Shown here piece by piece: positions 1 to 34,428 of a stretch of DNA of 34,428 nt (its first letter is position 1; each line of letters starts with the position of its first letter). The stretch comes from Opitutaceae bacterium (GTDB lineage: Bacteria > Verrucomicrobiota > Verrucomicrobiia > Opitutales > Opitutaceae). Position numbers and translations under genes: made by a program. Where the stretch lies: NCBI GenBank assembly GCA_023269565.1, contig JAHFTD010000017.1:1-34428 (forward strand), in the 5' to 3' direction. The notes under the pieces were generated by a model. That model worked only from the letters and a program-made list of their open reading frames with translations. It had not been told where the DNA came from and searched no databases.

Positions 1-754
1 GCTTGAGGGCCTCGGCGGCCTGCGGAGCATTGGCGCGGTCCTTCCAGAGGATGGCGGCGCAGCCCTCGGGCGAGATGACGGAGTAGTAGGCGTTCTCGAA
101 GATAAGCACGCGGTCGGTGACGCCGATGCCAAGCGCGCCGCCGGAGCCGCCCTCGCCGACGATGACGGCGATGGACGGGACGCGCAGGAGGGTCATTTCG
201 CGGAGGTTGACGGCGATGGCCTCGGAGACATGCCGGGCCTCGGACTCGACGCCGGGGTAGGCGCCGGGGGTGTCGATGAAGGAGAGGACGGGCAGGGAGA
301 ACTTCTCGGCGAGTTTCATCAGGCGCAGGGCCTTGCGGTAGCCCTCGGGCTGGGGCATGCCGAAGTTGCGGAAGATGTTTTCCTTGGTGTCGCGGCCCTT
401 CTGCTGGGCGATAAGCATGACGGCGCGGTCGCCGAAGAAGGCGGTGCCGCCGATCAGGGCTTGGTCGTCCTTGAACTGGCGGTCGCCGTGGAGTTCCTGG
501 AAGTCGGTGCAGAGCGCGCCGATGTAGTCGAGGGCGTAGGGACGCCGGGGGTGGCGGGCGACGAGCACGCGCTGCCAGGGGGTGAGGCTGGAGTAGATCT
601 CGCGCCGGGTCGTCTCGATCTTTGCCTCGATGGTGGCGAGCTCGGCAAACATATCGATGTTGTTCTCAAGAGACTGCTGATGCAGGGCCTCGAGCTGTTT
701 TTCGAGTTCGCGGAGGGGTTTTTCGAACTCGAGGAGGTAGACGGGTCGCTCCAT
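1..754 (-). CDS. accA: Acetyl-CoA carboxylase carboxyltransferase subunit alpha (3' end outside window)
   Basis: This is the alpha subunit of the carboxyltransferase that moves the carboxyl group from carboxybiotin to acetyl-CoA, giving malonyl-CoA in the first step of fatty-acid synthesis in the cytoplasm. The reverse strand from the ATG at 754 reads [20 protein letters not shown] and stays open to base 1, giving 251 residues of a family that usually has about 320. Family hallmarks are visible: RRPYALDYI near residue 74, the stretch [18 protein letters not shown], the acyl-CoA-binding region [14 protein letters not shown], and [12 protein letters not shown] followed by [15 protein letters not shown]. 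The coiled N-terminal helix rich in Leu and Glu is also typical. The stop codon lies beyond the window, so the gene is cut by the edge, not broken. No Shine-Dalgarno is obvious. Confidence 0.96.
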
Positions 755-803
755 GCGGCCGCGAGGGTAGGCGGGCGCGCGGGCGGGTGTCAACGGGCCA
801 GCC

Positions 804-1163
804 TCAAATGCCGCCGTCAGATGCAGTTGGGTTGCGCAACTGGTCCTTCCAGCCGAGGATTTTGGCCTGCGCGCCGAATTTCTCGGCCATGGCCTTGTCG
901 CCCTTTTCCATCCAGACGCGGGAGAGCGTGGTGTTGATGAAGAGGTCGTCGAGGCGGAGGGCGTAGGCTTTTTCCGCGGCGGCGAGGGCGGGGTCGAGTC
1001 GGCGCAGCGAGAAATTGATCTCGGCCAGTGCGTGCCAGACCTCGAAGGACTCCGGCGCGGCGGCCGCGGCGCGGCCGAGCTTGGCCAGCGCGGCTTCGCT
1101 GTCGCCCATGGTGTAGTCGAAAGTGGCGTCCTCGATGACGGACTGGATTTCTCCGGGGGTCAT
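804..1163 (-). CDS. Small TPR-repeat protein
   Basis: The 119-residue product looks all-helical and fits about three tetratricopeptide repeats (roughly residues 9-38, 41-74 and 75-108). The TPR pattern is seen in [20 protein letters not shown], then [20 protein letters not shown] with small residues at the expected positions. TPR proteins are scaffolds for protein-protein contacts. There is no signal peptide, so it is probably cytoplasmic. It starts at the ATG at 1163, lies 49 bp upstream of accA on the same strand and may be co-transcribed with it. The partner and exact role cannot be told from sequence. The TPR assignment is solid; a specific function is not. Confidence 0.8.
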
Positions 1164-1185
1164 GAGTGGAACGTAGCAGGGTCGG

Positions 1186-1219
1186 AAGAAAAAGAAAGGA
1201 CGGCCTTGGCGGGCCGTCC
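1186..1219 (-). terminator. Rho-independent terminator after the YceI-like gene
   Basis: Read on the minus strand, the perfect 8-bp arms GGACGGCC and GGCCGTCC (1212-1219 and 1198-1205) enclose a 6-nt loop and are followed directly by the T-rich run TTTCTTTTTCTT (complement of 1186-1197). It starts 22 bp past the stop of the YceI-like gene and ends 22 bp before the ATG of the TPR gene. It therefore separates the two transcription units. Confidence 0.85.
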
Positions 1220-1241
1220 GGTGGTGAAAAACTGTGCTGGC

Positions 1242-1850
1242 TCAGCCCTGCTTGGCGGGGGCGGCGGCGGGAGCCGGCTGTTCTTTCTTGTAGCCGGCTT
1301 CGATGGCGATGTTCACGGTCACGTCCTCACCGAGAATTTTCGGGCCGTAGCTGACGCCAAAATCGTTGCGGTTGAGGACGGTGGTGGCCTCCCAGCCAGA
1401 GAGCATCGTGCCGGGGCGCATGCCGGCACCGAAGCCGAGCGAAGTGACTTTGAGGACGACTTCCTTGGTGATCCCCTTGATGGTGAGGCCGCCCGTCACA
1501 TCAAAGGTGCCGGAGCCGGCCTTTTTCCAGGACTTGCTCTTGAAGGTCGCGGTGGGGAACTTGGCGCCGTCGAAGAAATCGGGCGACTGAAGGTGCTTGT
1601 CGCGGTCGGCGTTGGCCGTGCCGAGCGAGGCGATCTCGACGGTGGCCTCGACGGTGTTGTTTTCCATGTTGGCCTGGTCGACGGTGATCGTGCCGGTGGT
1701 CTTGGTGAAGCTGCTGGTGAACTTGGAGAAGAGATGGCGGACGCTGAAGCCGGTCGAGGAATGGACCGGGTCGATCTTGTAGGTTACGACTTCCGCACGG
1801 GTGGCGACGAGGAGGCTGAGCGTGGCGAACAGGGCAAGTAGGCGTTTCAT
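1242..1850 (-). CDS. Secreted YceI-like domain protein
   Basis: The 202-residue product belongs to the YceI family, periplasmic lipocalin-like barrels that bind isoprenoid lipids. An N-terminal signal peptide is seen: MKRLL, then a hydrophobic run and a likely cleavage after TRA near residue 19. The mature part opens with the family pattern YKIDPVHSSTGFSVRHL and continues with FDGAKFPTATFKSKSW and TGGLTIKGITKEVVLKV, as in other YceI proteins. The C-terminal tail is Ala/Pro rich and ends KQG. The start was set at the ATG at 1850 because it gives the signal peptide; the open frame runs on to 2264 but that stretch is antisense to queA. The gene is followed by a strong terminator. The ligand is unknown. 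Confidence 0.92.
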   Translation of the reverse strand: MKRLLALFATLSLLVATRAEVVTYKIDPVHSSTGFSVRHLFSKFTSSFTKTTGTITVDQANMENNTVEATVEIASLGTANADRDKHLQSPDFFDGAKFPTATFKSKSWKKAGSGTFDVTGGLTIKGITKEVVLKVTSLGFGAGMRPGTMLSGWEATTVLNRNDFGVSYGPKILGEDVTVNIAIEAGYKKEQPAPAAAPAKQG

Positions 1851-1930
1851 AGTTGGTGGATTTTTTGGAAGCCCACACGCATAACCAGAATACCGGCTTC
1901 TGCAACCGCCGAGTGGCGGACGGTCCGGAT

Positions 1931-2998
1931 TCACAGGATGAGCATAGCGTCGCCGTAGCTGAAGAAGCGGTATTCGCGGATCACCGCCTCGGCGTAGATT
2001 TCCTTGAGCCACGTGATGCCGTCCTCTCTGCCCGGAGCCAGGAACGCCGCCACGAGGCACAGCAGTGTCGAACGAGGTTGGTGGAAATTCGTGATGAGCG
2101 CGTCGATGCCGCGGAAGGCATGGGACGGATGGATGAAAATACCCGCCTCGCCGAGGAAATCTGCCTCGAGGGCCGCCGCGTGCCCCGTCAGAAAATCCTC
2201 GATGGCCCGCACCGCCGTCGTGCCGACCGCCACGCGCCGTTGCGCCGGTGCGAAAAGCGCGCATTGCGCCGCCACGGGCAGTTTGTAAACCTCGCGGTGA
2301 ATGGCGTGGGCCTCAATATTTTCGGTCGTGATCGGCCGGAAGGTGCCGAGCCCGACATGGAGTGTGAGGTCGGCGAAGCCCACGCCCGCCGCCGCCAGTT
2401 GCGCGAGCAGTTCCGGTGTGAAATGCAGACCGGCGGTCGGGGCCGCGGCGGCGACCTGGTGGGCGCGGTCGGCATAGACCGTCTGGTAGCGTTCGCGGTC
2501 GAGCTGCCGCTCGGCGTCGGTGTGCCGCCCGGCGATGTAGGGCGGCAGCGGCATCTCGCCGCGGCGGTTGGCGACGGCAAGGATGTCGCTCCCGTCGTCA
2601 ACCGCGAAGGAGACACGCGCGAGGCCGTCGCCGGTTTTTTCGCGCACTGTGGCGGTAAACTGCCCCGCCGCGCTAAAAATCGCCCCGACGGGCAGCTTTT
2701 TGCCCGGGCGCAACAGGCACCACCACTCGCCCGCGACCGCCGCCGGCCGCAGCAGCAGGCACTCGACGTGCCCGCCGGTGGGGCGCGCGGCGTGCAGGCG
2801 CGCGGGGATGACCGCAGCGTTGTTGCGAAAGAGGCAGTCGCCCGGCCGCAGGTAGTCGCCGAGGTCGGAGAAACGGCGGTGCTCGATCCGCCGCCCGGCG
2901 CGGTCGACGACGAGCAGACGCGACTCGTCGCGCCGCGCGGCGGGCACCTGGGCGATGAGGTGCGCGGGCAGGGGATAGTCGAACAGGGAGGTTTCCAA
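1931..2998 (-). CDS. queA: S-adenosylmethionine:tRNA ribosyltransferase-isomerase
   Basis: QueA transfers and isomerises the ribosyl part of S-adenosylmethionine onto preQ1 in tRNA, forming epoxyqueuosine at wobble position 34. The 355-residue length fits the family. Hallmarks are the N-terminal LFDYPLPAHLIAQVPAARRD, then LRPGDCLFRNNAAVIPARL, the LLRPGKKLPVG segment, PTAGLHFTPELL, LHVGLGTFRPI, the TTAVRAIE motif and the C-terminal NFHQPRSTLLCLVAAF. The start appears to be TTG at 2998, since family members begin just before LFDY and no upstream in-frame ATG exists. This start overlaps by one base the ATG of the divergent transporter gene, so the two genes share almost no intergenic DNA. Confidence 0.96.
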   Translation of the reverse strand: METSLFDYPLPAHLIAQVPAARRDESRLLVVDRAGRRIEHRRFSDLGDYLRPGDCLFRNNAAVIPARLHAARPTGGHVECLLLRPAAVAGEWWCLLRPGKKLPVGAIFSAAGQFTATVREKTGDGLARVSFAVDDGSDILAVANRRGEMPLPPYIAGRHTDAERQLDRERYQTVYADRAHQVAAAAPTAGLHFTPELLAQLAAAGVGFADLTLHVGLGTFRPITTENIEAHAIHREVYKLPVAAQCALFAPAQRRVAVGTTAVRAIEDFLTGHAAALEADFLGEAGIFIHPSHAFRGIDALITNFHQPRSTLLCLVAAFLAPGREDGITWLKEIYAEAVIREYRFFSYGDAMLIL

Positions 2999-3996
2999 TG
3001 AGCCGAAGGAAAAATGTTTCCTGGCTGGAGTCGAAGCCGAATGACTGGCAACTTCGCCCGATGGGCGAACCTGCGTGGAAAAAATCCCTGCTCTGGCTGC
3101 TGGCCGCCGGCTGCGCGCTGCCGTGGATCACGCCGCCGCTGGCGCTCTTCGCCGGACTGGTGTTCGCGCTGTTGGCGGGCAACGTCGATGCCCCCCGCAC
3201 GGCGAAGGTCCAGAAATACCTCCTGCAGGGCTCGGTAGTCGGGCTGGGCTTCGGCATCCAGTTTTCCGCGGTGCTGAAAGCCGGCTCGACCGGCGTGTTG
3301 GTGACGGCCCTGACGCTGCTCGCCACGCTTGCGGCCGGGCTCCTGCTGGCGCGGCTGCTGCGCGTGGACAAGACGACGGGGCAACTGATCTCGGCCGGCA
3401 CGGCCATCTGCGGCGGCAGCGCCATCGCGGCAATGGGGCCGGTGCTCGGGGCGCAGGCGCGCGAGATGTCGGTGGCGCTGGGTTGTGTGTTCGTGCTCAA
3501 CGCCGTGGCGCTGTTCGTGTTTCCGGTGGTCGGCCACTGGACCGGCCTGGGGCCGGAGCAGTTCGGCTACTGGGCGGCCATCGCCATCCACGATACGAGC
3601 TCGGTGGTGGGCGCGGCGGCGCGCTACGCACCGGAGTCGCTCGCCATCGCCGTGCCGGTGAAATTGGCGCGGGCGCTCTGGATCCTGCCGCTGGTGGCGG
3701 GGGCGGCGTTGCTCGTGCGCAAGAAGGACAGCAAGGCGACGGTGCCGTGGTTCATTTTCCTTTTCGTGGGCGCTTCGGCGCTGGCGTCATTCGTGCCGGC
3801 AGGCGGACCGGTCTATCCGTGGCTGGCGCGGGCGGCGCGGGCCGGGCTGGCGGTCACGCTCTTCCTCATCGGCGCCAGCCTGTCGCTCGCCAACCTCAAG
3901 GCGGTGGGCTGGCGGCCATTCGCGCAGGGCATCGCGCTGTGGGTGCTGGTCAGCGTCGCGTCGCTCTGGGCGGTGCTGCGCCTCGGCGTGCAGTGA
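2998..3996 (+). CDS. YeiH-family putative sulfate exporter
   Basis: The 332-residue protein is an integral membrane protein of the YeiH / putative sulfate exporter family, with roughly nine to ten hydrophobic segments. Family-typical stretches include LLQGSVVGLGFGIQF, TAICGGSAIAAMGPVLGA, AIAIHDTSSVVGAAARYA (a signature region) and FLIGASLSLANLKAVGWRPF at the C-terminus. Members have been annotated as sulfate or sulfite exporters but the substrate is often unproven. The ATG at 2998 is favoured because GGAGG sits just upstream; an internal ATG at 3061 would remove the first 21 polar residues and cannot be excluded. It is divergent from queA and convergent with the SulP gene, and the latter pairing hints at shared sulfur-anion handling. 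Confidence 0.88.
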   Translation: MSRRKNVSWLESKPNDWQLRPMGEPAWKKSLLWLLAAGCALPWITPPLALFAGLVFALLAGNVDAPRTAKVQKYLLQGSVVGLGFGIQFSAVLKAGSTGVLVTALTLLATLAAGLLLARLLRVDKTTGQLISAGTAICGGSAIAAMGPVLGAQAREMSVALGCVFVLNAVALFVFPVVGHWTGLGPEQFGYWAAIAIHDTSSVVGAAARYAPESLAIAVPVKLARALWILPLVAGAALLVRKKDSKATVPWFIFLFVGASALASFVPAGGPVYPWLARAARAGLAVTLFLIGASLSLANLKAVGWRPFAQGIALWVLVSVASLWAVLRLGVQ

Positions 3997-4007
3997 GCGT
4001 GCTCACT
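3992..4007. terminator. Dyad bridging two convergent stop codons
   Basis: AGTGAGC and GCTCACT form a perfect inverted repeat with a 2-nt centre, and can fold as a 6-bp stem with a CGTG tetraloop in RNA from either strand. It contains the stop codons of both convergent genes (TGA at 3994-3996 and, on the minus strand, at 4003-4005). No long T tract follows, so it is at best a weak bidirectional terminator. Confidence 0.4.
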
Positions 4008-6243
4008 CGTCCTTCAATTTGCGCAGTTCTTTGTCGGTGTCGCGCAGGCGGAGCGCCACGGCCTCGGCGAGGCGGGCAAAAAACATGGCGCCGACGGTGG
4101 GATTGCCGCGCGAAAGCTCGTCGAACCGCGGGCGCGCCAGCACAAACAGGTCGGTCGGCATCTCGGCGAGGGCGTCGGCGATGCGTTTGCGGCCGGTGAG
4201 GAAGCCGAGGTCGCCGAAGAAATCACCGCGGGCAAAGGAGGCGAGGCGGTGCTGTTTCTCGGTCAGGCGGAGCGGCAGGGTGATGCGCACGCGGCCGCGG
4301 CGGATGATGAACATCTCGTCGCCGCTGGCGCCGGCGCGGAAGATCGCTTCGCTGGCGGGCACGCTGCGGATGGCGATGCAGGCGGCCAGGGCGTTGAGCG
4401 CGCCGGCGTCGAACCTCCGGAAAAGGTCGATCGCACTGAGGTCGAGGGGGGCCTCCTCAGCGCGGGCGCCGTGGCTGTGTTCGGCCAGGATGGTGTTCTC
4501 GGCCCACTCGAGCGCCTCATCGCGACTGCCAACCAGCAGCGCGCCGGCGTCGTTTTTGCGGACCACGCCGAGGTCGTCAAAGTAGTTACGGAGATTCTGG
4601 CCGCTCGGGAGGCTCTTCGGCAGGCCGGAGAGGATGAGCCGGCCACCGCGCTCGGCGAGCTGGTCGGCCATCTGCTCGAGGATGTGCGCGGCGGTAAAAT
4701 CGACCGTCTGCACGCGGCGCATGTCGAGGATGAGGTAACGGCAGCGCTTGAGGTCGGTCTCGAGTTCGGAGCGGAGCTGGTCGGTGGTGCCGAAGAAGAG
4801 GCTGCTTTGCAGCACACAGACGATGGTCTGGCCGCCATACTCCTCGAGGATGGCGCGCTCTTCCGGCAGGCGGCGCTGCTTGGAAAACGATTCGGAGCCG
4901 GTAACCTTGCTCCGGATGACACTGCCGCGGATCTGCTCGCGGATAAACAGCACCACGGACAGCAGCACGCCGACGCCGGCGGCGGCGATCAGGCTGACGC
5001 TTACGGCGGTGGCCACCACGGCGACGATCACGGCGAAATCCAGCAGCGTGCCCTTGTGCTTCAGCAGTTGGAAAGTGTTCCGGTCAATCATCCGGAACCC
5101 AACGACTACCAGAATGCCGCCCAGCGCCGCGAGCGGCACCCAGCCAATCAAGCTGCCGAGCAAAACAAAGGCGACGAAGACGAAGACCGCCTCGAGGATC
5201 CCCGAGAGCCGGGTTTGCCCGCCGCTCGTGACGCTGACCAGCGTTGCACCCATCATGCCGGCGCCGGGCACGCCGCCCGCCAGAGCGGAAGCGAGATTGC
5301 CGAGGCCCTGCCCGAGCAGCGTGCGGTTGGAATTGTGCCGCGTGCGCGTGAGCGCGTCGACGACCACGCAGGTCTTCAGCGTGTCCATCGAAAGCAGGAC
5401 CGAGAGGGTCAGGGCCGGCATCAACATCGCGCGGGCATCGCTCCAAGTCAGCGAGGAAAGAGCATGCCATTGGGCGGAGAGGCCGTGGAGAATCCGGCCG
5501 AGACCGGCCTCGAGGCGGCCGATGACGAATTTGTTGCCGGCGAGGGTGCCGAGGTCCGGGCGCAACGTCGCGGCCAGTGCAGCATAAACCGCCAGGCCGG
5601 CCATCAAACCAATGATGGCCGCGGGAATCACCTTGGTAACGCGGACGGCGCCAGCCATCGCTGCAATAGTGGCCAGCGTGATGATGACCGAAGGCCATTG
5701 CCAGAGAGCGGGGGAGACCAGCCCGTGCCATGCGCCGGTGCCCGCCGCCAAGCCGAGGACGGAGGGGATTTGTTTATACAGGATGAGGAGGCCGACGCCG
5801 CTCAGGTAACCCGAGACGACAGGGAAGGGGATGAACTTGATCAAGGTGCCGCCACCAATCAAACCGTAGGCGATCTGCAGGCTGGCGGAAATCAACGCGG
5901 CCAGCGTCATCAACAACACGATGTGCTCGACGCTGCCGTTGCCGCCGGCCGCCAGCTCGGCGGCCAGCGCACCCATGACCGCCGCGGCGGGCGCGCAGGG
6001 CGAGCTAATGATGCGCGGCGCGCCGCCGAACACGGAGGCGACGAGCCCGATGACCACCGCGCCGACCAGGCCCGCCGTCGCACCATAGCCCGCCTGCGCC
6101 GGGCCGAGTGCCGCGAAGGTGGCGACGCCGAATGCAATCGCCGAAGGGATCGCCACCAGCATGGCGGCCAGCCCGCCCCAGAAATCTCCCAGCCTGGACG
6201 GCGCGGTTGGCTCGCGGGACGGGGTCGGAAGGTTGTTGGTCAT
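4003..6243 (-). CDS. SulP-family anion transporter with STAS and cyclic-nucleotide-binding-like domains
   Basis: The 746-residue protein has three parts. Residues about 18-440 are a SulP/SLC26 membrane domain with many hydrophobic helices and typical stretches such as PSAIAFGVATF, FPVVSGYLSGVGLL, LLSMDTLKTCVVVDALT and GNLASALAGGVPGAGMMGAT. Residues about 470-585 are a STAS domain (LILDMRRVQTVDFTAAHILEQ). Residues about 605-735 resemble the Crp-type nucleotide-binding fold, with GDEMFIIRRGRVRI and FFGDLGFLTGRKR. In the phosphate-binding cassette the usual Glu is Asp678, so ligand binding is uncertain. SulP proteins carry sulfate, bicarbonate or other anions. The ATG at 6243 is preferred (GAGAG upstream); the frame is open to 6411 but that extension reads into intergenic structure and lacks family similarity. 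Confidence 0.9.
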   Translation of the reverse strand: MTNNLPTPSREPTAPSRLGDFWGGLAAMLVAIPSAIAFGVATFAALGPAQAGYGATAGLVGAVVIGLVASVFGGAPRIISSPCAPAAAVMGALAAELAAGGNGSVEHIVLLMTLAALISASLQIAYGLIGGGTLIKFIPFPVVSGYLSGVGLLILYKQIPSVLGLAAGTGAWHGLVSPALWQWPSVIITLATIAAMAGAVRVTKVIPAAIIGLMAGLAVYAALAATLRPDLGTLAGNKFVIGRLEAGLGRILHGLSAQWHALSSLTWSDARAMLMPALTLSVLLSMDTLKTCVVVDALTRTRHNSNRTLLGQGLGNLASALAGGVPGAGMMGATLVSVTSGGQTRLSGILEAVFVFVAFVLLGSLIGWVPLAALGGILVVVGFRMIDRNTFQLLKHKGTLLDFAVIVAVVATAVSVSLIAAAGVGVLLSVVLFIREQIRGSVIRSKVTGSESFSKQRRLPEERAILEEYGGQTIVCVLQSSLFFGTTDQLRSELETDLKRCRYLILDMRRVQTVDFTAAHILEQMADQLAERGGRLILSGLPKSLPSGQNLRNYFDDLGVVRKNDAGALLVGSRDEALEWAENTILAEHSHGARAEEAPLDLSAIDLFRRFDAGALNALAACIAIRSVPASEAIFRAGASGDEMFIIRRGRVRITLPLRLTEKQHRLASFARGDFFGDLGFLTGRKRIADALAEMPTDLFVLARPRFDELSRGNPTVGAMFFARLAEAVALRLRDTDKELRKLKDE

Positions 6244-6284
6244 GTCGCGCTCTCTTTGCACACCGCCCGGCCGGTAGTGCCGGG

Positions 6285-6452
6285 TTCGTAAACAGATTAC
6301 GTGAATCGTTGCCCGATGGGCAGCCAGAAATTCAGCAGGCCAGCGCAATAAACGCGCAGACTTTTTCGAAAAAATCAGCTGGCCAGCCGCAAAAAATATG
6401 CGGCTAAGCATTGTGCCCGCATGGGCCAGCTTTCTGGCCCGTGTTTTTATTT
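6285..6452 (+). ncRNA. Candidate small RNA ending at the orphan terminator
   Basis: Inferred only: the + strand terminator at 6423-6452 has no coding sequence upstream, yet the bases before it are rich in complementary arms (GCCC-GAT-GGGC at 6311-6321, GCTGGCCAGC at 6378-6387, and AGCCGCA paired with TGCGGCT at 6385-6405). These would give a compact, structured RNA of 100-170 nt. I cannot fix the 5' end and see no strong promoter. No known RNA family is recognised. Confidence 0.25.
6423..6452 (+). terminator. Orphan rho-independent terminator
   Basis: Perfect 7-bp arms GGGCCAG (6423-6429) and CTGGCCC (6434-6440) enclose the tetraloop CTTT and are followed by GTGTTTTTATTT. This is a textbook intrinsic terminator for + strand transcripts. 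No + strand gene lies between it and the SulP gene, whose transcription runs the other way. It may end a small RNA, or shield the repeat array and the downstream gene from read-through. Confidence 0.7.
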
Positions 6453-6581
6453 AGCACCAACGCAGCGAACGACCCGAAGCCCGTTTCGGTCCTCCGGCAT
6501 GGAGGGACGGCCGATTGGCCGTCCGCATCGGAACCGGTCCGTCGGGAGACGGATTCTCCAAGGTCCGGAGGCTTTCATCGC

Positions 6582-6812
6582 GGTAGGCCGATACTTCAGT
6601 GCGATAGCCCGGCACTCCGGGTTAGTATCGCGATACCACTGTGCGTCTGCACGGAGACGCAGCAAAATATCACGCTACTACGGCGCAGTATCGCGTTACC
6701 AGCGCGTGGTATCGTTCAACAAAGGCATGGTAGGTCGATGCCTGACCGTGGTATCGCGCTACCGCTGTCAAGTATGGCGTTATCTGGGTCAAAAGCCGCG
6801 ATTTCCGGCATA
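6582..6812. repeat. Array of eleven degenerate 21-bp repeats with palindromic core
   Basis: Units begin exactly every 21 bases at 6582, 6603, 6624, 6645, 6666, 6687, 6708, 6729, 6750, 6771 and 6792. The first 14 positions of the best units read RGTATCGCGNTACC (units at 6624, 6687, 6750). Units at 6582, 6666, 6708, 6729 and 6771 are clear variants, and those at 6603, 6645 and 6792 are strongly decayed. The core is a near-perfect palindrome (6625-6636 is GTATCGCGATAC). The last seven bases of each unit are not conserved. There are no spacers, and 21 bp equals two turns of B-DNA, so every core faces the same side of the helix. The array ends 4 bp before an extended -10 box for the small gene at 6884. 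It may be a multi-site operator; the period also keeps the reading frame open on both strands. Confidence 0.85.
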
Positions 6813-6816
6813 AATT

Positions 6817-6825
6817 TGGTAAAAT
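6817..6825 (+). promoter_or_regulatory. Extended -10 promoter element for the small gene at 6884
   Basis: TGGTAAAAT matches the extended -10 pattern (TGn then TAAAAT at 6820-6825) and would start transcription near 6832, about 50 bases before the ATG at 6884. No good -35 is seen; the decayed repeat unit at 6792-6812 occupies that position. This would suit activation by a protein bound to the array. Confidence 0.4.
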
Positions 6826-6844
6826 ACAGGCTTTTCGCGTCAAT

Positions 6845-6856
6845 TTATGGCCATAA
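6845..6856. promoter_or_regulatory. 12-bp perfect palindrome in the leader of the small gene
   Basis: TTATGGCCATAA is a perfect palindrome lying between the predicted transcript start and the ribosome binding site (GGAG at 6871-6874). It lies inside a larger arm pair GGCTT (6829-6833) and AAGCC (6855-6859). It could be an operator or an RNA hairpin; nothing in the sequence decides. Confidence 0.35.
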
Positions 6857-6883
6857 GCCACAAAACAAAAGGAGAAATCAGAT

Positions 6884-7198
6884 ATGTCAACCGCACCAAA
6901 GAATGCCTTGGCGCAGCTGACTCAGGCCATGCAGGCTTGGGAGACGCTGCGCCAGACAAAGTCCTTCACCGGGATGACGCTCGCGCAGTTCAAGGCGAAG
7001 CTCCAACCCAGCCTCACAGCCCGCGCCAATCAAGCGGTGATCGAGGCGCAGATGACCGCCGCGCTGGATCAGCGCGACAATACCGACAAAATCTCGGCGG
7101 CGATCGTGCTGCTGGTCGTCAACGCCGTGAAGGGTGATCCGGAGGAAGGGAAGGACGGCGAGCTGTTTTATGAAGTCTTTTCTAAGGGAGGCGACTGA
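6884..7198 (+). CDS. Small helical protein of unknown function downstream of the 21-bp repeat array
   Basis: The product has 104 residues, no signal peptide and no membrane segment, and appears mostly helical with a Gln/Ala-rich N-terminal half (ALAQLTQAMQAWETLRQTKSF). The segment AAIVLLVVNAVKGDPEEGKDGELFYE resembles, from memory, the VVN-VKGDP-G-D--LYE pattern of a scattered group of roughly 100-residue bacterial hypothetical proteins. In that group a basic tail usually follows; here the protein ends soon after, at KGGD, so the tail may be lost. The start is well supported: AGGAG lies at 6870-6874, nine bases before the ATG. It is a single gene with its own leader and upstream repeat array, about 125 bp from the next gene. 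Function unknown. Confidence 0.8.
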   Translation: MSTAPKNALAQLTQAMQAWETLRQTKSFTGMTLAQFKAKLQPSLTARANQAVIEAQMTAALDQRDNTDKISAAIVLLVVNAVKGDPEEGKDGELFYEVFSKGGD

Positions 7199-7322
7199 GG
7201 CGAACATAGTAAAGTTCCTCGGGGCTTGCCACCAGAATCTTTATTACCAGACTAACATGGTGGATGGATCAAAAAGGTAAATCCCCGTCCCTTTTTTCAC
7301 CCGCTTTTGCACACACTACCGA

Positions 7323-8207
7323 ATGAAACCCACCATCGCCTTTGTTGGGGTCGGCCGTATGGGTGCCAACATGGCCCGCCGTCTTAGGGACTGTGGTTAC
7401 GCCGTAACCGCAGTTCACGATGCCCACGCAAGCACTGCGGGGGCGCTCGCCGCCGAGATCGGCGCACGGCACGCCCCCACGCTCGCTGCAGTTACCGCTG
7501 CGGCTGAGGTAATCTTCACCGTTGTCACCGACGATGCGGCCCAACTTGGCATCTTCACCGAGAACGGCGATTCGCTGCTGGCCGGAGCTCGCGACAAGAT
7601 CTTCGTGAATTGCGCCACTATCACGCCCGCCACACATATCGAGATTGAACAGCGGGCTCGTGCCGTTGGGGCCGCAACCCTTGAGGGTTGCATGGCCTCC
7701 TCGATCCCCCAGGCCCGCAACGGAACACTCTACCTCATGTGCGGTGGATCAAAAGAAACCTTCGAGCACGTGCGCCCCATTCTGCAGAGCCTCAGTTCCG
7801 CCCTGCACTATATCGGTCCCACCGGGCAGGCCGCCCGAGTGAAAGCGCTCGTGAACATGGTCATGAATATCAACACCGCCGCACTTGCGGAGGGCCTTGG
7901 GTTAGGTCACGCGATGGGACTTGATCTCGCGCTGCTTCGCGAGATTTTCCTGCAAACCGGAGCAAATTCCCAAGTGCTCAAGACTGACGGCGAGGACATG
8001 CAGAACCGCGATCACGCCTGCTTTTTTTCCGCGGCTCACGCCGCCAAAGACTCTACCATCGCTTGGCGGCTCGGCGTCGAAGCCGGGTTGCATCTTCCGC
8101 TAGCCGCTGCCACCAAGCTTCAGTTTGATCGCATGGTCGCTCTCGGTCTTGGTGGTATCGACAAATCGGGGGTGGCTGAGCTCACCTTCAAGGACCGCCA
8201 CGCTTAA
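7323..8207 (+). CDS. 3-hydroxyisobutyrate dehydrogenase-like / 2-hydroxy-3-oxopropionate reductase-like enzyme
   Basis: The 294-residue protein belongs to the beta-hydroxyacid dehydrogenase family, NAD(P)-dependent enzymes that oxidise short hydroxyacids or reduce tartronate semialdehyde. The N-terminal Rossmann motif GVGRMGANMARRL (residues 9-21) is clear. The catalytic Lys lies in GPTGQAARVKALVN (Lys174, Asn178). Two motifs depart from the norm: the substrate loop, usually APVSGG, reads EGCMASSIPQARNGTL (121-136), and the usual D-ST--P segment reads NCATITP. The substrate therefore probably differs from the classical ones. It is a single + strand gene with more A/T in third positions than the flanking regions, hinting at different ancestry. 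No Shine-Dalgarno is obvious. Confidence 0.88.
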   Translation: MKPTIAFVGVGRMGANMARRLRDCGYAVTAVHDAHASTAGALAAEIGARHAPTLAAVTAAAEVIFTVVTDDAAQLGIFTENGDSLLAGARDKIFVNCATITPATHIEIEQRARAVGAATLEGCMASSIPQARNGTLYLMCGGSKETFEHVRPILQSLSSALHYIGPTGQAARVKALVNMVMNINTAALAEGLGLGHAMGLDLALLREIFLQTGANSQVLKTDGEDMQNRDHACFFSAAHAAKDSTIAWRLGVEAGLHLPLAAATKLQFDRMVALGLGGIDKSGVAELTFKDRHA

Positions 8208-8337
8208 CCGCCAGTCCCAAGACGACCCGTAGGGTGTTTCCAGGGCCAACCGGCAGGTCGAGGCTAGGTTCGTAAGGAACTCTCTCCTCTGCTGGGAATT
8301 CGGCCTACGGCGATGGGTCCGGGGGCGCGCAGTCGGG

Positions 8338-9342
8338 TCAGGCAGTAAGGTCGTAATTCCCGGACGTAATCAAGGCCTGCAGGGGCAGGCCGTCGCGATA
8401 AGCGCGGAGGTTCCTAAGTAGGAATTCTCCCGCATCGCAAAGGCGGTCATGCGTGGGGCCGGCAATGTGCGGCGTAAGGGTGACATTGCGCAGGCCACGG
8501 AAAGGCGAATCGGCGGGTAGCGGTTCGACTGTGAAGACATCGAGGCCAATCATAATCTGTCCCTCTCGGGCCACAACCAGGAGGGCGGTTTCGTCGACGA
8601 CCGACCCACGACCGACATTGACGAAAACGCCGCCAGGTCGGATAAGGCGAAGCAATTTTTCACCCACGATGCCGGTGGTCTCGGGGATCAAGGGGGCAAG
8701 CTCGACGATGATGTCGTTGCCGGAGAAAAGCGACTCTAGGGTGGTGGCGCGTCTGACGCGGTAGGAGGCCTCGGCGGTGGCGTCTATATCGGGAGCAAAG
8801 ATGGAAACGTTACAGCCAAACGGGCGCAGTAAGCCGACTAACTCGCGGGCCACGTGGCCGAACCCGTGCAGGCCGACGCGTCGACCAAAAAGCGAAGCAG
8901 GGACAGGATCGTCACCCCTCCAGCCGCCGGCACCGTGCATGGTGTGTATCCAATGAGTGGCGTGGCGCAGGCCGCAGAGGATGTGGAACAGGGCGCACTC
9001 GGCGACGACACGGCTGATGGATCCACCCCAGTTCGTCACCAGCAAGCCACACTCGACATGCCCGCGCGGGACAAGTTGGCGGACGGAGCCGCATAAATAA
9101 CCAACATAGCGCAGACCGGGGGGGAGAGTCCCAGACAGCTTTGGGGTCTTCCAGCAGCCGACGAGAACCTCGGGATTGGCAGCTGCTAGGGCATGATGAA
9201 AACGATCGACCGCCAGATCCGTGGTGTCGAGATGCTGGAACGCCGGGGTGAGGCGACGGACTTCGCTCAGTATGGGCTCGGGCAGGAAATCGCGGAGTTC
9301 CTCGGGGGTGACGGCGACAAGTATGGATGACGGGCGCGGCAT
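8338..9342 (-). CDS. D-2-hydroxyacid dehydrogenase family protein
   Basis: The 334-residue product is an NAD-dependent D-isomer-specific 2-hydroxyacid dehydrogenase (phosphoglycerate / glyoxylate reductase-like). The cofactor loop reads VGLHGFGHVAREL (157-168). The catalytic triad is in place: Arg245 in NVGRGS, Glu273 in DVFTVEPLP and His292 in LTPHIAGPT. The oxoacid substrate cannot be told from sequence. I chose the ATG at 9342 because the protein then opens SILVAVTPEEL as expected for the family; a TTG at 9378 would add 12 residues without similarity. It is convergent with the preceding dehydrogenase gene (130-bp gap with no clear terminator) and divergent from the sugar isomerase gene. 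Confidence 0.9.
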   Translation of the reverse strand: MPRPSSILVAVTPEELRDFLPEPILSEVRRLTPAFQHLDTTDLAVDRFHHALAAANPEVLVGCWKTPKLSGTLPPGLRYVGYLCGSVRQLVPRGHVECGLLVTNWGGSISRVVAECALFHILCGLRHATHWIHTMHGAGGWRGDDPVPASLFGRRVGLHGFGHVARELVGLLRPFGCNVSIFAPDIDATAEASYRVRRATTLESLFSGNDIIVELAPLIPETTGIVGEKLLRLIRPGGVFVNVGRGSVVDETALLVVAREGQIMIGLDVFTVEPLPADSPFRGLRNVTLTPHIAGPTHDRLCDAGEFLLRNLRAYRDGLPLQALITSGNYDLTA

Positions 9343-9677
9343 TGAAGGAGGGAGGAACCACGGGAATAAGGAGACCAAATTTGCACGGATTCAATCTTTT
9401 GAGCTACCCGACGTGTTGGTTCGGGAGGAGTCATGAGTTCAAGTAGCGGCTTGGGATTGCTCGGATCCGCCGCGATTCGACGAATGCACTCTACTGGGAC
9501 GGTCGGGTCGAGAGTGATTGTTCCTATTTTTGTGTTATATATATACCATGGCACGAAATTCCCTAGCAAGGAACTCTGCGCCTTCATCCGGGCAGATGAG
9601 GTTGGTTTGCAAGGCAGAGGGAACGCGCTCTTTTTTCGTGTCAACCAGGCCCTCGGCACCCACGCTGTCGCCCTCCC
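9343..9677. other. Gene-free divergent spacer with an AT-rich promoter-like island
   Basis: No supported gene is seen between the two divergent starts. The only striking feature is the AT-rich run near 9524-9547 ending in TTATATATATACC, unusual in this GC-rich setting. TTGTTC at 9518-9523 and TATACC at 9542-9547 are 18 bp apart and could serve as a weak + strand promoter, giving a leader of about 125 bases for the isomerase gene at 9678. Short frames here show no recognisable protein. Confidence 0.35.
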
Positions 9678-10475
9678 ATGGCTTACACGCGCACCTATTC
9701 CACTCTCGGCAGTCCCGAACTGAGCTTGGAGCAAACTCTCGCTCTCACCGCCCGGCATGGTCTTCCGGGAGTGGAACTCCGGGCCTTGGCTGGAACAATC
9801 GACCTGCCGGGGCACTTCACGTCCGTCTACGGCACGCCGGCAGTCCTGGCAGCCCGGTTGCGCACGCAGCCGGTGAAGATTCTCTCGCTCGACACTTCGC
9901 TCAAGCTTGCGGGCAGCACGACCGCGGAACGCGGGGAGTTCTTGAAATTCCTCCCATGGGCTGAGGCGCTTGGCGTGCCGCGGCTGCGGGTGTTCGACGG
10001 CGGCCAAAATGCCGACCCAGCCACGCACCGCGAGATGGCAGACACCGTTGCGTGGTGGAGGACGCTGCGGGCCAAAAACAACTGGCGGGCCGACCTCATG
10101 GTCGAGACGCACGATGCGCTGCGCACAGCCGAATCAATCAACCAGTTTTTGCGGCTGGCTCCGGGCACGGGCATCCTCTGGGACACGCACCACACGTGGA
10201 AGACCGGCGGCGAGGATCCGCTCGTGACCTGGCAGGCCATCCGGCCGCATGTCGTGCACATGCACGTGAAGGACAGCGTCAGCATTCCGAACGGGAAACA
10301 CCCCTTCAGCTACCGGTTGCCCGGCGACGGCGAATTTCCGATGCAGTCGCTGCGGGAGGTGATCCGCGAGGAATATGTCGGCCCGGTCAGCCTTGAATGG
10401 GAGAGGCTGTGGCACCCCGAGCTGGCGCCGGTGGACGATGCCCTCACGGCTGCGACGCAACGCGGCTGGTGGTGA
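9678..10475 (+). CDS. Sugar phosphate isomerase/epimerase family protein (TIM barrel)
   Basis: The 265-residue product belongs to the xylose-isomerase-like TIM barrel / AP endonuclease 2 superfamily. Likely metal ligands follow the usual order: Glu143 in LMVETHDAL, Asp169 in ILWDTHHTW, His194 or His196 in VVHMHVKDS, and Glu240 or Glu242 in VSLEWERLWHPEL. An early strand GVELRA carries another conserved Glu. Members isomerise or epimerise sugars and inositols, or act as dehydratases, so the exact substrate is open. The ATG at 9678 lacks a Shine-Dalgarno. The gene stands alone on the + strand and converges with the esterase gene; it may serve the sugar pathways to its right. Confidence 0.85.
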   Translation: MAYTRTYSTLGSPELSLEQTLALTARHGLPGVELRALAGTIDLPGHFTSVYGTPAVLAARLRTQPVKILSLDTSLKLAGSTTAERGEFLKFLPWAEALGVPRLRVFDGGQNADPATHREMADTVAWWRTLRAKNNWRADLMVETHDALRTAESINQFLRLAPGTGILWDTHHTWKTGGEDPLVTWQAIRPHVVHMHVKDSVSIPNGKHPFSYRLPGDGEFPMQSLREVIREEYVGPVSLEWERLWHPELAPVDDALTAATQRGWW

Positions 10476-10565
10476 GGTGACGATAGGCTTAGCAAATACA
10501 CGCGGCTCTATCCTATTTTGGAGTAGTCTGTCCAGCTGGAGACGCGTCGCCCTCGGAGCGTCGTT

Positions 10566-11432
10566 CTATTGAGCGCGGCTCAAAAGTCCCCGGGCTTCCA
10601 GGAAGTCGATGATCAGCTGGCGTGACTTCTCCTTCCACTCGGGCACGTCATTGCCGAAATTGTGTCCGCCACCGGGGACGATGTGCAGATCGCAGGTGTT
10701 GCCGGTCGCCACGAGCTTGTCGCGCAGGGCAAGGGCCTGCCGCAGCGGCACGGTGTTGTCGGCGTCGCCATGGAACGCCAACATAGGCGGCATCTTCGCG
10801 TCGAGCTGGTGGATGGGCGAAAGCGCGGTGGTGTTCGCGCCGAAGCGCTGTGGTGTGTAGCCGGTGTCGGCCGACGTGTCCGAGATGGTGCTGAAAAGGA
10901 TGAGCACGGCGGGCTTGCGGCGCGGTGATTCCGCCTCGGCGGAACCGGGCGGGGCAGGGGTGATGGCCGTCCACAACGCGACGTGGCCGCCGGAGGAGTT
11001 GCCGCCCACGGCAATGCGCGCGGGATCAAGACCGAGTTCGGCAGCGTGAACTTGCACCCAATGCAGGGCGGCGCGGCTGTCGGCCACGGCCGCGAGCGGC
11101 GAGGTGTCGTTGCGGCCCTTCGTGCGGTAGTCGGGCGCAATGCCGACCAGGCCAAGATCCGCTGCAAAGCGCGCCCAGAAGATCGCGCTGGCCGGCGTGC
11201 CTGTGGTCCAGCCGCCGCCGAAGAAGAACATCAGCGCACCGCGCCGGTCGCCGACCTTCCAGCCCACCGGCTTGATCACAAAGAGCCGTTGCGGCTCGGG
11301 CGTGCCGGCGCGGTAGACGAAGGTCTCGGTGCCGGGCAGTTCGGTGGGCGTAGTCTCGGGTGCGGCCGGTGCAGCGAGGCCGGCCGTGGCAGCCACGAGA
11401 AAAAACGCGTGGCGCGGGAAGCGGAAAAGCAT
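10566..11432 (-). CDS. Secreted alpha/beta hydrolase (esterase-like)
   Basis: The 288-residue protein has a signal peptide (MLFRFPRHAFFLVAATAGLA, cleavage probably just after) and an alpha/beta-hydrolase fold. Oxyanion residues lie in MFFFGGGW (68-75). The nucleophile elbow is GGNSSGGH with Ser146. The acid is Asp223 in HGDADNTVP and the base is His257 in GGGHNFGN. The set resembles the BD-FAE / acetyl-xylan-esterase-like group, so a role in removing acyl groups from polysaccharide fragments in the periplasm is plausible. It is the last gene of the minus-strand cluster, 31 bp after the dioxygenase-like gene. The substrate is inferred from context only. Confidence 0.88.
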   Translation of the reverse strand: MLFRFPRHAFFLVAATAGLAAPAAPETTPTELPGTETFVYRAGTPEPQRLFVIKPVGWKVGDRRGALMFFFGGGWTTGTPASAIFWARFAADLGLVGIAPDYRTKGRNDTSPLAAVADSRAALHWVQVHAAELGLDPARIAVGGNSSGGHVALWTAITPAPPGSAEAESPRRKPAVLILFSTISDTSADTGYTPQRFGANTTALSPIHQLDAKMPPMLAFHGDADNTVPLRQALALRDKLVATGNTCDLHIVPGGGHNFGNDVPEWKEKSRQLIIDFLEARGLLSRAQ

Positions 11433-11463
11433 CAGTGGGGATAGCTGAAGTGCCGTCCAAACA

Positions 11464-12273
11464 TCAACCCTTGCCGGCCTCTTCGTTGCTGACCGGCTTG
11501 AAGTTCGGGCGGCTGTAGCGTTGCGTCGGGGGCGTGCCGTAGGGGTTGTGCTTGAAGGTGTCCACGCCGCGGCAGAGGTAGATCTTGAAGTTCGGGTTCA
11601 CAGACAAGTCGTTCTTCACGTTGGTGCCCGAGTAGCGGATGGTCAGTCCCGCGCGGCGGCGGTCGGAGGGGTTGGCCTGCGAGCCGTGGATGGCTCGGTC
11701 GTCATGCAGCGAGCACTCGCCGGCCTTGAGGCGGAACTGCACGGCGTGGTCGGCGTTAAAGTCGCTGCCGTCCTCCAGCTCGAGGGTGAGCACGGAACTG
11801 GTTTCCTTCGATCGGCGGTGCTTGATGACGCCGCCCTTGTGCGAACCCGGCAGCAGCTTCATGCCGCCGTTGCCTTCATCGACGTCGTCGAAGGCCAGCC
11901 AGACAGTGACAGAATTATGCGGCGCCATCGGCCAGTAATAGGAGTCCTGGTGCCAGCCCACGGTAGCCATGCTGCGCGGGTCCTTGATAAAGAAGTTGCT
12001 CGCCCAGCAGTAGAAATTTGGCCCGAGGATGTCCTCGACGAGATTATGGATCTTGGGGTTCATCGCGATCTCGTAGAGGTAGGTGCTCGTCTCGTGCCAT
12101 TCGCGGATGTCCTTGGTGGTCTCGCCCGGCTGGAGCAGGGCGAGCAGCTGGGGTAGCTCTGAGTTGATCACGGCCATTTCCTCGCGGGTGTAAATCGCGG
12201 GCAGGCCGAGAAGGTAGCCGTTGTCGTGATAGAATTTCTGCTGGGCAGGGGTGAGGTGGTGGGTGGGGTTCAT
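11464..12273 (-). CDS. Phytanoyl-CoA dioxygenase (PhyH) family protein
   Basis: The 269-residue protein belongs to the PhyH branch of non-haem iron(II), 2-oxoglutarate-dependent oxygenases. The facial triad is visible: His108 and Asp110 in VGWHQDSYYW and His196 in DDRAIHGSQANPS. Arg207 in RRRAGLTIRY probably holds 2-oxoglutarate. Members hydroxylate very varied small molecules, so the substrate is unknown. Such genes are frequent in sugar clusters of Planctomycetes and Verrucomicrobia, where their role is mostly untested. The ATG at 12273 gives the usual length; an upstream TTG at 12300 adds MILFKKLSP and is less likely. A dyad-bounded repeat lies just upstream, between it and the SIS gene. 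Confidence 0.9.
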   Translation of the reverse strand: MNPTHHLTPAQQKFYHDNGYLLGLPAIYTREEMAVINSELPQLLALLQPGETTKDIREWHETSTYLYEIAMNPKIHNLVEDILGPNFYCWASNFFIKDPRSMATVGWHQDSYYWPMAPHNSVTVWLAFDDVDEGNGGMKLLPGSHKGGVIKHRRSKETSSVLTLELEDGSDFNADHAVQFRLKAGECSLHDDRAIHGSQANPSDRRRAGLTIRYSGTNVKNDLSVNPNFKIYLCRGVDTFKHNPYGTPPTQRYSRPNFKPVSNEEAGKG

Positions 12274-12313
12274 GGGGGAAAGTTTTTTAAACAGAATCAA
12301 GGCAGTCGGTGTC

Positions 12314-12385
12314 GACCACGGATTTCCCGGATAGAAACTGATTCCTTCTGCTTATTGCCGAATTCATCCGTGTTCGTCCGTGGCT
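12314..12385. repeat. REP/MITE-like element with CCACGGA...TCCGTGG ends
   Basis: Inverted 7-bp ends CCACGGA (12316-12322) and TCCGTGG (12377-12383) bound a 68-bp element. The right end repeats the theme as ATCCGTGTTCGTCCGTGG. From memory, ATCCGTG/CATCTGTGG-type sequences are common short dispersed repeats between genes in Verrucomicrobia and Planctomycetes. Only one copy is in this window, so its repetitive nature is inferred. It fills the gap between the SIS and PhyH genes and contains no gene. Confidence 0.55.
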
Positions 12386-12395
12386 AACAAAGGAT

Positions 12396-13010
12396 TCAGC
12401 CGAAAAAGGCGTCCTCGAGCATCAGCGAGAGGCAGTGGTAGATTGGCAGGTGGTATTCCTGCGCACGGTAGGTCTCGCGGGCCGGGACACGGATGCAGAT
12501 GTCGCTAAGGCTGCGCAGGCGGCCGCCGCTGGCGCCGGTGAGGCCGATGGTCCGCAAGCCACGTGCCCGGGCGGTTGCCGCGGCGTGGCAGACATTTCGT
12601 GCGTTGCCGGAGGTGCTGAGTGCGACGAGCACGTCGCCGCGTCTGCCGAGGGCGGCGGTGAGCTGGGCAAAGGCCAGGTCGGAGGTCACATCGTTGCCGA
12701 ATGCGCTAGTGAGTGCAGTGAAACTGGTGAGCGGGATGGCGGGCAGGGCGCCCTGCAGGTGCTTGGCGACATACGAGGGCAGTTTTTTGCGGTCCTTGGC
12801 GGAGAGCGGGCGCTTTTGGCCAAAACCCTTGAGCAATTCACCGGCCCAGTGGTCGGCGTCCGCAGCACTGCCGCCGTTGCCGCAGAGGAGGATCTTGCCG
12901 CCGGACTTGAAGCAGGCGTGCAGGACGGCATAGGCCTCCGCAATCGACGCCTCGCACGCCGCGAGCTCGGGCAGGCGCCGGATCAGTTTTGCCAGATGGG
13001 GGGTGGACAT
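12396..13010 (-). CDS. SIS-domain protein, GmhA/phosphoheptose-isomerase-like
   Basis: The 204-residue product is a single SIS (sugar isomerase) domain of the GmhA/DiaA type. The phosphosugar-binding motifs are clear: LLCGNGGSAADADHWAGEL (41-59) and LSTSGNARNV (131-140). GmhA converts sedoheptulose 7-phosphate to a heptose phosphate for lipopolysaccharide, but here the gene sits next to a ROK gene in a sugar-catabolic cluster. An aldose-ketose isomerase or a sugar-phosphate sensor of this pathway is as likely. It begins 17 bp after the ROK gene on the same strand, consistent with one transcript. The fold assignment is strong; the substrate is not known. Confidence 0.9.
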   Translation of the reverse strand: MSTPHLAKLIRRLPELAACEASIAEAYAVLHACFKSGGKILLCGNGGSAADADHWAGELLKGFGQKRPLSAKDRKKLPSYVAKHLQGALPAIPLTSFTALTSAFGNDVTSDLAFAQLTAALGRRGDVLVALSTSGNARNVCHAAATARARGLRTIGLTGASGGRLRSLSDICIRVPARETYRAQEYHLPIYHCLSLMLEDAFFG

Positions 13011-13027
13011 AAAAGATGGCAGGTTGA

Positions 13028-14032
13028 TCAGGTTTTGCTCTCGGCCTGGAGCGCGATCGCGATGGCGCCGTAGCTGCCGATGGTTTCACCCAGCTTGGCC
13101 GGCAGGATCCGGCAAGCCGCGAGGGAGTGGGGCAGGGCTTCACGGGCCAGCGTCTTCCGCATGGCCGGATCGAGCAGCCTGCGGCAATGGGGATAGAAGC
13201 CGCCGATCACGATCCGCTCGGGATTCAACAGGTCGATAATGAAGGCGAGGGCCTCGCCGAGGCGCCGGCCCGCCTCGCCCATGATCGCGCGGGCGAGCGG
13301 ATCGCCGTCCTTGGCCGCATCGGCGATCTGGCGCGTCGTGGTTTTTCCATTGGGGGAATACCACACGGGTGGGGACCTGACCTGCTGGCGCACGCAGGAT
13401 TCGGCGAGCCGGGCGATGCCGCCGCCGCTGCAAAAGCCCTCGAAGGACCCGGCTTTGCCGAAGCCCATGGGCCCGTCGACGGCGAGGCGCAGGTGGCCGA
13501 CCTCGCCGGCGTCGCCGCTGGCGCCTACATAGAGACGGCCGTTCAATATAACCCCGGCGCCCATGCCGGTGCCCGAGGTGAGGAAAACCATGTGCCGGCA
13601 GCCGCGGCCTGCGCCGAATCGCCACTCGGCGAGCGCACATGCGTTCGCATCGTTCATGAGAAAGGCCCGGCCGCCGAATTTTTTCACCAGGCGCCGGCAG
13701 ATCTCCACGCCGTGCCAGCTGCGCGCGAGGTTGGGCGGCGAAAGGATCACGCCCCGCGTGGCGTCGAGCGGCCCGCCGCACGAGATGCCGAAGACGGGGT
13801 TCGCCGGCATCACGCGGGCGGCGGCCTTGGTCAGCGCCGCAAATGTCGTCGCAAAATCGCCCGTGGGCACGCGGATGATCTCCTCGAGGACGCCGTGCCG
13901 CACGCGGCTGGCCGCGCACTTGGTCCCGCCGATGTCGAAGCCGATGATTTCTTCCGGACCTTCACTGGCGAGACCGGGTGGGAGACTTCGTCCCTGACCC
14001 CGGGCCGGTTGAGGCAGGGAAGGCAGCTTCAT
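13028..14032 (-). CDS. ROK-family protein lacking the usual zinc cysteines
   Basis: The 334-residue protein has the ROK (repressor, ORF, kinase) fold. It shows IIGFDIGGTKCA (ATP phosphate loop, 29-40), catalytic Asp128 in LMNDANACA, TSGTGMGAGV (152-161) and GDAGEVGHLRL with His180. No DNA-binding domain precedes it, so it should be a sugar kinase rather than a repressor. The zinc motif C-CG--GC-E is absent: the aligned segment (189-198) is MGFGKAGSFE, with the three Cys replaced by Met, Phe and Ser. The ATG at 14032 leaves about 27 extra polar residues before the fold. The frame extends further upstream without similarity. It is followed 17 bp on by the SIS gene. The substrate is unknown. Confidence 0.87.
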   Translation of the reverse strand: MKLPSLPQPARGQGRSLPPGLASEGPEEIIGFDIGGTKCAASRVRHGVLEEIIRVPTGDFATTFAALTKAAARVMPANPVFGISCGGPLDATRGVILSPPNLARSWHGVEICRRLVKKFGGRAFLMNDANACALAEWRFGAGRGCRHMVFLTSGTGMGAGVILNGRLYVGASGDAGEVGHLRLAVDGPMGFGKAGSFEGFCSGGGIARLAESCVRQQVRSPPVWYSPNGKTTTRQIADAAKDGDPLARAIMGEAGRRLGEALAFIIDLLNPERIVIGGFYPHCRRLLDPAMRKTLAREALPHSLAACRILPAKLGETIGSYGAIAIALQAESKT

Positions 14033-14187
14033 GCGCTGATCACAACCGAATCGAGGGCCAAGTTCCACAGAAAAGGTGTGATTCCTGCCGGTGATATCAG
14101 GAGCAGTTTTCAGCCGGAGCCTCTGGCACGGCGACAGAACGCCGCCGGGGATCAGCCTGGCGACTGAGCGGCCGGCTACGCCCACGG

Positions 14188-14967
14188 CTATAGGCGGGGA
14201 ATGGTCAGACCGCCGTCGACCATCACCACCTGCCCGGTGGAGAAGGGGAAGTCTCCCCGTGCCAGTGCGGCTACCGCCTTTCCAATGTCCTCGGGATAAC
14301 CCCACCGTGGTTGCACACACAGACCGCCGGCGATCAAGGCATCATACTTCCCCGTGACGCCCGCGGTCATGTCGGTCTTGATGATCCCTGGGCGGACTTC
14401 GTAGACGGCGATGCCATCGGAACCGAGACGGGCGGCGAAAAGTTGCGTGAGCATGCTCAATCCGGCTTTGGCGATGCAGTATTCGCTGCGGCTGATGCTC
14501 ACCACGGTGGAGGAAATGGACGTGAGGTTGATGATCGCGGCGGGGAAAGCTGGATCGGCTTTCTTCGCGGCGACCATGTCGCGGGCGAAGGCTTGGGTGA
14601 GAAAGAACACGCCCTTGAGGTTGGTGTTAACGATATGGTCATAGCTCTCCTCGGTTGTCTCGAGCAGGTCGGCACGGACCTGCGGCGCGACGCCGGCGTT
14701 GTTGACGAGCAAGTTGATCGTGCCACCAGAAAAAGCCTTGGTGGCGGCGAGGATCGCAGCTCGGCCTTCGACTGAGCCGATATCGCCGCGGGCGTAGCCG
14801 ACGCGAACGCCATGCGCGCGCAGCGCGGCGAGGGGCGCAGCGACGGCGTCCTCGGGACGGACTCCATTGATGATGAGATCCCATTTTTCAGCGGCGAGTT
14901 TCTGGGCGATGCCATAGCCGATGCCGCGGCTGCCACCGGTGACAAGGGCGATTCTGGAGTGTAACAT
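14188..14967 (-). CDS. Short-chain dehydrogenase/reductase (classical SDR)
   Basis: The 259-residue protein is a classical NAD(P)-dependent SDR of the FabG-like type. The cofactor loop TGGSRGIG is at 10-17, NNAG at 89-92, the catalytic Ser near 152-153 in TSISST and Tyr163/Lys167 in SEYCIAKAG. The C-terminal VVMVDGG is also typical. In this setting it probably oxidises or reduces a sugar acid or ketose. The ATG at 14967 is the only sensible start; no Shine-Dalgarno is seen. It lies 144 bp after the Gfo/Idh/MocA gene and 155 bp before the ROK gene, gaps with no clear terminator, so co-transcription is possible but not shown. Confidence 0.92.
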   Translation of the reverse strand: MLHSRIALVTGGSRGIGYGIAQKLAAEKWDLIINGVRPEDAVAAPLAALRAHGVRVGYARGDIGSVEGRAAILAATKAFSGGTINLLVNNAGVAPQVRADLLETTEESYDHIVNTNLKGVFFLTQAFARDMVAAKKADPAFPAAIINLTSISSTVVSISRSEYCIAKAGLSMLTQLFAARLGSDGIAVYEVRPGIIKTDMTAGVTGKYDALIAGGLCVQPRWGYPEDIGKAVAALARGDFPFSTGQVVMVDGGLTIPRL

Positions 14968-15111
14968 GTGATGTGTTTGGTGAATTTGGGTGGTGCCCGG
15001 GGAATTCAGAATACAGAATCCGCGGGATCCAAAAAGAGAGACGGAGTGCGCGTGAGTGTTCGGCTCATCTTGTGGATATTCAATACGGCATTAGATTGAT
15101 AGCCTAGTGTG

Positions 15112-16260
15112 CTAGGCGAGAGGCGGGACGTCGACCCACCGGCGTTCAGTCCATGATTTCAGGCCGAGTTCGGCGAGCTGGACGCCCTTGGCACCCTCGT
15201 GGAGAGTCCACGGGAACGGGGAACCGGTGACGACATGCTTGAGGAAAAGCTCCCACTCGAGTTTGAACGCGTTGTCGTAGGGGCCCTGGTCAGGCACGCG
15301 CGTCCAGCCATCCCTGTATTTGATGGGCGAATCGACGTCGGGATTCCAGACGCAGCGCGGGGTGGCAGCGAGGGCCTGCGCTTTGCAGTCGCGCAAGCCG
15401 GCAACGGCGGAGCCGTGCGTGCCGTCGACTTGGAGCGTGAGCAGGTCGTCGCGGTCGACGCGGACAGTCCACGAGGAGTTGAAGTGACAGACGATGCCGT
15501 TGTGCAGCTCGAATGTGACGTAGGCGGCGTCGTCGGCGGTGCAGCGGTAGGGTTGACCGGATTCGTTCCAGCGGGCGGGGATGTGCGTGGCGCCAAGGCA
15601 GGTAAGGCTCTTGATGTCGCCGAAGAGGTTCTGGATGACATACTGCCAGTGGCAGAGCATGTCGACGATGATACCGCCGTCGTCTTCCTTGCGGTAGTTC
15701 CAAGAGGGGCGCTGGAGTCTTTCGAACTCACCGGTGAAAACCCAGTAGCCGAATTCACCGCGGACGGAGAGGATTTTGCCAAAAAAACCGGTATCGATGA
15801 GATACTTCAGCTTCACGAGGCCCGGGAGCCAGAGCTTGTCCTGCACGACGCCATTCCTGAGGCCGGCGGCAGCAACTTCCCTGGCCAGGGCGAGTGCCTC
15901 AGCCGCGGTGGTGGCGGTGGGTTTTTCACAGTAGATGTGTTTCCGTGCGGCGATGGCCTTGCGGACTCCGATGGGCCGCTGGCCCGTGAGGGTGGCGTCG
16001 AAATATATCTGGTTGGCCGGGTTGGCCAGTTCGGCGTCGAGGTCGGTGGAAATGCGCTGCATACCGGTGCGGGTGGCGAGGGCGCGGAGCTTATCCTCAC
16101 TGCGACCGACGAGCACGGGGTCGGGCAGGATGATCTCGGAATCGGAGAGTTTCACGCCGCCTTGGTCGAGGATCGCCTTGATGGAGCGGATAAGATGCTG
16201 GTTGGTGCCCATGCGTCCGGTGACGCCGTTCATGATGATGCCGATGCGATGGGTTTTCAT
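15112..16260 (-). CDS. Gfo/Idh/MocA-family oxidoreductase
   Basis: The 382-residue protein is an NAD(P)-dependent sugar or inositol dehydrogenase-like enzyme. The N-terminal Rossmann region reads RIGIIMNGVTGRMGTNQHL, close to the GxxGRMG pattern. The family motif EKPT is at 112-115 in IYCEKPTATTAAEAL. DDGGIIVDMLCHWQYV provides the usual active-site Asp and His. The C-terminal half is the typical mixed sheet with FNSSWTVRVDRDDL. It lies 45 bp after the sugar isomerase gene and is probably in the GH88 operon, where it may oxidise a keto or deoxy sugar released by the hydrolase. The substrate cannot be told from sequence. Confidence 0.92.
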   Translation of the reverse strand: MKTHRIGIIMNGVTGRMGTNQHLIRSIKAILDQGGVKLSDSEIILPDPVLVGRSEDKLRALATRTGMQRISTDLDAELANPANQIYFDATLTGQRPIGVRKAIAARKHIYCEKPTATTAAEALALAREVAAAGLRNGVVQDKLWLPGLVKLKYLIDTGFFGKILSVRGEFGYWVFTGEFERLQRPSWNYRKEDDGGIIVDMLCHWQYVIQNLFGDIKSLTCLGATHIPARWNESGQPYRCTADDAAYVTFELHNGIVCHFNSSWTVRVDRDDLLTLQVDGTHGSAVAGLRDCKAQALAATPRCVWNPDVDSPIKYRDGWTRVPDQGPYDNAFKLEWELFLKHVVTGSPFPWTLHEGAKGVQLAELGLKSWTERRWVDVPPLA

Positions 16261-16305
16261 AGGGAGCCCGGAAGGGGGTTGGGTTTGACGCTGTAGGGTG
16301 AGGTG

Positions 16306-17142
16306 TCAGGCGTGCTCGCGGTAGGCTTGGATGATAGTTCCGAGGTAGTCATCTTGGTCGGTGGCCCAATGGCGCGTGGAGAAGACCTCGACTTCGTTGA
16401 AACCGCGGAAGCCGGCCGCCTCAACCCAGGCGCGGATCTGGCGAAGCGGGATGCAGCCTTCGCCCATGAGGCCACGATCGTTGAGCAGGTCGGTGGTTGG
16501 GGTGCGCCAGTCGCAGAGGTGGAAAGCGAGGAGGGCCTTGAGACGCCCACAGCGCGCGATCTCCTGCTCCAACGCCGGATCCCACCAAAGATGATAGACG
16601 TCAACGGCCACGCCGACGTGAGGGGACTGGAGCTGCTCGACCATGTCGTTGGCCTGTCCGAGGGTGTTCACGGCGGAGCGGCTGTCGGCATACATCGGAT
16701 GGAGCGGCTCGATGGCGAGCCGCACCCCGGCGGCCTGGCAATCGGGCAGCAGCGCAGCGATGCCGGCGAGAATTTGCCGGCGTGACTCGGGGAGCGGCAC
16801 GCCGGGCACGGCGCCGCAGACCAGCACGATCAAGGGCGCGCCGAGCGCGTGCGCCTCGGCAATGGCCCGGCGGTTGTCGTCGCGCGCCTTGGCCCGTCCC
16901 TCGGCCGTGGGTGCGGGAAAAAATCCGCCGCGACACAACGAGACGATCGTCAGGCCGTGATCGCGGAGGAGCTGCCCGGTTATTGCCGGGTCGCGGCCCG
17001 ACAGGGCGTCGCGCCAGACCGTGATGCCTCGCACGCCTGCCGAGGAGTATTTGGCAGCGGCAGTCTCGATCGACCACGGCTTGGTGGTGATGGTGTGGAG
17101 GCAGAGCCGCGCCAGATCGGGGAGGACGGCGGCGGGATTCAT
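16306..17142 (-). CDS. Sugar phosphate isomerase/epimerase family protein (TIM barrel)
   Basis: The 278-residue product is a TIM-barrel isomerase of the AP endonuclease 2 / xylose-isomerase-like group. Metal ligands appear in the usual order: Glu145 in LAIEPLHP, Asp181 in VAVDVYHLWWD, His208 in LAFHLCDW and Glu252 in GFNEVEVFS. The ATG at 17142 overlaps the stop of the GH88 gene in the four bases ATGA (17139-17142), which points to translational coupling and rules out the longer upstream frame. It is likely to act on the sugar released by that hydrolase, or on its oxidised form, together with the downstream oxidoreductase. The substrate is unknown. Confidence 0.9.
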   Translation of the reverse strand: MNPAAVLPDLARLCLHTITTKPWSIETAAAKYSSAGVRGITVWRDALSGRDPAITGQLLRDHGLTIVSLCRGGFFPAPTAEGRAKARDDNRRAIAEAHALGAPLIVLVCGAVPGVPLPESRRQILAGIAALLPDCQAAGVRLAIEPLHPMYADSRSAVNTLGQANDMVEQLQSPHVGVAVDVYHLWWDPALEQEIARCGRLKALLAFHLCDWRTPTTDLLNDRGLMGEGCIPLRQIRAWVEAAGFRGFNEVEVFSTRHWATDQDDYLGTIIQAYREHA

Positions 17143-18518
17143 GGCAGGCAGCCGAAGAAGGTATAGTATTTGCCACCTTGAATGATGCGCTGGAGATAGA
17201 TCGCGGCCTCGCGAAGGTGATAATCTCCCCACATGCAGGATTCGCCGCACGGCACCTTGCGGCCCGGCGGGATGTAATCCCAGCCGTTCGGGCGATGGTA
17301 GACGGTGTGCAGGAGGAGCCCGTGGTGTTGCGGATCGGTCGACAGATAGGGCGGGCCTAGCAGCGTTTGCATCGTGGTGAGCCCGGCTTGCCAGTAGCGC
17401 CGGCCCCCGGCGGTCGATTCACCGAGGTAGTGGCCGAGGCGGAGCAGACCCTGCGTGCCGATGGCGGCAGCGGAGCTATCCACCGGTTCAAAGTCGTTGA
17501 AGGGATCCGCCGGCCGGGCGCGCCAGTCGCCGAGTCGATGGAGGTCGGGTGCGCCCCCATCCCAGTAGGGGATGCCGTCGCGGGCGGTATGGGCGATGAA
17601 CCAGTCGCAAGTGGCGCAGGCGGCCTTGAGCATGAGTTCGCGCCAGCGGGCGCGGCCGCCGAACGGCGCGAGGTCGGCCTCAGAGAGGAGGTCGAGAAAT
17701 TCCAGTTGTTCGGCGAAACCCACCATGGCCCAGGCGAGGCCGCGAGTCCAGGTGGTGAAACCGGAGAAACCCTGCTGCGAATTCGGGCAGCGAAAACGGC
17801 CGTCGTTGGGATTGAAAATGCACTCGTGGGCAGTGCGGCCGCGCTCGGCCGGCACGTCGTAGCGATCCCGGCCCTCGCCGTAGAACACCGAATACCGGCT
17901 GGTGGCCTCGATGTGCTGGAGGGCGCGGCCGAGCAGCGAGTGGAACTCGTCGTTCTCGCCCATCAGTCGGTGGCCGAGGCGGTGGGCCACCATGAGGATG
18001 CGACAGGAGCGGATCGTGTCGACGAAAAGCGAGTGGGGACCGTTGAAGGAATAAATGTAGCCGCCGCCGCCATGAATCCTCGACCAACGTCCAGCCTGGA
18101 CGGCACCGGAAATCTTCAGCGCGAGCTCGCAAAATTCAATCTGGTCGGCGGGCAGCCGACCCTCGCGCTGAAGGCGAAGCCAGTTGCCATAGGTGCTGAG
18201 ATTATTGAAGCCGTGGTCATGCACACCGGTGTGTGAAACATGCGAGGCCATCCGCTCGACCGTGAGAAGCCGCGCCTGCTCGGCGAAACGACGCTCGCTC
18301 GTGGCGTCGAACTGGATGAAAGTTGAGCCGTAGTGAAAGCCCTCGGTCCATTCGGTCCAACCACGGGTGGTATATCTGCCGCCGACCGTGAAGACCGGCG
18401 AGCCCAGGGCGGGGTCGTATTCAGCGGAGAGCAGGTCGAGCTTCCGCGCGGAAAGCTGCCAGAGTTGCTCGAGTGCGGGGGCGAGCGCGGCGGGAGTCAG
18501 TTGGTCGTCGATGCGCAT
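17139..18518 (-). CDS. Glycoside hydrolase family 88, unsaturated glucuronyl hydrolase-like
   Basis: The 459-residue protein matches GH88 enzymes, which hydrate the 4,5-unsaturated uronic acid left by polysaccharide lyases and so release it from the disaccharide. The alpha/alpha-barrel signatures are present: WTEGFHYG near 58, Asp101 in VHDHGFNN, Asp167 in LFVDTIRSCRIL (positions matching the two catalytic-site Asp of Bacillus UGL), TRGLAWAMVGFAE, GIPYWDGGAPD, and PVDSSAAAIGTQGLLRLG. No signal peptide is seen, so it should work in the cytoplasm on imported disaccharides. It follows the XRE-cupin regulator by 19 bp and is coupled to the next gene by an ATGA overlap. No lyase or transporter is nearby. 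Length is somewhat above the usual 370-400. Confidence 0.9.
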   Translation of the reverse strand: MRIDDQLTPAALAPALEQLWQLSARKLDLLSAEYDPALGSPVFTVGGRYTTRGWTEWTEGFHYGSTFIQFDATSERRFAEQARLLTVERMASHVSHTGVHDHGFNNLSTYGNWLRLQREGRLPADQIEFCELALKISGAVQAGRWSRIHGGGGYIYSFNGPHSLFVDTIRSCRILMVAHRLGHRLMGENDEFHSLLGRALQHIEATSRYSVFYGEGRDRYDVPAERGRTAHECIFNPNDGRFRCPNSQQGFSGFTTWTRGLAWAMVGFAEQLEFLDLLSEADLAPFGGRARWRELMLKAACATCDWFIAHTARDGIPYWDGGAPDLHRLGDWRARPADPFNDFEPVDSSAAAIGTQGLLRLGHYLGESTAGGRRYWQAGLTTMQTLLGPPYLSTDPQHHGLLLHTVYHRPNGWDYIPPGRKVPCGESCMWGDYHLREAAIYLQRIIQGGKYYTFFGCLP

Positions 18519-18537
18519 GGAGGTGGTGTGGGGCGGC

Positions 18538-19074
18538 TCAGTAACGTTTGTCCTTGCGGAGATGCAGAATCACAAACTGAGAGTCGGCGAGTGCCTCGTA
18601 GGTGTGCTGCTGGATGGCATCGAACTGGATGCTCTCGCCGGCCTTGAGGACGCACACCTCGTGCGGGAGAGTTAGGCGCAATTTGCCCGCGGTGACCCAG
18701 CAGACCTCGGTGTCGTCGTGGTGGATTTCGGGACGCGAGACTTTTGCCCCCGCGGGCGCAGCGCCGATCAAGCCCACGATGTTGGCGTATTTGATCTGGC
18801 GGAATTTGAAATCACCCGACCGGTAGCTCCGTTCCCCGGTGCGATGGGCCAGAGGGGATTCGGCCAGCGCCATCAGATCAGTGGTGCTCAGACCGAAGGC
18901 CCGCGCCAGGCGATAGAGCGTATCAAGTTCCGCCGACTGCTGGTTGCGCTCCAGCTTGGAGATCACCGCCGGGGAGACCCCGGAGGCGGTTGACAGGCCC
19001 GCCAGGGTCAACTCCCCCTGCTCGCGCAGCCGGCGGATGACGGAAAAATCGAACTGGGGCGGTGTTTTTGCCAT
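18538..19074 (-). CDS. XRE-cupin transcriptional regulator
   Basis: The 178-residue protein joins an N-terminal helix-turn-helix of the XRE/HipB type (about 10-65, including LTLAGLSTASGVSPAVISKLER) to a C-terminal cupin domain (about 95-175, with HHDDTEVCWVTAGKLRLTLP and VLKAGESIQFDAIQQH). Such regulators sense a small ligand, often a sugar acid or amino acid, in the cupin barrel. It is the first gene of the cluster and lies 19 bp before the GH88 gene, so it probably controls that operon and itself. Its start faces an eda remnant across 76 bp that hold an inverted repeat TTTATTG/CAATAAA, a possible operator. Confidence 0.92.
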   Translation of the reverse strand: MAKTPPQFDFSVIRRLREQGELTLAGLSTASGVSPAVISKLERNQQSAELDTLYRLARAFGLSTTDLMALAESPLAHRTGERSYRSGDFKFRQIKYANIVGLIGAAPAGAKVSRPEIHHDDTEVCWVTAGKLRLTLPHEVCVLKAGESIQFDAIQQHTYEALADSQFVILHLRKDKRY

Positions 19075-19100
19075 TTTCGTGGATGATAAAATATAACTTT

Positions 19101-19129
19101 TTTATTGCCGTCAAAGCAAAATCAATAAA
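19101..19129. promoter_or_regulatory. Inverted repeat, possible operator of the XRE-cupin regulator
   Basis: TTTATTG (19101-19107) and CAATAAA (19123-19129) are perfect inverted 7-bp arms separated by 15 bases, so the half-sites are 22 bp apart, about two helical turns. They lie in the AT-rich 76-bp spacer between the regulator gene and the eda remnant, the expected place for an autoregulatory site. Assignment is positional only. Confidence 0.3.
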
Positions 19130-19150
19130 GCATCCCGCCGGTCGCATTCC

Positions 19151-19372
19151 ATGAGCAAAGCCGAGGTTCTCGCCCGCATCAAACAGGAGAAGGTCGTTGC
19201 GCTCCTCCATGCCGGCAGTTCCGCGAGCCTGCTCGACTGCGCCCAGGCCCTCAGCACCGGCGGGCTCAACTGTCTTGAGCCGACGATGACCACGCCCGGA
19301 GACACCTCCATGGCCATGCGGGCGGAGGGCGAAAAGATGATGAAAGGCGGCTCAGCCCGCCTGCAGAGGTAG
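19151..19372 (+). pseudogene. eda: Remnant of a KDPG/KHG aldolase gene (5' part only)
   Basis: The 73-residue frame begins like 2-dehydro-3-deoxy-phosphogluconate aldolase: MSKAEVLARIKQEKVVALL, then AQALSTGGLNCLEPTMTTPG, which corresponds to the first two beta-alpha units of the Eda barrel. Similarity stops near residue 50; the rest (AMRAEGEKMMKGGSARLQR) is unlike the enzyme and the frame ends. About three quarters of the usual 210 residues, including the catalytic Glu and Lys region, are missing, and no continuation is found in the 146 bp before lutC. It is therefore a decayed copy rather than an enzyme. It diverges from the XRE-cupin regulator, so it may once have been a regulated gene of the uronate pathway. 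A small expressed peptide cannot be excluded. Confidence 0.7.
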
Positions 19373-19518
19373 ATATTGGATGGTCGATACGGGCAGCGAT
19401 TTCCGGGCGCCTCTGTGCCGCAGATTGCCCGGCACCGTGCCGCCGTCACTCATCCCGCCTATTGCGATGTGACTGGTTACCTCAATGGCAGAGCATTTCG
19501 GCTCCCGGCCGGTTCCGG

Positions 19519-20136
19519 CTACTCGTCGAGCAACAGCGCCAGCTGCCGGCCGGGCCCATGCACGCCTTCGATCAGGATGCCTTCGACATCTGCTGTCTTG
19601 GATGGCCCCGTGACCCAGATGACATTGGGATCCGCTGGCAGCACCGCAAGCGCGGCGGAGATATCCGCGTGAATCTGGCTGCGGCCCAGCACGGCCACAT
19701 GCACCCATGGTGCCAGGGCCGCGAGACGGGAGGAGGTGCCGGCGTCCGTCAGGATCAAGGTGCCCGTTTCCGCGATGGCTCCGCTGGCGGCCGTGATACC
19801 GAAATCAAAGTCGTCCACCCGGGCGCGGTCGAAGATGGTCTCCACCGTAAAATTTACCGGGAAGGCCGCTTGCAACCGGGGCCAGAGCGCGGGGTCGCAG
19901 TAGCCGCGGCGCCAGCCGTGTTGCTCCAGCAGCGCGACCAGGCCCGCCGCAGAATCCAGCGGGGTGCCGTTCACAGCCGTCAATTGTCCGGCGAAGGTGG
20001 CCCACAAATCGGTGGCTGGCTGCGGCGAGCGGTGGCGGACGAGCGTCTGCTCCCACTCTGGCAGTGGAGCGCGCTGCGGCAGGGGCGCAAGGGCCGAGCG
20101 CACCCGGGCGAGGATCTGGTCGCGTGCGGAGTTCAT
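19519..20136 (-). CDS. lutC: L-lactate utilisation protein LutC (LUD domain)
   Basis: The 205-residue product is the LUD-domain subunit of the LutABC iron-sulfur L-lactate oxidation system. Recognisable parts are the helical start MNSARDQILARVRSAL, the segment FDFGITAASGAIAETGTLIL and the C-terminal IWVTGPSKTADVEGILIEGVHGP, which is diagnostic. LutABC oxidises L-lactate to pyruvate in the cytoplasm. The ATG at 20136 overlaps the lutB stop (ATGA, 20133-20136), so translation is coupled; the longer frame to 20592 runs antiphase through lutB and is not real. It is the last gene of the rha-lut operon. Confidence 0.95.
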   Translation of the reverse strand: MNSARDQILARVRSALAPLPQRAPLPEWEQTLVRHRSPQPATDLWATFAGQLTAVNGTPLDSAAGLVALLEQHGWRRGYCDPALWPRLQAAFPVNFTVETIFDRARVDDFDFGITAASGAIAETGTLILTDAGTSSRLAALAPWVHVAVLGRSQIHADISAALAVLPADPNVIWVTGPSKTADVEGILIEGVHGPGRQLALLLDE

Positions 20137-21527
20137 GCCTTGTTGCGACGTTTCAGCCAGCGGCGGAACTCGCCCCCCCGCCACCCCGGAAGGGTTCGTT
20201 TCTGCGCCCAGGCCTGGAGCGCGGGGAGGGGCAGTAGTTTGGTCGGCAGAAAGTCGAGCGCCTTGCCGCCCAGGAGCGCCGCCTTCCACGCCAGGGGTTG
20301 CGAGGCCAGCAGTGCCCATGCGCCCATCGACGGCGTGCCAGCGGCGGCGAGCAGCGCGCCCGCGGCCTTGCCCTTCGCGCGGAGGCGCAGCAGTAGGTCC
20401 GGGATCGGGATGTCGACCGGGCAGACCTCGTGGCAAGCGCCGCAGAGTGATGAGGCCTTGGGGAGGTCGGCGAACTCGGGGAACTTGTCTCCGGCCAGTA
20501 GGGGCGTGAGCACGGCTCCGAGCGGTCCGGGGTAAACGCTGCGATAGGCGTGGCCGCTGACCTGCCGATAGACCGGGCAGACATTCAGGCACGCGCCGCA
20601 GCGGATGCAGCGCAGGATCTCGCGGCAGTCGGAGGCCAGTGCGGCGGTGCGGCCGTTGTCGACGAAGATCACATGCATCTCCTCCGGGCCGTCGGGCTGC
20701 GCGGCGGCCTTGGGTCCTGCGATGAACTCGGTATAGACGGTGAGCTGCTGTGCCGTGGCCGAGCGGGCCAGCAGATTAAGCAGCAGGCCGAGATCGCGGT
20801 CGCGCGGCACGAGCTTCTCGAGGCCGACGAGAGCGATGTGGCAGCGCGGCGCCGCGAGGCAGAAGCGGGAGTTACCCTCGTTGGTGACAACGACGAGGCG
20901 GCCGCTTTCGACAGAAAGGAAATTCGCGCCAGTGAGGCCGACATCGGCCTGGAGGTATTTGTGCCGGAGAAACTGCCGGGCCCGGCGGGTGATGATCGTC
21001 GGGTCGTCGTTGTATGGGCCGAGCCCGTGACGTTCGAAGCTCCGCGCGATTTCACGGCGGTTCTTGTGGATGATCGGGCGGACGATGTGGCTGGGGTGGT
21101 CGCCGTCGATCTGCACGATGAATTCGCCGAGGTCGGTTTCGAGCGCCTCGATCCCATGGCGGGCCAGGAAGGCGGCAAGGCCGATCTCCTCGCTGACCAT
21201 GGTCTTGGCCTTGACCATTTTGGTGGCGCCGCGCGCCTGCATGATGCGAAGCACGGCGGTGCAGGCGTCGTCAGCCGTGGCGGCCCAGTGCACCTGCGCG
21301 CCATTAGCTTGGAGCCGGGCTTCGGCGGCGGGCAGCATGCGGTCGAGATTCTCAATGACGTGCTGCTTGATGCCGCCGGCGATCCGTCGCAGCTCGTCCG
21401 GGTCGGCAAACTGGTCGTAAAGCAGCCGGGTGCGCTTCTCGTGCGTGGCCTTGGTGCTCTGGTAAACCGCGGCGCGCGTGTCGGCGGGAAGGCCGGCCGA
21501 AAAGGCATCGAGGGGCTGGCGGGGCAT
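20133..21527 (-). CDS. lutB: L-lactate utilisation iron-sulfur protein LutB
   Basis: The 464-residue protein joins an N-terminal LUD-type domain (about 60-300, with TKMVKAKTMVSEEIGLAAF and VGLTGANFLSVESGRLVVV) to two [4Fe-4S] ferredoxin-type motifs: CIRCGACLNVCPVY (Cys307, 310, 313, 317) and CGACHEVCPVDIP (Cys362, 365, 369). A C-terminal DUF3390-like tail follows. It forms the electron-transfer core of LutABC. The ATG at 21527 shares one base with the lutA stop (TGATG), and its own stop overlaps lutC. The open frame upstream to 21758 is antiphase with lutA and is ignored. All expected cluster ligands are present. Confidence 0.96.
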   Translation of the reverse strand: MPRQPLDAFSAGLPADTRAAVYQSTKATHEKRTRLLYDQFADPDELRRIAGGIKQHVIENLDRMLPAAEARLQANGAQVHWAATADDACTAVLRIMQARGATKMVKAKTMVSEEIGLAAFLARHGIEALETDLGEFIVQIDGDHPSHIVRPIIHKNRREIARSFERHGLGPYNDDPTIITRRARQFLRHKYLQADVGLTGANFLSVESGRLVVVTNEGNSRFCLAAPRCHIALVGLEKLVPRDRDLGLLLNLLARSATAQQLTVYTEFIAGPKAAAQPDGPEEMHVIFVDNGRTAALASDCREILRCIRCGACLNVCPVYRQVSGHAYRSVYPGPLGAVLTPLLAGDKFPEFADLPKASSLCGACHEVCPVDIPIPDLLLRLRAKGKAAGALLAAAGTPSMGAWALLASQPLAWKAALLGGKALDFLPTKLLPLPALQAWAQKRTLPGWRGGEFRRWLKRRNKA

Positions 21528-22303
21528 CAGAGCAGCCCCCCTTGCCTGAGCGCATCGCGGAGAATCTGCGCGAAGTGCCGGGTCGGGAGCGGCGTCCCCT
21601 GCTTTTCCGCCAGCCCGCCGAGATGCATGAGGCAGCTCATGTCGGTCGAGACGAGCACGTCGGGCTGTGCGGCCCGGATGTGCTCCAGCTTGAGCGTGCC
21701 TATGCCGGCTGAAACGTTCGGGAAGCCGACGGCGAAGGTGCCGCCGAAGCCGCAGCATTGCTCGGCCTCGCCCACGGCAACGAGCCGGAGGCCGGCGATG
21801 GAGCCGAGCAGCCGGGTGGCAGCCTCGGTGGAGGCGGTGCCACGCGTGTGGCAGGCTCGATGGAAGGCGACGGTGGCCTCGTAGCGGCCGGGCCAGGCCG
21901 TCACCCCGAGTCCATGGACGATGAACTCGGCCAATTCCCAGGTGCGGGCGCCGAGCGCCTGCACAGCCGGCCGGTCGGACTCGTTTTCAAATTCCAGGGG
22001 CGCGCCATGGCGCAGCATTGCGGCGCACGAACCGGAAGGCACGACGACGGGGAGGTCGCCGTCGAAAGTGAGGACGGTGTGCCGCACGACGCGGCGCGAG
22101 GCCGGCCAGTCGCCGCTGTTGAACGCCGGCTGGCCACAGCAGGTCTGGCCCTCGGGAAACTCCACCACGCAACCAAGGTGTTCGAGCACTTCGACCGTTG
22201 CGCGTGCTAGGTCGTCGTAGAATGCGTCGCAGAGGCAAGTCGCCAACAATTGCACCCGCCATGGTGCGCCGGATGGGAACGGACTCGGGCGGACGGGGTT
22301 CAT
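21527..22303 (-). CDS. lutA: L-lactate utilisation protein LutA (CCG-domain protein)
   Basis: The 258-residue protein has the two CCG (cysteine-rich) domains of LutA / heterodisulfide-reductase-like subunits: QTCCGQPAFNSGD (Cys55-56) and EQCCGFGGTFAVGFP (Cys183-184), each with an accompanying Cys (CLCDAFYD near 23-25 and AFHRACHTRG at 151). These motifs bind an iron-sulfur cluster or handle electrons during L-lactate oxidation. The ATG at 22303 overlaps the rhaB stop (ATGA, 22300-22303), so lutABC is translationally coupled to the rhamnose genes. The N-terminus is about 12 residues longer than in well-known LutA proteins. Confidence 0.95.
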   Translation of the reverse strand: MNPVRPSPFPSGAPWRVQLLATCLCDAFYDDLARATVEVLEHLGCVVEFPEGQTCCGQPAFNSGDWPASRRVVRHTVLTFDGDLPVVVPSGSCAAMLRHGAPLEFENESDRPAVQALGARTWELAEFIVHGLGVTAWPGRYEATVAFHRACHTRGTASTEAATRLLGSIAGLRLVAVGEAEQCCGFGGTFAVGFPNVSAGIGTLKLEHIRAAQPDVLVSTDMSCLMHLGGLAEKQGTPLPTRHFAQILRDALRQGGLL

Positions 22304-23724
22304 GACCGGGGGTGCGGCCGGTAAATGGTGGCGGTGAGGCGTTGGGCGAAATCCGCGCGGAAAGCCCGGAGGCTGGGGACTGCGCCTAGGCCGACGAGCT
22401 GGTTGGCAAGATTGCCGACAGCCGTGCCCTCGAGTTGCAAGGCATGGACCGGCAGGCCCGTGGCCTCGGCAGTGGCCTGACACAGCAGGGCGTTCTTTGC
22501 CCCGCCGCCGACCATGAGGATGCGGCGGAACCGGCGCCCGGTGAGCCGCGAGAAGATCCGCGCACCCTCGGCGTGGCTGCGGGCGAGGGAAGCGCAGATG
22601 AGCCGGACATAACCGGGCAGCGTGCGCGGCGGCCGGCTTTCTCGGCGCAGCAGTTGCGCGTCGATCGCCGTGCGCATGTCGGGCGGGTTGAATAGCGCGG
22701 AGTCGGAGACGTCGAGCAGCATGCGCGGAGCGGGGGCGGCGGTAGCGGCGGCGATGAGCCGCCGCCAGCCAGCGCGGTCGTGCGGTCGTGTGCGAAAGGC
22801 CGGCAGCGTCTGCTCGAGCAGCCACAGGCCGAGGCAACTGCGGAGGGGGCGGTAGCGACCGTCCCCCATGCGCTCGTTGGAGATCTTGAGCTCGCGGGCC
22901 TCCTCGCCGAGGACCGGCCGGTCGCTTTCGCAGCCGAGCAGCGACCAGGTGCCGGTGCTGAGATAGAGGTCGCCGCCGGCGGGATCGGCCGGCATGGCGG
23001 CGAACGCGCAGGCAGTATCGTGGCCGGGGACCGCAATCACCTGCACTTGCTCAAAACCCGGCAGACCGCGGACAGGGCCGAGCCGTGCCGGCGAGTGGAG
23101 GGGCCGGCTGAACCAGCGGGCCGGCACGCCGAAATGAGCGAGCGCTGCGCGCGACCAGTTGTCTTTGTGCACGTCGAGCAACTGGGAATGGCTGCAGATG
23201 GAGATTTCGTTTTCCATCCGTCCTGAGAGGAGAAAGTTGAAATAATCGGGCAGGAACAGGCAGCGGGCGGCGAGGCGGGTGAGAGTGGGGAAGCGGCCCA
23301 GCACTTCCTGGAGCTGGAGACTGGAGTTGTAGGGATAGTCGGGCAGGCCGGTCAGCGCGTAGATGCGCCGGTAGGCACCGCGGCGCAGGCGCGCGACCAG
23401 CGGGGCGGTGCGTGTGTCGCGATAGGCGTGGACGGGGAAGACCAGCCGTCCGGTTCGGTCGACCAGCGCATAATCCACGCCCCAGGTGCAGACGCCGACC
23501 GAGGTGAGTTTTCCTCCGGCCGCATCCCGGGCGCGGGCGAGACCGGTGCGCACCTCGGCCCAAAGGCCGGCGAGGTCCCAGTAATCGTGGCCGCCGAGGG
23601 AGTGGAAGGCGTTGGGAAAGCGGTGAACTTCGCGTAGCGTGAGACGGCGCCTTGCCCAAGTGCCGAGGATCACGCGACCGCTGGTCGCGCCCAGGTCGAC
23701 GGCGGCGCAGTGGAAGGGCTTCAT
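22300..23724 (-). CDS. rhaB: Rhamnulokinase
   Basis: The 474-residue protein is an FGGY-family kinase that phosphorylates L-rhamnulose to L-rhamnulose 1-phosphate. The ATP-binding start AAVDLGATSGRVILG (7-21) is characteristic of RhaB, as are HDYWDLAGLWAEV, CTWGVDYALVDRTGRLV and VPGHDTACAFAAMP. The C-terminal MVGGGAKNALLCQATAEATGL is the conserved second nucleotide-binding segment. The length is normal for rhamnulokinases. It begins one base past the stop of the aldolase/dehydrogenase gene and overlaps lutA by 4 bp, so it sits in the middle of a tight operon. The identity is supported both by motifs and by rhaA next door. Confidence 0.95.
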   Translation of the reverse strand: MKPFHCAAVDLGATSGRVILGTWARRRLTLREVHRFPNAFHSLGGHDYWDLAGLWAEVRTGLARARDAAGGKLTSVGVCTWGVDYALVDRTGRLVFPVHAYRDTRTAPLVARLRRGAYRRIYALTGLPDYPYNSSLQLQEVLGRFPTLTRLAARCLFLPDYFNFLLSGRMENEISICSHSQLLDVHKDNWSRAALAHFGVPARWFSRPLHSPARLGPVRGLPGFEQVQVIAVPGHDTACAFAAMPADPAGGDLYLSTGTWSLLGCESDRPVLGEEARELKISNERMGDGRYRPLRSCLGLWLLEQTLPAFRTRPHDRAGWRRLIAAATAAPAPRMLLDVSDSALFNPPDMRTAIDAQLLRRESRPPRTLPGYVRLICASLARSHAEGARIFSRLTGRRFRRILMVGGGAKNALLCQATAEATGLPVHALQLEGTAVGNLANQLVGLGAVPSLRAFRADFAQRLTATIYRPHPRS

Positions 23725-23725
23725 G

Positions 23726-25918
23726 CTAGCGCAGGAACGCTTCCGTCAGGCCGCCGTCCACGGCGAGAATCTGGCCGGTGGTCTTGCGGAGGCGCGGAGA
23801 GATGAGCAGGAAATACGCCTCGGCCTGATCGGCGGGCGTGATGGGAGACTTGGTGAGGGTGCGGTCGGCGTAGAACTGCGCGAGCTTACGCACGAGCGAC
23901 TCGGTGGACTCGGCACCGGCATGGGCGATGTGATATTTGGCGAGCGAACCAAGGACGCGCTCGCGCGGGAACATCGCGGAGCCCTGCACGACGGTCGCGG
24001 GCGCGACGCCGTTCACGCGCACGAGCGGGGCGAGCTCGATAGCAAGCTCGCGCACCAGATGGCTGGCGGCGGCCTTGGAGGTGTCGTAGGCGACGGAACC
24101 CCTCTTCGCCACGACAGCATTGGCCGAGGTTGTGAGAACGAGCTGGCCCGGGAGGCCTTGCTCCTGCCAGGTCTTGAAGGCCTCGTCGGCCACGAGATAA
24201 CTGCCGGTGATGTTGACGTTGAAGGTGAACGCCCATTTGTCGTCGGGGATGCGTCCGGTGGCGTCGCTCGGCCAGAACACACCGGCGGTGACACAGATGG
24301 AGTCGAAGCCGCCATAGGCGAGCGCGACATTGTCGAGCATGGTGCGCAGGCTCGCGCGGCTTGTGATGTCGCAGGCGAGGCCGAGGGCCGGGCCGCAGTT
24401 GGACAGGCCGGAACCGGCGACGCCGATACCCATGCCGTATTTACCGATGATTTCCGCGGCGGTTGTCTGCGCGGCCGCGAGGTCCAGATCGACACAGACG
24501 ACGTGCGCGCCTTCACGGGCGAGGCGGTGGGCGGTCTCCCGGCCGATGCCCGAGCCGGCGCCGATGACGATGACAACTTGGCGCGCAAGCTCCTTTTCGG
24601 CGGGCATGCGCCGCAGTTTTGCCTCCTCGAGGAGCCAGTATTCGATGTCGAACGCCTCCCGCTGGGGGAGTGCGATATAACGGTCGAGGGCCTCGGCGCC
24701 GCGCATGACCTCGATGGCGCAGCCGTAGAACTCGGCGGTGACGCGGGATTCGGATTTGTCCTTGCCCCAGGCGATCAGGCCGAGGCCAGGGATGAGCATG
24801 ACGGTCGGGTTGGGGTCGCGCATGGCGGGCGAGTCGGCCCGACGGCAGGAAGTATAATAGGCGGCGTAGTCAGTGCGGTAGGCCTCGAGCCCGGCAGCGA
24901 GGGCGGCTTTGAGCGCGGCCAGATCCTGCGTCTGCGGGTCCCATTCGACGTAAAGTGGCTTGATCTTGGTGCGGAGGAAGTGGTCGGGGCAGGAAGTGCC
25001 GAGCGCGGCTAGACGAGCGGCATCCTGCGAGTTGACGAAGCGGGTGGTTGGCGGGTCGTCAAGGATGGTGCCAATGAAGCGCTTTTCGCCCGAGACCCGG
25101 CCGCGAATCCAGGGGAGGACCGCCGCGAACATCGCCCGGCGCTCAGCGTCACCGAGCGACCGGTATTTCGGGCCGCCGAACGCGGTGGCGTCGCCACCCC
25201 GGGCGGCGTATTGTTTTTCGATGCAGGCGGCGGCCCGCTCGATGCAGTCGAGGGTGAGGGTGTAGCACTGACGGTCGTCGTCGGCCCAAGAGATGAAACC
25301 GTGTTGCCCCATCATGATGGCGCGGAGGCTCGGATGGGTCTGAGCGATCCGCTGCATGGCCAGACCGAGTTCGAAGCCCGGGCGCATCCACGGCACATAG
25401 GCCATATCACCGCCGAAGATCTCGCGTGTCAGTCGCTCGCAGCCGGCGGAGGCGGCGATGGCGATGATGGCGTTCGGGTGCATGTGGTCGACGTGCCGGC
25501 CGGGGAGGAAGGCGTGCAGCGGCGTGTCGATCGACGAGGCCCGGGGGTTGAGATTGAAGGTGGTGTGCGCATACATCGCGACCATGGCGTCCTCGGCGGA
25601 GGACTTGAGATTCTGGTCCGGGCGCGCGGCGTAGAGTTGCCGGAGGTCGAGGAGCTTTTGTTGGCAGAGGGAGGCGAAGTTTTCGCGGGTGCTGGTGCGT
25701 AGGTCCCCGCCCGAGCCTTTGACCCAGAGGACCTCGACCGGCCGGCCGGTGAGTGGATCCATTTCGGTGAGCTTGGAGGAGGTGTTGCCACCGCCAGTGT
25801 TGGTGATGCGCTGATCGCTGCCGAGCAGATTAGAGCGATAGACTAGGCGCGCCACGGGATCGAGGGCGGCGGCGTGGCCGTCATCCCATAGATAATTAAC
25901 GTGACGGTAGGCGGACAT
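23726..25918 (-). CDS. Bifunctional rhamnulose-1-phosphate aldolase / short-chain dehydrogenase
   Basis: The 730-residue fusion has two halves. Residues about 20-400 are a class II (zinc) aldolase: ITNTGGGNTSSK (38-49), the metal-binding HVDHMHPNAII (His145, His147) and His206 in MMGQHGFISW. It should split L-rhamnulose 1-phosphate into dihydroxyacetone phosphate and L-lactaldehyde. Residues about 445-730 are a classical SDR with GAGSGIG (453-459) and Tyr611/Lys615 in YDTSKAAASH, thought from related RhaEW-type proteins to oxidise L-lactaldehyde to L-lactate. The ATG at 25918 is chosen because homologues begin shortly before the HVNYLWDD segment. It follows rhaA by 7 bp and precedes rhaB by one. 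The fused name rhaEW is used for such proteins in other bacteria. Confidence 0.93.
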   Translation of the reverse strand: MSAYRHVNYLWDDGHAAALDPVARLVYRSNLLGSDQRITNTGGGNTSSKLTEMDPLTGRPVEVLWVKGSGGDLRTSTRENFASLCQQKLLDLRQLYAARPDQNLKSSAEDAMVAMYAHTTFNLNPRASSIDTPLHAFLPGRHVDHMHPNAIIAIAASAGCERLTREIFGGDMAYVPWMRPGFELGLAMQRIAQTHPSLRAIMMGQHGFISWADDDRQCYTLTLDCIERAAACIEKQYAARGGDATAFGGPKYRSLGDAERRAMFAAVLPWIRGRVSGEKRFIGTILDDPPTTRFVNSQDAARLAALGTSCPDHFLRTKIKPLYVEWDPQTQDLAALKAALAAGLEAYRTDYAAYYTSCRRADSPAMRDPNPTVMLIPGLGLIAWGKDKSESRVTAEFYGCAIEVMRGAEALDRYIALPQREAFDIEYWLLEEAKLRRMPAEKELARQVVIVIGAGSGIGRETAHRLAREGAHVVCVDLDLAAAQTTAAEIIGKYGMGIGVAGSGLSNCGPALGLACDITSRASLRTMLDNVALAYGGFDSICVTAGVFWPSDATGRIPDDKWAFTFNVNITGSYLVADEAFKTWQEQGLPGQLVLTTSANAVVAKRGSVAYDTSKAAASHLVRELAIELAPLVRVNGVAPATVVQGSAMFPRERVLGSLAKYHIAHAGAESTESLVRKLAQFYADRTLTKSPITPADQAEAYFLLISPRLRKTTGQILAVDGGLTEAFLR

Positions 25919-25925
25919 GGAGGGA

Positions 25926-27182
25926 TCAGCGGCGGAGGGAGAGGACCTCGCGTTCGTAGCGTTGGATTTCGGGGAGCCAAGAACGGTCGGACGGGGTGTT
26001 GGTGCGCTGGCAATGCTCGTCCCAAACGGCGCCGAACGGCAAGGTTTTGCTTTCTTCCAGCAGGGCGAGACGGCCGGTGTGGTCGCCGGAAGCCTCAAGT
26101 GCGCGAAGTTGCGTGGTGGGTTCAAGCAGGGCGACCAGCAGGCATTTCTGGGTGTTGCGGGTGCCTAGCACCCAGGCGGCGACGCGGTTGATGCTGGCGT
26201 CGAAATAGTCGAGTCCGATGTGCGTGCGCGGCAGATGGCCGCCGCGCACGATCTCCTCGAAGAGCGAGCGGGTCGGGTCGTCGAACAGGACCACATGGTC
26301 GCTGTCCCAGCGGACACCACGGCTGACATGCAGCAGCAGCCCGGGGACGAACTGGAGCACGGAGGAGACCTTGTCCGCCACCGACTCCGTCGGATGGAAG
26401 TGCCCCATGTCGAGGCAAAGCAGCTTCTGCCGCGTGATGGCGTATCCGAGGTAGAACTCGTGTGAGCCCACGACAAAGCTTTCGGAGCCGATGCCGAAGA
26501 GCTTGCTTTCGACGGCGTCGAGATGATGCGCGGGATCAAGCAGCTCCCGGAACGCCGCATCGAGCGCGGTCGCCAGGCGCTCGCGCGGGCCATGGCGGTC
26601 GGCAGGCAGGTCCTTGCATCCGTCGGGAATCCAGACGTTGGTCACGGTCGGTGAACCCAGGGCGCGGCCCATGACAGCCCCGATGCGGCGACAGGCGATG
26701 ACGTGCTCGATCCAGTATTGCCGCACGGCGGGGTCGCGATGTGAGAGCGTGAAGCCATCTGCCGCCAGCGAGTGGGCGAAGCAGGTCGGGTTGAAATCGA
26801 GGCCCAGGCCGCGGGCCCGGGCCCAGTCGATCCAAGAGGAGAAATGCTCCGGGCCGATGGCGCAGCGCTCAACCTGGCGGCCGCCGAAGTCGCCGTAGAT
26901 GGCGTGCAGATTGACACGGTGCCGGCCGGGAATAAGGCGGAGGGCGACGTCGAGGTCGGCGCGGAGCTCATCGATGGAGCGCGCTTTGCCGGGATAATTA
27001 CCGGTGGCTTGGATGCCGGCACCGTCGAGCGTGGCACCGGTCGATTCGAATCCGCCAACATCATCGCCCTGCCAGCAATGCAGAGAAATGGGTGTGGCGG
27101 CGAGAGTGGCGAGCGCACCCTCGGGGTCGACCCCGAGGGCGGCGTAATCCTCGAGGGCGGATTGGTAGGAGTGGTGATGCAT
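25926..27182 (-). CDS. rhaA: L-rhamnose isomerase
   Basis: The 418-residue protein converts L-rhamnose to L-rhamnulose. It matches the E. coli RhaA type along its whole length: [78 protein letters not shown], and the metal-site residues His261, Asp293 and Asp295 in CLDMGHFHP and RWDSDHVV (one residue offset from the E. coli numbering). The C-terminal ending EVLSLRR also fits. It is the first gene of the rha-lut operon, divergent from an AraC regulator across 106 bp that must hold the promoter. The N-terminal HHH is natural sequence. Confidence 0.97.
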
Positions 27183-27194
27183 GGAGGATAATGC

Positions 27195-27276
27195 AGAAAG
27201 TGACCTTGGATATGGCTCTGCCCGGCGTCATCCTAGCAGAGGGAAACGGGAGCTTGGAATCCATAGAATGACCTAC
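27195..27276. promoter_or_regulatory. Divergent control region of the rha operon and the AraC regulator
   Basis: The 106-bp spacer contains TGCTAGGAT on the minus strand (27230-27238), an extended -10 that would start the rhaA transcript about 40 bases before its ATG; no good -35 accompanies it. TGACCT occurs twice in the same orientation (27201-27206 and 27269-27274), each preceded by AGAA, and could be half-sites for the AraC protein. On the + strand TACAAT (27281-27286) lies right before the regulator's ATG. These are weak, positional calls. Confidence 0.35.
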
Positions 27277-27288
27277 TACATACAATAA

Positions 27289-28188
27289 ATGAGACAAGAT
27301 AAGCGTAGGCCGGACTATCAGCGCTACCTCGCGAGCACACCCGAGGCGGAGGCCTGGGGTGTGGCGGTAGCTGCGGGCGGACGGCAAGCCATAGCACCGG
27401 GCGAGACGTATCCGCCGCCGCACCATCCGGCTGATCACATGTTCCGTTGGGAAACGGGCCGCGTGCTGGGCGCCTGCCAGATCGTGTTCATCACGGCGGG
27501 CCGAGGGTTGTTTGAGTCGCATGAAACGGGCTTGGTGGAGGTCGCGGCCGGCATGGCGTTGGTGATTCTGCCCGGGGTCTGGCACCGCTACGCGCCCGAT
27601 CCGGCCACGGGCTGGACGGAGCAGTGGGTTGAACTACAGGGATCCGTCGTCGGACGGCTGGTCAGGCAAGGCGTGCTGACTCCGCACCGCGCGGTAGTGC
27701 CGGTGGGGCGCGTGCTTGAGGTTGAGCGGTTGATGGAGACCGTGCACGCGCGGCTGCTGCACGAGGCGGCGACGGGTCTCGATCCGGAACGCGCGGCGGT
27801 GGGCCTGCAGGTGTTGGCGATCGTGACGGGCACTACGCGGGAGGGTGCGGCGGCGCGCCCGCTGGCGTCCGTGATCGCCCGTGCCGAGCGCCGGCTAACC
27901 GAGTCGGCCGACCGGCCGCCGGACATGCCGGCACTGGCCCGGGAGCTTGGGCTGGCCTACTCCCTTTTCCGGCGCGAATTCAAACGGCACACCGGGCTGG
28001 CCCCCTACCAATATGTGCAGCAGCTCCGCCTCGAGAAGGCACGCCGCCTGATCGGCAACACCAACGAGAGTCTCAAGGTGATCGCGGAGCAGCTCGGCTT
28101 TGCGTCGGCCTACCATCTCTCCGCCGCTTTCAAGGGACGCTACGGGGAAGCGCCGGCGCACTGGCGCCGGCGACGGCATCCACGCTGA
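27289..28188 (+). CDS. AraC-family regulator, probably of rhamnose catabolism
   Basis: The 299-residue protein has an N-terminal cupin-like sugar-sensing domain (about 40-150, with HMFRWETGR, FITAGRGLFES and ILPGVWHRYAPD) and a C-terminal AraC double helix-turn-helix (about 200-296). The first HTH reads LARELGLAYSLFRREFKRH and the second IAEQLGFASAYHLSAAFKG, followed by the usual FxxxxGxxPxxWR end. It diverges from rhaA with 106 bp between them, the classical layout for a rhamnose activator. Its stop codon directly abuts the stop of the convergent glycoside hydrolase gene. No Shine-Dalgarno precedes the ATG; a -10-like TACAAT just upstream would even allow a leaderless mRNA. Confidence 0.92.
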   Translation: MRQDKRRPDYQRYLASTPEAEAWGVAVAAGGRQAIAPGETYPPPHHPADHMFRWETGRVLGACQIVFITAGRGLFESHETGLVEVAAGMALVILPGVWHRYAPDPATGWTEQWVELQGSVVGRLVRQGVLTPHRAVVPVGRVLEVERLMETVHARLLHEAATGLDPERAAVGLQVLAIVTGTTREGAAARPLASVIARAERRLTESADRPPDMPALARELGLAYSLFRREFKRHTGLAPYQYVQQLRLEKARRLIGNTNESLKVIAEQLGFASAYHLSAAFKGRYGEAPAHWRRRRHPR

Positions 28189-30378
28189 TCAATCCAGCAA
28201 CACGAGGCCCGTGGCCGCATCAAGCACGGTGGTGCTTCGGGCCGGCAACGCGAGGTGGACGGACCGGCCACCCGGCAGGGAGAGGGTGCGCGGGCCGCCC
28301 GTCAAAGTGTGAATCATCAGCAGTCCGTCGCCGAGCAGGGTCGCGTCATCGTGATCATTGATGATGTGGCAGCCGGCGCGGCGGGCGAGCGCGCGGAGCA
28401 CGGGCGGCTCGACGGGGGCGACGGCGAATGTCCACCACGTGGCCTGCCCGTCGTGGCGCCAGGCCGCGCTGATGCTCCCGTCCTTCCAGCGGCCGGCCAC
28501 CCGGTCCGCCGGAGCCTCATAGGCGGGCACGTGCTTTGGCGGTTCCAAGACCTGTTCCTCGGTCGCGCCGTCGAGAACGAGCGAGGATGTCGGAACCATG
28601 GCGTTGCATCCCGACGTCGGGATGCCGCTGAGGGCGGCGGCCAGGTGGGCACCGATCTCGCGGCGATTGCCCCAGCCGGCGTAGCCGGTCAGCACGAGAT
28701 GGCGCCCGCCGAGTGCGAGCCGGTTGCGGATGAAATCACGATGGGTGTCGTCGAGCACCGGGGTGGTGCCGAACAGGACGAACCGGTAGGGCGACAGATC
28801 CATCCCGGGCAGTTCGGAGAGCAGGGCCTCGTCGAATACGAGGCCAGAGTGGTAGAGGCCTTCGAGAAGTCCGTCCATGCCGCGGGCGGAAAACGGGTCG
28901 GGTCCGACGGGCGGCTGGTCGCCGAACTTGAAACCTTCGAGCGACCAGCGTCGTGCCACGGTGTGGCAGAACGACCAGGGATCGTGCACCACCAGTGTGT
29001 CCGCCGGCCGGACGAACGGCCGGTCGTGCCGGGAACGGGCGAGGGCTTGCAGGGCGGCGATCTCACAGGCGAGCCGCGGATCGTCCCACCAACCGACATT
29101 GCCGTGAGTGGCGAAATTGGGCGTGCCGGCGACCATGCCGAAATCATACCACCACTGGCCGCCGCCCCGCAGGACGGGCTGGAGGGTGTTCCGGCGCAGG
29201 TAGGCGATGTCGTCCGCCGGAGATGACTGGAATTTCCGGTCCCACGGACAGCCGACGAGGGAGGAGCCGTGGTCATTCTCATCGAGCCAGAGTTTGCCGG
29301 CGCGGCGCACGCTCCCGAGAATTCCGCGCGCATGGCCGGAGCCGCCCATGGCACGAACGCGCTCGGTGTAGGATTGCGGTGAGCAGAGGCAATCGAGGTG
29401 AGGGGACGCCAAAACCCGGTCGAGTGCGAGGTGGCTGCCGGCGGCATTCCGGCCGAACTGGCCGTAGAAATAGCCTTGAAACGCGGCGGTGACCACGGGA
29501 CGCGGCCATGAGGCCTTGACCGTGGCCGCCAGCCCGAGCAGCGCGTCGGTCATGGTTTCATGCAACCAAGTGAAGTAGTCGATGATGTCCTGCTGGGTGC
29601 GCGGATCCCGCAGAGGACCGCAAGCCGCGTGCTCGCGGGCGGGGGAGCCGGGGGCCGACACGGCGTCGAGGCGTGCCTGTGGCTGCTGCCACGCATGGGC
29701 CAGGCCGGGGTCATCGCCGTAGCGTGCGCGCAGCCACGCACGGAAAGAGCGCGTGGCTGCCCCGCCGGTGTCGGGGTCGTGATGCAGGAAGCCGAACTGG
29801 TGCCATTCGCCGTAGAGACCGTTTGCCAACTGCAGGGAAAAGACGGCGCCGCCTTCCGGCGTGGCCGCCAGTTCGCGGCAGAATTCGCGCAGGCGGGCGT
29901 CGGCCCATTGCCGCCACGGCAGCGAGGCGAAGCTGGCGCGGACGGGCCGGGCGCCATCGGCGGCGACCGGTCGTTGCAGGCCCCAGGTCGCCGGTTCCTC
30001 CGGCGTGGTGTCGGCGTAGCCCACGCATTCCCCGGGATGCAGCGCGCACCAGGCGGCGGGGGCGTTCACATGCAGGCGGAGCATCACGGCGGCGTCGGGG
30101 CACTGGGCGAGGACGCCGGCGATTTGCCGGCGGGCGAGGGTGAGATCGAGGCGGTCGTCCTCGCCAAGCATTTGCTCGAACCAGATGTCGGCTTGAAATA
30201 GTCGCACGCCCTGCCGGGCGAACAGCCGGATGTTGCGCGCGGGCACTTCCTCCCAAGTCCAGCGCGCGCCCGGGCAATCTGACAGCGCGTAGAGGAGTGG
30301 CGCATGCGGCACCCCATTGAGGAGCAGGGTGGGCCGGTTGGCGCGCATCTCAACCGAGGCGGAGAGGGGCCGGTTCAT
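28189..30378 (-). CDS. Putative clan GH-A glycoside hydrolase, beta-galactosidase (GH42)-like
   Basis: I recognise no exact family for this 729-residue protein, but the architecture resembles GH42-type enzymes. Residues about 15-420 look like a TIM barrel with two candidate catalytic Glu: Glu191 in LANGLYGEWHQFGF after a strand, and Glu367 in KLWLDENDHGSS. About 440-600 resembles the amidotransferase-like trimerisation domain of GH42 (DTLVVHDPWSFCHTVARRW, then YRFVLFGTTPVLDDTHRDFI). A small beta domain closes the chain (SLPGGRSVHLALPARSTTVLD). No signal peptide is seen, so it should act on imported oligosaccharides. The ATG at 30378 overlaps the preceding small gene by 4 bp. It is the last gene of a five-gene operon. 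The substrate is unknown. Confidence 0.75.
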   Translation of the reverse strand: MNRPLSASVEMRANRPTLLLNGVPHAPLLYALSDCPGARWTWEEVPARNIRLFARQGVRLFQADIWFEQMLGEDDRLDLTLARRQIAGVLAQCPDAAVMLRLHVNAPAAWCALHPGECVGYADTTPEEPATWGLQRPVAADGARPVRASFASLPWRQWADARLREFCRELAATPEGGAVFSLQLANGLYGEWHQFGFLHHDPDTGGAATRSFRAWLRARYGDDPGLAHAWQQPQARLDAVSAPGSPAREHAACGPLRDPRTQQDIIDYFTWLHETMTDALLGLAATVKASWPRPVVTAAFQGYFYGQFGRNAAGSHLALDRVLASPHLDCLCSPQSYTERVRAMGGSGHARGILGSVRRAGKLWLDENDHGSSLVGCPWDRKFQSSPADDIAYLRRNTLQPVLRGGGQWWYDFGMVAGTPNFATHGNVGWWDDPRLACEIAALQALARSRHDRPFVRPADTLVVHDPWSFCHTVARRWSLEGFKFGDQPPVGPDPFSARGMDGLLEGLYHSGLVFDEALLSELPGMDLSPYRFVLFGTTPVLDDTHRDFIRNRLALGGRHLVLTGYAGWGNRREIGAHLAAALSGIPTSGCNAMVPTSSLVLDGATEEQVLEPPKHVPAYEAPADRVAGRWKDGSISAAWRHDGQATWWTFAVAPVEPPVLRALARRAGCHIINDHDDATLLGDGLLMIHTLTGGPRTLSLPGGRSVHLALPARSTTVLDAATGLVLLD

Positions 30379-30650
30379 CGGTGGCAGGGGTCGCAGGCCG
30401 GATGCACCCCGCGGGCATCCACATCAAACAGTGCGCCGTGGTGAGGGATGTTGATGAGAGCGGCCTGCGGGTTGAAGCAGCCGAGCCAGGGCGGGGCGCC
30501 TTCCCGCGGGGAATAAGTGGCATTCCAACCGTTGACCGAGCGGATCACACCTTCGCCGGTAAGAATCCGGAGCCGGGCCGCGCGAGGTGCGGAGTCCGTA
30601 TTGGTGAGGCGGAGCGCGGGGGTGAACATGAGGCGGGGGTCGCCGCTCAA
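30375..30650 (-). CDS. Small protein of unknown function, coupled to both neighbours
   Basis: The 91-residue frame starts at TTG 30650, which shares TTGA with the stop of the M20 gene, and ends in ATGA with the start of the glycoside hydrolase gene. An ATG at 30629 would give 84 residues. The product has no signal peptide or membrane segment and reads like a beta-rich piece (RLRILTGEGVIRSVNGWNAT, then INIPHHGALFDVDARG), ending HPACDPCHR with two Cys. I do not recognise it. Tight overlap on both sides and codon use like its neighbours argue that it is translated. It may be a true small subunit or a remnant of a larger accessory domain. Confidence 0.55.
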   Translation of the reverse strand: MSGDPRLMFTPALRLTNTDSAPRAARLRILTGEGVIRSVNGWNATYSPREGAPPWLGCFNPQAALINIPHHGALFDVDARGVHPACDPCHR

Positions 30651-31795
30651 GGGGTGAGCCGGAGGATTTTAGAGTAAAGTTCGACGGCCCGGTTCAGCTC
30701 GGCGCGGGATAGCCATTCATCGTGTGTGTGGGCCTGGGCGATGTCGCCGGGCCCCAGCACGAGCACCGGGGCGCCGGCGGCGGCGTAGTGGCTGGCATCG
30801 GTGGCGTAAGGCACCCCGGTGGCGGTAGGATCGAGACTGGCGGCGGTGAAGGCGGGCTGCAGCCACGCGAGCAAGGCGGCGGAGCTGCCCGGCGGCAGCG
30901 GAGGCGCGAGGTAGAGGCTGTCGTGCTCGACCGCAAGGCCGGCGAGGGCCGCATCGCGCTGGGCGAGCACGGTGTCGGGCGACTCGCCCGGAACGAGCCG
31001 GCGGTCGCAGCTGATCTCGCAGTAGTCCGGGATGATGTTCACGGCGGAGCCGCCGTGGATGACGTTGATGCTCGCGGCCGCCCTGCCGGTGAGCGGAAAC
31101 ACACGGTTCGCGAGCGGAATGAATTTTTCCTCAAGCGCCGCGATGACCGCGAGCATGGCACCGATCGCCGAGCGGCCCTTGGACGGATCGGCGGAGTGGG
31201 CGGAGATACCGCGCGTGATCGTTTTCCAGCGCAGAGAGCCGTTGTGGGCTACGACCGGCCGGAGGCCGGTGGGCTCGCCGACGATGAGGCCGCGCAGGCG
31301 GGGCAGGAATTCCCGGAGCCCGCCGCCGGCGAACGCCTGTGCGCCGGACATCCGTGCCTCCTCGTCGATTGCGAAGAGGACGCCGGCGTTGCGTGTGCGG
31401 CGCGGGTCGCAGGAAAAGTCGCGGAGGGCCCAGAACATGGCGGCGCCGGAGCCCTTCGTGTCACAAGCGCCCCGGCCATGGAGTCGGTCGCCTTTGGGTG
31501 TGAGCCGGAACGGTGGCACGGTCATGCCTTCGACCCCGACGGTGTCGAGGTGGCTTTCGAAGAGCAGCCACTCGGCACTGGGTGCGACCTCGCTGGAGAT
31601 CAGAAGATTAAAGGCATCACCGTCGACCGGGTCGCGGCGACTGGACAGGCCCCACTGCGCGGCAAGTTGCTCAAGGTGCGCGGCCAGCCTCGCCTCGCCA
31701 CCGGCCGACCCACCGTAATGGAGGTTCACAGTCTCGAAGGAGATCATCTGAGCGAGCAGTTCCTCGCAGGAGGACGGTGGCGGCAGGGAGGGCAT
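30647..31795 (-). CDS. M20-family peptidase/deacylase (ArgE/DapE-like)
   Basis: The 382-residue protein is a metal-dependent amidohydrolase of the M20 family, which includes acetylornithine deacetylase and succinyl-diaminopimelate desuccinylase. The zinc ligands and catalytic residues are evident: His82 and Asp84 in FESHLDTVGV, Asp112 in GRGACDTKGSG, Glu145-Glu146 in FAIDEEARMSG, and a late His in GPGDIAQAHTHDEW. The dimerisation domain lies between (ISAHSADPSKGRSAI). It is the third gene of an operon with a DapA-like lyase, which invites a role in removing an acyl or amino-acid group from a sugar or amino acid derivative. The substrate is not known. Confidence 0.9.
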   Translation of the reverse strand: MPSLPPPSSCEELLAQMISFETVNLHYGGSAGGEARLAAHLEQLAAQWGLSSRRDPVDGDAFNLLISSEVAPSAEWLLFESHLDTVGVEGMTVPPFRLTPKGDRLHGRGACDTKGSGAAMFWALRDFSCDPRRTRNAGVLFAIDEEARMSGAQAFAGGGLREFLPRLRGLIVGEPTGLRPVVAHNGSLRWKTITRGISAHSADPSKGRSAIGAMLAVIAALEEKFIPLANRVFPLTGRAAASINVIHGGSAVNIIPDYCEISCDRRLVPGESPDTVLAQRDAALAGLAVEHDSLYLAPPLPPGSSAALLAWLQPAFTAASLDPTATGVPYATDASHYAAAGAPVLVLGPGDIAQAHTHDEWLSRAELNRAVELYSKILRLTP

Positions 31796-31797
31796 GG

Positions 31798-32844
31798 CTA
31801 GCGCAGCCAGTGGTCGCGATGCTCGGCGACAAAGGAGTCGTCCGTCAGCTCCGGGTAGGCGGTGCAGACGCGGGTTAGTTCCTCCGCCTGCCCGGGAGAG
31901 AGCACTTCGGCGGGATTGAGGCAGTGGACCGAGGTGACAAGACCCTGGCGGCGTAGCACCTCCAGGATGCCGGGGATGCAGCCGCGGAAATGGTTGGCGG
32001 CGTCAAAGAGAGTGGCGTTCATGTCCGTGACTGCGGTGGCGCGCGCCAGCCACGAGGCGTCGATTTGGGGCTGGGCTGCGGCGCCCTGGAGCTCACGGAA
32101 GAGTTCTACGGCGGAGTGTGTCCACACGCCCCAGTGCCCGAGCAGGCCGCCGACGATGCGACGGGTCACTGGCCGGCCGCCGGTGTCGAAGGTAAAAGGC
32201 GAAAGTAGGTCGGTGACGATGGTGTCGTCGTTGCCAGTGTAGAGGGCGATGTCGTCACGGCCGGCGGCGGTGACGGCGCGGACCACATCGATGGTCTGGT
32301 AGCGGTTGAACGGTGCGATCTTGATCGCAACGATGCCGGGAATCTCGGCGAAGCGCCGCCAAAAGCCATGGCTGAGCACGCGCCCGCCGACGGCGGGTTG
32401 CAGATAAAAGCCCACGACGGGGATGGTTAGTGCGACGGTGGCGACATGGGCGAGGATGGCCTCCTCCGGTTCGGTCTGAAACGCCGCCATGCTGACCAAC
32501 CCCGCGTGGTAGCCCAGCGAGCAGGCCAGCTCCGCCTCGGCGACGGCTTGCGCGGTCTGGCCGCAGACGCCCGCGATCAGCGCGTAATCGCGCGGTGCGG
32601 CGCGCAGCTCGTCGGCAATGGTCGCGGCAGCGAGTTCGAGGACTGGCTTGAAGAGATTGTGCCGGGGATCGCGGATTTCGAACTGCGTGGAGTGCACGCC
32701 GACCGCGATGCCGCCAGTGCCGGCCGAGAAGTAATAGCGGGCGAGGGCGCGCTGGTGCTTTTCGGAAAAACGCCGCTGCGCGTCGAGGGCGAGCGGATGC
32801 GCCGGGATGACTTGGCCGGCGAGAAGATGGGAGCGAAGATTCAT
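31798..32844 (-). CDS. Dihydrodipicolinate synthase (DapA)-family lyase/aldolase
   Basis: The 348-residue protein belongs to the DapA / N-acetylneuraminate lyase superfamily of class I aldolases. The Schiff-base Lys is Lys175 in GIVAIKIAPFN and the conserved Tyr is Tyr147 in VVGFYLQPAVGG. The N-terminal GTGGIAVGVHSTQFEIRD fits the usual GT-G pattern in altered form. It is longer than classical DapA (about 290), with a C-terminal extension after residue 260. The context of an SDR, a deacylase and a glycoside hydrolase suggests cleavage of a sugar acid, not lysine synthesis. The ATG at 32844 begins two bases after the stop of the preceding gene; the frame upstream of it is antiphase and ignored. 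Confidence 0.88.
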   Translation of the reverse strand: MNLRSHLLAGQVIPAHPLALDAQRRFSEKHQRALARYYFSAGTGGIAVGVHSTQFEIRDPRHNLFKPVLELAAATIADELRAAPRDYALIAGVCGQTAQAVAEAELACSLGYHAGLVSMAAFQTEPEEAILAHVATVALTIPVVGFYLQPAVGGRVLSHGFWRRFAEIPGIVAIKIAPFNRYQTIDVVRAVTAAGRDDIALYTGNDDTIVTDLLSPFTFDTGGRPVTRRIVGGLLGHWGVWTHSAVELFRELQGAAAQPQIDASWLARATAVTDMNATLFDAANHFRGCIPGILEVLRRQGLVTSVHCLNPAEVLSPGQAEELTRVCTAYPELTDDSFVAEHRDHWLR

Positions 32845-32846
32845 GG

Positions 32847-33878
32847 TCAGAACTTCCCGCTGCGGGTTTCGAAGTGGGTGGGCTTGCCGAGCATCCGCCC
32901 GCCTTCCTGCAGGTAGCCGGTGATCAAATCCATCATGTCGGTCACAGCCATCTCCGGCGGTCCAAACAGCCGGATGGATTCGCTGGCGTCGGCGAGCCAG
33001 GTGTCCGGGGCCTCGGTGCCGGTGAGGTGCGGGGCGCGGCCAAGACGCCGGCCGAATTCCTCCGCGAGCGTGCGGATGCGGAGCTTTTCCGGGCCGGTGA
33101 TGTTGAGGATGCGCGGCGGGCTGGCGGTATGGGCGAGGCACTGGATGGCCCGCGCGCAGGCGTCACCCTGCCAGATGCAGTTGAGCCAGCCCATCGTGAG
33201 GTCCACCGGCGCGCCCTGCTGCACCTTGAGTGCGAGGTCGACGAGCACGCCGTAGCGGAGTTCCACCGAGTAGTTGAGCCGGTAGATCAGCTGCGGAGTG
33301 CCGAACTGCTGGGAAAAATACGTGAACACCCGCTCGCGGCCGACGCAGGTGCTGGCATATTCCCCGAGGAAGGTGACGGGTTCGCGCTCGTTCGCCCCCG
33401 GGCCGGTGACCGGCACGAACGGGTAGACGCAACCGGTCGAGAAGATGACGGTGCGGGAGTCGCGGAAACGCTGCGCCACGAACATTGGCACGACAGTGTT
33501 CTGGATCCACGTCAGCCCGGGCGCGCTGTCGGTGCCGAATTTCTGGCCGGCAAGGAAGAGCACATTGGTGGCGGCAGGCAGCGCCGCGACCTGCGCCGCA
33601 TCGGCGAGATCGCATGACAAGGTGCGGACCCCGAGCTCTTCCAGTTCGCTGCGCGCCTCGGTCCGGCTGAAGCGCGAGATGCCGGTGACGGTGGCGTCCT
33701 TGCGGCCGGCGGCATCGAGCGCGCGGCGCAGCATGACGGCGGTCGTGGTGCCCATCTTGCCGCCGACGCCCAGCACCATGAAATCGCCCGGCAGGCTGGC
33801 GACGGCCTTGGTGGCTCCCGGAGTGGGGGTCGATAGCAGCAGCTCGATCTCACGGTCAGTCCGGGGCAGGGAAGGCAT
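32847..33878 (-). CDS. NAD-dependent epimerase/dehydratase family protein (extended SDR)
   Basis: The 343-residue protein has an extended-SDR fold. The cofactor loop is MVLGVGGKMGTTTAVML (34-50). TVIFSTGCVYPF (143-154) gives the usual Ser/Thr region. Instead of YxxxK the active-site helix reads GEYASTCVGRERVF, with Tyr174 but Cys178 where Lys is expected and Arg181 a little further on. The chemistry may therefore differ, or Arg may replace Lys. The C-terminal half (LNITGPEKLRIRTLAEEFGRR) is typical of sugar epimerases/dehydratases. It heads the five-gene minus-strand operon and diverges from an amidohydrolase across about 100 bp. The substrate is unknown. Confidence 0.87.
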   Translation of the reverse strand: MPSLPRTDREIELLLSTPTPGATKAVASLPGDFMVLGVGGKMGTTTAVMLRRALDAAGRKDATVTGISRFSRTEARSELEELGVRTLSCDLADAAQVAALPAATNVLFLAGQKFGTDSAPGLTWIQNTVVPMFVAQRFRDSRTVIFSTGCVYPFVPVTGPGANEREPVTFLGEYASTCVGRERVFTYFSQQFGTPQLIYRLNYSVELRYGVLVDLALKVQQGAPVDLTMGWLNCIWQGDACARAIQCLAHTASPPRILNITGPEKLRIRTLAEEFGRRLGRAPHLTGTEAPDTWLADASESIRLFGPPEMAVTDMMDLITGYLQEGGRMLGKPTHFETRSGKF

Positions 33879-33979
33879 ATTATTCAGTGCAGACAGCTTC
33901 TTTGGTTGAGAGGATACTTGTCAGCACTATACCGCTCAAGCAATGTGCGTAAAGCCAAGCGCAATCACCCTGAAATTTC
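33879..33979. promoter_or_regulatory. Divergent spacer between the SDR operon and the amidohydrolase
   Basis: This 101-bp stretch must drive both directions. It holds an imperfect palindrome around 33946-33959's left neighbour, AGCACTATACCGCT (10 of 14 symmetric positions), flanked by CTTG and CAAG, that could be an operator. No convincing -35/-10 pair is seen on either strand. Confidence 0.25.
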
Positions 33980-34428
33980 ATGCGAGCCATCGATATCCAC
34001 ACACACCCCATTCTGCGGGACGACAAGCGTGGACGTGCCGGGGCGGATGAGCTGATCGCCCGGGCCCGGGTCCATGGCCTCAGGCACCTGGTGGCGCTCG
34101 GGGACGTGCTCGCCTACGGCCGTTCACCCACCGAGGAACAGCTGCGGAAAATCAACGACGACACTTTCTGGCTGATGCGGCGCTATCCCGATTTTGTCAC
34201 CGGTTTCTGTCACCTGAACCCGACGCTCGGCGAGCGCGCGGTCCGGCGGGAGACGGAGCGCTGTGTCGCGCGCGGTTTCCGCGGCTTGAAGCTCGAGATC
34301 GCCAACAACGCCCGCGACGCCTGCATGCGGCCGTTGATGAAGCTGGCGGTGCGGCACGGGCTGCCGCTCCTGCAACACGCGTGGAGCATGACCAAGATCA
34401 AGCAGCGCAGCTTTCACACCGACCCGGA
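33980..34428 (+). CDS. Amidohydrolase family protein (3' end outside window)
   Basis: The ATG at 33980 opens a frame that runs to the window end (149 codons), so the gene is cut by the edge. The start reads MRAIDIHTHPILRDDKRG, with the metal-binding His-X-His (DIHTHP) of TIM-barrel amidohydrolases. The stretch FVTGFCHLNPTLGERAVRRE, then CVARGFRGLKLEI and later LPLLQHAWSM, matches the Amidohydro_2 type (lactonase or decarboxylase-like). Members open sugar lactones or decarboxylate aromatic acids. Given the neighbouring sugar genes, a sugar lactonase is a reasonable guess. It diverges from the SDR-headed operon and may share its control. The remaining metal ligands lie outside the window. Confidence 0.88.
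   Translation, partial: MRAIDIHTHPILRDDKRGRAGADELIARARVHGLRHLVALGDVLAYGRSPTEEQLRKINDDTFWLMRRYPDFVTGFCHLNPTLGERAVRRETERCVARGFRGLKLEIANNARDACMRPLMKLAVRHGLPLLQHAWSMTKIKQRSFHTDP

Follow-up and report, generated by a model that had tools for sequence, protein, structure and literature searches.

What do five closely packed genes accomplish in an Opitutaceae (Verrucomicrobiota) genome, and do they act as one unit? The genes lie in a 34,428-nucleotide stretch of a MAG contig, referred to here as the window, and all five open reading frames were confirmed on the minus strand. The first gene of the operon (32847..33878, 343 aa) encodes an extended-SDR-like protein with an NAD-binding fold, termed SDR, and is followed after a gap of 2 bp by the gene for a divergent lyase of the DHDPS/NAL superfamily, termed DapA-like (31798..32844, 348 aa). 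Another 2-bp gap leads to the gene for an M20 (ArgE/DapE-like) metallo-deacylase (30647..31795, 382 aa), which overlaps by 4 bp a small ORF (30375..30650; 91 aa from a TTG at 30650, or 84 aa from an ATG at 30629), and this in turn overlaps by 4 bp the gene for a 729-aa GH42-like protein of clan GH-A type, termed GH (28189..30378). The order, 2-bp gaps and 4-bp overlaps given in an earlier note on this DNA were all borne out by the gene calls. A shared intergenic (promoter) region (33879..33979) separates SDR from a divergent amidohydrolase of PF04909 type, of which the window holds only the 5' part (33980..34428, plus strand); the gene extends out of the window, interrupted by a 10-N gap, and a second amidohydrolase comes after it, just beyond the window. 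The divergent intergenic region measures 89-120 bp at 15 loci, and TGACAAG (minus strand, 33923-33917) appeared conserved within it in an alignment judged by eye. An AraC gene was considered as the regulator of the operon and rejected: it is convergent and abuts GH, it diverges from rhaA, and among the models RhaS is the nearest.

Four of the five genes form a real, repeatedly conserved bacterial operon. Locus layouts were drawn by tblastn, since at some loci (L031, L145) the gene caller had overlooked genes or called them wrongly, and the order SDR-DapA-M20-GH was recovered at seven other loci or assemblies (L031, L033, L037, L038, L040, L044 and L045), with two further examples cut by contig ends. 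Where the earlier note had asked if all five genes occur together elsewhere, these four do, while the small ORF is without a homologue in any related operon and was rejected as a conserved operon gene. The tight coupling and the order kept at seven loci support the proposal of a coupled catabolic operon in which a lyase and a deacylase are joined by an unusual GH42-like protein. Its five-gene boundary has to be redrawn: the conserved set comprises the SDR-DapA pair, M20 and two divergent amidohydrolases, and the suggested involvement of the divergent amidohydrolase holds, since this gene is a conserved partner in the relatives' loci.

At the position of the small ORF, relatives encode a protein of ∼435 aa, or nothing. 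Residues 10-70 of the small ORF resemble part of a 696-aa Opitutaceae protein encoded elsewhere (48%, E 7e-11), which matches no Pfam family, and the small ORF is probably a remnant or stray domain rather than a component. No other match of the small ORF is a good one, and the weak ones look like chance. The predicted structure of the 435-aa protein has a pLDDT of 64 and gave no Foldseek match below E 0.6, and a search of the rest of the window's own genome, a MAG that is 84% complete, gave no match to the gene.

The core of the system is wider than the full operon, as SDR and DapA-like constitute an uncharacterised enzyme pair found in several bacterial phyla. The DapA-like gene is present in 85 of 388 Verrucomicrobiota genomes and SDR accompanies it in all 85 (21 expected), lying directly upstream at 76 of 86 loci. 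Plasmids of Planctomycetota, Bacillota, Actinomycetota and Alphaproteobacteria also carry the two genes together. To this pair the Opitutaceae add M20, whose gene adjoins that of DapA-like, and the two divergent amidohydrolases; a DegT aminotransferase is a frequent further member, and GH is added in one subgroup only. The divergence of SDR, DapA-like and M20 is correlated (r 0.78-0.93, with shared host ancestry left in).

Both members of the pair depart from the enzymes they resemble. SDR has no match in Pfam, and its family profile finds extended SDRs, with matches to 6d2v and 3ehe. Like the extended SDRs, among them enzymes of the UDP-glucose 4-epimerase type and the TerB oxidoreductase (6d2v), it has the Rossmann glycine loop (GxGGKxG; G37xxG40KxG43), Ser147 and Tyr174, all kept in 42/42 sequences. 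Unlike them, it has no catalytic Lys in its version of the YxxxK motif, the position being Cys in 40, Ala in 1 and Val in 1 of the 42 (mostly YxxxC), and it carries an invariant Arg181-Glu182. Because the usual catalytic Lys is missing, redox chemistry by SDR is doubtful. The DapA-like protein matches the DHDPS family (PF00701; 4.1e-7, 29.4 bits against a cut-off of 22.1) and falls within a class I aldolase superfamily that includes DapA, N-acetylneuraminate lyase and the 2-keto-3-deoxy sugar-acid aldolases. The Schiff-base Lys175 (37/37 sequences) and catalytic Tyr147 (35/37) align with their counterparts in known DHDPS. However, the protein is ∼55 residues longer than members of the superfamily, has VH[ST]TQ in place of the GTTGE (GXXG) substrate-recognition motif, and has Val or Ala in place of the DHDPS specificity Arg (E. 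coli Arg138). It fails the NCBIfam dapA model (20 bits versus 206), and it bears no signature of a particular substrate, its profile being about equally distant from DHDPS and NAL.

The M20 protein matches the M20 family in Pfam (3e-31) and the structure 7rsf (1.6e-29), and as in the ArgE/DapE deacylases all expected metal ligands and the catalytic Glu145 are in place (H82, D84, D112, E145, E146, E174 and H356 in 20/20). While the best M20 subfamily is AcOrn-deacetyl (3.5e-55), the score of 187.5 bits is below the 297.7-bit cut-off of that ArgE equivalog model, and the protein is well under every listed curated ArgE/DapE cut-off. GH, which has no family match in Pfam or NCBIfam, matches a GH42 chain by profile (E 1.7e-9), and its predicted model (pLDDT 88.6) has a three-domain GH42-like fold with Foldseek matches to GH42 (TM ∼0.65, E ∼1e-25). 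This fold and a Glu at the end of β7 are shared with the GH42 β-galactosidases, with GH164 Bs164 and with Op5Man5, an Opitutaceae GH5 that has a GH42-type trimer (PMC8233224), while identity to these proteins is only 10-15%. Glu367 (34/34; strand 363-368) occupies the nucleophile position. The Asn-Glu acid/base motif expected at the end of β4 is absent, with N186-G187 or Y-G there, and an invariant Glu191, part of an invariant Glu191-Trp192, lies a few residues past the β4 position. As the canonical motif is absent, hydrolysis by GH is not certain. Inspection of the protein by eye revealed no signal peptide, and a comparison of GH with the plasmid collection gave no match.

These features are best accommodated by a catabolic operon of the Opitutaceae, built on the SDR-DapA core, that would break down an imported glycoside in the cytoplasm, with a class-I aldolase or a dehydratase as the last enzyme, a reading to which we give a probability of roughly 45%. 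A glycoside or oligosaccharide fragment would enter the cell and lose a sugar to the cytoplasmic GH42-like enzyme, and M20 would hydrolyse an N-acyl (amide) linkage. Ring opening, or hydrolysis of a lactone or an amide, may then fall to the divergent amidohydrolases. The SDR-fold enzyme, using bound NAD(P), may convert the product, and a 2-oxo acid would finally be bound as a Schiff base to Lys175 of the DapA-like enzyme and be cleaved (aldolase) or dehydrated. The parts are of known kinds, and no described pathway for this combination of genes was found in the literature. In oxidative sugar pathways a DHDPS/NAL-family aldolase or dehydratase acts after a lactonase step (PMC9795676). The operon would share this dehydrogenase-lactonase-DHDPS/NAL logic with the non-phosphorylative Weimberg and Dahms pathways (PMC9795676), but it has no sugar-acid dehydratase and adds M20 and GH. 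An acylated amino sugar or a sugar acid is a plausible target for such breakdown.

The genomic context in the Opitutaceae fits polysaccharide use, with a heparinase II/III-type protein, an SSF symporter, a GxGYxYP protein and a TonB-type receptor encoded nearby at several loci; GxGYxYP proteins occur in polysaccharide utilisation loci (PMC4071793). The heparinase-SSF-amidohydrolase group also adjoins SDR-DapA in another family (L161), and surface or secreted degraders and an importer are linked at L041-L044, L146 and L161; within this window, none was seen beside the operon. In other lineages the neighbours include nitrogen-related genes, which suggest a substrate resembling an amino acid. A serine dehydratase gene comes after DapA at L163, L164 and L172, and five neighbours of the pair match the serine dehydratase beta family. 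An aminotransferase gene is beside SDR-DapA at L151, DegT is near the pair in Opitutaceae and Halomontanus, the latter also with a Rid protein, and in Tistrella and Sulfitobacter the pair is split by a GNAT acetyltransferase gene, which is also present at L150. The core may on these grounds act on an unusual amino acid, with M20, closest as it is to acetylornithine deacetylase models, deacylating it, an aminotransferase or serine-dehydratase-type enzyme removing the nitrogen, the DapA-like enzyme cleaving the 2-oxo acid, and GH only freeing the substrate from a glycoside. We regard this as unlikely, since no nitrogen gene is universal beside the pair and genes for sugar transport, Gfo/Idh proteins and isomerases are equally common, the plasmid pairs adjoining genes for sugar ABC or tripartite transporters, Gfo/Idh proteins and sugar isomerases; in Nitratireductor a mandelate-racemase-family gene is nearby. 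The polysaccharide-like context in Opitutaceae also argues against it. The substrate is probably a carbohydrate-derived, possibly N-acylated compound, and its class is most likely a sugar acid or an N-acylated amino sugar from polysaccharide.

A slightly poorer prospect is that two independent units have been placed under common transcription, an SDR-DapA-M20 module and an unrelated GH with a different substrate, acquired alongside it in one Opitutaceae subgroup. GH homologues stand without any other operon gene at more than half of 32 related loci, some on short contigs, and GH may therefore be accessory; SDR-DapA-M20 likewise occurs without GH at L134-L145. Against such independence, there are nine other loci at which GH comes after M20, whether or not the 435-aa gene is also there, the divergence of GH and M20 is correlated (r 0.64, shared ancestry left in), and at L041-L043 the two genes lie within 10 kb of each other where SDR and DapA were not seen. 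Finally, a lysine or diaminopimelate biosynthesis set was rejected as highly improbable: although the enzyme classes would fit (DapA, aminotransferase, DapE-like) and no canonical dapA is recognisable in the window's MAG, a canonical dapA scores above the curated cut-off in 11/11 better-assembled relatives with and without the module, so its absence here probably reflects the incompleteness of the MAG, and the module is patchy (85/388 genomes) with a lyase missing the DHDPS specificity residues Arg138 and GTTGE.

Beyond the catabolic operon of the Opitutaceae, we propose more tentatively that a catabolic pathway not yet described, spread across several bacterial phyla, is built around SDR-DapA (SDR also occurs in haloarchaea), and that in this pathway a lysine-less SDR may perform unusual chemistry, the DapA-like protein may represent a new DHDPS/NAL subfamily, and GH may found a new clan GH-A family. 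The missing Lys of SDR and the altered motifs of the lyase depart from textbook mechanisms in specific ways that can be put to the test. SDR and DapA are strongly linked and widespread, yet generically annotated; once the substrate is identified, two enzyme families could be named together, along with a route of catabolism in Verrucomicrobiota, Planctomycetota and other groups.

Gene calls on this contig, from an 84% complete Opitutaceae MAG, place five consecutive frames on the minus strand: an extended-SDR-like protein (SDR, 33878-32847), a divergent DHDPS/NAL-superfamily lyase (DapA-like, 32844-31798), an ArgE/DapE-like metallo-deacylase (M20, 31795-30647), a small ORF (30650-30375) and a GH42-like gene (GH, 30378-28189). 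The claimed 2-bp gaps and 4-bp overlaps are borne out by these calls. To the sample of 32 GH-encoding loci were added further whole-genome regions and 40 SDR/DapA regions across the phylum, with locus layouts drawn by tblastn. The order SDR-DapA-M20-GH recurs at seven loci from other genomes (L031, L033, L037, L038, L040, L044, L045), and two more (L032, L034) are compatible with it but interrupted by contig ends. The observation of the earlier note is real, but its five-gene framing is both too narrow, the SDR-DapA pair being widespread, and too wide, the small ORF falling outside it.

This 91-aa ORF was absent by tblastn from all nine compared operons (L031-L034, L037, L038, L040, L044, L045). 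Over residues 10-70 it matches (48%, E 6.9e-11) part of a 696-aa protein, itself without a Pfam family, from a different Opitutaceae genome, and its codon-position GC (0.67/0.58/0.77) is flatter than that of neighbouring genes. We read it from sequence as a remnant or stray domain; as both 4-bp overlaps are intact, it may be a real short gene. Elsewhere, a ~435-aa protein with a signal-like N-terminal stretch (by eye) lies between M20 and GH (L031, L033, L034, L037, L040, L044, L045), and the M20-GH gap is ~100 bp in L032 and L038. Since this family also occurs near SDR-DapA in other arrangements (upstream at L143:10455-11612; ~2 kb downstream at L146:12317-14719), the protein is apparently a regular partner, missing from the window's genome.

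Among 388 Verrucomicrobiota genomes, SDR was found in 96 and the DapA-like gene in 85, all 85 of which carry both (21 expected; hypergeometric p = 5e-74, which overstates independence because the sampled species have common ancestry). At 76/86 DapA loci in this phylum, SDR is co-directional with the lyase gene and starts the pair, <400 bp upstream of it. The two genes also sit near each other on plasmids of Aquisphaera, Paenibacillus, Mesobacillus, Streptomyces, Nitratireductor, Tistrella and Sulfitobacter, and in Rhodococcus their order is reversed; in haloarchaea only SDR was found. Neighbours of the pair vary, including TetR (16 of 116 scanned), Gfo/Idh oxidoreductases (10), serine dehydratases (5) and sugar-isomerase-like TIM barrels (4), with transporters and GNAT acetyltransferases on plasmids.

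In the alignment of the DapA-like protein, Lys175 (37/37) and Tyr147 (35/37) are kept, the GTTGE motif position reads VH[ST]TQ and that of DHDPS Arg138 is Val/Ala; the protein therefore probably acts as a DHDPS/NAL-type enzyme, though not as DapA. Residue roles for DHDPS/NAL were taken in part from PMC9795676. In SDR, the nucleotide-binding glycines, Ser147, Tyr174 and Arg181-Glu182 are invariant, and the YxxxK Lys is Cys in 40/42; every expected M20 ligand is invariant (n=20). The GH AlphaFold model (pLDDT 88.6, pTM 0.91) best matches GH42-type three-domain enzymes by Foldseek (TM ~0.65, identity 10-15%). Glu191 (after beta4) and Glu367 (at beta7) are invariant (n=34); the GH42 Asn-Glu is not retained. 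The Opitutaceae enzyme Op5Man5 (PMC8233224) is an existing example of a trimeric GH42-like fold in a protein that does not belong to GH42. One Verrucomicrobiota family (L010-L012, L027-L030 and other f16 matches) has up to six or more GH-domain paralogues per genome, in frames of ~880-1000 aa and genomes of 2.2-2.7 Mb.

Downstream, an AraC gene (27289-28188, plus strand) ends beside the GH stop. We assign it to the rhamnose genes, probably as their regulator, rather than to the GH operon, because it is divergent from rhaA and its nearest NCBIfam model is RhaS. The L-rhamnose utilisation genes (20133-27182, minus strand) comprise rhaA, a bifunctional aldolase/dehydrogenase RhaD and an FGGY kinase, with LUD/CCG-domain (lactate-utilisation-like) genes in the same interval. 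SIS-domain and adjacent ROK kinase genes (12396-14032) and a xylose-isomerase-like gene (9678-10475) lie 14-20 kb from the operon; their homologues directly follow GH in L037 (genome shared with L064), and a SIS gene does so in L036. A single ORF at 4003-6411 joins sulfate-permease family, STAS and cyclic-nucleotide-binding domains.

Lysine biosynthesis is disfavoured for the operon, as a canonical dapA is present in each of the 11 better-assembled relatives that were searched. Judging by gene order, co-conservation, fold and residues, we put at slightly below even (about 0.45) the chance that it encodes a cytoplasmic catabolic route, a figure that reflects neighbours elsewhere supporting either a sugar acid or an amino-acid-like substrate. 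In the order we infer, the substrate would be imported, cleaved by GH, deacylated by M20, hydrolysed by amidohydrolases at a ring or lactone/amide, converted by the SDR-fold enzyme and, as a 2-oxo acid, cleaved or dehydrated by the DapA-like protein through a Schiff base. The individual parts all belong to known kinds; no published pathway combining them turned up in the literature searched, which is weak evidence of absence.

In most Opitutaceae loci M20 directly follows DapA, with one extra gene between them in L142 (Gfo/Idh-like) and L143. At 15 loci two amidohydrolase genes diverge from the operon, separated from it by 89-120 bp, and a DegT aminotransferase often comes next in tblastn layouts; on this contig the first crosses the window end and a 10-N gap, and the second then follows. 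A short candidate element, TGACAAG, recurs from locus to locus in the shared intergenic region. Near L041-L044, L146 and L161 lie genes for a heparinase II/III-type protein, an SSF symporter, a GxGYxYP protein or a TonB-type receptor, which suggests polysaccharide use.
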